Part shown: in pieces, positions 1 to 64,000 of the stretch
How positions within the stretch are numbered: position 1 is the first letter of the stretch
Layout of the letters: each line of letters opens with the position of its first letter
Origin: Mytilus galloprovincialis
Lineage: Eukaryota; Mollusca; Bivalvia; Mytilida; Mytilidae
DNA length: 64,000 nucleotides
Assembly: GCF_965363235.1 (NCBI RefSeq)
Contig: NC_134851.1
Span: 33,632,321-33,696,320, forward strand
Direction: 5' to 3'
Notes under the pieces: model-generated
What the model was told of the DNA's origin: nothing
Databases searched by the model: none
Seen by the model: only the letters and a program-made list of their open reading frames with translations
Made by a program: the position numbers and the translations under genes

Positions 1-172
1 ACATTTTAACAGACGGTGGGCATGTTTGTTGATGAATATTGTTTTTCCTAGATTCTCTCTTGAAAAATCATTTGGTAACATTTGGTCAAGTAATTTTAGA
101 AAAGATCTTTTTGTAATTACGGACGCCAAGACAAAACATGAACCTCACACGACCCCTCCACACAGGTGAGCT
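1..172 (+). repeat. 3' end fragment of the 502-bp-unit element family
   Basis: The stretch follows the end of the large elements at 45.8-52.8 kb in diverged form: CATGTTTGTTGAT near base 22, TTTGGTCAAGTA near 81, GGACGCCAAG at 121-130, and the terminal CAGGTGAGCT at 163-172. The GAC-rich microsatellite and the hairpin stem have decayed. The rest of the element would lie off the left edge. Confidence 0.6.
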
Positions 173-2852
173 TATATATGATCTTATAGCGATTCGGCTT
201 GATAACCAGTTGGAATTAAGCCAGTTTCTTGTGTGTATAGATTTTTATTGTTTTAAACTGTTACGCCCTTTTAAAGTTAAATGTAGGTGTTTTATCTAAG
301 AATTTCTTTTTTAAACTTATATACTTGTTTTATACTCAATTGGTAGTATGAAGCTACGAGATGTTTTAATTTTTGAAATTAAGGAATAATTAACAAAGCA
401 AACGGTAGTTTCAAATACTTTTAAATAGATTTTTAAGGATAATGTACCCTTGTGTTGATCCCATGCTAAACATAACACACATCTCTGTACACCAGTCTGT
501 GAATTTTCTACAAAAATAGTAATTTTATTTTCACCAAATTCTCTTTTTCTACTAAATACAATAATGAACTATAAATAATAATGCTCTGCAAGACGTTTCC
601 CCTTGATATATGTACAAAATTATATCTCTATTATTCATTGTCTGTGCTATTTTGATACTATTGCAGTTTGCACATTTCGTAATTGACAGGCCAAAGAAGG
701 GGTCATAAATCATAAACCATACACGAAAATATAAAATATTGATCTAAGTACTTAATTTGCATCTCTGAACCCCCACCCCCGGCTTGTTTTTTTTGAGGAG
801 GGTGTCTCAAAATGGTCGATTACAGACAGCCGAGTACGCATTTTACTTTCAAGGCGTGTTTACGTTGATTGTTAAAGTCCTGAAAATGGATAGATGGAAA
901 CAAAAATGTTTGATATATCTGGCTTTAGATTCAGTTTTTTTAAATATAAATTAAGGCTACATTTTAATTTAATAATACTAAGTATTCACAATATCAAAAA
1001 ATGCAGAAAAAAAATGGATGAAGTGGAATATCTTAGTAAGGAGTCATTATTACAGAGATGGTGTGTTTGACACACAAAACTTAAAAGCTTAGTGATATTA
1101 CCAATATTAAAATATAAGTGTATTTTAGTTGGGTATTTTTTCCATTTACTCATTTTCAATTATAATTAAGGCACAGTTGATTTTTATTCATAAAAATATT
1201 TAAATATAGGAAAGTAGGACACATTGTTCACTTCCTCCCTCGTAATTCTTTATCAAAAATATTCATTTATTTTGGAATTTTGAAATGAAAAAGCTAAGAA
1301 ATCTTAGTTTTGTTAGTGTTCTCTAGGTTATCTCGTCTTCATTCTCTGACATATTCTAGTCTGCCCTTTCATAAAATAGTGAATTTTGTTTTAGTGTTCT
1401 ATCGAACATTCGAAACAAAATACCTGATAACCGTTCAGACAAAACAATTATGTTGAAACAATCTTACAGATACAGCAAGTGATTCTTAATAGCTATAAGA
1501 TACATTTATCTTTTAAAATACAACTTTTAAATCTTACGGGAAACTATTCCAAGCTTAAAACTTTCACTGTAACCTCGCTCTAACTTATCCCCATCCCCCC
1601 CCCCCCCCCAAAAAAAAAAAACACAAACAAACCCGCAACACTATTGTCATTATTATAGTCAGCACTAAATTGTGCACAAACAAATGTGTTTTAAGCTGCT
1701 AAAGACATATGATTCAAACGCTCAGAAAGTCCTTTGTTCTATATTTTTGCTCTCCATTTTTATGCAAAACCTTTTACATTTCTATGTTATGGGTTATTGT
1801 TGAAGGTCGTACGATGACGTGTGGTTGTTAACACATACTTCCTTTGGTTTCGTATGGAAATTTGTTCATTGACAACAAACATACCACATCATCTACTTTA
1901 TATAAGTATTGTATAAATTACAACGTATTTTGGTGATCTTGCAAAATGATCGTAATCCCGAAAATCGTAAACATATTTTCTTATCTTAAAAGGGGGCAAG
2001 AAGGGCTCCATTAACAGGCCTATAAATAAGATTACAGTTAATTAAAAAAAAAAAAAAAAAAAAAACAGATTCACAACAATGTCAAATTCAAGAAAGCAGA
2101 CAACAGCTAATTAGTCAATAACAGTACAGCATCAATGATCTTGAATATATGCCACTTTTAACTAAAATATAAAGGCACAGAACCAGGACATAGGAGCACA
2201 AAACCAGGACCGTTATTCTTATCACTAGCACAGCGTCAGGACAATTCCGTTTAACGAACTTGCACGACTTTTGCAATATAATATTGTTGTAATAAACTTT
2301 GCATGGTACTAATGACGCATCAGAGAAAATTTAAGCAACACAACAGTCGTTGTATTGCCGTTCTGATACAATGTAAACAAACCCACCAGTACAGAATCAG
2401 GACCCACCAGCACCTGACAGGACCAAATCACCAGCACAGAACAGGACAACCATACCCACCGTGACAATGATGAGTAAAAATGCAAAAGAGATATGATAAT
2501 TTTGTTAATAGTAATATAAACTATCAAAAGACAATATACCATGCAGGACGATACCATGTCTAAATTGGACCGGCTTTATACTAGACCTATATTTTCTAAC
2601 GTACTCGTTTAAAAGTGATTGTCACCATGAAAGGTAATAATCCCCTGATCATTCCACAGCCTTTCAGCATGCTTTGAAAAATGCGTGCTTAGCGGAAAAG
2701 CAACAAGTACAAAGTGTTGTCATATCAGTTTGAAATGACTAGGATCAAGCTCATGCCAGTTCGAACTCATGACAAGCACAACACGTTAGAACTTTGAAAA
2801 TTGTGCCATTCTGCAGTTACAACAGTTTTTATATTTATTTTAAGATGCTCAC
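173..2852. other. non-coding stretch 3' of the gene B exon
   Basis: I see no convincing exon here. It is AT-rich and holds a C-run followed by an A-run (about 1592-1621), an A-run (2044-2065), and loosely repeated CAGGAC/CACCAG words at 2170-2460. By orientation it should be intron of gene B. Confidence 0.5.
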
Positions 2853-3176
2853 CTATTATCTTAAGAGTAACGTAGGACTCCAAAAACCCCGGTTTATTGC
2901 TTCTTTGAGAACATATGTAAATCCCGTCGTCATTAAATGATACATTTTGTATTTGAAGATTATAGTCACCTTCGTTTATATTACCAACAATTACAAGATT
3001 TTGCTTATTAGGTAAATCTGGATTGATCTCATCACCATCTGTATACTGAATGACTGAATGTTTACCGTTAGCCTTCACTTTGTCCCATGTCGACTTACTG
3101 TTTGGAAACAGTTTGCATTTAATAGTTACATCATCACCTTCTGATGCATATACAGTAACATTTTCAGTGTATACAG
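2853..3176 (-). CDS. Ig V-type exon of gene B (partial gene)
   Basis: A 324-nt exon encoding one Ig domain of a membrane or secreted Ig-superfamily protein. Read on the minus strand it starts after TTTTTTATAG and ends at G|GTGAGC, with phase 1 at both ends, as is usual for single Ig domains. Visible features are an N-terminal strand with VTIKCKLF (first Cys), STWDKV (core Trp) and NDDGIYICSQ (the D-x-G-x-Y-x-C motif with the second Cys). It is followed by a last strand ESYVTLKII. Gene B is transcribed in the same direction as gene A and lies downstream of gene A's stop codon, so this is the start of a second, tandem Ig gene whose remaining exons lie beyond the left edge. I did not find its signal-peptide exon. 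A hydrophobic stretch at about 3630-3685 (-) ends at a phase-1 GT but has a weak donor and no close ATG. Confidence 0.85.
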
Positions 3177-6100
3177 CTATAAAAAATGAAGAATTGAGTT
3201 TAAAATTAGATAAGTGTTTCACTTCCATTATCATTTTTTCAAATAACATTGTGGATAACAAGTTATATTTTTATGTTTTTCAAATTAGACGATATCCCCA
3301 AGGGTTTTACAATCAAATAATAATTTCATTAAGATCAATACTTTGTAAAGGTACAATCAACTGATTTTATTGGTGGTGGTGGGCAAACAAAGAATGGAAA
3401 CATCTTATTTCATTTTATTTTAAACGGCTGTATCAGCAAATACAAATACGGTATATCTAAGCATTTTCGATGTAAAAAAAACAGTTAATCCGTGTAAACA
3501 CAACAGAGGACCATATGTTTTTTATGTAGTATATTATTAAAATTGTTTTTGTTCACATCAAAAACAGAAAATTATCTATTATCTTGAAATCGCCAATCTT
3601 TATTAATTGTGATATATAATTGACCTTTGGTAGAGCACAACAATGCAAAACGGATTAAGAGAAATAGTAGTAATTTTGAAGTACCAGGTGCGAGTTTTGA
3701 CAAATAAGGTCTCCACAGTAATGCTCGAGGCAAAAATGTATCGAAATACCTAAATATTAATACTGAATGATAATCATTATAATGCATGTTATTTCATTAA
3801 ACTTAAATGTTTGTTTTTTATAACCGTTTATTTCATTGGATACTCGGCATTTGTTAATTTTCACTAAACCTTTCACCACCCTCCCCCTCCACATCCAAAG
3901 CAAGATGTGATAATATTAGCAACAGGTGCCAATACAAAACGCTGAGCCCGACGCTTGCCGATCAGGGACAACAAATGCAGCCGATGTTTTACCATTCTTA
4001 TTTCTACATCATCTCCATCGTTTTGTTGTTATTAGTTATCTTTTAGTTATGACTTAATTTTTTGTTTACAATTTTCTTTGGTATTACATAGTGAACATTT
4101 GAAACACGAAGCATTCACAACTTCGTCTTGGGTGATATGTTTCCCCCTGTTTGTATATACCTTAACACCACAACCCAATTCAAGGGCAGTTTGTTTATAA
4201 TCATGATAATATCATGAATATTGATAAGCAAAAAAGTAATTAATATTTTTTTCAATGCTAATACGAACACAACCATTCAATCTTTCTACATGCAGTTATA
4301 ATACGTCCGAGTTACTATTCAGAATTCTCTAATTGGAAGTGTGGTCAACAAAAATGACAAATGTAGCAGAGTTCACCGTGACCATTTTTCTACATATAAG
4401 ATACGTTGATAACCTTTCAAATAATTTTGTTCAGTGTTGAAATGATTACATCGAAGCTTTCTGTGAAATGTCATTAATGACGCAACAGAAATCAGACTTT
4501 TTTATTTAATTTAAACAAATAACGTAGTTTTGTAGAATTTAAGAATCAAATATAGGTGCACTGACAATCGCAAAAAACATTCAACGCTTGTAAATTTTGC
4601 TTTTAAATACAGTTGTGAATTTGTTGTGTTTTGTGAATTTCTCTTTTAGTGTGTAACTTTCTTTTAGCCATGGCTTTGTCAGATTTTGTTGACTTCTGAG
4701 TCTGAGTGTCCTATTGTTTTCTTTTTTGCAAGGCAAAACATGAGGAAGGCTTCAGTTACACAATTCTTTGCTAGGACGACCTATACTCATCAATTGCTTT
4801 GTTTTGAATTATATGACGGAAGTAAATAAGAAAATAAGTATATCTTGACTTTTGATATCAAGTAAATACAGATTGTTTTCATTACTAAACAAGACAAACA
4901 ACACAACATGACGATAGACTTTTAAATAAGTGTCTTTGTTGGTCTTCCTTTAAATGTGTTTGTCAGTGACCTTATTGTTACAAAAACATATATTATTTGA
5001 ATATGTAGTCATTCACTTAGAATAAATCTTTCATCTACTTACTTAGAAAATGCCGTACAGGAAATAAAAATATGCACATGCATAATATATGCATTTTCCT
5101 ATCTACAATAAAAAGCAAATAGTCATGTGTCTATGATCTACCAAACAGTTACACTATACATTAGCTGCATCGTAATAATATCTGTCAAAATGTAGGTATA
5201 TTGGTGAACATACTGAATGAAGGAAGCATTAATGGTAATGACAATTAAATTGTATGACAATTTATCGACAAAGATATATTCATAACGAAATACTACGTAC
5301 CTTTTCATGAAAATTATTAACGGACTCATTTAATAACTTCCTGTCATTTCATTTTTTTTCAAATAAGAGGAAGGTTTGAAGATAATTAAACGGATATATC
5401 AATACAACTTTAAAAGGGAAATTATAATATCATACGAAACAATAGTATATAATTATAATAAAATGTAATTTAACTTGTTTCAAAATAAAGTTTGATTTTC
5501 ATTATTTGAAAGGAGCCATTTAAGCGAATTATTTCTTTTAAGGGTCGTCACAGTAATCTATCTTGAACAGGTTAGCATACTTTCATTATTTCAATAATTT
5601 TTCTTATTCAAATTATTTCTTTAAAAGTTTTTGTCCATTATTTTGTTAAAATATCTGGACTTTATATAGGAAGTTAATATTTTTTTTTATAATGAATTTA
5701 AAAGCATCCCATTATTCAGTATCGGTGCAGGTAAACTTTGCTTTGCTGGTGTAGTTGTTGTGAACTAACTGCTGTTTTTATTGTGGGTTTTGTTTTGCGT
5801 TGTCTGCTCCTGTTGACCTCTCATCACCGTTCATAACGTGATCTCAAAAAAATTAGGGGATGAGATATCGATAAATTGAAATAAATCATATATAAAAAAG
5901 GAAACCATATTTTACTTAAAGGACATCATATATATTTGTTTAAAAAAGTTAATACCGAAAATATATTTTGAAAAAAAGGCTTCACAGAACATGATTTCAA
6001 AGAAGTTGTAAGACCTTTTGCTCAGTATAAGTATAAGTATAATTAAAATAGCTAAGAAAAACGTCAACTAGGCTGTAAATGCATGGCAAATTCGATAGTC

Positions 6101-7084
6101 GAAACACTTCAATTTTATAAAGTTAAAAACAACATATCAAACCATGCCTATACTAATAAGAGGCTAACTGATTTCTAAGGACATATTTCTTGTTCATTGA
6201 GATATAATAAACTTGAAACAATTATGTCTAACAGAAAATGAATATAAAATGTGATTTGAAATGTTTCAAAATCGTTTATCCATGATGTATTTACAAATAG
6301 TAATATTTTGCATCACAATCTCATTCTTCCGGAATGAAGATATTAAAGAATTAACGCTATCTTCAAACTAAAAAAGGATATTCCCTAATGTAATACCAAA
6401 AATTCAAACCTAAAATGTATGAGTAAATGCATATGTAACATTCGAAACTTATGAGTCGAAAACAAAAGACCAAAGAAGGCTGAAGTTTGCATTTCTATAT
6501 GTTCTATCAACATGATCAATATAGACATTATGATTTCCAGTAGGAACTCGCTTTTTAGCTAAAACGGTGACACTTTTACTTAGAAGTGTCGTGAAAATAA
6601 TTAACTTGAACGTTAAATAAATATGCACTTTTATTTTCTTCAACGCATACGGCTGTAATGCAAATTTTCAACATGCATTATTAATTTAAATCTGTACTAC
6701 CTCTCGGGTGACTATCAAAATTCAGAATTATATTTTAACTCTCAAGTTATTTCTCAATACGATGAAACATATAGATCATTACTGGAAACCAGTTCGTGAA
6801 CATAACTAAATATCTATAAATACTATATATCTCAAAAAAAAAAAGTGCAAACCAAAAGTGGCATAACAATAAAACATAACTTACTAGACAAAACACCTGG
6901 TTAATGTATTAAATGGGGTTAGGGATAAATTATCGAACAATTATTGACAAATTTATCGTCTTTAATAATAACCGTCTACAAGTTTGAATTAAATTACACT
7001 CATGTTTCATCGGAAAAGAGAAATGAAATATAACAAAAGGAATATTTAAAGTCGAAAACGAACTTGCAATGCTATGAACCAGAA
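3177..7084. other. gene-poor stretch between genes A and B
   Basis: AT-rich sequence with only short chance frames. It should contain the promoter and first exon of gene B, which I could not place. The minus-strand frame at 6449-6643 has a hydrophobic start but no ATG and no good donor, so it is not called. Confidence 0.4.
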
Positions 7085-7440
7085 AGCGTCCCAAATATTA
7101 AAACCAGTACACACCAAAACAAAAGATAAACATAAACGAAGGGTAACATGAACTCTATAACCGGGAAACACCTCAAGTTCTCGGGTTGGGCTAGAGTATC
7201 ATTTGCTACGAGTGGCATCGGTCGTGTTGCTCATGTAAGTTCAAACCCGTGTATGTCTAATTTTCGGTCAGTAACTTTTTTTGTACAAAATAAGATAATT
7301 CTAGCAACAACCATCAGAGGACATTCATTGACTTCTGTTAAAATATGTATTCCATAACGGTCAATCAACTCCTGATAGCGTCCGTAACATTGTGAAAGAG
7401 ATGATTTTAACTGCAGCACTTGGAACTCATAGTTTCATAC
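7085..7440 (+). repeat. dispersed mussel repeat (family R2), diverged
   Basis: Shares word order with 20391-20815 and, inverted, with 16050-16290: AACATGAAC, then a TGGCAY-YGTCGTGTTGC core, then CATTACGGTCAA-type and GCGTCCGTAA words, then TTGGAACTC. The short open frames in it come from the repeat. A function is not visible. Confidence 0.6.
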
Positions 7441-8611
7441 TATCTTGTAAGCATCAAAACGCAATCAAAGATATTATTAAAGTTCAAATAATTCTTTTTA
7501 ATGGTATATTTCATCTCAAGTTATCTTTTGACATTGACCGTTGCTACCTGTCAACTGAATTAAAAAATGAATACTTCTATCTGTTTTTTTTTGTTTGGGT
7601 AATATTCTAGATATCTGTCAAAACTCTTATTGAATTTTCAAACTAGAAGTTACAATTTGTAAATGCGTAACATGTGTATGTCTAACTTTGCTCTATCAGG
7701 TGTCGAAAGCATAATCGATAACTGATACCAACCGTAAATGGATCTTTTTAAACTCAACATGTCTAGACTTACACTTTTTTCCTCACATTTTTTTCTTTTG
7801 TAAATACATTTTAATTCTTTTCGAAGCATTTATCAGTTACTACAGCGAATGATAATACCCTGTACAAATAATTTCCCGAAAGACATATCTTAATAAACCA
7901 TATCCCTAGAAGGTCCTAAGACATTTTAGATTACGATTCATTATCATCCATGAACGATAACTTGGCAATAGAGTTAAAGTTCTTGTTCTTGATTATGACA
8001 TTTGGTTAAAATGACATCTTCAATGAAACTGTACAATAAAATTATGAAAAGATGGCTTTGGAATAATGATTTATGATGCATTTGGTACACTAAAATTTCA
8101 AAAAAAAATGCATTTTAGAGCTATAGAGCTACGACCGATAAAGTTATTACTACCATGGGTCAATATTCTGTCGATAGACTAAACAAGTATGTCTGGTCAC
8201 GAGCATCCCCTAAAGAGACTGTAAAATGCATGTATAGAGCAATGACAGTTGTACTATTAACCAATGTGATATATAGACCTTTGCAAGTTTAAATAAAAGC
8301 GTTATTCACCTGAACTTCATAATGGCTTACGGTATGCATGTCCTTAGTTTGATGTTTATATGTGGTCTTGATAAACATAAATGGAAGTGCTTTGGGAAAA
8401 CCAGGATTAGTTGTTAATTGATATTTAAGCAGGACATTAAAGTTATCTTTGGAAAACGAAGGAACTTTTTTATTATTAGTATTGTTACATCCAATGTACA
8501 TGTTAAGGTGGATTGACCTTCACTTGTAACATAAACGTTTTTTTTTTTTTGTTATTGTATATTTGATTTCTCTCATTCATAAAATTGTACAAAATAACAC
8601 CGTCTTGTAAT
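7441..8611. other. non-coding stretch
   Basis: Nothing recognisable apart from AT-rich sequence and short chance frames. It lies downstream of the SINE and of the gene A stop on the minus strand. Confidence 0.4.
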
Positions 8612-8856
8612 TTAGGAGACTCAGAAGCCTGGTGGTTTAAGTAGTTCAACAATTGTATCACTAATCTGCTAACCTAAATTTGTTACTTCGAACCCCTACT
8701 AGGTAGGTGCACTCCAATCTTAATTAACAAAGATTGTCAGTTTTATCCTGAAGGTTAGTGGTTCTCTCCAGAAGTTACGGATCATTCTATTATAAAAAAT
8801 AATAATACGAAATAGCCACTAATGCTCAAAGTGGCGTTTAACATTAATCAATCAAT
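8612..8856 (+). mobile_element. tRNA-derived SINE, degenerate
   Basis: A tRNA-like head with a degenerate A-box region near 8625-8645 (AAGCCTGGTGGTTTAAG) and a B-box-like GTTACTTCGAACCCC at 8682-8696. A body follows, then the tail CATTAATCAATCAAT at 8842-8856. The AATCAATC tail after a GTGGCGTTTAA motif is one I associate with bivalve tRNA SINEs. It lies about 110 bp past the gene A stop codon, antisense to that gene, and so may be part of its 3' UTR. Confidence 0.65.
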
Positions 8857-8963
8857 TTAACTTTTGATTATATTATTTAATTGAAATGGGTTTACAAAAT
8901 CTTGATAAACGCAGTACAGATAAAAGATTTCAGTCCATGGTGCTATTACTGTCTTGGTTCAGG

Positions 8964-9490
8964 CTACGGTATCCTCTTGTATATAACAAGCCATGGCTTT
9001 GTGTAACTATCGATTGTAAAAGTAATGTGTTTTGAGGATGTTGTAGCTGCACTTGTCGGTGATATAATTGTGTTCTGGTAAATAGTTGGGATGATGCTAC
9101 TGTATTGATGCATTTCGATAACTGAAGAAAGTACCGCCTGATATTCATGTTCATAACCATCACCAGGTCGTCCTATAAAAGAGCTTTCAGTAGAGCTTTC
9201 TCCGCCATCACTTGACGAGACAGCATTGCTTTCGTGATCATTATATACATTGTCATTGTTCTCTTGTTCAAAGCTATTTATTGGATCAACAATCACCATG
9301 TTATAATTGATTGTGCCAATTTCATCATATTGATCTCCTGGGGATATTTCCAACGTCGCAGTATATTTTCGTTTTCGCCTAAGTCGACAGCAGATATGTG
9401 AGCCAATAAAACATATAAGCATTCCACCGACAATGCCACCAATGATAAGTGAGCAGAACTCATTTGCAGCAATCGTTTTTAGCTGATACT
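8964..9490 (-). CDS. gene A exon 8: membrane segment and cytoplasmic tail
   Basis: Acceptor TTCTTTGCAG, phase 1; the frame ends at TAG (8966-8964). A short juxtamembrane piece leads to a hydrophobic segment (CSLIIGGIVGGMLICFIG) and then RLRRKRK. The tail carries DQYDEI, INYNMV, NVYND, EYQAVL, HQYSSI and IYQNTI, in a Ser/Thr/Asn-rich context. Only INYNMV matches [SIVL]-x-Y-x-x-[ILV]; YDEI is a plausible SH2-binding site and YQN a Grb2-type site. The YDEI and YNMV spacing is too short for an ITAM. These assignments are motif matches and have not been tested. Confidence 0.88.
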
Positions 9491-12400
9491 CTGCAAAGAA
9501 TTAAAGCTTTAAATAATATCATGTGTGATTCACTTGAATACAAGACTGTTGTTTATCGAATTATTAAATTGGTTTAAATACTCGAGATTTTGCTGGTCTT
9601 ACATTTCCTCAAAATAAGACTGTTTTATTAGTATTACTGGTTGAAGGAAGAGTATTTGTTGAAGTTATTAACATTTTTGCAACAACAACAATACTATCTT
9701 GAATGGGACCATGAACAAATTGAAGCATACGCTATACGCGATTTATAGAAATACAATGATAATGTACAATCCATAGTTTAAATCCAAGTTAAAAAAAATC
9801 TTAAATACACAGTGTTGATTATATGTTGTAATTGTGGAACAAAGATTGAATTTTCTTATATATGAAAATGTATCTACCACAGTTATATCATGAACATATT
9901 ATCCTGATTAAAAGTTATTGTAACATCTTACGTCATTTTTCCTTTAAAATTTTTACGTGATAATCTGCTTAATAGTTCGGTTTCTGAAAAACCATGGTTT
10001 AATATAAAGATTGATATGTATTCCATTAAGAATAATCATGACGTACTTTGTGCTTGCAAATTCATGTAGATAGGCAGAGCTTAGACGCACGAGGACAAGC
10101 ATTTCTGAATGAACCGGCTGATTTTCGAAAAATTGACTGGATCGATTCTCGCGTGCACGTAATAAGCAGTGGGCTAGAACAACATTTCCCATTGTTTTTT
10201 TATTTGATAAAAAATAACCAGGCCACTTTTCAATGATGTTACAAAACATATACACCACGCCTTACTCGTTAACATATTTAAACGAACTCATCCTGCGGAT
10301 TCGTCGTTTAAATATGTTAATTCGTAAATAGCGTGGTATATATAATACTTAAACCAGTATACATTGAACCATCGTAAAATAAACAAAGTAATGAAATTAA
10401 CAGTAATGAAACGTTAATGTCAAACATGTCAGTCCTACAAATCAACAACGAGAGATACAAATTGTTTTGCATGAATTTATGAAGAATAAACGCATTGTAT
10501 ATACACAGTCAAATTGTACATAGAAGTTTCACAAAACAACAAATAGGAAAAAAGAACTAAATTGACACATTTGCATATGTCTATAGATATAGCGCGCTGA
10601 CCCCAAACGGATTTCGTATATACAATAATAATTGTTTCAACCATATTCTAGTGAATCATTTAGACCCCAAATGATTATTCTTAAATTTGATAACTTATAT
10701 CTCTTACTTGTAGAATTTTGCTAAGTCGACGATAAGTTATTAAGTTTTTGACTACAAGACGAAAATGACTTTCGACAAAAAAAAATCCGTAAAACATAGA
10801 CACTTAATTAAACAGCAGTATAGTACAAACAATTACCTTTTCAAATCAAAGTTACCCCATCATATCTTATGATCTCGAATTGTCCATGGAATTACATATA
10901 ATCTCGTACATAAGCTGACAATAAACTTGAAGATCTTAAAGAGTTTTCTACAATCGTCATCAGGAATTGTTGATATGATTAATTGAAATTAATTGTCTAA
11001 CATTTGACGTGTTTGATAAATAAATATATGTATGTAAAATATGGTGCACATATATGTATAATACTATTATAAGGTTAAACCGCGTTGCAACAGACAAGCT
11101 GTATATTTCCGAATGTGTACTTACCAAATCTTCTTGATACTGTAATATTAGTTATATTACTATCTCCAATTTTGTTTCTAGAAAACATGCGCACAAAATA
11201 CTGTTTAGTTGATATAAGATCATATAAAGAGTAATGCATTTTATTTCCCGATGCATCTTCTACTGGACCTGTGGTTGTCCATATTTCTTTATCATCAGCT
11301 CTATACTGTATGAAAAAATTCTGATTGAACCCGCCATTAAACTCAGACATCCATGATACTATAATGTGGTTTTCGTATTGAATCACTATCAGATTGGTAG
11401 GGGTTTGTGGTAGATCTAGATAATATATTATGAAAAGGTTACGACATAAATCAAAACATGAAATATTTTATACTTATTAACTGTATGAGTGAACCAGATT
11501 ATTGCAGCTGAGGGCAAGAGTTGTTCCGAGGGGACAATCATCTAACAATGCCACGAATATCTAGTCAGTAACTATTTTGTCATACTGAAAAAGCCAACAT
11601 ATACAATATAAGTAGGGCTAAATCAACTATCGTAATATAAAAAGAAGAAACACAACGATACCATACTTTTGAACGTTTACTTTATATTCCGAATGATTGG
11701 TCTACGTCTTGCACTGACGTCAACCCTAGATACATTAAGTAAAACTCGACACCGCAACTCCCGTAGTATTATCAAGATCCCCAAATCCTGTATCTGCATT
11801 GAACATATATATAATATAACATATAATGACGCTTGTGATCAAAAAGTTTTATTTCGCTATGGAATATATTACAGGTGCATATTAAAAATGTTTAAGCAAA
11901 CATTATAGTGACATTTTATGCCAAATTCTTTTTATTTGTTTTTGCACGCAGTTTAAATCACACTAACATATTACTTATTGTGAGTGAAAAGATGCACGGT
12001 TCATATATAACAAAATCACTTAACCAAGAAAGGATTACCTCCCGATTTGATGTAAACAATATACGTATTACAACCTTCATTGTTGCAAGCCTCTATTGTA
12101 TAATTTCCAAAATGCTGCCTTGTCGCCAAACCCATATAAAAAACGACTTTAAATGCTGATACTGTTACATTGACGCCATGCAGAATATCCTGAGTATCAA
12201 CTCTTTCCATTGTAATATTTGGTTGTAAATACTGATTATGATTTGATATATTCAGTTGTATATTACTAGTTCTAGTGAACAGCAATACTGTTATGTTGAG
12301 CTCACGTTCATATTGTCCATACTGCACCCGTTGGTTGTTTGTAACGAATATTGGCGGTACTGAACAAGAATGAAATAAGAACATGATTATATACTTGGAT

Positions 12401-15400
12401 ATGTTTATACTTATTTCTGCAACAATTTGCTGTTAAAAGAAAATATTAGGTTTAATATGTTGCTGCGTAAACATTAAAGCGACGGGCAAATTAAACTTTG
12501 TTTGTTGCGTCCTGGTTTACTGCCGTTAATTCATCGGATGTGTCCGCTGCTATTCTGTGGTTCACATGTTGTAATGTACTATTACATTATTTTATCTATG
12601 TATGTCTCTGTTTTGAGTGTACTTGTGTTTTATTCGTAACAACTTGTAAAAAAAAATGTTTAACCAATTTCTCTCAAGTTAACTTGATACTTATGTGAAT
12701 TAAAAAAAATACTGCAAACGTAGCTCTGTCATATGCATGGTCATGGCGTTTTTAAGCTATTGTTTTCTTCACAATGGACTCAAATCTGACAATGTGAATT
12801 TTATGTGTATTAGAAAAGTAATTAAAAGATATGGCAACGGAATTAAACAAAATCTGGTGAGACTTCTGACAGTCATCATTTGTGTAACGAATTTATAAGG
12901 GAAAAAATCGCTGTTTCGTACCACATTGAAGAGTTATACATGTATACTATAAACAAGCGCTTCTTTTGTTTTTCTTCCTCATATCACATCCCATTTAATA
13001 AAATCAAGGGAATATCTTTTCATGCGAAAAAAATCTGAAAATGACCACAATAATAAGACCCTGTTCACACTATGACACTGAGATCGATATTAACTAGATC
13101 GATTCACTTGATTTCAATTTAAGCCCAATATAAACGCTTTAAAAAGACTTTTAATCGGTTCAAACTACGACACGAAAATAACCAATCATACTTTAAATGC
13201 TATAGGCTGACAATTCACGAAATCTTTGCAAACAGCAGTATTCAAATTTGTTCCTGTTATTGAATTGAAAAAAAATACTTTATTTTGTACTTGTAAGGTT
13301 GAGTATCAACAAATTAGATTGATTATATAACTATATGTATCATGTTTATACACAGTGTTTACATGGGTAAGTATGTCAGATTGATGTTTGATTACTTGAG
13401 GTGTAGACACAATGAGATAGTAAGTACGAAAAACAATATGAGCACTAACTGGTTTGATTTCGGTCGATTCAAAATGAGATCGAGTGAAAGAATGCTAGTT
13501 GGAAAGGATCTAAGCAAACAGTATACAATTGTCCTGCCTTTTTGGACTATAGAGTATAAATCTTCTGATCTATGCGATATTTTTTTTTGAAATCAATTAT
13601 TATTTTCCCCAAAAAAAGACAAAAAAATGTAGACATTTTTAACAGATATTTATAGCTAATTTTGAGACATAATCACATCTTACCTAAAGAGACGTATAGA
13701 TCGATGCTTTATCATTCTATTTTTTCTTTCTTTTTCTTTTTTTGTCTTTCTGTTCATCATTAAAGTTAAAGATGCAGTTTTATAATTTTACATAATATAC
13801 CTGGAGATTGAATTAAAACTGATCCTTCTTGATATACATTTGCATATTTATCTGGTATACCATTGGATACTCTACATATATATAAACCATCATTTTCATG
13901 AGGCCGGGTTTTGTTTGGTGCACCTAAAATGAGATTTCCTTCTGGAGTTCCTTTAAATATGCGAATGGTTTCATTGTATTCCGATCGATGATACCATTTG
14001 TCAAAGGTATAACGTTTCGGATTTCCCTCTGCATTACAGCTCAGATTTAAATTTATCTCAGAAAATTGTTGCGTTACGCTAACTGATGGAGGATCTAATG
14101 AACAGAAAAAAAGTACATTGTTTTATGGTTTTAGGTTAAACATATATTACGATTAATTGTCGGTGTAAATATAAAATAATATTCAGCAAAATGTGTATCT
14201 GTTTAATATGCTAGAGCTACATCAGTTTGTTAGAAGATTTACCAAAACTCAATTCATATAAATAAGAAGATGTGGAATGGATGTTCAAGAGACAATTCTC
14301 CACCCACGTCATAATGTGTAAAAAGTAAACATTATATGTCAAAGTACTTCCTTCAAAGCAGAGCTTTGATTCATACCTATCAACATGCTATAATAGCCCC
14401 AACACAACAAGTGGGAAACAATTCAAACAAGAAACTAATAGTCCCAATCACAAAGGCCAACAACCCATAATTGTAGAATATAAAGACGTAATTCACCACG
14501 TATGGGCACACTTTCTACTGTATTTAGTCAGTAGTATAAAAAAAAACGTGCAGCTAATATAAATAAGAAGATGTGATATGCGTGCCAATAAGATGCCTTT
14601 CAAGGTATTTTTTTATTTCATATATTTATGATACCTTAAAGTAATTAAAGTTGTAAGATCACAAAAACAAAAGTATTCGAATAAAACCACATAATGCTCT
14701 ATTATTATAATACTTACACAGGACATTTAATTCTATGGACTTATTTGATAATCCTATTGAATTTGAAGCAAAACATGTGTATCTTCCTGTGTTGGTGCGG
14801 TGAATCAGCTTGAATGTCAAACACGACTCCGTATCATTGAAAACTACAAGTGTAACATTTCCTGTCCAGTATATATAAGATATAGATGGATTGCTATGTC
14901 CTTGACAACAAACCTCTAACGAAGTATTTTCGATAACTTCTTGGTTTTCAAGATAATCAACAACTAGTAACGGTTTGTCTGCAAAACATATTATGTCATT
15001 TCAGTAGTATAACACACATCTGCTTTTACCAGTTATTCAATTTTTGATTATTTTTAGCATTGCAATAGATGTATGAATGGTAACAGAAAAAGTATGCATC
15101 AAGTTAATATAACTTATACATCAAATGTTGGTAATGATCGATAGCGTCGATGCTGATTTAAATGAAAGAAAAAATAAGTTTGAAAGCTATGGTTTTGTAT
15201 TTCTAAGTAATTTGAAGCTTATTGACACGGATACCTCAACTGCATATTGCAAACATTTTGTGAAAGAACATGGACTGCATGGTGTACGATTCCACTGTAA
15301 CATATCGTGTACGACTCAGCAAGGATGTAGTTACAAAAATAAAGGGAACATTAAGACATATAATTAAAGATGCTTAATTTACATAGCATTATAAGAAATA

Positions 15401-18400
15401 CTTATAAACCATAAATTGCTACAGGGCTTTCATCTTTTTTCAGTTGCACTTTGTAAATACAGACCAGGCCTCATTTGAAGATTATATAGTATTCACAGGT
15501 AATATGTTTTGTAAACGTACTGGTTCTCATATGAATTTATGATCTCTATGTCTGATCTCAAATATACTTGACCATGAAAACTTGCCAATATTACTAGTGT
15601 AAAAACACATTGTTAGCGATCAGATTGAATTTTAAAGAAGACCCGAGAGTGAAGGGAGAAGTATTACAGAGTCAATGAATTGTCTTTAGAAGTTCGGGGA
15701 ATATAAATGTTTGAAATACAACACAGCCTTATGGTTTGGCCTTTCATTCTAGAATATATTTTTAACGAACCTTCATAGTAAACGTGGCACAACTTAAGCC
15801 GGAAAAGGGGTTTCTTTTTGAAATTGCATTGTCTTCATATACCGAGGTTCAGCTTATAAAGTTATAATCAGATAGCAATGCCTTTTTTCAGTGAAATTTG
15901 GTATTTACAATAGAAACGAAAGACAGAATTCAAAAACGAACAAACGGATAATTAGAAACAAGTAAAATTTATCATATTTCTTTCATTGCTAGTTTAAACA
16001 ACTTTTGCACATTAATCATTTCTAGATAACCCTCATTAATATAATTTATTGAGCATAAAACCTGGACACACCTACCGAATAAGATTTGTCACTGGGTTTG
16101 TAATAACATGAGCAACCCGACGGGTGCCAGATGTGGAGCAGTATTTTCTTACCTTTCCGGAGCATCTGCTTAGTCTTTAATTGTCTATGTTGTTTCTTGT
16201 GTACTTTTATTTGACGTATGTTTGTCTTTTTCGATCTATGAGTTTGAATGTCCCTCTAGTATCGTTCGTTCCTCTTTTACGGCCTATATGAAACCAATTA
16301 CGCATATTGACTTAAATACGAGAAGGGCTCTATGAAAAAATAAACCTACCAATATCAAGTATAGGTTTGACGAAGGACAAATGTAATAAACACTTCGGTT
16401 CCCATAAAAAATACGTTGTGCGATTCGATGTTTTGGTGACGCAGATCAAAAGCGGCATATTTTCACTGATAAATATTCAAAGATAACAGTAAAGACATCT
16501 TATCTGTAATTTTGTGTTTATTCACGGTTAGACCATTTGGACTGAGTGTTGATTCCAATTACTACTACTGGATGAATATCAAACGAAATTTACCAGGCAC
16601 TTATTTGTATGAGTGTTCGTATTACCATTAATATAATGGAGGCTGACAACTCTCATCTGTCAATACCAAACGAAAAACAAAAATAATTTTTAAAGAAAGG
16701 ATTTTGAAATGTGACACTTCAATTGTAAAAATTGACAAGTTGGTGTGAATTGTATTCATACACTTTTAAAACATATAGTATTTTCATCTGTTAACCTTTA
16801 CTAAATAGGTTTTTAACTCTCACTCGAAAAAGACGCAGCCATGTTCAGCCTCAATTTTCTTTACCATCATGTTGAGTACACAAAACACAGTTATCATGAT
16901 TGCTTTAGTTCTAATCATGCTAATTTGTTATCTAAATAAAAGGGAAATCAAGAGCGGGTAATTTAGTCGTTGTCGTTTGTTTATGTAATACATATTTGTT
17001 TTTCGCTCATTTTTTGTACATGAATAAGGCCATTAGTTTTCCCGTTTGAATTGTTTAACATTGTCATTTAGGTGCCATTTAACGCTGACTATGCGATATG
17101 AGCTTTGCTCATTGTTGAAGGCCATACGGTGAGCTATAGTTGATAATTTTTGTGTCTTCTTTTTTTTTATATTCATGCAGATACTGTAAAAAACGTAAAA
17201 CAATTAAAACAAGCAAGATCAATGTTTCTGTCATATTCCGATATAAGACGGCATTATTGTACTGACAATGTGATGTCTATGTTGCATATGGTCATTAGAT
17301 ATGTTAAACAAAAAGTTAACGGAATTTAAGTAAAGGTAAAGTGTATGGTTAGATTTGGTTTTGAAAATATCAGTTAAACAGGATTAAATAAGCAACATTT
17401 AATTATGCTTTTATTGTGAATTACAACTGAGCTAGGTTGAAATTTATAGTGTTTTATTTGCTTTTGCATAAATTTTTTTTGGCGTATATCAACAGTTAAG
17501 CAGTGTGGTAATTTTCTTTATGTAACTGCGGGTAGATACAACGTTCAAGGGTTTGCATTGGTTTTTTTTATTTATATCTCCTTTTTAAAAGTTAGTTATT
17601 GAACATATATATGTATATATACGGAATCATTTAATATACTACTTTCGATTTTGTCCGTCACCAGAGAAAAATCGTCAATAATGCGCGCCTTTGTGACGTC
17701 ATTAACCAGAAAGAGAGAATCGCCTGTATCCCTGCACTATGAACGTTTATCAAGCGTCTTAGTGATCGTCATTGTGCAGAATAAACTAGAAATAATATTT
17801 GTTCTGTAGGTACTTAATAACGATTTCCTAATGAATGTAGTGCTGAAAGACAATTTTGCAGAATAATTCGTGCAATATAGATTTATAGTTTTCCAACCCT
17901 TCGCACGACATTAGAACGGAAGTGACGACGCCTCTAAACGCACACATAATGTTCACTAACATCAAAGATTTAAACGGATATGCATCTAACTCGAAAGTGT
18001 CTATCGAGTGCTTTTCATAGAATTATAAACATAGCTAGTTTCTTAATATATTGTTTATTTTACTATACACAGCACGTATTATTGCATTTCGTTCTTTCAT
18101 CTTTGAATTTCCACAAAAATGAGTTAAGAATTTGCAGACAGAAATTGCACCAGAACAGAACACATAAATTTTTACATAAAATAGATATCCTGCATGTAAG
18201 TGTACTTTTAAAAAGTAGGCAAATATATTATTTTACTTACACTGGATATCTAGTGTTACTTCGTCCGTCAAAGGCATTTCTAGCATCTCACTAAATGCAT
18301 AACATTTAAATAATTGCATGTGGTCTCTTTCAGTCGGGGTAAAAGAGTATACCAGTGTACCTCTACCCATCGCTATATTTGAACCATTTTTGGTCAAATG

Positions 18401-19766
18401 AAGAGTTCCCTCAGGTCTACCGCTTTTAACATTGCAAACTAGGTCAAGTGCTTGTCCATCTATTCCACGAATTATTTTTTTCCCGTTTGTTTCCAATGTA
18501 TTTAGAAATGACAGGTTGGTAGGAGGACCTTTAAAATTATGTTTTTACTGTTCAATAAACCAATATACATGTGTATATATAAATAAAGAATGGAAAACTG
18601 TTTCTCTATTCATTGCCAGGCAATTAGTTTTAAAATGTCTCAACATACTGTCATATATATTTTAATAAAAGTTTCTCGTGGCTTTATTATTTTTTTTAAA
18701 TTTTAATGTTTCTCTTCGTATCATCAAACGGAAATTCTATCTAATTAGTTATCAAAGATACCCGGATTATAATTTAGTACGCCATACACGCGTTTCGTCT
18801 ACCTACGACTCATCAGTGACGCTCATATCAAAATATTTATAAAGCAAACAAGATTGAGATATAATCATATTTGACTAATCCAATACTTCATTATCATAAT
18901 TGAAGCATACAATTTGTAGTTTATGAACCACTAAAGACTTTTACTTACTTTTTAAATAAAGTGTGAATTTATGTAAATATAGCACTCCTGATTTCCATAA
19001 CTCGCATGTGTAGTTTCCAGTATCTACATCTGAGATATTTCTTATAATCAAGATGCATATATTCTTACTATAATCTCCAATGATATTAATATTCAAGTCT
19101 TGAAGATTTTTGGTGAGTATCAGGCCTTGTGCGTAAAGTTCTGTTCCTTGATTCTTTCTCAGTCTTCTAATTGTCGATCTTTGAGGGCCGTACCATGACG
19201 TAACGGTTTGACGGGAGCAAGTGCAATTGAGAGTAACGGTTGCATCTACTTCAACAAATATCCTGGTGTGGTTTTTTACGTAATGTAATGTGTCTTGATA
19301 ATAATACAATTGAAATGATTATTTTATTTATAAATTTTCCAAGCATTTCACTTTTCTATTTGAAAATAAAAATATTTATCTAAAAGGTTTATGTATATAA
19401 CGTGTTTCAATCAATTAAAAACAGGCTGTAATTTTGTGAGCTAGAGAAGGGTCAGTTCCATATTTTCAAAATATTTTAATGATTTTGCTTACATTCAAAC
19501 GGTTAAATCGCAGCTAAAAAGCTTAAAAGAGATTCTGCCTAAATGATTGTCAAATCTACCCTTCCCCCCAAAGTCGTCTGTCGATTGTCAATCAAACAAA
19601 AGTTTATACAGATTCTTCACGTATCTAAAGGACATAGCAGTGGTAATATTTATGTTGTTTCGCACTACTATTCAAAATGTGTCTGCTTACTAAATGCTAG
19701 TATATTACCTGAGGAAAAACAATAAGGCAGTAATGTCACAAAAATCGTCAGCGTAATAACTAACAT
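8964..19766 (-). CDS. gene A: Ig/FN3 type I membrane receptor, complete coding sequence
   Basis: Coding exons on the minus strand, in order: 19766-19709, 19293-18949, 18528-18241, 14978-14718, 14094-13801, 12359-12039, 11415-11125, 9490-8964. Every junction is GT-AG and phase 1; the sum is 2385 nt, a clean 794-residue frame plus stop. Layout: signal peptide 1-19; V-like Ig about 20-134; Ig 135-230; Ig 231-317; Ig 318-415; Ig-like domain without its cysteines 416-522; FN3 523-619; membrane segment about 632-654; basic stop-transfer RLRRKRK; tail of about 135 residues. The tail has YDEI, INYNMV (fits the ITIM pattern), YQAV and YSSI. The arrangement is that of adhesion or immune receptors of the nephrin/CD22-like kind; automatic naming would vary, and I infer a cell-surface signalling or adhesion role only. 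It is divergent from gene C and tandem with gene B. I cannot exclude missed small exons or alternative splicing. Confidence 0.88.
9491..11124 (-). other. gene A intron 7
   Basis: AT-rich intron. The short overlapping frames at 9953-10258 on both strands are not supported by splice signals. A foldback at 10249-10342 is listed separately. Confidence 0.6.
10249..10342. repeat. short foldback (imperfect palindrome)
   Basis: Two inverted arms of about 35-40 bp around a 15-bp loop. TATACACCACGC and GTTAACATATTTAAACGA on the left pair with TCGTTTAAATATGTTAAT and GCGTGGTATATA on the right. It probably is a miniature TIR element inside gene A intron 7. Confidence 0.65.
11125..11415 (-). CDS. gene A exon 7: fibronectin type III domain
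   Basis: 291 nt, acceptor ATTATCTAG, donor G|GTAAGT, phase 1 to 1. The product has the FN3 pattern: LPQTPTNLIV (strand A), IIVSWMSEFNGGF (core Trp and Gly-Gly turn), FFIQYRADD (strand C Tyr), then STKQYFVRMFSRNKIGDS (the L-x-P-x-T-x-Y-like region and the N-x-x-G turn). It sits between the Ig domains and the membrane segment, as in nephrin-like receptors. Confidence 0.9.
12039..12359 (-). CDS. gene A exon 6: Ig-like domain lacking its disulphide
   Basis: 321 nt, acceptor CTTGTTCAG, donor G|GTAATC, phase 1 to 1. The fold pattern is kept: PPIFVTN start, ELNITVLLF where the B-strand Cys should be, and HFGNYTIEACNNEGC where the canonical Y-x-C is Y-x-I. Both intradomain cysteines are therefore replaced by hydrophobic residues, while two extra Cys (EAC, EGC) appear in the F-G region. 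Several N-x-T/S glycosylation sites are present. Confidence 0.85.
12360..13800 (-). other. gene A intron 5
   Basis: No exon or recognisable repeat. A plus-strand frame at 13342-13590 has no support. The stretch 13060-13200 has inverted words (CCTGTTCACACTATGACAC and GGTTCAAACTACGACAC), which hints at an old MITE, but the arms are too decayed to call. Confidence 0.45.
13801..14094 (-). CDS. gene A exon 5: Ig domain
   Basis: 294 nt, acceptor TGTTCATTAG, donor G|GTATAT, phase 1 to 1. Typical Ig residues: NLSCNAEGNP (Cys after the B strand with the G-x-P turn), FDKWYH (core Trp), and HENDGLYICRVSN (D-x-L-Y-x-C). It is not in the supplied long frames on this strand because it lacks an internal start codon. 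The codon frame and both splice sites are clean. Confidence 0.9.
14718..14978 (-). CDS. gene A exon 4: Ig (I-set/C2-like) domain
   Basis: 261 nt, acceptor ATGTTTTGCAG, donor T|GTAAGT, phase 1 to 1. KPLLVVDYLENQEVIEN start; SLEVCCQGHSNP (Cys, preceded by a second Cys), YIYWTGN (core Trp), RTNTGRYTCFASNSIG (G-x-Y-x-C-x-A-x-N-x-x-G). This is the most canonical I-set-like domain of the protein. Confidence 0.9.
16050..16290 (-). repeat. dispersed mussel repeat family R2, inverted copy
   Basis: Reverse complement of the first half of the 20391-20815 copy: GAGCAACCCGACGGGTGCC, ATGTGGAGCAG, CTTTCCGGAGCATCTG and GAGTTTGAATGTCCCTCT correspond to words in that copy. Confidence 0.7.
16955..17165 (+). 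repeat. dispersed mussel repeat family R4
   Basis: TAGTCGTTGTCGTTTGTTTATGTAAT, then TTTTCCCGTTTGAATTG, GCTCATTGTTGAAGGCC, and a CGGTGAGCTATAGTTG end. The same word order occurs at 26130-26310 (worn) and 61500-61745. Confidence 0.65.
18241..18528 (-). CDS. gene A exon 3: Ig domain
   Basis: 288 nt, acceptor ATTTTAAAG, donor T|GTAAGT, phase 1 to 1. Starts GPPTNLSFLNTLE; ALDLVCNVKSGRPEG carries the first Cys and the R-P turn; MQLFKCYAF carries the second Cys. The core Trp is replaced by Leu (LHLTKNG), and the usual D-x-G-x-Y motif is changed to RDHMQLFKC, so this domain is somewhat degenerate. DEVTLDI forms the last strand. Confidence 0.88.
18750..18855 (-). repeat. hammerhead-bearing dispersed repeat, copy 1
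   Basis: Diverged copy of the family seen at 29.05, 29.69 and 34.48 kb: TTATCAAAGATACCCGGATT, then AGTACGCC, the hammerhead, and GACGCTCATATCAAAATAT. It lies in gene A intron 2, with its ribozyme strand sense to gene A. Confidence 0.8.
18779..18822 (-). ncRNA. hammerhead ribozyme motif, copy 1
   Basis: Minus strand reads CTGATGA, stem II GTC...GAC (3 bp with a GTAGGTA-type loop), then GAAA, and a short stem III ACGC/GTGT. The candidate cleavage residue is A (NUA, allowed by the NUH rule). Stem I pairs AGCGTCA with TGGCG, one G-U included. The core is intact. Confidence 0.75.
18949..19293 (-). CDS. gene A exon 2: V-like Ig domain
   Basis: 345 nt, acceptor ATTATTATCAAG, donor A|GTAAGT, phase 1 to 1. 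ATVTLNCTCSRQTVTSWYGP (first Cys and core Trp), then a long C'-D region with NINIIGDYSKNICILIIRN, then SDVDTGNYTCELWKSG (D-x-G-x-Y-x-C) and a KFTLYLK end. At 115 codons it is longer than the other Ig exons, as expected for V-type domains. It is the membrane-distal domain, the usual site of ligand recognition. Confidence 0.9.
19709..19766 (-). CDS. gene A exon 1: signal peptide
   Basis: ATG at 19766; 58 nt giving 19 residues (MLVITLTIFVTLLPYCFSS) plus the first base of the next codon, then donor G|GTAATA. Hydrophobic core with small residues before the likely cleavage site. The phase-1 end matches exon 2 exactly, which is why I chose this start. It is too short to be an obvious open frame on its own. 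Confidence 0.85.
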
Positions 19767-19849
19767 TCTGCTACCTATAACTAAATAAGAATAGTTAAAT
19801 AAATCAAACACACAACTGTCATATTCTTAACTTAGTACATGCCATTTCG

Positions 19850-19945
19850 AATGTAGAAAATGGTAGATTGGATCTGGCGTTATAGCGCTAAACTTCTCCT
19901 TTTTATGGCAGTCGCATCAAATTCATTTATATACACAAAGATAAT
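19850..19945 (+). repeat. dispersed mussel repeat family R5
   Basis: GTAGAAAATGGTAGATTGGATC, then GTTATAGCGCTAAA and GGCAGTCGCATCAAATTC. The same order occurs at 21475-21565 and 22905-23045. Confidence 0.6.
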
Positions 19946-20390
19946 TGCACAAATAGTTTAAGCACTATTAATGTACAGATGTACTGTGTGAATGTTTTGA
20001 AACGGAGTATGAATTGAATTAGATTGCATATGTAAATACTTGAAGACTTCATATTGGAACGTCCATCAGAATCCATGCACAACTAATCCACTATGATTAG
20101 AAATATTCAGGAACAATTTCTCGGACCTCCTGAACGATAATTTCAGTTACCAGCTTTAGATGAGTTCGTGTCACTTAATCTGCTGATCACTGTCTATAAT
20201 TATTTTTATAAAAATTGTGCGTCTTTTTTTTCGTATTTTATGTTTTGTCTTTATGTAGTCATTTTTTTTTATTATTGAAATGATTGTTTTGTTGGCAAGG
20301 CTGTATTTTTTCTCTTTTAATTGATAAATGAATAATCGACTGATACTTTCTTCTTAATTACAAATAAACACTAATGATATCCTTTTAAAG

Positions 20391-20815
20391 AGGGACAAAC
20401 GATACCAAAGGGACAGTCAAACTCATAAATCGAAAATAAACTGACAACGTCTGGCTAAAAATGAAAACACTAGTACACATGACACAACAAAGAAAACTAA
20501 AGAATAGGCAACATGAACCCCACCAAAAACTAGGGGTGATCTCAGATGCTCCGGAAGGGTAAGCAGATCCTGCTCCACATGTGGCACCTGTCGTGTTGCT
20601 TATGTTGAAACAAATCCGGCAAATAATTTAAGTTGGTAGGTCACATTCATGAAAGGTATGACGTAAGGAGCATAGCCGATATCATTGTGAAACGGTTGTT
20701 CCATTACGGTCAACCAAATCGTAATGGCGTCCGTAAACTTTACGAAGGGATGATTTCAACTTCACCATTTGGAACTCTTGGTTTAATAGCTTCCTTGTGA
20801 ACAATAACCCTCTAT
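20391..20815 (+). repeat. dispersed mussel repeat family R2, longest copy
   Basis: GAGGGACAAACGATACCAAA, AACTCATAAATCGAAAATAA, AACATGAACCCCACCAAAAA, GCTCCGGAAGGGTAAGCAG, CACCTGTCGTGTTGCT, then CATTACGGTCAACCAAATCG and GGAACTCTTGGTTTAATAGC. It gives the reference layout for the copies at 7.1 and 16.1 kb. Confidence 0.75.
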
Positions 20816-21474
20816 CAAAAACATTAAGATAGGAAATGGAAGCAATATGTAAAACTATTACAACTTGTGTATCTATCAGATGTTTCCTACTCGATTGACA
20901 AAGTTTAATCTAGATGAGAAGTCGAATGTTAAGATAAGTTGAATATTGGTTATCTGTAAATTCCTATATAAGGATATCTAAAATGTTCTTACCTATATTA
21001 ATTATCAAATGTTATAACCTATGTTGCAATATATTATCCTTGACTTATTTTCAATATTTCCTTGTTTTATTGTCAATTGTTCAACTAATTTTGTAAAATG
21101 TTCCAAAAACAACATCTGCTATGTTAAAACTGCGTAATAGTATTCAATTGTAGTCAATTTTACACAATGTATCCATGACATATATTTTGAAATGTAAAAA
21201 AAAGAAGGAAGTTGATTTGTAACAGAGATCATATTTTTTGGAAAACAACCTTATTCAAATAAAAAACATATGTGTGTGAACAAATTATTCATTATTAGGG
21301 ATTGTTCTTGTGTTTTCCACAAAACACATGCATAACTTAGATACATTCTAAACGTTAAATGTTACAAGATATATAGAAAATGCTAAAACAAAAATACCAA
21401 ACTCATAGACAAAAGGGTAAGTCCATAAAAACTAAGAAAATCAAACACTATCAATTAACGAAGCAAATGTTAAA

Positions 21475-21565
21475 AAAGTTGCAATCTTTCTTGATTGAGG
21501 TATTTTCCGTAGAAAATGGTGGTGTATACTTGATTTTTTAGCTAGCTAGACACCTAGATAGTTAG
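21475..21565 (+). repeat. dispersed repeat family R5, second copy
   Basis: GAGGTATTTTCCGTAGAAAA, TGGTGGTGTATACTTG, TTTTTAGCTAGCTAGACACC. Matches the start of the 22905 copy. Confidence 0.55.
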
Positions 21566-22904
21566 ACAGTTATTTAAACCTTGGATGCGCAAACCGTTCC
21601 AAATTTAAAAAAAAAAGCATTTAGTATTATAAAACTTCACAGTATTCAATTAGAAAGATATCAAATTTGGTTTGTGTTTCCACCTGAACTGAAGTTTCAT
21701 TCAACACTAAATGGTCATTAAACAAACAGAACATTATAAAATGCAGATTGAGCAACATGAACATCACAAATAAATCGGAGGAGATATCGGGGTTATATCT
21801 TTCTACTAATTATATATCTCAATCAAAAACTTTTTTATAATATATTAATCGCGGTTTGTGTTTTAACTTGTTGGATTTTTTTCTTTCTATACTCAAACCG
21901 GATTCAGGTTCTTTTCGAGTTACTTAATGTCATGTTCTCAATTTTATGTATACTAATTTAGATCTTGATATATTCTGATGAGTTGATTTAAGTATGAAAT
22001 ATACATGGCTTTAAATGTTTTTACTAGTAACTACTTACTGGTCTATAAAAAGTTAACCGGTTTCATATTTCCACAGAACTACAAATTAAACACAAAAATA
22101 ATATAGCTGCTATTGTGTCGGTAAAAACTATAGTTTATACAGGCAACTGAATATGTCGTGTCTTAAATTCGAGTGATAAAGCATCTGTTAGACACTACGA
22201 AATAAAAATAAAGTGAAAATTTAGTTTCAAATATGTATTGGAAGTTACATTAAATTGTAAAGTTCTACTGTTTAGGTGAATGTAGATATTATAACAGACA
22301 GATCAAGCAAAATTTGCTATTTTAGTAAATTTTACTACCCGGGGTGAAATACTAGTTTTTTTGTAACTGTACTTGCCTTCAATCATACTTCTTTATAATC
22401 TAAAAAATTGAACAGTTTAAAATATATTCATTTATTTCATGAACATCATATATATGCAATTTAAAGTACTGCTACCTTGTTTTATTGCAAATTTAATACC
22501 AAGCCTAGTTTTATCGATTATTGATATATCAAAGAATAGTTAAAATGTTGTTCTTGATTACAATCAATGTTGAGACCTTTAAATTACAAAAAAAAGTCTA
22601 TACAATGAATTTTACGATACAATCAAAAAAACATATTCTATATATACATCCTTCTCATTTCTGATTGTGCGTAGTTTATACCAACACTTATGATTGACAT
22701 GTATAAACAGAAAGATTCATGTAATAAGGTAGGTGAATGTTTTTGGTTACGCATATACTATCAAATAATATGTGTTTGAACATGTTAAAACTAATACTTA
22801 TGTCATTTTTCATCTAGTAACAGATATTGTTACAAATCAATGTATAAATAGCATATAATCAAAGGATCAAAACACATCAAACTTATGGATAACAACCGTC
22901 ATAG

Positions 22905-23045
22905 TCACGACTTGTTACAGGCATTTTCTTATATAGAAAACGGTGGATTCAACCAGGCGGTGTTTTAGCTAGATAATCTTTTCACTTTTACAACAGTCGC
23001 ATACAATTTCATTATATTGACCACAGTATGCATGACATATGTCAA
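22905..23045 (+). repeat. dispersed repeat family R5, third copy
   Basis: CTTGTTACAGGCATTTTCTT, GAAAACGGTGGATTCAACC, TTTTAGCTAGATAATC, ACAGTCGCATACAATTTC, ATTATATTGACCACAGTATG. The longest copy of this family in the window. Confidence 0.65.
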
Positions 23046-23165
23046 CAAAACAAAATATATAATACATGTAATAGGTAAAATGTCAAATTAAGGGTACAAC
23101 TATCAAAATGGTTTTATGATCTTTAATAAATATAAAACAAAAAAATATGTCATCAAAGAATAACA

Positions 23166-23285
23166 AAAAGGCATAGCATATTGAAGACCCATTGGTTGCC
23201 TTCGGCTGTTGTTTGCTCTATGGTCGGATTGTTGTCGCTTTGACATATTCACCATTTCCTTTCTCAATTTTATATAGACAAAGCT
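23166..23285 (+). repeat. 3' end of dispersed repeat family R3
   Basis: Matches the end of the 24670-25245 copy: TTGAAGACCCATTGGTTGCC, CTTCGGCTGTTGTTTGCTC, TATGGTCGGATTGTTGTCGC, CATTTCCTTTCTCAATTTTA. Peptides such as KLRKEM and RQQSDHRANNSRR read on the minus strand recur in the other copy and are repeat-derived. Confidence 0.75.
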
Positions 23286-23299
23286 TCTTGTCGGTTCTT

Positions 23300-23795
23300 T
23301 TTTTGGTCCTTTATTCCTCAATTTCAGGAATATTAACCCCAAACTGACACCAAGCCTTCCCGTCATTCTATGGAACCTTGTGATACAATGTCAGAGAGAT
23401 CCATACAGTTAAACATAAGTTATTGTCCCCAAACTTCAAAAATGCTTGTTTTGGCCCCTTTTTGGTCCTTAGTTCCAAGACTGTTTGCCCCATAACCCTT
23501 AAAATATATCACAACCTTCTACTCAATTATATAAACATTCTGGCACAATTTCAGAGTAATTGAAATACTATTGACCTGAAACTAGATAAATGTATGTGTT
23601 TGGACCCTTCGGGCCCCTAATTCATGAACCGACGGGACCATAACCCCCAAAATCTATCCAAACCTTCCTTTTGTGGTTATAAACATTGTGTTAAAAATTT
23701 ATTAATTTCTATTTACTTATACTTAAGTTAGTATCCGGAAACCATCGGGGTTCGGACGAGGCTGACGACGACGACGACGTAATACCAATTTACGA
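23300..23795 (+). repeat. element with ~155-bp tandem units and GAC microsatellite
   Basis: Three diverged units begin TTTTTGGTCCTTTATTCC (about 23298), TTTTTGGTCCTTAGTTCC (about 23459) and TTCGGGCCCCTAATTC (about 23608). Then GAGGCTGACGACGACGACG (23758-23777) and a short end at about 23795. It has the same build as the elements at 40-53 kb (tandem units, GAC-run, terminus). I know this unit type from bivalve sequence. Confidence 0.65.
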
Positions 23796-24669
23796 CGCAA
23801 AATTTTTATAAACTTTATAAAAGGTGTATCTTTTCCTGCAGAGAGTCGATCATATGCATTCTAGCATTGTCCATTACAAATGTAAAAACATAACGATCGT
23901 CTAAGATCAACCAATTACTGATAAAAACATGAAGTTGTAGCTTTGACTGTGAGATATTTTTTACATGTATTTCAGATAAAAAAAAATGATTTGTTTTCAT
24001 GAATGGCAGATGAAGCGTTCTGTATACTGATATGTATAGTTTTTTATGTAGCTTCAGACATTATTACAAAAACTGACGGTATGTGAATATAGCTAGTTGG
24101 ACATTCTTGTGGAAAAAAAAATTAAATAAAAAATTTATAATAAGATAGTTTAAAGATTATGTTAACCATTTACATCATAAAAACACGTACCTAATTGTAT
24201 AGCTATGATATTCATCTATACACCACGTATTAGATTTGAGCGAGAGAAATTTGTGTATTATTGAATAATTATTACACTAGAGTTTTCGCTATCACAAACT
24301 AGTCAAAACATTTACAAAATTTTATCATCGGTATAAGGAAATAATTCGTAAATATAACTCAACATGCAGACATCTTATACGTTCAGGTATTTCATTTAAT
24401 CTTTAATCTTTTGTGGTAATATTCTTTACAAAGCATACAAATGGCAGTATTCACCTCAAAAGCTTACAAAACCTTTAAACAGACTTATTAAGAAGGTATA
24501 TAGTTACGATACTGTTGTCATGTCATTAAAAATTGCATATTTTGGCTTTAATATTGCTTCACTTATAGGGTCTTTGCATCGGAACTAAACACATTTATTT
24601 AAGAAAAAAACAGTTCTTGGCATGACACGGGTTATGTTCTTCTCATTTATGTTATGATAGTATGATACT

Positions 24670-25245
24670 AAACCCCTAACGGGAGGGATTATGCCTGATA
24701 TTCATATGATGAAGACATAATCTTTCAATCAGTTTTAGTGAGGTCTGGAGCTGGCATGTCAGTTAACTGCTAGTAGTCTGTTGTTAGTTATGTATCATTG
24801 TCATTTTATTTATTTTCTTTTGTTCTACTTTTGACATCGGACTCAGACTTCACTAGAACGGAATGTTAATGTGCGTATTAATATGTGTTTACTTTTCTAA
24901 ATTGGCTAGAGGTATAGGGGAGGGTTGAGATCTCATAAACATGTTTAACCCCTGGCGCAATTTTGCGCCTGTCCCAAGTCAGGAGCCTATGACCTTTGTT
25001 AGTCTTGTATGATTTTCAATTTAGTTTCTTGTGTATAATTCGGAGTTAAGTGCGACGTCCATTATCTTTGTACTAGTATACATATTTTTAGGGGCCAGCT
25101 GAAGGACACATACGGGTACGGGAATGCTCGCTACATTGAAGACCAATTGGTGGTCTTCGGCTGTTGTCTGCTCTATGGTCGGGTTGTTGTCGCTTTGACA
25201 CGTTCCCCATTTCCTTTCTCAATTTTATTGTATAGGTTAACAAAT
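24670..25245 (+). repeat. dispersed mussel repeat family R3, longest copy
   Basis: CCCCTAACGGGAGGGATTAT, CATGTCAGTTAACTGCTAG, TTTTGACATCGGACTCAGAC, CATGTTTAACCCCTGGCGC, GCGCCTGTCCCAAGTCAGGA, TAGGGGCCAGCTGAAGGAC, CATTGAAGACCAATTGGTGG, CTCAATTTTATT. A repeat commonly met in mussel genomic and cDNA sequence. Partial copies are at 23166 (+) and 30698 (-). Confidence 0.75.
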
Positions 25246-25492
25246 TAAACAAAATTATACTGCCGTCAGGTTTACCCTTCAACTCGTAATTTTATTGTAA
25301 ATCAAATAAAAAATAAAGAAGTATCAATTTCAACTTATTTTGGGATATCACAGAAGTACACATATGGACAGGTAATAATAAGTGATAATGTGAGAGAATA
25401 AACTTATTATGGATACCAGGATTTATTTTAATTGACCACATGATCGTCAAAGTGTAATGCAGACGACTACAATGATGTTTCAATCGATCTCA

Positions 25493-25558
25493 ATGATGTA
25501 CGCTCTAGTCATAATATTTTCAGTGGTCTTTTTTCATATTTTAAGAGCTGATACACTA
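25493..25558 (+). other. possible signal-peptide exon of gene C
   Basis: Two in-frame ATGs open MMYALVIIFSVVFFHILRAD, a good signal peptide with a plausible A-D cleavage, about 830 bp before the first Ig exon. The only usable donor (CTA|GTAATG) is phase 0, whereas the Ig exon at 26390 needs phase 1. Either a small exon is missed or this frame is chance in AT-rich DNA. Confidence 0.3.
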
Positions 25559-26129
25559 GTAATGTTAAAGGATTGAACTAAATGACTCAAAGGATATAAT
25601 TATCAAAATTTGTTTAGAAAAATAGTTTCTTCCTGAAATTATTTTAAATTGCTTTAAATTGTTTATGCGGATAAACGAGAATACGGAATGCTCATGATAT
25701 ATTACAAGATAGTATGAAACAAGTCTTGAATTTTATTTCACGAACATTACGTTTACAGAATTTAGAAACTAAAGCACTTTTTAACATGGTTTAACATGAC
25801 CTGATTGTATGTAACTACTTCGTAAACGAGCTAAGATCTTATTGTCAATAAGACAATTTTCAAAATTACACTTCCCAGTGCATTTACCGTGTACTCATTG
25901 TATTCTTATGAATTTATATTGGATCAAGCTTCTCGTCTATCATAATTAAAAGTGTGTTCTGGGAATCTATATAATAAAAGATGTGATAGTTTTCCTAGAA
26001 ATGAGCACCTAACCAACTTAGCCACTGATTTCGTAAAATTAGATATCAGATTTTATTACTCCGTTACTACATTATACACATGATAAAATATGTTATGTTC
26101 GAAATGTGTCTGTCCCTAAAAAGGATACT

Positions 26130-26310
26130 TTTACTTCATGTTTGTCGTTGTCTATGTTATGTGTGTACATAAACTAGGTTGTTACGTATTTATTGTTTGA
26201 GTTGTGTTACATTTAGTCATGTCGAGACCTCCTAACCATGTAGCTCACTATACAGTATTGGTTTTGCTAATTGTTGAAGTACGCACTGTGAACCATATTT
26301 AGTCTCTGGT
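26130..26310 (+). repeat. dispersed repeat family R4, worn copy
   Basis: TTTGTCGTTGTCTATGTTAT, GTTTGAGTTGTGTTACATTT, TAGCTCACTATACAGTATTG, GCTAATTGTTGAAGTACGC. Same word order as 16955-17165. Short hydrophobic frames in it are therefore suspect. Confidence 0.5.
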
Positions 26311-26389
26311 GTAGGGTTTCTGCTTAGAAAATAAATTACTATGTTTTTTATACGTTAACATAACAATATCGGATACAAATTGGTTGCAG

Positions 26390-26710
26390 GTCTTATTTCC
26401 TGGGAGCTGAATACGAAGCCTGCAGTATTTGGAAAAGACGTTCAACTGTCGTGTCATCTCACATCTAGCGGTCCTTGTTGTAGTGATTATACTCGAAAAT
26501 GGGCAAAAGGATGGAAGTACAACTTAGCAATAATTAATGGTGTTTCTCTGAATATATTAAAATACAGTGAAACTTTAAACAATTCTGCAAATACCGCTAT
26601 CCTAACAATAAGAACATTCCAGGAAGATGATGTAAACATACCTTATGAATGCACGTATGGGTTTCATACTTTCAGTAAAGTATTGAACATAACAGAGGAG
26701 AATTTTGAAT
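26390..26710 (+). CDS. gene C exon: first Ig domain
   Basis: 321 nt, acceptor AATTGGTTGCAG, donor T|GTAAGT, phase 1 to 1. ISWELNTKPAVFGKDVQLSC gives the first Cys; SGPCCSDYTRKWAKGW has a Cys pair and the core Trp; TAILTIRTFQEDDVNIPYEC gives the E strand and the second Cys. The end, TYGFHTFSKVLNI, is the G strand. The F-strand motif lacks the usual Gly before Tyr. Several N-glycosylation sites. Confidence 0.88.
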
Positions 26711-29700
26711 GTAAGTTAGTATGTCAATTAAAAGAAAATATATTTTAGAATGTATAGTGCGTATTGATTTCATATTAAATACTAGAGAACAAATACGATG
26801 TTATCATCTCCAAGTTTTACTCCTGTTAAGGTTGCATACATTATCTCAAACGTTTCAAGTAAACAATAAATCTGCATTATGTATATATAATTTATGTAAC
26901 GCTTCCAAACGTGTTCATTTCCCCTAAATTATTCCGATAAATCTAATCGTGACTATGACACGGTTTAACATTTATTAAAGGATAGTCGCTTTTTGACAGT
27001 TCAGTGGTGATGTCACATGGTTTATTTGACACGTGTATGGGAATGGACACTTTTGGGGTTGTTACATTAATGAATATTATAAAGGCATAATAGCTTATTG
27101 TCTTAAATTTTTCGATGGTTATCAGTACAATGAGTGCAATACCCATGTAATATGCCGCATGTCATTCAACCGGTAGACATTAGAAGCGATTTGAATACAC
27201 TGTTTTACCCGTTTTACAACCGGTGCGTTTCAAAATTTGAAAATGACTTTAATTTGTTTTAATTATTCCTAAGTGAAAATAACTGTTTGGAAATTTCGTG
27301 CTTCTATGCTTTTCTTAATTTACATTGATTCACAACCCTAAATGCCAAACATTTGAAATCCCAGAGTATATTATAGTATATATAAATGATAAGCTATCTA
27401 GAAAACAGCACAAGATGCCAGTTTACTGGAAGTGTTAATCTTAAAGTGTTATATATTTTTAGTTCATAACATATATATAAATAAAGAAAAGTATCCTATC
27501 AATACTATTTAAATCGAAACAAAAGCTACTCACCTAGTATAGTTTTAATATTTCTTTATCAAATGTAAAGTTAAGCAAAATACAAAATGTAAGATTTGTT
27601 TCCGGTCATTTGTGAAAATGCATCGTAATGCTTGTACATTCAAACACACGTCTTTTTTTCACAGACCATCCTTTGGAAGACCTTCCAATTAATTCAACTT
27701 CATACGAAAGATATATGGAAGCAAATATAACACTAGATAAAGTATATCCTACTCCAGAATGTAACTTCACGGATTGGGTGAGTTCTTTAAAATATCTGCA
27801 CAGCATGTTTTCAAGTGTTTAAGATAATACCAATCAACTGACTTAACATAGTTATTGAATAAATACTGTTAGCATCTTTTCCTTAATACATCACACTATA
27901 CCTTAAACATAACAAAACAATGCTAATCCCTTTTTTTGTGTAAATCATGATATACGAATTAATTTCATGCTGTAACTAAAGATTCAATCAGTATTGTTTG
28001 CTGATCTTCTAATGACAAATATTGCAGGCATATACAAGGCAAGACAAAATGAGAATGAAAAGTTTAGGGTCCTTGATATTGAATAGACACAACTTCAGCA
28101 CCAATATGTATGCAAGGCGTTTACTGCGGGTCGGTATTATCCAAACAGTGACCATATTTTTATTACCCAGTCACCTTGAGGTTAATTAGGTTATTATTTT
28201 GATCAAAGTCAATAATAATTCGGGGAAAATTCGTTTACATGACCCACAAGTAAGTGTGTGCTATATCACCCTAAAAAGGGAAAGGGTTGTCCTTTGGAAT
28301 TTGATGTCAGACTGAGTTCTGAGAACAACTTGATAAATGGGTACACATTTGTTTTACATTTGTTCAGAATTAGTTTCTTTTTTTCTGTTTAAATTACAGG
28401 GAAGAGATTTGAAACAAAACATCACCGTCACCAATAAACGCAACGGGCTCTTCTACACATCAAACATTTACCTTCTTTACGAGAACATTGATAGATGCAA
28501 TAGACATGATAGACCTGTTGCAGTCATTTGTTCAGTTGGAGAAACATCTTTTACAGTCGTTAACAATACTGTGAAATGCCCAGACGGTATTACTTTCTTA
28601 CTTTCCCCTAGTTTTTGAGCATCATATGTAAATATATTGGTAAATTATAAATATATTAAAAATAAGATTTAAGAAACGAGTATGTTCTAATGTGTTTCTT
28701 TTAATTCGGCTACATTTAAAGTTAAAACTGTTTCCGAACGGATTTGTTTTTTATTTGATTAATTTTTCCTTTGATAAATTTTAATAATCATTTATTTTGG
28801 TCTCTTATAACAGACCTTCTTCAGGGAAAGTGTTTAGATGCTATATATACGGAAACTTTGGATATTTGATTTAATATTACATGTTCTCCTTGAGAAACAA
28901 AACCATGTACATTACGGAAACAGAGTGTATATACTGATCGAACGGATTACTACTTACACCAATAGCGTAGTTTACAAGCGGACTTGTGTCTGTAATATTT
29001 TGATTCACAGAAACGCAGATACAGCTCATGTCAATTTGTAAATTGTACAACACTAAATAAACTCATCATAGATACCAGGACTAAATATTATATATACGCC
29101 AGACGCGCGTTTCGTCTACAACTGACTCATCCGTGACGCTCGAATCCAAAAAAGTGTAAAAAAGCCAAATAAAGTTCAAAGTTGAAGAGCATTGCGATCC
29201 AAAATTCATAAAAGTGTTGCCAAATACAGCTAAGGTAATCTATGCCTAAGGTAGAACATGTAGAAAAGCCGTAGTATTTCAAAAAATTCAGAATTTTGTA
29301 AACAGTTAATTTATAAATATAACAGTATCAATGATAAACGTTACATTTAGGATTTTGGCATGATAATCTTATATTGCTATATGTTCATTTTTCCAACAAC
29401 GAGAATAATTCCTATGTGGTTGTCAATTGTCAAGAAGTTCTCACATTTCAACCTTAAGTTTTGTATTAATAAAACAATCTGAACTCACCTAAGATTTTGT
29501 GATATTAACTTTTGACTTAATCAAATGCCTTAAAGTATTAGTATGACGAATTCTAATAAATTCTTAGGCTAAATGTGTCAATATGTTACGAATGAACGTC
29601 GATGAGCCTTTGGTGTGATTTTATGTCCCTGTTATTGTAGTTGAATACAAATGCAATGCATACCCTGAAGTTGAGTGTACTCCAGAGATCATAGATACCA

Positions 29701-32464
29701 GGACTAAATTTAATATACGCCAGACGCGCGTTTCGTCTACAAAAGACTCATCAGTGACGCTCGAATCAAAAAAAGTTCAAAAGGCCAAATAAAGTTGAAG
29801 AGCATCGAGGACCAATATTCCTAAAAGTTTGGCCAACTACAGCTAAGGTAATCTATGCCTTAGGTAGAAAAGCCTTAGTATTTCAAAAAAATACAAAAAT
29901 TTGTAAACAGTAAATTTATAAATATAACAATATCAATGACAATTCATGTCAGCACAAAAAGTGCTGACTACTGGGCTTGTGGTACCCTCGGGGAAATTAA
30001 TCTCCACCAGCATAGACCCAGTGGTTGTAAATAAATTCATCATAGATACCAGGACTACTGAGACATTGTCTTCTTGTTTTGAGTGCTTGTCACCAGGAAA
30101 ATACGAATAATAGCAGGACAACCAAATTGTCAACACTCGTAATATACTTTATACAGGGTGAATATCACATCTTACAAATACCAACTTCTTCATACATTGT
30201 AGGTTACGCATCACTAGATAATATAAATCGTGTCCCATAGGCCAGGATTTCAGCAAATATTAGTGTCATTTCTACCACGCCATCTGTAGACTTACACAAG
30301 ATTGTCCATTCCAATTTCCACCTTACATGCAAAAAAATTTTACGATCAAATTTGAAAAGCTTATGCACTGGGCAGCTTTTTTTTTTATGTTTCGTACTCC
30401 AAAATTTTGCAAAAAAGTTCTTTTTTAAATCATAAATGAATTAAAATATTTCATATTCTCACTAACATTATATTATGATTAACTGAAAAGAGACACCATT
30501 TTGCAGACAAACCTGAATCTTCCAGTAAGAAATACCTTCCATTTTGGGCAGTCGTGATAGCATCTGGATGTGCAGGATTAGTTATACTTGCTTGCATTTC
30601 TATTGTATATTTGACGCTTTGTAAGTATATTGTTAGTTCATTAAAAAAAATAACGAGTTTGATTCTGAAAATGTTGGTTTTTCACTAATTGCATGTAAAA
30701 TTGAGAATGGAAATGGGGAATGTGTCAAATAGACAACAACCCGACCATATAAAAAAACAATAATAACAGCAGAAGGTCACCAACAGGTCTTCAATGTAGC
30801 GAGAAATTCCCGCACCTGGAGGCGTCCTTCAGCTAGCCCCTAAACAAATATATACTAGTTCAGTGATAATGAACGCCATACTACTGATGTAGTCTTTTTT
30901 TGTAGAGGCTATGGTTAATGTTTATCAATTATACAAATTATGGAAAAAGTCGTTGAACTAAGCAAGTTATATTTTTCTAACTTTCTTCCTAACATACGTC
31001 GGTTGTTTTGTATTTGTTATACTTTATGGTTTGTTTTCTCATATTAAGAATAATATATGCTGCTCACTATGCAAAGGAATTGTCTCCTCTAATGTTCTAC
31101 CTTAAGGATCGTGTATAACAAACTATTATTATGCGAATACTATATTGGAAGTTAGACGTCTAGCCGACTCAGAAAAAAGGAAAAGGAAATGTTGTTTTTT
31201 TGTCGTTTAGCTTTGCGTGAAATTGTACCGAAGAGCATGATCTTCACTATTTTTTTTTTGTCTCTGTGAGGATTCGAACTCGACCCATGGCTTAACATCT
31301 GTGTATAAAGTCAACACTATAACAAACTCACCTACCTTATACGATTATGGCTGGCTAAAGGTCTACTACTCATTATTTGTTTTGTCTGTGCGTTCATACC
31401 AATCCAACATTTTACGTTTAAACCAATTAATGATTTGATAATCATAATAAATCAATTTAAACTATTTTTTTCCACATATCTAGGGAACTATAGGCGTACT
31501 CGTAATGCTTCATCTTCAAGTCAAGAACAGGATAATGCTGGTAATATATATTTAACTACAATAATCGCAGATTGTGAAAACACAATCCACAACATTCGTG
31601 TAACAGAATATTTTTTAGACAAAGCGGTGTGCTTTAGAATAAATGTTACAAAGAGAATTTTTGTATAGTTAGATATTTACAGCCGACTGTACGATATAGG
31701 GTTTTCTCGTTGTTTAAGACCACATGATTGCCTATAATTGATAACATTCACTTCGTGTGAAATTTGGTGCAAAGTAGTCTCATTAAAAATCATATAAAAT
31801 ATCCTTATTTTCCGTTGAGATGTTATTATAAAAAATCATATTGAAATAACCAAATCGTAGTAGATTGATGTTTTTGTCAGAATCTTATATAGAATAATAA
31901 ATGTACATTATCCTAATACATTTTTGAGACCTCTTTTTGTGGGCTGAACTGGTTTACAGAATCGGCCCTTTTCTCCTTTCCTATAGTAAGTTCCTCGGAT
32001 TTTGTTTCTATCTTTATAAACACAACTGATGAATATTTTTATATGCTTTTGGCACAAAGTTAATAATGGTTTTACTGATAATGGAGCACATGTGATCATT
32101 CCCGATTTTTTGTATTATTCTAATGTTGCTCAGAAAGACTGAAGCTTGCTGTGAAGTGTTTTGTAGATTGTTTTTGTTTTGTTTTGTAGTTTTTCTCTCT
32201 TTTTTGTGATGGCATTATTCTATGAATTTTCTCCGACTTTTAACTTTGGTTATGCCTTTGGTATAATCTACTCTACATCCTTTGTACATAATGCATGATT
32301 GCAGCAAACACTATCATTAAATTGCCTGATTAGAATAAAACTGATGACTGTGTAATAATCAAATACACTAGTAGTTTTTCATTGCAGATGCTATGAGTGA
32401 TTTTGCAAACGACTCACTTTTGATACAACATTGTTCATCTGTAATACAAGATGAAAGTATCTGA
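26390..32464 (+). CDS. gene C: small Ig-type membrane receptor, 5' end missing
   Basis: Coding exons: 26390-26710, 27665-27777, 28400-28586, 30507-30620, 31484-31540, 32388-32464. Phases run 1-1, 1-0, 0-1, 1-1, 1-1, 1-stop and agree at every junction; 869 nt give 288 residues without the signal peptide. Layout: one Ig domain; a second, less canonical Ig-like domain built from two exons; a short stalk; one membrane segment; a cytoplasmic tail of about 45 residues with a single tyrosine next to the membrane (WNYRRT) and no ITIM or ITAM. The first domain plus the KVYPTPECNF region matches a receptor type I associate with bivalves and other molluscs, where it is expanded; ligand and role are unknown to me. 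Gene C is head-to-head with gene A. A poly(A)-type AATAAA lies at 32773-32778. The first exon is not placed. Confidence 0.82.
26711..27664 (+). other. gene C intron
   Basis: AT-rich; no exon or repeat recognised. A minus-strand frame at 26943-27146 has no splice support. Confidence 0.5.
27665..27777 (+). CDS. gene C exon: first half of second Ig-like domain
   Basis: 113 nt, acceptor TTTTTTTCACAG, donor TGG|GTGAGT, phase 1 to 0. The junction codon T|AC gives Tyr. The sequence HPLEDLPINSTSYERYMEAN leads to ITLDKVYPTPECNFTDW, a B-strand with Cys. The phase-0 exit splits the domain, unlike the single-exon Ig domains of gene A. Confidence 0.82.
27778..28399 (+). other. gene C intron
   Basis: 622 bp with a good pyrimidine tract before the next acceptor. 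No other feature seen. Confidence 0.6.
28400..28586 (+). CDS. gene C exon: second half of second Ig-like domain
   Basis: 187 nt, acceptor TTTAAATTACAG, donor G|GTATTA, phase 0 to 1. GRDLKQNITVTNKRNGLFY, then YLLYENIDRC, DRPVAVICSVGE, then TVVNNTVKCP. Four-cysteine pattern with the preceding exon; the VICSV Cys is the likely partner of PEC in the upstream exon. Confidence 0.82.
29054..29385 (-). repeat. hammerhead-bearing dispersed repeat, copy 2
   Basis: Begins AATAAACTCATCATAGATACC and runs, collinear with copy 3, through AAGTTGAAGAGCATTG, AGCTAAGGTAATCTATGCC, AGCCGTAGTATTTCAAAAA and ATAACAGTATCAATGA. It sits in a gene C intron with the ribozyme antisense to gene C. Confidence 0.8.
29096..29140 (-). 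ncRNA. hammerhead ribozyme motif, copy 2, core mutated
   Basis: Same layout as copy 3, but the minus-strand core reads CGGATGA instead of CTGATGA, a change at plus-strand base 29132. Stem II GTC...GAC, GAAA, stem III ACGC/GCGT, cleavage residue C and stem I are kept. The U-to-G core change should abolish or strongly reduce activity. Confidence 0.75.
29688..30035 (-). repeat. hammerhead-bearing dispersed repeat, copy 3, near-complete monomer
   Basis: About 345 bp, starting CATAGATACCAGGACTAAAT. The next ATTCATCATAGATACCAGGACT begins at 30029, as if a second unit started and then stopped. Body words match copy 2. The spacing suggests a monomer of about 345 bp inserted as more than one unit length. 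Confidence 0.75.
29717..29761 (-). ncRNA. hammerhead ribozyme motif, copy 3, intact
   Basis: Minus strand: CTGATGA (29754-29748), stem II GTCT/AGAC with loop TTTGT, GAAA, stem III ACGC/GCGT, cleavage residue C (29723). Stem I pairs GCGTCA with TGGCGT through two G-U pairs. All conserved core bases are present. Predicted cleavage is between 29723 and 29722. Confidence 0.82.
30507..30620 (+). CDS. gene C exon: stalk and membrane segment
   Basis: 114 nt, acceptor ACCATTTTGCAG, donor T|GTAAGT, phase 1 to 1. KPESSSKKYLPFWAVVIASG, then a hydrophobic run (CAGLVILACISIVYLTL). Too short to stand out as a frame; the phase and the neighbouring exons support it. Confidence 0.85.
30698..30875 (-). repeat. 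dispersed repeat family R3, inverted 3' end
   Basis: AAAATTGAGAATGGAAATGG, GTGTCAAATAGACAACAACC, GGTCTTCAATGTAGCGAGAA, CCTTCAGCTAGCCCCTAAAC: the reverse complement of the end of the 24670-25245 copy. Confidence 0.75.
31262..31345 (-). mobile_element. tRNA-like SINE head
   Basis: On the minus strand a B-box GAGTTCGAATCCTC (31281-31268) follows an A-box-like TAGGTGAGTTTGTTATAG at a tRNA-like distance. No CCA end or full cloverleaf is evident, so it is more likely a SINE or tRNA pseudogene than a working tRNA. Confidence 0.5.
31484..31540 (+). CDS. gene C exon: start of cytoplasmic tail
   Basis: 57 nt, acceptor TTCCACATATCTAG, donor G|GTAATA, phase 1 to 1. The junction gives Trp, then NYRRTRNASSSSQEQDNA: basic stop-transfer residues and a serine run. 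The Tyr here is the only one in the tail. Confidence 0.78.
31541..32387 (+). other. gene C intron
   Basis: AT-rich, no repeat or exon recognised; minus-strand frame 31908-32099 unsupported. Confidence 0.5.
32388..32464 (+). CDS. gene C terminal coding exon
   Basis: Acceptor GTAGTTTTTCATTGCAG, phase 1. Gives DAMSDFANDSLLIQHCSSVIQDESI and a TGA stop (32462-32464). Acidic tail end without tyrosine. The long minus-strand frame across this stretch is its shadow. Confidence 0.72.
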
Positions 32465-33327
32465 AAATTGTCTGTCAATGTACATATTTGTTGATTGATA
32501 AACGGATCGAACAAAACAGAGTATTGACCAGTGCATACAAAAATTCTGTTGATATTTGACAATGGCACTGACATTTGTAGGTGTAATAATGTAACATTGC
32601 ACTGTTTGTTATTTACGATTCTTTCTTTGTGTAAATATATATGTGGTCGTTAATCTGATCTGACTTTTTATTTGCACAACCGATGAAAGAGAAGGAAAGG
32701 CCATTGTTGGCCGTTTGTGAATTGATACACTAAGATATATGTACTAACTGCACTTTGGTCTAAATATTTGAAAATAAAAATAACAGTTAAGTGCAGTTGG
32801 AAGCAAATGCTTCAATGACATCATGTTACCCTGTGGGTAACTTATTGACTTTTTTTCGTTCCACTATATTTGTAAATATTTGAACCAATGAACAGTTTTT
32901 AGGCAGGAACCAACTCACTAACACGGTTGAAGTTCTGTTGTTTGAAAAAAACGACAATGATAAAAATAAGTACAATGTAACGATGGTGGTGCATTGCGAA
33001 TAGATTGAGAAAAAAACTGACATTGGATCGTTGAAAGAATTAATTTATGTTTCTGAAAATTAGTTATCCCATTGACAATCATTCGTCATCCTCTAATCTT
33101 AAAGATCAGAAAATAAAATTCGTTTGCTATAAACAAAAAAAATTCTTTTATTGATAGAAGACAGTTCTACACTGTTATCTCAATGATGACGTATTTTGCT
33201 TGTGTAATTGTGTTGCAAACCTTTATAAAAATAATCCAAAATTCGCAAATGAAAATTATTATCTTTCTTATTTCATATAATACAAAATAATTCTCAAAAA
33301 TGATTATCATAATACATAAAAACAAAA
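32465..33327 (+). other. gene C 3' UTR and intergenic
   Basis: AATAAA at 32773-32778 is a plausible poly(A) signal about 310 bp after the stop. Nothing else recognised. Confidence 0.5.
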
Positions 33328-33503
33328 GCCCCGGTCACACCTGAAAGGATAGCGCGAACGGACGATGCACGGACCACTTTTTTTCAATCTGTTCATGTCC
33401 GTTAGACGTCCGTTCTTATTCGTTAGACGTTCGTTGTATGTCCGGTTTTTTTTTTCATCCGTTAGTCGTCTATTCGTTCTTTCTAGTAAGGTGTGACCAC
33501 AGC
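33328..33503. mobile_element. MITE with GCCCCGGTCACACCT ends
   Basis: Left terminal AGCCCCGGTCACACCT and right AAGGTGTGACCACAGCT are imperfect inverted repeats about 175 bp apart. The interior has repeated CCGTTAGACGTCCGTT-type words. No coding capacity. Confidence 0.7.
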
Positions 33504-33859
33504 TACATTTATTATTCATATATTGATTTATATTGTTTTTTGTATAAACTTCTAGATTGTTAAAGTGACATCAAATAGATAGATAATTATGATTCATTTA
33601 ACATTATAATCATACTAAGTGAAGGATATTTCTTTTATCCGAAACATAATTTTAAAATAATAACATTTAATGTTTCCTATTTTTAAATTGTATTGTCTTG
33701 TACACTTTTTAGGCATTCATGTAATTTATTTATTGTGTTCATGCATGTATCCAAAACATTTTGAAACATGAGATGTCATACCAATATTTTAATGTTTCAA
33801 AATAATAGTATTATCCTTCTGATTATAGTAGTATTGTTATTACAAGTTGTGTTGATTTT
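33504..33859. other. non-coding stretch
   Basis: AT-rich, nothing recognised. Confidence 0.4.
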
Positions 33860-34330
33860 TTGTTTTCATTCCATTCTTACATGTCTTTATAATATAAAGA
33901 ATGGTTATTTCCCTAAATTCTCAGAAAAATATCAGGAACTGTTACAGCAGATCAATATGTTTTTTATGTCTCTAATCGAAAAGTGTACAGCAAACAAACT
34001 TACTTGTACATATGTTTTTGTAGATTTTAGGAAATCTTTTGATTCTGCGGTTCATGAAGCCTAGCTGTTAAACGCCAAAACATTGAAATAAGGGTGTTCT
34101 ATTCATAAAAAATTTAAAAACGTGTATACTTTTTTTCTGTTTTACAAGTTAGATAAGATGATAAATTAACATATAAACGTAAAGCTCTAGTAAATTTAAA
34201 GTTGGGCAGGGGAATAATCTAAGACCCAATCTTTTCAAGATAGTTGTCAATGATTTGCTGTGTATATTTGATGATAACTGTGTACCAGCTGAAATATGAA
34301 TTTCAAAAAATTATGCTATGCGTCTTCCGA
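33860..34330 (+). pseudogene. non-LTR retrotransposon reverse transcriptase fragment, broken
   Basis: Two blocks of a LINE reverse transcriptase in different frames. The first contains YNIKNGYFPKFSEK and then TCTYVFVDFRKSFDSAVHEA, the catalytic A region with F-V-D-F-x-K-x-F-D. The second, after stops and a frame change, reads VGQGNNLRPNLFKIVVNDLL (34203-34263), the G-x-x-Q-G-x-x-L-x-P-x-L-F block. The text between GYFPKFSEK and the catalytic block is shorter than in intact elements, so a deletion is likely. No Y-A-D-D box is legible afterwards. This is a dead copy of a CR1/Jockey-like or related LINE; I cannot name the clade from the sequence. Confidence 0.75.
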
Positions 34331-34481
34331 CTAGTCAATCAGGATTTTAAGAGTACTAGATGTTTAAATAAAAGAGATGAATATTGTAAAAGTTGGTGTA
34401 TTTATGTTTAAAAAAATAAATTGTAATTTTAAAAAGGTGGTAAACTGATTAAAAGTAACTATTATGTAATGGTGAAACGAT

Positions 34482-34665
34482 AAGTTATTTATCAAAGGTA
34501 CTAGGATTATAACTTAGTACGCCAAACGCGCGTTTCGTCTACATAAGACTCATCAGTGACGCTAATGTCAAAATATTTATAAAGCCAAAAAAGTACAAAG
34601 TTGAAGAGCATTGAGGATTCACAATTCCAAAAAGTTATGCCAAATACGGCTAAGGGAAAATTTTA
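34482..34665 (-). repeat. hammerhead-bearing dispersed repeat, copy 4
   Basis: TTATCAAAGGTACTAGGATT, AGTACGCCAAACGCGCG, the hammerhead, then ATATTTATAAAGCC, AAGTTGAAGAGCATTGAGG, TATGCCAAATACGGCTAAGG. Closer to copy 1 on the left and to copy 3 on the right. Confidence 0.8.
34519..34563 (-). ncRNA. hammerhead ribozyme motif, copy 4, intact
   Basis: Minus strand: CTGATGA, stem II GTCT/AGAC with loop TATGT, GAAA, stem III ACGC/GCGT, cleavage residue T (NUU), stem I AGCGTCA with TGGCG. All core bases present. Confidence 0.82.
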
Positions 34666-35267
34666 GCTGTTTTAAATATATATGACTTGTGTTATATTTT
34701 TCTGCTTCTGAAAGTTTTTCTACGACTCAATATGATTTGTATCAAAGAGGGTTAAAAGCTTTCTTCAAGTTAAAAATGTACTTTAATTGAAAACATCCCG
34801 AAAAGTTATGATTGTTTATATATCTCTGTCCACACATAAATCAGATTTCAATATATGGCTCTGACTCAGGAGACACTTGAACATTTAATGTTTTAAATAT
34901 GTCAAATGCGCAGCTCCTTTTAAATAGAGAACACATTAAGTAAGCTCGATATTGGGCGAACTTAAGTTCTACAAATAAATTCTCGAGGTAAATAATATTT
35001 CATGTAATTTAGCTACTATCAAAGAGGTGAGTCGTACTCCATTGTATATTGAGATTGGTTTTTTATTATTATTTTTAAGTTTTTACAAAGAATTAATGGT
35101 TTAAAGAACAGTCTCCGGGACAATTTTGCAATTCCGCTGAGTGCAAAAGTTGTCACCTTAATGTTTGGAGTCAAGTCAAAATGAAGTTGATAACTAGGTT
35201 GGTATTGATTCCCTGATATTTGTCCTAAACAAAATTTGACTCTAGCACCACTGTTGAAAAAAGTTAT
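34666..35267. other. non-coding stretch
   Basis: Nothing recognised; the minus-strand frame at 35019-35324 has no supporting pattern. Confidence 0.4.
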
Positions 35268-35395
35268 GCCCCTCTTATCAACAATTTCCTCAGAGAAAAA
35301 GTAATTTTCCTCAAGGGAAATCAAATTTCCCTCAAGTAAAAAGATTTTTCCTCAAGGGAAATTGTTTTTTCCTCAAAGGAAAAAGATTTAAAGAA
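35268..35395. repeat. cluster of small palindromes (TTTCCTCAAGGGAAA type)
   Basis: TTTTCCTCAAGGGAAAT (about 35305), ATTTCCCTCAAGTAAA, TTTTTCCTCAAGGGAAAT and TTTTTTCCTCAAAGGAAAAA follow each other in about 90 bp. Each half-pairs with itself. Confidence 0.65.
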
Positions 35396-35645
35396 CATAA
35401 TTCATCTTCAAAAGGGAAGCATATTTCATCGTGTTTTTGAATTTTATTATCGAAAAACTCAACTCAATTTAGAATGAGTACTCATCAGACAACTATTGAA
35501 AAGAGTAGATATAAAACAATCAATAAAGATACAAAATTATATGGGCAGCTTAATGAAGCATGCATTCCATGTAAAAACTTACCTTATATTTCAAACTACG
35601 AACAGTTTATTTTGTTTATGTCCTGTGAGTCTGAAAATGTTATAT

Positions 35646-35828
35646 GAGGGGCCTGGTGGCCCGGGTTATTTTCGTTCTTCGTGATCGGCGCATTTTCGCT
35701 ATCGTGATCCGTTTTTCTACAGTTTTTATATTTTCGTGATCCGTGATCATGGAAATTTATTTTCTGTGAATCGTGATTGACAAAAAAAATCAACTCGTGA
35801 ATCGTGATAAGACCCCATCAGGCCCCTC
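35646..35828. mobile_element. MITE with GAGGGGCCTG ends
   Basis: Left GAGGGGCCTGGTGG and right CCATCAGGCCCCTC pair at 13 of 14 positions, 183 bp overall. The interior repeats TCGTGATC/CGTGAATCGTGAT words. No coding capacity and no clear target duplication. Confidence 0.75.
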
Positions 35829-36221
35829 TTTAATGTCAGTGTCAAAATGTATTACGTACGTGTTTTGAAATAAGAGATATTTTTCATTCCAGAAACAAAA
35901 TATATACATATAGTAGTGATGTAGTTTCTTTTATTTACTAGAGAGAGTTGATTTTTATTTTATTTATTTTCAAAAACCATCTGGTATGGGGTATAGTTAT
36001 AAAATTTAATCATTTCTTTCGAATGTAATACATTCTAAAAAAATAACTAATACTATGCATATGTGTATTAACAAATTATGCATGCTCGGAAACGGACCAT
36101 TTTAATTAAATGAACTTTCTTATTCTTTGAGTAAGAGATTATTCCCCCACAAAAGGTCAATCAAAACAAGTATTCATCTTCAAAATACCAATTATACATT
36201 CCAAATTTTCAAATAATCACA
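35829..36221. other. non-coding stretch
   Basis: Nothing recognised. Confidence 0.4.
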
Positions 36222-36668
36222 ATGACGAACACTTTCAATAATATAATACAAGTTGCGCATGGACAAATGATGGACAATGGATCTTTCAAAATTTGTTTAC
36301 AAAGTTATACAAATATTCCAATTCTGACCCATCGAAGTGTAGAATGTTTTAAAGATATCAGAGAGCAGCATAAATCACATAAAAACTACCCAGTAATAAG
36401 CCTTCAACGCTACAAGAAAATTCCGCACGCCGACGAGAATTCCAACGGCCTAATGTATATTAAGCTACTGCAACAAACGAAAACTAGTTATGGCAGACAG
36501 CAACCAATCACAGCCACACGGTTCAAACATGTAAATGCCTTTGTGTTGAAACAGGAGGGGGAAAACATGTTGGGTGCATTATATTTAACATGTCAATATG
36601 TTGCATGTTGCTGTCTAAATAGATTCCATGACGTTAATCAATCAGATATAGTTATATGTTTATCTTAA
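36222..36668 (+). CDS. uncharacterised 148-residue open frame
   Basis: The longest frame outside the receptor genes: ATG at 36222, stop at 36666-36668. I recognise no domain, signal peptide or membrane segment. The composition is ordinary, with a Cys-rich patch near the end (YVACCCLNRF). No splice site is needed. In sequence this AT-rich, one chance frame of this length in 64 kb would not be surprising. It could also be the remnant of a single-exon gene or retrocopy. Confidence 0.2.
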   Translation: MTNTFNNIIQVAHGQMMDNGSFKICLQSYTNIPILTHRSVECFKDIREQHKSHKNYPVISLQRYKKIPHADENSNGLMYIKLLQQTKTSYGRQQPITATRFKHVNAFVLKQEGENMLGALYLTCQYVACCCLNRFHDVNQSDIVICLS

Positions 36669-37309
36669 AATGTTAATTTGTATTTATTCACCAACTAAAT
36701 TTAACAGTAAACAGATCAATAAATTAAAGGCGAAATGTTACATTGTGAACATTTTATGACTTCATCTTGCTGTTTATTTATTGATATCAATGTAAAGTTG
36801 ATATTATTAATAGTCTATTAATGAGTTGAAATGATTTTTTTTGGTGAACCTATATTTTGAAGTAAGAATTTGAAATCCTTGGTCGAACCTACTAGTCGTT
36901 TAAAAAAATATGAGTTATCTCTCATGGTGCACATTTTTTGTTTATTTAATACATATGATATAAGACCGCCAGAGTAGTCTCCCATATATTTAATTACCAT
37001 TGACCTTTAAAGTTTAGTTATCATTGTAAGTTTTCGAAAAGCAAAATATTATGTTTTTATTGTCTACTAGTAATTTTAAAACTTCCTTTACTGTATATTT
37101 TGAAGTTCTTTTTCATTAGTATTAAATTCAGACTCCTTTACTGGGTTTATTCAAATCATGAATATAAATGAATATTTATACGAAACAGATTTAATATTTT
37201 CAATCAATTCCCGAATTTTTTTTATTTTACATCAGTCCAGTACATATTCAGGATGATAATTAGACTGGTTCTCTGTCTTTTATCTGTCTGACTCCGACTA
37301 GTGACAAAT
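36669..37309. other. non-coding stretch
   Basis: Nothing recognised. Confidence 0.4.
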
Positions 37310-38060
37310 AACAGGCTCAACAACAACTAACGTACAGAGTAACATTCATTCGTCATAAAACATCAGATTGAAGGTCCCTGTTCTGACCAGATTTGGTTGC
37401 TTATTTAACCATCCGGCACAGCCAATTGGAATTGAGAGCAAGCTAGGGTATAACTGCTGACTGAGAGAAGACCAGAGGTGAACTTGTTTCAGAAATAATA
37501 GATAATTGACCTGTTGCAATAGAGTATTAAAAAACGGACCATTTATCACTGAACCATGGAAATAAAGTCAGTCAGATGGCACATGTCAGTTGGAAAGTAC
37601 AACTTAAATTCATTTCATTCACCAGTTTTATTTACGACGAGTATAAAAGTCCCATATTTTAGATAGTATCCGAGATACGGACTTGACCTAGAAAACTTAA
37701 CCTTATTAACTGATCCTTGAAATGAGGTCGAAGTCAAGTGAAAACTGTCCGACAGGCTTGAGGACCTTGCATACGAGGTATGCACATGCGAAATATAGTT
37801 AACCATTACACATAAGACAGAAATAAAATTTAAAAGATCTTTAAAACCTTTGTTTACATATAGTCGGTGAACCATAAAAAATAAGGTCAAAGACAATGGA
37901 CACATGACAGACGGAAACTTTATATTAAAAGGCATCTACTAGTTTATCCAAAATATGAAGCATAAAGGTCTTCTACCTTCTGAAATATTGGGCTTTTGTG
38001 AAGTTAGCAAATGCTGCCGCCAGATCACTATCCTTATGTTGAGCTTTATATAAAATATTT
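37310..38060. repeat. worn copy of the AACCATGAAAATGAGGTCAAGG element
   Basis: TAACAGGCTCAACAACAACT at the left, then several diverged units with ATGAGGTCGAAGTCAAGTG, ACAGGCTTGAGGACCTTGC, CATAAAGGTCTTCTACCTTC, and an end CTGCCGCCAGATCACTATCC. These line up with words in the element at 40.1-42.0 kb. Confidence 0.6.
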
Positions 38061-39440
38061 TACTTAACTGTGGTATCAATATTTATGTCAGCAAGAGTTT
38101 GGAATTGGTGTTGCAGCTTTAAAGCTGTAAAGTACGAAATAGTTAAAAAAAAAAAAAAAAAAAGCAATTTTATATTGCTGAACTTGGGAGGCTGAATAGT
38201 TGTCCAATAGTTTGCCACGTATTGTTGCCAACTAGCATTGAGTAATTACAATGTGACAATCTATAAATATTGCAATTTAACATGGATTTTACAGTTAATT
38301 CCTACGCCGTCTTGTTCCAGCTCGGTCCTGTTATAGTTGATGCGTTGAGCGCTTATTAGCATAATTAACACTGCCACATGTTTGTGTCTGAGTCTGTCCT
38401 AAGACAAAAGCTTGAATTCAGTAGTCACTGATTTATGTGTGTTATAGTTGTTTTTCTTTGATTGTTTCAGTGTTTTTCATGTTGGGCTTTTGCATCTTGT
38501 AGAACGTCATAAGGTGACTTATAGTTGCTTAAATCTACACAATTTTGACTCCATATGCTGAAAGTTGCCAAATTGGCTATCATACCACATCTCTTTTATA
38601 TCTTATGCTGTAGAATTCTTTGTTATTTTGTGTTATTAGTTTTCTGTTGATATATATAGCTCCTTGGCTTTTTATGTTGTATTTGTTAACTCTTATTTTA
38701 CGTAAACTTTCGCAGTCAGCCTTTTACATCATTAATAAAATAAGGATATATGGACAAACTCAAATAAATCTTATTTTCAAATGTACTTTTTGACCTATAA
38801 TTGTTAACTTTTAATACATCCTGACTTGCATGGAGAGTTGTTTCATTGGCACTCATACCACATCTTCTTATTTAAATTCTTCGTATGTATGTAAAATGCA
38901 TTCACTCACTGCATTGCATACATATTTCCTTCATCCGTTTTTTCTTGGATCATATACCGTTGAAATATCAACACATAACTGACAATCAAAAGATACAACT
39001 AAAAGACAAAACAACACATATTTGAATTAGAATTTTATTCATTAGTACAACAGAATAAGCAGAATATATTAAAACAAAAGCTCAATATCTGATTATTGGT
39101 GAAATGTATTTATCTCCTGGGTTCTATAGAGACAGGGTTCTTTTCAATTAAAGTTGACTGACAATAAAGTTTTCTATCAATCCACTGTGGAATCAAGATC
39201 TATTGAATAATAAAATAATATTAATAATGAAAAATGTATATTAATTTTAAGCATTTGGTGACATATTTTAATCAGTATAAATTTAATTTGTTAAAAGTAT
39301 CAATGCTTAATGATAGTTCTAAGGTATACAGATAGAGTAACTTTCAAATGAATTATTTAAATCGATACGTACTTGAATATGATTGGTACCTTTTGTAAAG
39401 CAGTATCATCATATACATATGAAAATGTTTTCCATAACTT
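38061..39440. other. repeat-derived, non-coding stretch
   Basis: An A-run at 38144-38163; GAGAGTTGTTTCATTGGCAC with CATACCACATCTTCTTA at 38832-38871, the same words as at 61710-61745. No gene seen. Confidence 0.45.
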
Positions 39441-39645
39441 GGCTGAATCTACTTGGGTTGGATTGACATGGGGCCGGATCTACTTGGGATGGATTGAGTT
39501 GGGGACGGATCTACATGGGACAGATTGACTTAGGGCCGGATCTACATGGGACAGGTTGACTTAGGGCCGGATCTACGTGGGACGGATTGACTTGGGGCCG
39601 GATCTACGTGGGAGGGATTGACTCTGGGCCGGATCCACATGCAAC
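39441..39645 (+). repeat. 31-bp minisatellite, about 6.5 units
   Basis: Unit of the form GGGCCGGATCTACATGGGAC followed by AGATTGACTTA. GGATC starts at 39476, 39507, 39538, 39569, 39600 and 39631, exactly 31 bp apart; one worn unit precedes. Confidence 0.85.
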
Positions 39646-40086
39646 AGAATCAATGGCTGTCAAAAAAAAGGGTGTTGTGAAGAGGACATTCCTCATTGTA
39701 AAATCATTTTTTTTCAATTATACTCAGATGAATTGTGTGGGTAAGGAGAATAAAACTGAAATGAGATATTTGCATACAGTAGAATATAAGTCTTCAATTA
39801 CTGGTAATATCAATTTTTTTTCAATTGCAGTATACATGCGCTAAGATTGTAAAAGTCATATGAATCGAGTGAGTGGTGAAAAATAATGTTATTCCAATTC
39901 TTGAACCAATGCATGTATACATCATAAACTTAGTCCTCTGTGCACGATTTTATCATTATTTTCGCAAATATATCATATAATCGTCAATTTTTTTTCTCTT
40001 TGTTTGTTAAGATTTAACAAATATGGCTGCTCATTATATGCTGTGTTTTGAAGCCGAGTTTTACCGATTGTCAACTTATAGTAAAC

Positions 40087-41988
40087 AAGAGTGCACACAT
40101 TGAAATTGACACATAAAGATTACATTAACCAAGATAACTAAACAAATGAACAAAGACCAATGAACCATGAAAATAAGGTCAAGGTCAGATGAACCATGCC
40201 AGGCTGACATGTACAGCTAACAATGCTTCCATAAAACAAATATAGTTGACCTAATACTTATAGTTTAATAAAAATTTGTAAGGGTTCCGCGGAACCCAGT
40301 GTCTCGCCTACTTTTGCTGTAAATAGCAGGCAACAACAATGAGGAAAAAAATCAATAAAAATATTCCTCTTCACTAATACTATCTTTACTTGTAAGAACC
40401 TTCTGTCCAAGTTTGGTAAATATCTAGGATAGTTAATGAATCTAATAAATGTTTTGAAAACTTTAACTGCAGACTGTATGTAATGTTAACTGGAAGAAAA
40501 TCTAAGTCCATTTAAAAGTAAAATACAGAAAAAATGGAGTTATCTTTTTACAAAATTTACTGCTGGATACTATTTAAGGAACACAAATAAGTTTCTGTCC
40601 AAGTTTGGTACAAACCCAGAATAGTTTAAGAAAGTTATAAAAATTTTAAAAACTTTAACCACAGAGTGAATGTAATGTTTCCCCGCAGAAAAACTAAGTC
40701 CATTTAAAAGTAAAATACGGAAAAAATGAATTTCTTTTTTTACAAAATTTTCTTCTGGATACTATCTTATGATCATAAACAAGCTTCTGTCCAAGTTTGG
40801 TACAAACCCAGGATAGTTTAAGAAAGTTATTAAAATTCTAAAAACTTTAACCACATAGTTAATGTTATGTTTCCCTGCAGAAAAAAAACTAAGTCCATTT
40901 ATAAGTAAAATACGGATAAACGGAATTTTATTTTTACAAAATTTACTTCTGGATACTATCTTGTGATCATAAACAAGCTTCTGTCCAAGTTTGGTAGAAA
41001 TTCAGTATAGTTTAAGAAAGTTATTAAAATTTCAAAAACTTTAACCACAGAGTGAATATTTGTGGCCACTGCCGCCGATGACGACGACGACGGAATGTAG
41101 GATCACTTAAGTCTCGCTTTTTTCGACTAAAGTCGAAGGCTCGACAAAAATAGACCAAAACACAAAAATTTAACACAGAGCAATAAACTGTGAAAATAGT
41201 GTCAAGGTCAAATAAAACCTGCGCGACTAATATGTACATCATAAAATATTTCTATTCACCTAATATACATGACCTATGACGTATAGTATCAGATGAAAAG
41301 ACCGAAACTGAAAAAACTTAACTTTGACCACTGAACCATGAAAATGAGGTCAAGGTCAGATGACATCTGTCCACCAGACATGTTCACCTTTCAATCATTC
41401 CATACAACAAATATAGTAGACCTATTGCATAAAGTATGAGAAAAACAGACCAAAACACCAAAACTTAACTATAACCACTGAACCATGAAAATGAGGTCAA
41501 GGTCAGATGACACCTGCCAGTTGGACATGTACACCTTACAGTCCTTCCATACACCGAATATAATAGCCCTATTGCTTAAAGTATCTGAGATATGAACTTG
41601 ACCACCAAAACTTAACCTTGTTCAATGAACCATGAAATGAGGTCAGGGTCAAGTGAAAACTGTCTGACAGGCATGAGGATCTTGCAAGCTAAGGTACGCA
41701 CATACCAAATATAGTTATCCTATTACTTATAATAAGAGAGAATTCAACATTACAAAAAATCTGAACTTTTTTTTAAGTGGTCACTGAACCATGAAAATGA
41801 GGTCAAGGACATTGGACATGTTACTGACGGAAACTTCGTAACATGAGGCATCTATATACGAAGTATGAAGCATCCAGGTCTTTCACGTTCTAAAATATAA
41901 AGCTTTTAAGAAGTGGGCTAACACCGACGCCGCCGGATCACTATCCCTATGTCGCGCTTTCTGCAACAAAAGTTGCAGGCTCAACAAC
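40087..41988 (+). mobile_element. non-autonomous tandem-repeat element (AACAAGAGTG type)
   Basis: Ends are set by comparison with the uninterrupted arm B, whose matching site reads GTAAACAAATCAC. The element starts AACAAGAGTGCACACATTG and ends GCGCTTTCTGCAACAAAAGT then TGCAGGCTCAACAAC, with a CTGCAAC/GTTGCAG hairpin near the 3' end. The interior repeats units with TGAACCATGAAAATGAGGTC and AAATATAGT. It contains the nested element 40277-41147. No coding capacity. Confidence 0.78.
40277..41147 (+). mobile_element. nested element with ~192-bp units, GAC microsatellite and hairpins
   Basis: Inserted in the element around it. It opens with the hairpin GGGTTCCGCGGAACCC. Four units begin with CTTCTGTCCAAGTTTGGTA near 40400, 40591, 40785 and 40978 (about 192 bp). 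GATGACGACGACGACGG (41079-41095) follows, then a 3' hairpin CGACTAAAGTCG at 41124-41135 and AGGCTCGACAAAAA. Flanking text (ACTTATAGTTTAATAAAAA and TAGACCAAAACAC) is continuous outer-element sequence. Confidence 0.75.
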
Positions 41989-42320
41989 AAATCACAAAAA
42001 GCATGGGTATTGAGCATGTGTTTAACATGTATAATCAGATATTTGTTTATTTCAAGACAGATCCATGCGTATTGTGGTCACAGGATTTTTAAGAGGGTTA
42101 CGCTGGCGTCACTATGCATACAGAAAATATGTCGGCGAATTGCTTCCTGGAAGCAAGCAAATAAAAATAAGTAAACTTCTAAATGTGGACAAATTAAAAA
42201 AATTTCCTTAGAAAAAAGTATATGTACATAAGTTGTATAATGAAAACTATCCATTTAGTTATAAAAAACATATGCATATTTTTTTTTAATTTGAGGTTTC
42301 TTATGACTTTAAGAACAGTA

Positions 42321-43012
42321 GACTCAAATAAACATAACTCAACAACTCAAAAATAAAATTTTGAGTCATCACCAAAAAGTATACAGATCTTTAGATTAAT
42401 ATAACAAAGAAGCGTGTAAAGTTTAAAGCAATAATCATAAATCGTTTTTGAGATACGGCACGACATGTAAAAATCCCCTCCCCCTTTTTTACAAAATACT
42501 CAATAACTCAAAAATGAAATTTTGAATCATCACCAAAAAGTATACAGATCTTTAGATTAATATAACAAAGAAGTGTGTAAAGTTTTAAGTAATAATCATA
42601 AATCGTTTTTGAGATACGACGCGACATGTAAAAAAAAACCTCCCCCTTTTTTACAAAATACTCAAAAACTCAAAAATAAAATTTTGAATCATCACCAAAA
42701 AGTATACAGATATTAAGATTAATATAACTAAGAAGTGTGTAAAGTTTTAAGCAATAATCAAGAAACGTTTTTGAGATACGGCGCGACATGTGAAAAAAAA
42801 CACACCCCTGTTTTAGTTACAAAGTGCCGTAACTCAAAAAGTTTAAATCTTATTTTCACCAAAAAGTATACAGATCATTTGACCATCATAAGAAACAACT
42901 ATATTAAGTTTCATGAAATTTGGATAAGTCGTTCTCAAGTTACGGTGCGACATGTTTACGCCGGACATTTGTATACCATAATACGTCCCGTCAAAATTTT
43001 GACGGGCGTATA
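42321..43012 (+). mobile_element. element with four ~165-bp units and palindromic end
   Basis: CATCACCAAAAAGTATACAGAT recurs near 42367, 42528, 42689 and (worn) 42854. Each unit has CGTTTTTGAGATACGGCGCG and ACATGTAAAAA words. The end at 42981-43011 is a near-perfect palindrome with arms CCCGTCAAAA and TTTTGACGGG flanked by ATACG and CGTAT. No coding capacity. Confidence 0.75.
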
Positions 43013-43092
43013 AAAACCCTTCACATATATTATTTTTACAGTATAGCTCATAAAAAATTAGTTGATTTAAATTGGCAATATCAATTGTTTCA

Positions 43093-43618
43093 ATACAGTC
43101 ATTTTAAAAAGTGAGTTCTCAAAAAATGTCTTATCATTTCAACTCAAAAATCAATGTCTAAAAAAATATCATCATGATCATCAAGTAAAATCAATATTTA
43201 ATTTTTTTTTAAATTACCAAGTATAAACTGCATGATTCGTTTACTTCAAGTACATACCATAAGATGCAGAAATGTTTTATTGTTTATTAGGTCATGATAT
43301 TATTAACACTCATTTTAACTTTCTGGCGAGGTGAACTCAAAGAAAAACATATCTTGTTAAGTTGATAAGAATATATATTCTATCCAAATCAAAATCGTAA
43401 AAATTTTAATTTGTGTACCAATCAAATAATGAAAAAGGACATCAAGAAAATTATGGCCAAATAAACAATAAAACTTCAGACATTTCTTCATCTTATGGTA
43501 TCTATTTTTTTTTAAATCGCCATAAAATTACTTGGAAATATTTTTTGGAAAAATATTGATTTTAGTTGAAATGATAAACATTTTTTGAGTGAGAACTCAC
43601 TTTTGTCCTATGGCTGTA
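43093..43618. mobile_element. foldback element, ~525 bp
   Basis: Left arm ATACAGTCATTTTAAAAAGTGAG, TTATCATTTCAACT, ACCATAAGATGCAGAAATG. Right arm is the diverged reverse complement: CATTTCTTCATCTTATGGT, AGTTGAAATGATAA, CTCACTTTTGTCC, GGCTGTAT. Almost the whole element is an imperfect palindrome. A TA at each border could be a target duplication. Confidence 0.75.
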
Positions 43619-44194
43619 TAAGACATTAGTTAAAAGCAACAACAAAATAAAACATAACAAATACAAATGCTATAAATGCATCGTTATCATGGTTATAATG
43701 ACACTTCTTTCTTAAAGACAAGCAAAAATCATGAACATTTAACAGTTAATAAACAATAAATAAAGCCATAAAACCATATAAGTCTGCTCAGTCAGTGATA
43801 TCAATATAGGGCATCACAAACACAAACAAACACATCAATATATGAAAATACAAAAAAGTCATCACAATATTACAAATGCACAGGTTAATATATATTGGCA
43901 GGATAGTTAAAAATGTAAAGCATAACACTAATAAGCAATGAAATCTTGGATCTCATAGTTAATTCACACACTATATATGTACATGTAACCATTAAAAAAC
44001 TATTAAAGTTTGTTCACAAAAGACTTATGAATATTGTTTTAAGTGGGGGCATTAAAGATAAAAAAAAATATACTATAGCTACTGAGTTTTATGAAATAAT
44101 TGGGGGAAAATACTAAAACAAAATAAAGAAGGAATCCTCCTTAACTACTTTTTTCAACAAAAATGAAAACAGTTTAACTAACAAAAGATGTGTA
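43619..44194. other. non-coding stretch
   Basis: AT-rich, nothing recognised. Confidence 0.4.
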
Positions 44195-44500
44195 AGGGTT
44201 CTGCAGAAGCTTGTGTCTTAACTACTTTTGCTGTTAGTCGAATGGTCAACCAAATCAGGGGGAAAAAATAAGTAAACATTTTCCTGTAAATACTATCTTT
44301 TAATTATACGAATCTTCTGTCCAAGTTTGGTAAATATCCAGGATGATTTAATTTTATGAATCTAATAAATGTTTTAAAAACTTTAACTGTAGACTGTATG
44401 AAATGTTAACTGGAAGAATAACTCAGTCCATTTTTAAGTAATATGCGGAAAAAGGATTTTTTTAAACAAAACTTCCTTCTAGATACTTATTTATCATAAA
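44195..44500 (+). repeat. truncated copy of the 40277 element
   Basis: GTAAGGGTTCTGCAGAAGC is the decayed opening hairpin, followed by CTTCTGTCCAAGTTTGGTAA, AACTTTAACTGTAGACTGTA, TGTTAACTGGAAGAATAAC and TCCATTTTTAAGTAATATGC. It stops after about 1.5 units, without microsatellite or 3' hairpin. Confidence 0.75.
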
Positions 44501-44823
44501 CAAGCTTCATACCAAGTCCTGTACAAGCAGACTAGCAATTATATCAAGAACACAATGGTTTGAGATGAACGTCTATCCTTGTATAAAAAATATATGTCTA
44601 TAAAACTAAAACTAAATATAAAATGGCAAGGTCAGTAACCGGTGTATAAAATAAATCATTGCTTTTAAATAAATCTATCAAAACAGATAATTGAATGCAT
44701 GACTCACATTTGTTTGGTATTTTGACAAAACATAGGCAATGAAAACTAGTACATGTAGTATACACCTCATCTAAAAATACCTTTTCACTTACTATCAGAT
44801 CAGGTATTAACAAAAACTTCATA
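44501..44823. other. non-coding stretch
   Basis: Nothing recognised beyond a short minus-strand frame. Confidence 0.35.
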
Positions 44824-45396
44824 TAAGGTGGCTTAGGACTATTCGACTGCGCATAATTTCACCTATGATTTACCATGTACACGAAAAGTTAATGTTGCAC
44901 TATTATTTTTTAAAATATTTTGATTGATTAAATATGTTAAATTATTGTTCTTTTGTCACAAACAAATTATTATCTTTATTATGTGTATCTGTGAAAGACT
45001 CAAAATCACATTTCACCCAATTCACCATCTTCCCATCAAAATTTTGGGTTTAAGGCCAATTTATTTTTATTCCTTATCAGTAACCTGTGTTTTTTATTGG
45101 CTCATTCTTTGAAGCAATATTTCAGCTTTTTATATTACAGTTTTGGACCAAGTGTCATAGAACTTTTTTTTATATTCTAATAGAAATATGTCAACACCTC
45201 TATTTTCCCTATCATTTCATTGAAAAACGGTCCCTTTTACATACCTCTTTAAAAGTAATACTTTGAGCTCAAATGGTCCGGGACCCCCTTTTTTCCCCCC
45301 AGCCAATTTGATTCTCTATCTATAAAGATAAAAGTAACAAAAAATACGGCACTTCTGTCTGATAGAAACTTTGAATAGGCCTCAGCCACCTTAAAG
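44824..45396. mobile_element. TIR element with AAGGTGGCT ends
   Basis: Left TAAGGTGGCTTAGGACTATTC and right GAATAGGCCTCAGCCACCTTAA form ~20-bp imperfect terminal inverted repeats, ~570 bp apart. I recognise the interior (TAACCTGTGTTTTTTATTGG, CAAGTGTCATAGAAC) as repeated in bivalve sequence. It abuts the gene D exon at 45390. Confidence 0.65.
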
Positions 45397-45539
45397 TATA
45401 TTTTTTTTCTAAATTGGAGTTCAGAAGTTTCTACGTCAGTAACAGATGACTGGACGGACTCAATAGAATCAAAGACTGCAGAAACTTCTTCATCAATAGT
45501 ATCTAGGAAATCATTGCCAGAGATTGCAGGTGCTAACAA
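45390..45539 (-). CDS. gene D exon: acidic cytoplasmic region
   Basis: Acceptor GGTTAAATTTCAAG, phase 0. LLAPAISGNDFLDTIDEEVS, then AVFDSIESVQSSVTDVETSE and LQFRKKIYFK. The composition is clearly protein-like. Donor choices: AAG|GTGGCT at the TIR border (weak), or GAC|GTAGAA about 40 nt earlier. If unspliced, the frame runs into the TIR element and stops at 45249. Confidence 0.6.
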
Positions 45540-48500
45540 CTTGAAATTTAACCATAAACTTGCATTTAGATTTTGTCACATGTTTTAACATAAAATTGTA
45601 TACTTATGTATAAAGAAAAAACATAAAATATGCTCATCCTCAGTAATTTCTTATTCACGAACACAATTAGGCATTATCAAAATAACGAAACATGAAAAAC
45701 ATGTAGTAATAAACCAATGTTCAATGTAATACATATTCCCTAGTGGAATTTTTGCAACAATGATTAACATGATTAAGATGACAAATATTGAATTATAACT
45801 CTGACATATAACAGGATACATAAAATAAACAAGAGGCTCCCAAGAGCCTGAATCGCTCACCTTAATTCTTTTGGTTAAATCTCTCATCAATGATTATTTT
45901 GGCTTTTCAATTTATTTAAATGTTTTTTGGATCGTCCTATTTTCTTCAAAAGCCAAAAAAAATAATCATTTTCTCCTATGTTCTATTTTAGCCATAGGAG
46001 CTATGTTTCTTGACATACAAGGAAATAAAATATAAAATTTATACTAGATACTCTGAAACTCATTTAGCCTAAGTTTGGCTGAAATTGATACAGCAGTTTC
46101 AAAGGAGAAGATTTTTTAAAGTAAGTCAACATTATGAACAAATTGTGAAAAAAGTCTTTAAAGGGCAATAACTCCTTAAGGGGTCAATTGACAATTTTGG
46201 TCAAATTGACTTAATTGAAGATCTTACTTTGCTGAACATTACTGCTGTTTACAGTTTATTTCTATCTATAATTATATTCAAGATAATAAACAAAAACAGC
46301 AAAATTTCCTTAAAATTATCAATTCAGGGGCAGCAACCCAACAACAGGTTGTTTGATTCATCTGAAAATTTCAGGGCAGATAAAGTTGACCTGATAAACA
46401 AATTTACCCAACGTCAGATTTGCTCTAAATGCTTTGGTTTTTGAGTTATAAGCCAAAAACTGCATTTGACCCCTATGTTCTATTTTTAGCAATGGCGACC
46501 ATGTTTGTTGATAGATCATAACTTCGGATACAATTTACAAACTAGATACCCTAAGGAACATTCAGTTAAAGTTTGGAAGTATTTGGCCCAGTAGTTTCAG
46601 AGGAGAAGATTTTTGTAAAAGATTACTAAGATTTACGAAAAATGGTTAAAAATTGACTATAAAGGGCAATAACTCCTAAAGGGGTCAACTGACCATTTCC
46701 GTCATGTTGACTTATTTGTAAATCTTACTTTGCTGAACATTATTCCTGTTTACAGTTTATCTCTATCTATAATAATATTCAAGATAATAACCAAAAACAG
46801 CAAAATTTCCTTAAAATTACCAATTCAGGGGCAGCAACCCAACAACGGGTTGTCTGATTCATCTGAAAATTTCAGGGCAGATAGATCTTGACCTGATAAA
46901 CAATATTACCCCTGTCAGATTTGCTCTAAATGCTTTGGTTTTTGAGTTATAAGCCAAAAACTGCATTTGACCCCTATGTTCTATTTTTAGCAATGGCGAC
47001 CATGTTTGTTGATAGATCAAAACTTCGGATACAATTTATAAATTAGATACCCTGAGGAACATTCAGTTAAAGTTTGAAAGTATTTGGCCCAGTAGTTTCA
47101 GAGAAGATTCTTGAAATAGTTTACGACGACAGACGACGACGGACGACGACGGACGCCAAGTGATGGCATAAGCTCACTTGTCCCTTCGGGACAGGTGAGC
47201 TAAAAAGGAAAAAACAATAAACAAAATATTTTGTACTAAAGGTTTCCTTTAGAGAAATTAATGTAAATGTATATATACAATCTTGCTTAGGAGTAATATC
47301 ACCAGCTTTTTTTCCCTAACTTATATAAACATTTTTTTTGTAAAACTTTGTAAAATTTAAATTAAAAAAAATTGTGCAGAATTTATCTTTGTTTGAAATA
47401 AAAAAAAAATTGGCATGAGTATAGTTTTGTCCTGTCCATTACTGCAGACAAACTTTCACATAACATTTCACTGCATATATCATAAGAAAATACCATCACT
47501 GGAGGTTAAGCAATCACATTTTTTCCCCTGTTTACAACATTTAGTAACCATGTTACCACAAGTGTCCAAATTTTTTTCAATAGAAATCCCATAAAAAAAG
47601 GATCGTGCTTTAAAATATCCAAGATAAATGTTGTGACTTGACAATTTCATGGGGATTTTGTTTTTTGACCCACATCCGCATAAAATGGGATGTGACATTT
47701 CATGATTTAATAAATAAATTGTTGACAAATTTACAAGTGTTGTCTGTTGGCATAAAAATAATAAGAAAGTAAGAATGCCACCTGATGGACAGCAACATTG
47801 CTTATTTATTCAAATATCTTAACCATGAACTAGAGGGCAGAGCCTCAAAATAATCTGAAACATTTGAATAAACTTATATTGAAACAAGAGGCTCTCAAGA
47901 GCCTGAATCGCTCACCTTAATTCTTTTGGTTAAATCCCTCATCAATGATTATTTTGGCTTTTCAATTTATTTAAATGTTTTTGGATCAACCTATTTTCTT
48001 CAAAAGCAAAAAAAAAATCATTTTCTCCTATGTTCTATTTTAGCCATAGAAGCTATGTTTCTTGACATACAAGGAAATAAAATATAAAAGTTATACTAGA
48101 TACTATGAAACTCATTTAGCCTAAGTTTGGCTGAAATTGATACAGCAGTTTCAAAGGAGAAGATTTTTTAAAGTAAGTCAACATGATGAACAAATTGTGA
48201 AAAAAGTCTTTAAAGGGCAATAACTCCTTAAGGGGTCAATTGACAACTTTGGTCAGATAGACTTATTTGTAGATCTTACTTTGCTGAACATTATTGCTCA
48301 CTTTACAGTTTATCTCTATCTATAATAATATTCAAGATAATAACTAAAAACAGCAAAATTTCCTTAAGATTATCAATTCAGGGGCAGTAACCCAACAACA
48401 GGTTGTCTGATTCATCTGAAAATTTCAGGGCAGATAAATCTTGACCTGATAAACAATGTTACCCCATGTCAGATTTGCTCTAAATGCTTTGGTTTTTGAG

Positions 48501-51500
48501 TTATAAGCCAAAAACTGCATTTGACCCCTATGTTCTATTTTTAGCAATGGCGACCATGTTTGTTGATAGATCAAAACTTCGGATACAATTTATAAACTAG
48601 ATACCCTAAGGAACATTCAGTTAAAGTTTGGAAGTATTTGGCCCAGTAGTTTCAGAGGAGAAGATTTTTGTAAAAGATTACTAAGATTTACGAAAAATGG
48701 TTAAAAATTGACTATAAAGGGCAATAACTCCTAAAGGGGTCAACTGACCATTTCGGTCATGTTGACTTATTTGTAAATCTTACTTTGCTGAACATTATTG
48801 CTATTTACAGTTTATCTCTATCTATAATAATATTCAAGATAATATCCAAAAACAGCAAAATTTCCTTAAAATTATCAATTCAGGGGCAGCAACCCAACAA
48901 CAGGTTGTCTGATTCATCTGAAAATTTCAGGGCAGATAGATCTTGACCTGATTAACAATATAACCCCCATGTCAGATTTGCTCTAAATGCTTTGGTTTTT
49001 GAGTTATAAGCCAAAAACTGCATTTGACCCCTATGTTCTATTTTTAGTAATGGCGACCATGTTTGTTGATAGATCAAAACTTCGGATACAATTTATAAAC
49101 TAGATACCCGAAGGAACATTCAGCTAAAGTTTGGAAGTATTTGGCCCAGTAGTTTCAGAGGAGAAGATTTTTGTAAAAGATTACTAAGATTTACGAAAAA
49201 TGGTTAAAAATTGACTATAAAGGGCAATAACTCCTAAAGGGGTCAACTGACCATTTCGGTCATGTTGACTTATTTGTAAATCTTACTTTGCTGAACATTA
49301 TTGCTATTTACAGTTTATCTCTATCTATAATAATATTCAAGATAATATCAAAAAACAGCAAAATTTCCATAAAATTATCAATTCAGGGGCAGCAACCCAA
49401 CAACAGGTTGTCTGATTCATCTGAAAATTTCAGGGCAGATAGATCTTGACCTGATTAACAATATAACCCCCATGTCAGATTTGCTCTAAATGCTTTGGTT
49501 TTTGAGTTATAAGCCAAAAACTGCATTTGACCCCTATGTTCTATTTTTAGTAATGGCGACCATGTTTGTTGATAGATCAAAACTTCAAATACAATTTATA
49601 AACTAGATACCCTAAGGAACATTCAGTTAAAGTTTGGAAGTATTTGGCCCAGTAGTTTCAGAGGAGAAGATTTTTGTAAAAGATAACTAAGATTTACGAA
49701 AAATGGTTAAAAATTGACTATAAAGGGCAATAACTCCTAAAGGGGTCAACTGACCATTTCGGTCATGTTGACTTATTTGTAAATCTTACTTTGCTGAACA
49801 TTATTACTGTTTACAGTTTATCTCTATCTATAATAATATTCAAGATAATAACCAAAAACAGCAAAATTTCCTTAAAATTACCAATTCAGGGGCAGCAACC
49901 CAACAACGGGTTGTCTGATTCATCTGAAAATTTCAGGGCAGATAGATCTTGACCTGATAAACAATTTTACCTCTGTCAGATTTGCTCTAAATGCTTTGGT
50001 TTTTGAGTTATAAGCCAAAAACTGCATTTGACCCCTATGTTCTATTTTTAGTAATGGCAACCATGTTTGTTGATAGATCAAAACTTCGGATACAATTTAT
50101 AAACTAGATACCCGAAGGAACATTCAGTTGAAGTTTGGAAGTATTTGGCCCAGTAGTTTCAGAGGAGAAGATTTTTGTAAAAGATTACTAAGATTTACGA
50201 AAAATGGTTAAAAATTGACTATAAAGGGCAATAACTCCTAAAGGGGTCAACTGACCATTTCGGTCATGTTGACTTATTTGTAAATCTTACTTTGCTGAAC
50301 ATTATTGCTATTTACAGTTTATCTCTATCTATAATAATATTCAAGATAATATCAAAAAACAGCAAAATTTCCTTAAAATTATCAATTCAGGGGCAGCAAC
50401 CCAACAACAGGTTGTCTGATTCATCTGAAAATTTCAGGGCAGATAGATCTTGACCTGATTAACATTATAACCCCCATGTCAGATTTGCTCTAAATGCTTT
50501 GGTTTTTGAGTTATAAGCCAAAAACTGCATTTGACCCCTATGTTCTATTTTTAGTAATGGCGACCATGTTTGTTGATAGATCAAAACTTCGGATACAATT
50601 TATAAACTAGATACCCGAAGGAACATTCAGCTAAAGTTTGGAAGTATTTGGCCCAGTAGTTTCAGAGGAGAAGATTTTTGTAAAAGATTACTAAGATTTA
50701 CGAAAAATGGTTAAAAATTGACTATAAAGGGCAATAACTCCTAAAGGGGTCAACTGACCATTTCGGTCATGTTGACTTATTTGTAAATCTTACTTTGCTG
50801 AACATTATTGCTATTTACAGTTTATCTCTATCTATAATAATATTCAAGATAATATCAAAAAACAGCAAAATTTCCATAAAATTATCAATTCAGGGGCAGC
50901 AACCCAACAACAGGTTGTCTGATTCATCTGAAAATTTCAGGGCAGATAGATCTTGACCTGATTAACAATATAACCCCCATGTCAGATTTGCTCTAAATGC
51001 TTTGGTTTTTGAGTTATAAGCCAAAAACTGCATTTGACCCCTATGTTCTATTTTTAGTAATGGCGACCATGTTTGTTGATAGATCAAAACTTCAGATACA
51101 ATTTATAAACTAGATACCCTAAGAACATTCAGTTAAAGTTTGGAAGTATTTGGCCCAGTAGTTTCAGAGGAGAAGATTCTTGTAAAAGATAACTAAGATT
51201 TACGAAAAATGGTTAAAAATTGACTATAAAGGGCAATAACTCCTAAAGGGGTCAACTGACCATTTCGGTCATGTTGACTTATTTGTAAATCTTACTTTGC
51301 TGAACATTATTGCTGTTTACAGTTTATCTCTATCTATAATAATATTCAAGATAATAACCAAAAACAGCAAAATTTCCTTAAAATTACCAATTCAGGGGCA
51401 GCAACCCAACAACGGGTTGTCTGATTCATCTGAAAATTTCAGGGCAGATAGATCTTGACCTGATAAACAATTTTATCCCTGTCAGATTTGCCCTAAATGC

Positions 51501-54500
51501 TTTGGTTTTTGAGTTATAAGCCAAAAACTGCATTTGACCCCTATGTTCTATTTTTAGCAATGGCGACCATGTTTGTTGATAGATCAAAACTTTGGATACA
51601 ATTTATAAACTAGATACCCGAAGGAACATTCAGTTGAAGTTTGGAAGTATTTGGCCCAGTAGTTTCAGAGGAGAAGATTTTTGTAAAAGATTACTAAGAT
51701 TTACGAAAAATGGTTAAAAATTGACTATAAAGGGCAATAACTCCTAAAGGGGTCAACTGACCATTTCGGTCATGTTGACTTATTTGTAAATCTTACTTTG
51801 CTGAACATTATTGCTATTTACAGTTTATCTCTATCTATAATAATATTCAAGATAATATCAAAAAACAGCAAAATTTCCTTAAAATTATCAATTCAGGGGC
51901 AGCAACCCAACAACAGGTTGTCTGATTCATCTGAAAATTTCTGGGCAGATAGATCTTGACCTGATTAACAATATAACCCCATGTCAGATTTGCTCTAAAT
52001 GCTTTGGTTTTTGAGTTATAAGCCAAAAACTGCATTTGACCCCTATGTTCTATTTTTAGCAATGGCGACCATGTTTGTTGATAGATCAAAACTTCGGATA
52101 CAATTTATAAACTAGATACCCTAAGGAACATTCAGTTAAAGTTTGGAAGTATTTGGCCCAGTAGTTTCAGAGGAGAAGATTTTTGTAAAAGATAACTAAG
52201 ATTTACGAAAAATGGTTAAAAATTGACTATAAAGGGCAATAACTCCTAAAGGGGTCAACTGACCATTTCGGTCATGTTGACTTATTTGTAAATCTTACTT
52301 TGCTGAACATTATTGCTGTTTACAGTTTATCTCTATCTATAATAATATTCAAGATAATAACCAAAAACAGCAAAATTTCCTTAAAATTACCAATTCAGGG
52401 GCAGCAACCCAACAACGGGTTGTCTGATTCATCTGAAAATTTCAGGGCAGATAGATCTTGACCTGATAAACAATTTTACCCCTGTCAGATTTGCTCTAAA
52501 TGCTTTGGTTTTTGAGTTATAAGCCAAAAACTGCATTTGACCCCTATGTTCTATTTTTAGCAATGGCGACCATGTTTGTTGATAAATCAAAACCTCGGAT
52601 ACAATTTATAAACTAGATACCCTAAGGAACATTCAGTTGAAGTTTGGAAGTATTTGGCCCAGTAGTTTCAGAGGAGAAGATTCTTGAAATAGTTTACGAC
52701 GACAGACGACGACGACAGACGACAGACGCAGACGCCAAGTGATGGCATAAGCTCACTTGGCCCTTCGGGCCAGGTGAGCTAAAAAAGAAATACAAGATTA
52801 ACAAAGACCAGAGGCTCCTGTTTTAGGACAAGCACAAAAATGATGCAGGCTTAACATGATTTGTGAGATCTCAAGTCTCCCCTTTACCTTTAGCCAATTG
52901 AGAATAAACAAACACACAGTAAAACTCAGAATAAAAGTAGTCTGACTCCTATGTCATTGCAGGTCAGAATATCTAACAAAAAAGCACAAGTTCTGACAAT
53001 TTGATTATGTATTTGTTTCTAAACAGTCAGCCTCACTCACTCTCTTTTGTAGACTTCTAAAGGATAGCTGTTCTTTATCAATCAGACCGTCTTCTTCTAG
53101 CTAGAAAGACAATAGAAAACCATAATTTAGAAAGAAATGAGAAGTGTGCTGTCTTCAATATATTGAAAAAAAATATCTATTCAACTTCAACTAATAAATT
53201 TTTAGTGAAAAGATTTTATGATGTAAGGTAGTAAATGCGATAAGGTACAAGACAATATGCAAAATAATTACACTGATGGTTCAATTTTGACTTCAACATT
53301 TTAAACTTTCAAAATAATTTAATATCATTGGGATATTGGTTTGACAAGTATTTTTCTTTATCCCTTAGTATTATACATTTGAATTGTTGTGACGTCATGT
53401 AACATACATACTGTCAAGGTACTGTTATTTGTGTGGTACCAATTTTTGTGGATGGCTTTATCCATTAATTTAAGTGTCCATAAAATATATTAACTGATAA
53501 TTTAACTTTAGATGTAATGCGTCTTCTGATTTTGTTATCAGCCCATAGACATAGTTTAGTAATGTGACCGTGATGTCATCAAAGTTTTCTACGGTTTAAA
53601 ATGGAATTTAAAATCAAATCATTAGAAATGACTGTAATTTTTTTCTGTCTATTCAAATTAACATAAAAAATGTGGTGAACACTGTTAAATAACCCGCTAT
53701 GCGCGTTATTCAGTGTGTACCAAATTTTTTATGTTATTTCTTCATCGACAGAAAAAATATTACAGTCATTCGTTTATTGTCCAACTCAAGACATAGAAAG
53801 ATCCTCAAGTAGATTTAACTTCATGGATACCAGCATATAATGAAGAGAATATATTGAATTTCAACAAATGCACTATAAACTTTATATATACAACTGCACA
53901 TTCTGCAGACAGGACAGACTTTTATATATTATACATCACACACAAGTAAAGAAATAGCAAATAATATTGTGTATAAAAGAAATAATGGAGATTTCTAAAT
54001 GTATGTAATTTTTCAGTTTGCATGATAAGTCAATGTTTCTAGATATATACTTTAAATAACTATTTTTAATCTTAAAAAAAAAATAACTGTATGACCATAA
54101 TCTTCTGGTTCTCATACAATTTTTTTAATTAATTTGTGTTGGTGCAAATGTTATATATAACCAGGATATAAGCAGCAAAACAATTACAGGTGCAGTAAAA
54201 TTATTACTGTTAATGGTATTGATGATACAGCATCAAATGTATTAATATAAATCATAATTACATGAATTACATCTATATCTACTGCAGATATATTGCTCTT
54301 TGACCATGATGACTGGATTCTTCTACTTGTAAGCTTGCTACTTCTTGCCTCACCTACAATGCACCATTTGTTTTTTACAAAAGAATGTGATTTCAATTGA
54401 AAAAAACCTTTAAGCATTCTTTTTGTGACCACACTTAACCGGTCTTATAATGAAATTTAGTATTTGTGCATACCAACACAAGCTGAGCAGATTCATAAAG

Positions 54501-57500
54501 GATGAAAGAACCATTAAATTCATATCAAATCACATTACTAATTTTCTGTCTAGGTTTTTATAAAATAACTTGTGTTTTGTTGATACTACATATTGTACTA
54601 CATGCACTATTGATTTTGATCACTTAAATGGAATACTACACCAGATTGACAGTACAATTTACAATATTATAAAAGGAAAACATAAAATAACAAATAATAT
54701 CAAATAAGCATGACAATAAGTCAAAATAGTTCTTTTCTGATCATCTCAACTTTGTCTTATGAAGTTATAGAGGTTCAACTGTATATTAAAGTCATAAGAA
54801 ACCTCAAATTAAAAAAAAATGCATATGTTTTTTGTAACTAAATGGATAGTTTTCATTATACAACTTATGTACATATACTTTTTTCTGAGGAAAATTCTTT
54901 AATTTTTCCACATTTAGAAGAAGTTTACTTATTTTTAATTGCTTGCTTCCAGCAAGCAATTCGCTGACATATTTTCCGTTTGCACAGTGACCCACGTAAC
55001 CCTCCTCGTAAAAATCCGGTGACCACAATACGCATGGATCTGTCATTGAAATAAACAAATATCTGATTATACATGTTAAACACGTGCTCAATGCCCATGC
55101 TTTTTGTGATTTGTTTACTTTAAAGTGACAATCGGTAAAACTCGGATCTAAACACGGCATTTAATGAGCAACCATATTTGTTAAATCATAACAAACAGAG
55201 AGAAAAAAAATGACGATTATATGATATATTTGCGAAAATAATGATAAAATCGTGCAAAGAGGACTAAGTTTATTATGTATACATGCATTGGTTCAAGAAT
55301 TGGACATACATTATTTTTCACCACTCACTCGTTTCTTATGACTATAAGTAGAATAGCAAACGGATCCATAAAATTTAAGAGTTTGTCAAAAAAGTTTAAT
55401 AGAAAAATGACATAGACTATTAGTCAAGTAAACATTTACAAAATATTTAAATTTTAATCATTATCAGACTGATCTGCAACACTCTGTCAGAGAAACATTT
55501 ATCTTTAAGACACTGAAGTACATTTTTTAGTAGAAGTTTTTATTGATGAAATATTAATAACCTAATATTCATTGCATTTATTTTCCTCTCAGAAAACCCT
55601 GTTATCCTTTTAATGTAATATCTTTTAAATTAAGGTTGTTTTACATGCTTAGGTATTAATATAGGGAGCAAGTCAAGTGTAAGAAAGTGTAAATATATAT
55701 AGAGAATAATACATGCCAAAATTTTTATCACATGCAGCAGGGATGGGGTAATTAAAAATGTAATGGTAATTAAGTGTAATGCATTACAATTTTCCGTGTA
55801 ATTGAATGTAATGTGTAATTGAGCATTTTTTTAATTACATGTAATGGTAATTTAATTAATTACATTGAAAAAAGCATGTAATGCTCAATTACTTTTGAAT
55901 TACATTTCAATTACATGTACTTTTTTTGGTGTTACAGTTAAGGATTTGAGTTTAATAATATAAATTGTAAAATTATATATATTTTTCAAATACTAATATC
56001 AATTCTTTTTTAATATATGAAGTCTGTATTTGTTCTGAAGTTTTTATATCATTTATTTGACCTACAGATTTTTTTTTGAATAGCCTTATAATTTAAAAAA
56101 TGTGATAATCATATATAAAGGTTGTTCAGTTTTTAAGAAAGATCTTTAACTAAATAGATTGATAAGTAATAAACACCTTGTTAAACAAAAACAATAAAAT
56201 GTGTCACTGTGAAACATCTTTCTGAAACAGTTCATTTAGAATTTAAAATCACTGCATACAATCATTTTGTCAAATTAGTATACACAAAAGGATTATAGAA
56301 TTAAAAATTAACAGCTGTAAAAACAAACAGCAATTAACCAGATTAAAATGTCCAGGGGCAATGCCACTATTACTGATATTTTATCTAATTAGCAAAATAT
56401 TGCTAATATTTAGACATTATATACATTGTTTGTACTAAAAATTATTTTCAATATTGTGACAAGCACACTTTTTAATATTTTTAAAGTAAAATAAAAAGAT
56501 ATTTTAAATTCATTTATAATTTCTTTATTCATATTATGTTTAATTCAAAGGAGTTCATTTCTGAGATGTCAAAATACCCCTTGATGCAGTCTTCACGCTG
56601 AGTGGCAGCCCAGGCATCCCAGGCTAGTAAAATTGCTCTCGGGCCTGTAAAAATCATATCTACAGGCCAACAGAATCTAACTAAAAATTTTCAAAAATTG
56701 AGCTCCGGGCCTGTAGATTTGAAAGTTTGTCGTGAAGACTGTTGATGTATTGGCAAGTTAATGGGAACAAATTCCCTCTCCTATCAATATAATGATCTTC
56801 TAATCATAAAACTTCCATGTCCTGATCAAGCAATATCTTGCTCAACATTAGCTCCTGTAGAAAGACTATTTACAATTGCTGTTTTCAGACCAGAAGATTC
56901 AGACTTATTGACAAAACATTAAAATAACTATATTAAATGATTATCAAATGCAACGCTTCAACTACATATGCTTACATGAATATTTTAGACATGCATTATA
57001 TAAACATGTAAAATATTGTTAAAAAAAATCGTGATGAAATGTAATGTGTAATTTAATTAATTACTTTAGTAAAGTAATTGTAATTTAATTAATTACATTT
57101 CAAAAACTGTGTAATGTGTAATTAGTGTAATTGACCATTTTTGCAATGTAATGTGTAATTTAATTAATTACATTCCAATGTAATTGACCCCAAGTCTGAC
57201 ATGCAGCATCATCCAGAGGGCCTTTAACATTGTTACATGCAAAAATGTATCAAACAAACATAAATTGCAGCAACCAAGGACTTAAATTTTTGTCTCATAC
57301 TATCTTTAATTTAAAAAGTTGATAAATAAATTTAAATAGTGCACTTTTTTAAAAATATAAGGCCAGAAATAATGTCTTAGTCTTTGGTTTCAATCAAATC
57401 TTACAAATTTTGAATGCTTTCAGTTGCTTTAATTAAATGAAATTTTCAAATCAGTGATTAATTTAAATCTGAAACAATCTTGGTGTCAATGTTAGATATG

Positions 57501-60500
57501 TTAGATAATCCATATATCAATAAATACTATTTTATAAGAAGACATATTTCCCAACAAACTCTTGATTTTAGATGTCTTGACATTTAGAAGTAAAGCATTT
57601 TTGAATGAATAAAGGGGATTTTTTTTTTTTAATTTCAATGTCACACTTTAGATCTGTTAGTGAATTCTTGCCCATATGATAACTATGGTTAATGATGTAA
57701 CACAAGGTATGTATGGTTACCAAACAATCATGAACATCTCAAAATGGCACAGTACAACATGCATTTATAAATATAAGTAGATACTCTACACCAGCAACAG
57801 TTATACATATACATATACCTGCCAGCATTTCAAAATGCCCATGGGGATTTTACATGCAAGATGGGAGCTGTCATAGTCCTACAAAACCTTTAAAGAGGCC
57901 TTAAAATTTATTGCTGTTGTTGTTAAATTTGCTTTTTCATACTTTTACAATGCTACATGTATATATACCAATGGTCAAATTGATCACATTGATTGCTTTG
58001 TTTTTAATTGTGGACAAATTTGCTGTTTCAAAATTTCCACTTGGGGAAATCTCCCACAAATAGTGGCAGTTGGCAGGTATATATGTTCCAGACCAAATGA
58101 GTATTTGGACTGTACACCTACGTACAGTACGGACTGTATATGTATACTCTTATGGTCGGACCATAACAGTACGAGCTGACCTACATGTTATTGGATCATA
58201 TGGGTTAAATTTAAACAACCATTTATCACAACTTATTTTTAGTTTTACAAATTGTTATTCTTACAATTACCTGGATAAAATTAACAAACAAACAATTGAA
58301 ATTGAATATTTGTTTAAATTGTATATCTGAATCCTATTTTTGTACTCTCTTCAAAGGTGACACAAGTTACGTAATATTTTTTACATTTACATGTTTGCAG
58401 TTCATGCATGTTTCTTTGCAATTGCATTTTTTTGTTAAGTTGCTAAATATTCTAAAACAATTGTTCTCCCAAATTATGTTTACTTCCCATCTCTTCAATT
58501 TCAGTGATCATAATTCAATTAATGTATTACAGATGGACATGCTAAACATGCTAAATACAAGACATTAACAGACTTAAAATTAGCGTGGATTTTTTAAAAC
58601 GTTAAAATATAAAGCTTTATAATATTTCAATTGTAATTGAACTATTTTATATTAATTTGAGAATTAAGTTATGTTGATCTGTTATATGCATTTGTATCTA
58701 ATAAACTTGACCAACTTCTTAATATTAGTCAGACTGTACCAGACGGTCCGACCGTAAGAGTATTTTGAAAAAGTATGCATACGGTCCAAATACTCATAAG
58801 GTCTGGGACATATACATCAAATTATGATGAGAGAAATTCAGCACGTACCACAAGAAAATGAAACACATGACATGTCACTTTATAAATGAAAACGTATTTC
58901 CCATACATGAAATTTTATGGATACTACTACAAATACCATGCATAAAGCTATATAGATGATACCATCATGCCATCCATTACCTAACTTTTCAGTTGAACCA
59001 TGCTTACCAGAAAAGTATGTATGCTATAGTAAAAAGGAATAAAAAATAACTATATGTAAAATGAGGATTGTTGAACATTGCATTGAGGTGCTAATATTTT
59101 TGAACAAGAGGCTATAAGTATCCTGTTTAGGCCTAAAAAAAATAATGTTGTGTTTCCGATCACCCCCTTGAAATTTTGAAGGGACGGTAGGTAAGGATTT
59201 TTTTTTTTTTTTTTTTTTTTTAATCTTCATTGCTGTCTTGGTTTTGTTTAAAGGCATGGACACTTTGTTCATTGCTTATGACCGTTTGACAATTTTCAAG
59301 ATTATTGTGTGAGTTTTTATCAGCCTTATCCATTCATTTTCTTTTGTATTTTATATATAATAACTTGAATAGTAGTTTTCCCCCTTGTAAATACCCTGAG
59401 AAAAAAAATAAGTCCAAACCTAAAAAAAATTTTGGCACCGCTTCCCCATTGAAATTAGCTTTTTAAACCAAATTCCCCTATTTCAGGACCAAAAGTTTGG
59501 GATTGTCAGATTTGTAACATTTGGGGTTAATTTTAAAAACAATAACTCCTGCTCATTATCGATCATGACATAACCAATGTGAACTCTAGAATTTGGGCTT
59601 GGGGTGATCTGTATTAATGTTAAATATTGTAGGGCATTTATATATGGTTTAAGAATTTTATACATGAATCATTTATTTTTGATATTTTATGAAAAGAGTA
59701 TTTACCCTTAATTATTACATTTTCTCACTTTCAACACTTGTGTCCAGCAAATAACCCGTACAGGGCCCCATTACTGCTGTGCATAAATATATACGAAACT
59801 AACGAGGTGTTACTTCAATGTCAAACTGCATATCAAAGGCAATTCATTACATATATCTACTGTTAAAATAATTATAAACTGTGAAGAATTGTTTGAAAGC
59901 TTATTTAAATCAAAGCATAGCAATGTACAGTGTACATATTATGTCATAGAAACAAATCTATTTTTAGAAGTTTATTTTTGTATCCCAGGTAAAGGAAAGT
60001 CGGAACGCAAATAAACTAAAACAAAATGTGTTTATAATCTTTATCAAAAGAAACAAAATAAAATAACACATATGACACTATACAAATATTTGTTATTAGA
60101 ATAAATCAACATTCAGTATGTTGTATGTGGATTACAGACGTTCATCTTTCTTCAGGGATTTCCTGATCTGTTCTATCGATGTTATTTGACTCTGTCATTT
60201 GGTATTTCGGATATAAGCATACTCCGCTTTATTGCATAATTTTGTCTGACAACTAGGCTATGCAAATAACCGGAATCTACTGTACATTATAAAAACAAGC
60301 CTCAAGTTTAAAATTAGCGTTGTTTTCTTTTGGGGCGATAAAAAGATCGAGGGACTTAGAATTTTTTATTTTCTTTCAGAAAAAACGGTCGGTAGGTATA
60401 CAAATTATTTTTCTTTTCCACATCAGCTTTAAAAACTTTTGAGTCGGGGGTCTGAAGGACGGTCGGTCGGGTGACCGGAAACACAACATTTTTTTTTTTA

Positions 60501-63500
60501 GGCCTTAGCTAACATGAACATGGCTCTTGTGCATCTTCCACACTTGTCACTCTCTAGGATTACTGTAAATTCAGATATAATTATTGCTTGCATTTATTTT
60601 TCTTATTTTGTCATGCAAGACTAAAATTTGATTTTTACTTTTGCCATAATCATTATCAAGAAGAATCATCTCTTATTCATAGAAAAAAAAATCAAAATGT
60701 GTTTTTAAATTATTGTGGTTATAACCATTGCATTTTTTGCAATAATAAAAATATCACAATAATTTCTGAATTTACCACATAGACTAGAACATAATTCATG
60801 ACCATGAAGACTAAGTCACTCTTAAATTCTCTTTTTTGATGATCTATTTTTTCTAATAACAGTTTCTCTTTAAACACATAATAGTAAATTCTTGCTAAAT
60901 ATTGCTTTTACGGAAAAATACATCCTATTTGACTGACAATTTATTATTTCAGATATGTTAACCTATTTTTACAGAAGATGACCAATTTTTCTTGTGTTAT
61001 ATATGTTGCCACAGACATTACAAACCATGTGACTTGTGTTTTGACTGACAAAGGAATGTATTTCGCATAAATACATGGTTTTATTCTGTGAAACAACATA
61101 TCTTATCACTTCTTCAATGAATACACATGAATTTTTTTAAAGAACATAAAAAAATAATATGAAAATGTTTTGATGTGAGAAATATATATATTTTCGAAGG
61201 GTTAAATATTTCGCAGTGGTGTCTTGCCATGGCTTTGTTTGGACTTGTTTGTTTGCTTTTTTGGCCTTGAATGTTTGACCCCAATATTTTATTAACTGTG
61301 CATTTCCATTCAGATATCACCTATCAAATTTATTCGTTCATAGTGTATTAATTTACGTTTTTGATTGAGTTAAGCCTGCCAATTGATATTTTATAATATG
61401 TTTTCTATGTTGTGATGTCTATTGGTTCAGAAAAAGGGAGGTTTGGATCCATTAAAACTTTTAATCCCGCTGCAAATGTTTGCACCTGTCCTAAGTCAGG
61501 AATCTGATGTACAGTAGTTGTCGTTTGTTTATGTAATTTATATGTCTATCTCGTTTCTCGGTTTTTTATATAGATTAGACAGTTGGTTTTCCTGTGTGAA
61601 TGGTTTTACACTAGTAATTTTGGGGCCCTTTAAAGCTTGTTGTTCAGTGTGAGCCACAGCTCCGTGTTGACCTATAATGGTTGTCTTTTTTAAAATTGTT
61701 ATTTGGATGGAGAGTTGTCTCATTGGCACTCACACCACATCTTCCTATATCTATATAAAGATAAAAACAAGAATGATTCCATAGTACACAGATGCCTCAC
61801 TGGCAACATCATTTATGTTCAGTGGACTGTAATATTGGGGTGAAAACTCTAATTTGGCATTAAAATTACAAAGATCATATCAAAGAGAACAATAAAAAAA
61901 TTTGTGTACTAAGTTTCAAGTTGATTGGACTTCAGCATAAAAAACTACTTGACCAAAATCTTTTAACCTGAAGCGGGACAAAACGGTGGACACAGGGACG
62001 AACAAATTAATGGACCCACAGACCAAAATACAAAATATCCCTAATTGAATTGGTACGGGATGGCCAATGGGGTGTTGTCCAATTTGGAAATGAACTGACA
62101 TTTTATGAGCTACTTCCATCATTTCTACAATATTACCACTAGAAACTTCTATGAGGACCACTACACAGACGTGCAAGAATAGCAGATAACCACATCCTTA
62201 ATAACTTTATTGACAAACTTTCTCTGTTTTAACTATACTAGATTCTTATTTTACTCTCACTTTCACTTTCTATTTATATCTATAAGGTCGTCATAACAAC
62301 CTCTACTGCTCGGCGAACCACACAACCGCAAAATTTGTACTTCACTTTTTGATTTCATGTATAATATTGTCCTGAAGACGCCACGCTTGTTGGCGAAACA
62401 TGTCGACCACAATAAATTAATCACCATGCGGTAATTGATGGGTGTTGTTGTCTTTAATGTCGTTTATTTGCTTTTATAGTGAAAGACAACTGTGAATACC
62501 GCGTGGTATCCACCCGCTATTACCCAACCGCACGATAACCACTTCAGGTGTTGGTTCACCATTTTCCAAGTTGAAGTTTACTTTTTTACTGTGAACACCC
62601 TGCATTCGAGAGGATCCACCTTTGCCAAACTAGCGTTGTACCTAACAACCACACAGCATGAACGAAATACCGGACCATTTAAAAAGTTCTCGATCCGTTC
62701 CCGAAATTACCAGATAAGGAGAAAAAATAAGGAGAGATTTGGAAACAAGCAACCACAGAAACATACAAAGAAGAAGCAGTTCATCACTGAAGATTTACAT
62801 ACCATACATAAGTACACAAAGTCAAAGTAATTCGAAATACCAGGCATTTTACTTAGAGAAAAAAGGAAGGAACCAGAACCAAGATGAACCACATAAACCA
62901 CAAACAATATTTATAAAGAAAAGCTTCATCCACGGACATTTTATTAGCAAAGTTGATATTTATGAACACATCTACTATTCGTCTACCATGATTTACAATT
63001 CCCAAAATTGCGCCGATCATACACTTCACCTTTTACTAACTCAATGGAAGCAGTTCCTCCCTCGGAGCGAAGCCAGTTGAATTGGTATGGGATGGCCAAT
63101 GGGGTGTTGTCCAATTTGGAAATGAACTGACATTTTATGAGCTACTTCCATCATTTCTACAATATTACCACTAGAAACTTCTATGAGGACCACTACACAG
63201 ACGTGCAAGAATAGCAGATAACCACATCCTTAATAACTTTATTGACAAACTTTCTCTGTTTTAACTATACTAGATTCTTATTTTACTTTCACTTTCTATT
63301 TATATCTATAATGTCGTCATAACAACCTCTATTGTTCGGCAAACCACACAACTGCAAAATTTGTACTTCACTTTTTGATTTCATGTATAATATTGTCCTG
63401 AAGACGCCACGCTTGTTGGCGAAACATGTCGACCACAATAAATTAATCACCATGCGGTAATTGATGGGTGTTGTTGTCTTTAATGTCGTTTATTATATCC

Positions 63501-63871
63501 CTAAGTAAGCCTGAGGCATAAAAAACATACTGAGTTATAATAAGACCGTTTACTAAGTCTAAGTTTTTTCTATCTTGTTAAATTGGTGAATATTTATAGC
63601 ATTGCAGATACAATGCAATTCTTCTTACCTTTTGGATTTTCTTTCTTTTTCAAATTTCTTCTTTTCTTTTTCCAATTTATTCTTTTCTTTTTCCTATTTC
63701 TTCTAACAAAGTAACAAACTACCATTATAGCTAAAATTGACAGTACTGGAAGAGTGATGACAACAGGAAGTACCCAAGATTCATTTTCATCCAAATCAGG
63801 AAGTGTCGTAGAAGATTCACCTGAATCAGGAAGTGTTGAAGATTCATCTAAATCGATCACATATTGGTCAC
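45390..63871 (-). CDS. gene D: unrecognised single-pass membrane protein (partial)
   Basis: Minus-strand exons: 63871-63629 (membrane segment), 54353-54271, 53100-53041, 45539-45390. Phases agree: 1-1, 1-0, 0-0, then 0. The joined product has an acidic Ser/Thr/Pro stalk (DESSTLPDSGESSTTLPD), a hydrophobic segment (WVLPVVITLPVLSILAIMVV region), a strongly basic stretch (RRNRKKKRINWKKKRRNL), then a mostly acidic cytoplasmic tail. The extracellular part lies off the right edge. I do not recognise a domain in the tail. The introns are about 9.3, 1.2 and 7.5 kb and carry nearly all the transposons of the right half. The last exon's 3' border is uncertain, because a TIR element starts right there. 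The linking of exons is inference from splice phase and composition; transcripts would settle it. Confidence 0.62.
45540..45827 (-). other. gene D intron, left end
   Basis: Nothing recognised; a minus-strand frame at 45651-45890 is unsupported. Confidence 0.4.
45828..47206 (+). mobile_element. 502-bp-unit element, short form (2 unit junctions)
   Basis: Starts AACAAGAGGCTCCCAAGAGC then CTGAATCGCTCACC. The 5' ~500 bp is a diverged first unit. CAGGGGCAGCAACCCAACAA occurs at 46325 and 46826 (501 bp apart). Then (GAC/GGAC) microsatellite 47125-47157, GCCAAGTGATGGCATAAGC, and a terminal hairpin with arms AGCTCACTTGTCCC and GGGACAGGTGAGCT. No coding capacity. Confidence 0.85.
47207..47882 (-). other. 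gene D intron between the two large elements
   Basis: A Cys-rich minus-strand frame (47480-47728) has neither a signal peptide nor splice support. Otherwise nothing. Confidence 0.4.
47883..52785 (+). mobile_element. 502-bp-unit element, expanded form (9 unit junctions)
   Basis: Same two ends as the copy at 45828: AACAAGAGGCTCTCAAGAGC start; GAC-rich microsatellite 52693-52733; terminal hairpin with arms GCTCACTTGGCCC and GGGCCAGGTGAGC. GGGGCAGYAACCCAAC recurs at 48381, 48883, 49386, 49889, 50390, 50893, 51395, 51896 and 52398, i.e. every 501-503 bp. Units fall into types with higher-order order (see findings). The element lies inside gene D's last intron. Confidence 0.88.
52786..53040 (-). 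other. gene D intron
   Basis: Nothing recognised. Confidence 0.4.
53041..53100 (-). CDS. gene D small exon
   Basis: 60 nt, acceptor TTGTCTTTCTAG, donor AGA|GTGAGT, phase 0 to 0. Encodes LEEDGLIDKEQLSFRSLQKR. The strong donor, the protein-like composition and the phase match with both neighbours support it, despite its length. Confidence 0.65.
53101..53626 (-). other. gene D intron
   Basis: Nothing recognised. Confidence 0.4.
53627..53770. mobile_element. foldback MITE, ~144 bp palindrome
   Basis: Arms of about 65 bp: AATGACTGTAATTTTTTTCT, TTAACATAAAAAATGTGG, GTTAAATAACCCGC on the left. GCGCGTTATTCA, AAATTTTTTATGTTATTT and AAAAAATATTACAGTCATT on the right. As RNA or single-stranded DNA it would form one long hairpin. 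Confidence 0.8.
53771..54270 (-). other. gene D intron
   Basis: AT-rich, nothing recognised. Confidence 0.4.
54271..54353 (-). CDS. gene D exon: Arg/Ser-rich cytoplasmic region
   Basis: 83 nt, acceptor GGTGCATTGTAG, donor GAT|GTAATT, phase 1 to 0. After the Gly junction codon: EARSSKLTSRRIQSSWSKSN, then ISAVDID. It accepts phase 1 from the membrane exon and delivers phase 0 to the next exon. A second frame in the same exon is also open for 24 codons but fits neither phase. Confidence 0.6.
54354..54779 (-). other. gene D intron
   Basis: Nothing recognised. Confidence 0.4.
54780..55345 (-). repeat. inverted duplication, arm B (uninterrupted)
   Basis: Reverse complement of arm A without its 1.9-kb insertion; the joined site reads GTAAACAAATCAC on the minus strand. 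It carries an open exon-like frame, 54804-55045 (-), described separately. Confidence 0.85.
54804..55045 (-). CDS. exon-like open frame in arm B, function unknown
   Basis: From an acceptor-like TTTATTTCAATGACAG a phase-1 frame reads PCVLWSPDFYEEGYVGHCAN, GKYVSELLAGSKQLKISKLL, LNVEKLKNFPQKKVYVHKLY, NENYPFSYKKHMHFFLI and a stop. The phase and strand would allow splicing from gene D's membrane exon (63629), making it an alternative terminal exon. An ATG overlapping the acceptor would instead open an 80-residue protein. I recognise no domain. The copy in arm A has stops, so this is either the source copy or a pseudogene that has stayed open by chance. Confidence 0.35.
55346..55729 (-). other. gene D intron
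   Basis: An acceptor-like TTTCTCTGACAG at about 55490 (-) opens only nine codons before a stop; not called. Confidence 0.4.
56540..56925 (+). pseudogene. hAT transposase C-terminal remnant
   Basis: Plus-strand text FISEMSKYPL joins, across the nested MITE, to YWQVNGNKFPLLSI, and in another frame to STLAPVERLFTIA and VFRPEDSDLLTKH before a stop. These are the W-x-x-N-x-x-x-F-P-x-L and S-A-P-x-E-R-x-F-S blocks of hAT transposases. Frameshifts and the insertion make it non-functional. Confidence 0.8.
56587..56741. mobile_element. 155-bp MITE nested in the hAT element
   Basis: Ends CAGTCTTCACG and CGTGAAGACTG are perfect 11-bp inverted repeats. TTGATG occurs on both sides (56581-56586 and 56742-56747) as a 6-bp target duplication. 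The interior has GGGCCTGTA/TACAGGCC inverted words. Confidence 0.85.
57207..57813 (-). other. gene D intron
   Basis: AT-rich, nothing recognised. Confidence 0.4.
57814..58081. mobile_element. MITE with TATACCTGCCA ends
   Basis: TATACCTGCCAGC on the left and GTTGGCAGGTATA on the right, 268 bp. TA at each end could be the target duplication. No coding capacity. It touches the next element at its right border. Confidence 0.65.
58080..58820. mobile_element. element with ~100-bp imperfect terminal inverted repeats
   Basis: Left: TATATGTTCCAGACC, AATGAGTATTTGGACTGTA, ACTCTTATGGTCGGACC. Right, reversed: GGTCCGACCGTAAGAGTAT, TACGGTCCAAATACTCATAA, GGTCTGGGACATATA. The open frames at 58070-58330 and 58296-58568 are within it and show no transposase motif. 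Confidence 0.75.
58821..59125 (-). other. gene D intron
   Basis: AACAAGAGGCTATAAGTATCC at 59103 resembles the 5' end of the 502-bp-unit elements, cut off after about 20 bp. Otherwise nothing. Confidence 0.4.
59126..60510. mobile_element. TIR element with TAGGCCTAAAAAAAA ends
   Basis: Left TAGGCCTAAAAAAAATAATG then TTGTGTTTCCGATCACCC. Right GGGTGACCGGAAACACAA then CATTTTTTTTTTTAGGCCT. About 1.4 kb. A T-run of about 25 lies at 59198-59223 and is the origin of the lysine-run frame on the minus strand. No transposase frame. Confidence 0.7.
60511..61429 (-). other. gene D intron
   Basis: AT-rich, nothing recognised; frames at 60588-60782 (+) and 61114-61320 (-) unsupported. Confidence 0.4.
61430..61750 (+). 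repeat. dispersed mussel repeat family R4, long copy
   Basis: CACCTGTCCTAAGTCAGGAA, AGTAGTTGTCGTTTGTTTATG, GTTGGTTTTCCTGTGTGAAT, GGGGCCCTTTAAAGC, TGAGCCACAGCTCCGTGTTG, GAGAGTTGTCTCATTGGCAC, CACACCACATCTTCCTATAT. Confidence 0.7.
62045..62469 (+). repeat. left direct repeat of the retrozyme-like element
   Basis: Nearly identical to 63077-63494. Differences seen include GTACGGGATGG versus GTATGGGATGG, an extra CTCTCACTTT stretch here, AAGGTCGTC versus AATGTCGTC, and CTGCTCGGCGAACC versus TTGTTCGGCAAACC. The low divergence points to a recent insertion. Confidence 0.88.
62363..62415 (+). ncRNA. hammerhead-like ribozyme, left repeat
   Basis: CTGAAGA (62372-62378) fits the CUGANGA core. GCCA/TGGC stem II with one unpaired C beside the core, GAAA (62395-62398), palindromic stem III ACATGT, cleavage residue C at 62404. 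Stem I GTC/GAC and TATTGT/ACAATA with an internal bulge. The odd C next to stem II leaves some doubt about activity. Confidence 0.68.
62470..63076 (+). other. central region of the retrozyme-like element
   Basis: 607 bp, richer in GC and in AAGAAG/GGAGAAA words than its surroundings. Open frames 62492-62830 (+), 62739-63080 (+) and 62707-62907 (-) overlap each other and show no domain. Probably non-coding. Confidence 0.6.
63077..63494 (+). repeat. right direct repeat of the retrozyme-like element
   Basis: See the left repeat. It ends at the second ATATCCCTAA target duplication. Confidence 0.88.
63389..63441 (+). ncRNA. hammerhead-like ribozyme, right repeat
   Basis: Identical core to the left copy: CTGAAGA at 63398-63404, GAAA at 63421-63424, cleavage residue C at 63430. 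The two predicted cuts are 1026 nt apart, so a transcript through both would release a 1026-nt RNA. Confidence 0.68.
63629..63871 (-). CDS. gene D exon: stalk, membrane segment, basic juxtamembrane region
   Basis: 243 nt, acceptor ATTTTTTTTTTAG, donor AAAG|GTAAGA, phase 1 to 1. DQYVIDLDESSTLPDSGESS, TTLPDLDENES, then the hydrophobic WVLPVVITLPVLSILAIMVV, CYFVRRNRKKKRINWKKKRR and NLKKKENPK. A duplicated ESSTLPD motif forms the stalk. The phase-1 entry suggests that the preceding exon encodes an extracellular module. Confidence 0.82.
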
Positions 63872-64000
63872 CTAAAAAAAAAATACTGGATTTTTGATTG
63901 AATAAAAGAACATATTGTTTTTTTATACATTCTGTTGAGTTTAATTGTAGTGGCTTATTGCACTTTCATAAGACACAGATAATTAATCTCTTTTAGTCAT
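63872..64000 (-). other. start of the upstream gene D intron
   Basis: The pyrimidine-rich acceptor tract (an A-run on the plus strand at 63873-63882) leads off the right edge. Confidence 0.6.

Follow-up and report, generated by a model that had tools for sequence, protein, structure and literature searches.

Features of the window and architecture of the element

The window analysed here is a stretch of 64,000 nt from Mytilus galloprovincialis (contig NC_134851.1; C14:33632321-33696320). On its minus strand, exon-like frames at 2767-3267, 11078-11467, and 18944-19318 gave immunoglobulin V-set and fibronectin III matches and, judged by these, appear to belong to an immunoglobulin-superfamily gene or genes. 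Self-comparison revealed a direct repeat array at 45827-52805 (period about 500 bp, units about 85-95% alike), and a SECIS_1 match of 29 bits, under the gathering cut-off of 35, was recorded at 24644-24708 on the plus strand.

The element described below (Table 1; 37% GC) is bounded by two direct repeats with 97.2% identity across 424 aligned columns. The left and right copies differ by 6 substitutions at 418 compared sites and by one gap of a 6-nt repeat unit, and five of the six substitutions cluster inside 42 nt (P 0.002). A preliminary description had placed repeats of 425 and 418 bp around 607 bp, coordinates that proved right by self-comparison, and the matching border it had noticed on both sides is a real, exact 10-bp target duplication, ATATCCCTAA, which adjoins the element exactly and is present just twice in the window (chance match of two random window 10-mers, P = 1.6e-5). 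The distance from one predicted cut to the next, that is, the unit, is 1026 nt; unit numbering starts at 62045 (position 1), which puts the predicted cut after unit 360. The left repeat begins at the first position of an upstream unit. What looks like a 425-bp LTR is therefore the stretch by which 1.41 units overlap, a pseudo-LTR as defined in the curation guide PMC8969392 (as far as its available text goes). The window copy is a one-armed insertion from site A (one of the two 3′ end sites described below) covering 1.41 units.

Table 1. Parts of the element, in window coordinates.
Feature	Position	Strand	Basis
Left target-site duplication ATATCCCTAA	62035..62044	.	exact sequence match
Left pseudo-LTR copy, unit 1-425, copied part of an upstream unit	62045..62469	+	repeat alignment, unit mapping
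Hammerhead-type motif 1	62365..62414	+	predicted cut after 62404; descriptor, cross-subfamily covariation
Remaining unit, 607 nt, non-coding, found in other copies	62470..63076	+	genome search, unit mapping
Zone matching 3′ end site B (CTGA+178 to +207), end in other copies, unused here	62549..62578	+	coordinates by arithmetic
Start-codon-region relic of coding PLE; closes the shared stretch	62658..62680	+	MNEIPDHL here, MDENTDHF in L062
Right pseudo-LTR copy; final base is 3′ end site A (CTGA+97)	63077..63494	+	repeat alignment, unit mapping
Hammerhead-type motif 2, same sequence as motif 1	63391..63440	+	predicted cut after 63430; descriptor
Right target-site duplication ATATCCCTAA	63495..63504	.	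exact sequence match

The hammerhead-type motif

Each repeat contains CTGAAGA-C-GCCA(N7)TGGC-GAAACATGTC, starting at 62372 and 63398, where CUGANGA...GAAAC with a palindromic stem III had initially been noted. In motif 1, stem I would pair 62365-62371 with 62405-62407 and 62411-62414; the core CTGAAGA at 62372 is followed by an extra C (62379), stem II (GCCA/TGGC), and the palindromic stem III ACATGT. A descriptor for a type I hammerhead core with stems I-III, composed after the motif had been seen, matched both motifs and two other window sites, which belong to a second hammerhead family, and nothing in 300 dinucleotide shuffles. The 32-nt core pattern had 34 exact matches in the host genome, including the window's two, and its reversed control had none. 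The Rfam hammerhead models left the motif unreported even at E<=10. Its departure from the consensus is one extra unpaired C between core A9 and stem II, a position at which the RNA of the lizard Penelope-like element (PLE), in our reading of the available text of PMC11167929, has a U. A hammerhead-like site in an IMG/VR contig (L002:7610-7660), again as we read it, also has one extra nucleotide before stem II. Pattern scans of public collections returned 2, 0, and 0 stretches from viral_contigs and 1 from genome_contigs, which were read and taken as unrelated.

The minimum-energy fold predicted for the isolated motif is not a hammerhead (hammerhead fold −3.2 versus best −10.1 kcal/mol), the dimer behaves likewise (−13.0 versus −25.1 kcal/mol), and the predicted fold of the 1026-nt circle is weaker than that of 40 out of 40 shuffles. 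When 16 motifs (15 distinct) were aligned, 83.9% of the cells could pair, compared with 80.1% after shuffling, and the covariation score was 0.122 compared with 0.056 (0/500 shuffles in both cases). Two-sided pair changes numbered 2, which is not above the shuffles (274/500); stem II pair 4 is A-U, U-A, or G-C depending on the motif. Such covariation supports a hammerhead but does not prove it, as related sequences can exceed shuffles of this kind.

Copies in the host genome and their ends

The genome was searched over 1.385 Gb, which yielded at least 48 matches for the repeat (40 of 225 candidates scored) and at least 51 for the 607-bp spacer (40 of 196 candidates scored). Around strong matches, 20 regions were fetched and the unit was mapped on them; these loci were picked by score, not at random. 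A genome search with the 425-bp repeat had been suggested in the preliminary description, which regarded its reading as lost if no other copies with the same ends existed or if the repeats were merely a local duplication. Further copies with the same ends are present, and neither of the two adverse outcomes occurred.

According to BLAST edges, the copies end 3′ either at unit 411-439 (site A; 422-425 in most close copies) or at unit 508-539 (site B). Site A is 64 nt past the predicted cut, and site B lies about 100 nt beyond A. The 5′ ends are variable, ranging from unit 365 to 961 in most one-armed copies. Variable 5′ ends together with two 3′ end sites identify the repeats as pseudo-LTRs of the Penelope type, not LTRs. 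L021 contains tandem units of 1013 nt, and head-to-head inverted copies were found in seven of the 20 loci; tandems and head-to-head pairs sit inside single duplications of 9-16 bp. Target duplications of at least 10 bp were observed at 10 of 22 boundary pairs (L019 being doubtful), compared with 0 of 400 random pairs; of the remaining pairs, two showed 8-9 bp, and the other 10 showed no more than 7 bp or none at all. L015, when read as one insertion, has a duplication of 13 bp. For one-armed copies, the automatic duplication search returned low-complexity or internal matches at several loci (among them the window, L014, L018, L019, L021, L025, L026, L029, L030, and L040). Its inverted-pair rows were used, except for L016, and the other duplications were taken from separate boundary comparisons.

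Four unrelated loci share a 5′ boundary at unit 1-4 (the window and L026 at 1, L065 and L066 at 4). Four starts within 4 nt among 16 one-armed copies have a chance of 0.0003, a value biased by the fact that two of the four had been fetched for their start. This boundary may represent a fixed 5′ end, or the start, of the RNA. L065 and L066 end before or inside the hammerhead motif and have no duplication. Small composites of inverted unit pieces with near-identical internal coordinates were also seen (C12:346177-346792, C12:464359-464969, C2:35524736-35525357, and C9:15448470-15449100); these are perhaps a further derivative that moves as such.

The window repeats, with their 6 substitutions and one gap, differ more than the repeats in five other multi-copy insertions compared (0-5 substitutions). 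Both carry changes in common that copies L012-L022 lack, and several differences occur on one side only, which means that the copy is older or was built from unlike template units. The window copy is not the youngest; the recent activity that had been read from its near-identical repeats suits other copies better.

Ends of inverted insertions

When arm ends were measured from the outermost CTGA to the duplication (A, 87-98; B, 178-207), 12 of the 14 inverted insertions examined had one arm ending at A and the opposite arm at B. This was so by measurement in L012, L015, L022, L023, L041, L042, L043, L044, L046, and L061, and by hand reading in L017 and L031. The exceptions are L016, which is A/A by its 9-bp duplication (an automatic 15-bp match falls outside A and B), and L040 (12-bp duplication), one arm of which ends at B and the other within the motif. 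If A and B were chosen evenly and at random, 12 or more of 14 would have a P of about 0.006 by arithmetic (0.0017 for a variant of 12/13). One-armed copies end at or near A, except L020 (B), L065, and L066. In the accessible parts of the respective papers, rotifer PLEs are described as carrying a tail on one of two inverted pseudo-LTRs, with duplications of 8-10 bp (PMC3846280), and the protein of a lizard PLE as extending both target strands and starting at two adjacent internal sites (PMC11167929).

Coding capacity and coding relatives

No reverse transcriptase (RT) or GIY-YIG gene was found in the unit, whose longest stop-to-stop frame has 120 aa and no Pfam match; the element is hence non-autonomous, and the lack of a reverse transcriptase remarked upon earlier was borne out. 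This internal open frame, which reaches 135-202 aa in some other copies, was considered as a gene and rejected: across 11 copy rows its variable columns fall on the three codon positions as 4, 12, and 6, that is, they are not rich in third positions, and length changes among the copies are not multiples of three. It is taken as a relic of a PLE ORF start plus non-coding sequence. A start codon inside the hammerhead was also considered, as L024, L029, L040, and L041 have an ATG at the position of the extra nucleotide, and as the ORF of the lizard PAc RNA starts with an AUG inside the hammerhead (PMC11167929, in the text available). The idea was dropped because the frames stop after 3-35 codons and the apparent start of L062 (see below) lies ∼290 nt further on.

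With 150 of 1001 candidates scored, GIY-YIG domains were detected at no fewer than 147 genomic places, and several of these lie in frames of 780-911 aa; L052 and L054 have RVT_1 and GIY-YIG together. The locus that links such coding PLEs to the window element is L062 (C6, minus strand), in which two exact cores of the window type lie 3857 nt apart. Its domains (RVT_1, 8.2e-12; GIY-YIG, 1.6e-6; a sub-threshold C2H2 finger) are spread over three frames, which shows that the copy is broken. After the GIY-YIG part comes a frame (reverse complement 3129-3902) whose C2H2-finger-like matches fall below the cut-off. L062 and the window element have unit positions of about 154-636 in common, with an identical 32-nt core and, by BLAST, 88.6% identity over 367 columns (unit 271-636). 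The shared stretch stops at the apparent start codon of L062. Its repeats are 98% alike over 1030 columns, it is flanked by an 11-bp duplication, its 3′ end is A (CTGA+94, by arithmetic), and it shares both end sites with the window family. L062 is thus an element of the kind the preliminary description had proposed to look for, a Penelope-like reverse transcriptase gene with the same ends. For the remaining ∼400 nt of the short unit, L062 offered no clear match; what similarity there was in the pseudo-LTR part was weak and short.

L046 is a second coding PLE, 5′-truncated and with a GIY-YIG match of 1.6e-8. Its motifs follow the same order, the tail motifs GGTATCCAC and GTTGGTTCAC among them, and a stretch of 239 nt is 90% alike in L046 and a non-coding subfamily. 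No hammerhead-type motif was found by pattern in the coding-PLE loci L047, L048, and L050-L056, and these stretches may miss their pseudo-LTRs; L049 had one weak motif match without the stem. Two further pattern searches of the genome returned 72 and 97 cores (reversed controls, 0 and 0), among them further subfamilies in which the palindrome ACATGT is kept and the stem II sequences differ.

Identity of the element

Given that L062 shares the core, the end sites, and the start-codon region, the window element is almost certainly a non-autonomous PLE, and it is one of several ∼1-kb hammerhead subfamilies in the host genome. From the alignments, the unit appears to consist of the cis region of a coding PLE plus about 400 nt without clear similarity to L062; in the cis region that seems to have been kept are the minimal hammerhead, a portion of the pseudo-LTR, the start-codon region, and the two zones where reverse transcription starts. 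The shared ends suggest mobilisation by a PLE enzyme. The retrozyme-like element of the preliminary description therefore stands as a non-autonomous retroelement with two hammerhead-type motifs, but it is PLE-derived and neither an LTR retrozyme nor a canonical short animal retrozyme.

One other classification would be an animal non-LTR retrozyme of the canonical kind, with a full type I hammerhead and normally short tandem units, that simply happens to be long. It could account for a non-coding, tandem element with type I topology, long duplications, a low GC content (37%), and a presumed PLE enzyme, all of which fit the account in the available text of PMC7229834. It is nevertheless very unlikely, because the unit has 1026 nt instead of 150-450, the minimal motif goes unseen by Rfam, strong self-pairing is missing from the predicted fold (40/40 shuffles are at least as stable), and the cis region is common to a coding PLE. 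Two ribozyme-bearing repeats around a non-coding centre would also be expected of a plant-type LTR retrozyme or another small LTR element. The ends, however, are TTG...ATT, the sequence after the left repeat starts with TGC, no purine tract precedes the right repeat (the longest purine run in the 40 nt before it is 5), the duplication has 10 bp, and the 5′ ends vary among copies, which makes the probability of such an element practically negligible. Host DNA can be captured between two pseudo-LTRs, as described for a rotifer in the available part of PMC3846280, but that the structure arose in this way, or as a local tandem duplication or satellite, is extremely improbable: the 607-bp spacer also lies beside the repeat elsewhere (complete at four further places, spread over three loci), and the target duplication is exact.

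Circular or linear template

Sites A and B are 3′ of the predicted cut; copies that reach past the cut consequently came from RNA that was continuous there, either uncut or resealed. In the resealed case, a genomic copy would be transcribed through, the hammerheads, perhaps paired via the ACAUGU palindrome, would cut the RNA to ∼1-kb monomers, and a ligase of the host could seal the monomer ends into a circle. PLE reverse transcriptase/GIY-YIG endonuclease, presumably supplied in trans, would nick AT-rich DNA and start inside the RNA at A or B, where the copies are seen to end. Anything from part of a turn to several turns round the circle would yield the 5′ truncations, pseudo-LTRs, and tandems found in the genome, and extension of both target strands, from A and from B, would yield the observed arms joined head to head within one duplication.

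One insertion, L061, contains 4.6 units in two arms (2.2 + 2.4) that are identical over 2346 nt, with a 15-bp duplication and ends at A and B; its identity to three other insertions (L057/L058, which are one place, L059, and L060) is 94-99%. In the subfamily from the second of the two further pattern searches (97 cores), units within a locus are evenly spaced, opposite arms included: over 20 spacings in 11 loci, with the pair C2:106908811/106911012 (2201 nt) left out, the summed range was 1, compared with 35.4 when shuffled (0/100,000). L012 and L022 each have identical arms, and the arms of L016 and of L021 are almost identical. In the window's subfamily, however, arm identity is weak evidence, as different insertions (L015, L016, and L017) can be identical too. 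The simplest template for such insertions would be a circle that the hammerhead and a host ligase produce and that both target strands are used to read. That the element is a non-autonomous PLE and was copied from a circular RNA template is, both taken jointly, moderately probable. The broader proposition, namely, that this PLE group normally uses RNA circles made by the hammerhead as its template, each target strand priming a separate lap round one and the same circle, from A or from B, before the two cDNAs are joined head to head, is put forward tentatively, as an idea that may well hold but that we would not presume.

The same non-autonomous PLE could instead have been copied from a linear, uncut transcript that runs from near unit 1 through a tandem source, with the hammerhead uninvolved in insertion; this is a serious possibility, albeit one we do not expect to prove correct. 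A uniform tandem source array or linear concatemer, perhaps starting at unit 1, could give equally constant spacing. Such a transcript would suit the 5′ end at unit 1-4 that four loci, including the window, have in common, and also the unequal window repeats if two unlike source units had been read; a single young circle read twice would not leave 6 substitutions and a gap, except where the insertion itself is old. In vitro, cleavage-dead RNA was inserted equally well: hammerhead mutants were without effect on insertion, and no reads ended at the cut, in the portion of PMC11167929 available. Against a circle also speak the energetically disfavoured hammerhead fold and the predicted circle being less stably folded than all 40 shuffles, unlike that of the second hammerhead family of the window and unlike the retrozyme circles described. 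What a linear template does not readily provide is the several turns of L061, whose two arms are 100% identical and have units of equal length, or the equal spacing in both arms at other loci, and it leaves the conserved hammerhead core with compensating stem II changes unexplained. If the two-ended model holds, the PLE hammerhead, whose in vivo role is called a mystery in the accessible text of PMC7761336, would have its function in circularising the template, and pseudo-LTRs, tails, tandems, and inverted copies would arise by one process.

Relation to known elements

Within the available portions of the sources, PLEs (PMC3846280, PMC11167929, and PMC8969392) have in common with the present family the pseudo-LTRs, partial tandems, and 5′ truncation, the head-to-head inverted copies with a tail on one arm, the minimal hammerhead, two internal RT start sites 3′ of the hammerhead, and duplications of about 8-16 bp. 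They differ in that the element here lacks RT and endonuclease, has a ∼1-kb unit and multi-turn insertions with identical arms, and has a tail of about 100 nt compared with 30-40 in the known PLEs. Plant LTR retrozymes, as covered by the accessible text of PMC7229834 and PMC7761336, likewise have two hammerheads in flanking repeats and a non-coding centre; in contrast to them, the element has no LTR ends, primer site, purine tract, or type III hammerhead, and its duplication has 10 bp instead of 4. No description of ∼1-kb non-coding hammerhead PLEs was recognised in the literature searched, and a prior description is quite possible. A single genome here contains coding PLEs along with several non-coding relatives of ∼1 kb that share their ribozyme and end sites, and also long, perfect two-armed insertions; the RNAs are short and tractable, and the circular and the linear template lead to clear predictions.

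Animal non-LTR retrozymes, known from a mussel among others (PMC7229834, to the extent of the text available), are similar in their non-coding tandem units with type I hammerheads, in that PLEs are suspected as helpers, and in that a circular RNA intermediate has been proposed for both. By that account, they have 150-450 nt, fuller hammerheads, and strongly paired circles, whereas the units here are 1.0-1.1 kb long, minimal in their hammerhead, and weakly paired. The window also contains a second hammerhead family (29717-29760, 34519-34562, 18779-18822, and 29096-29139; minus strand), with four Rfam Hammerhead_1 matches of 25.8-32.5 bits, below the gathering cut-off of 34. For one repeat unit of this second family, 351 nt long, the circle is predicted to fold more stably than shuffles (z −2.5), and the unit resembles the short animal retrozymes described in the available part of PMC7229834.
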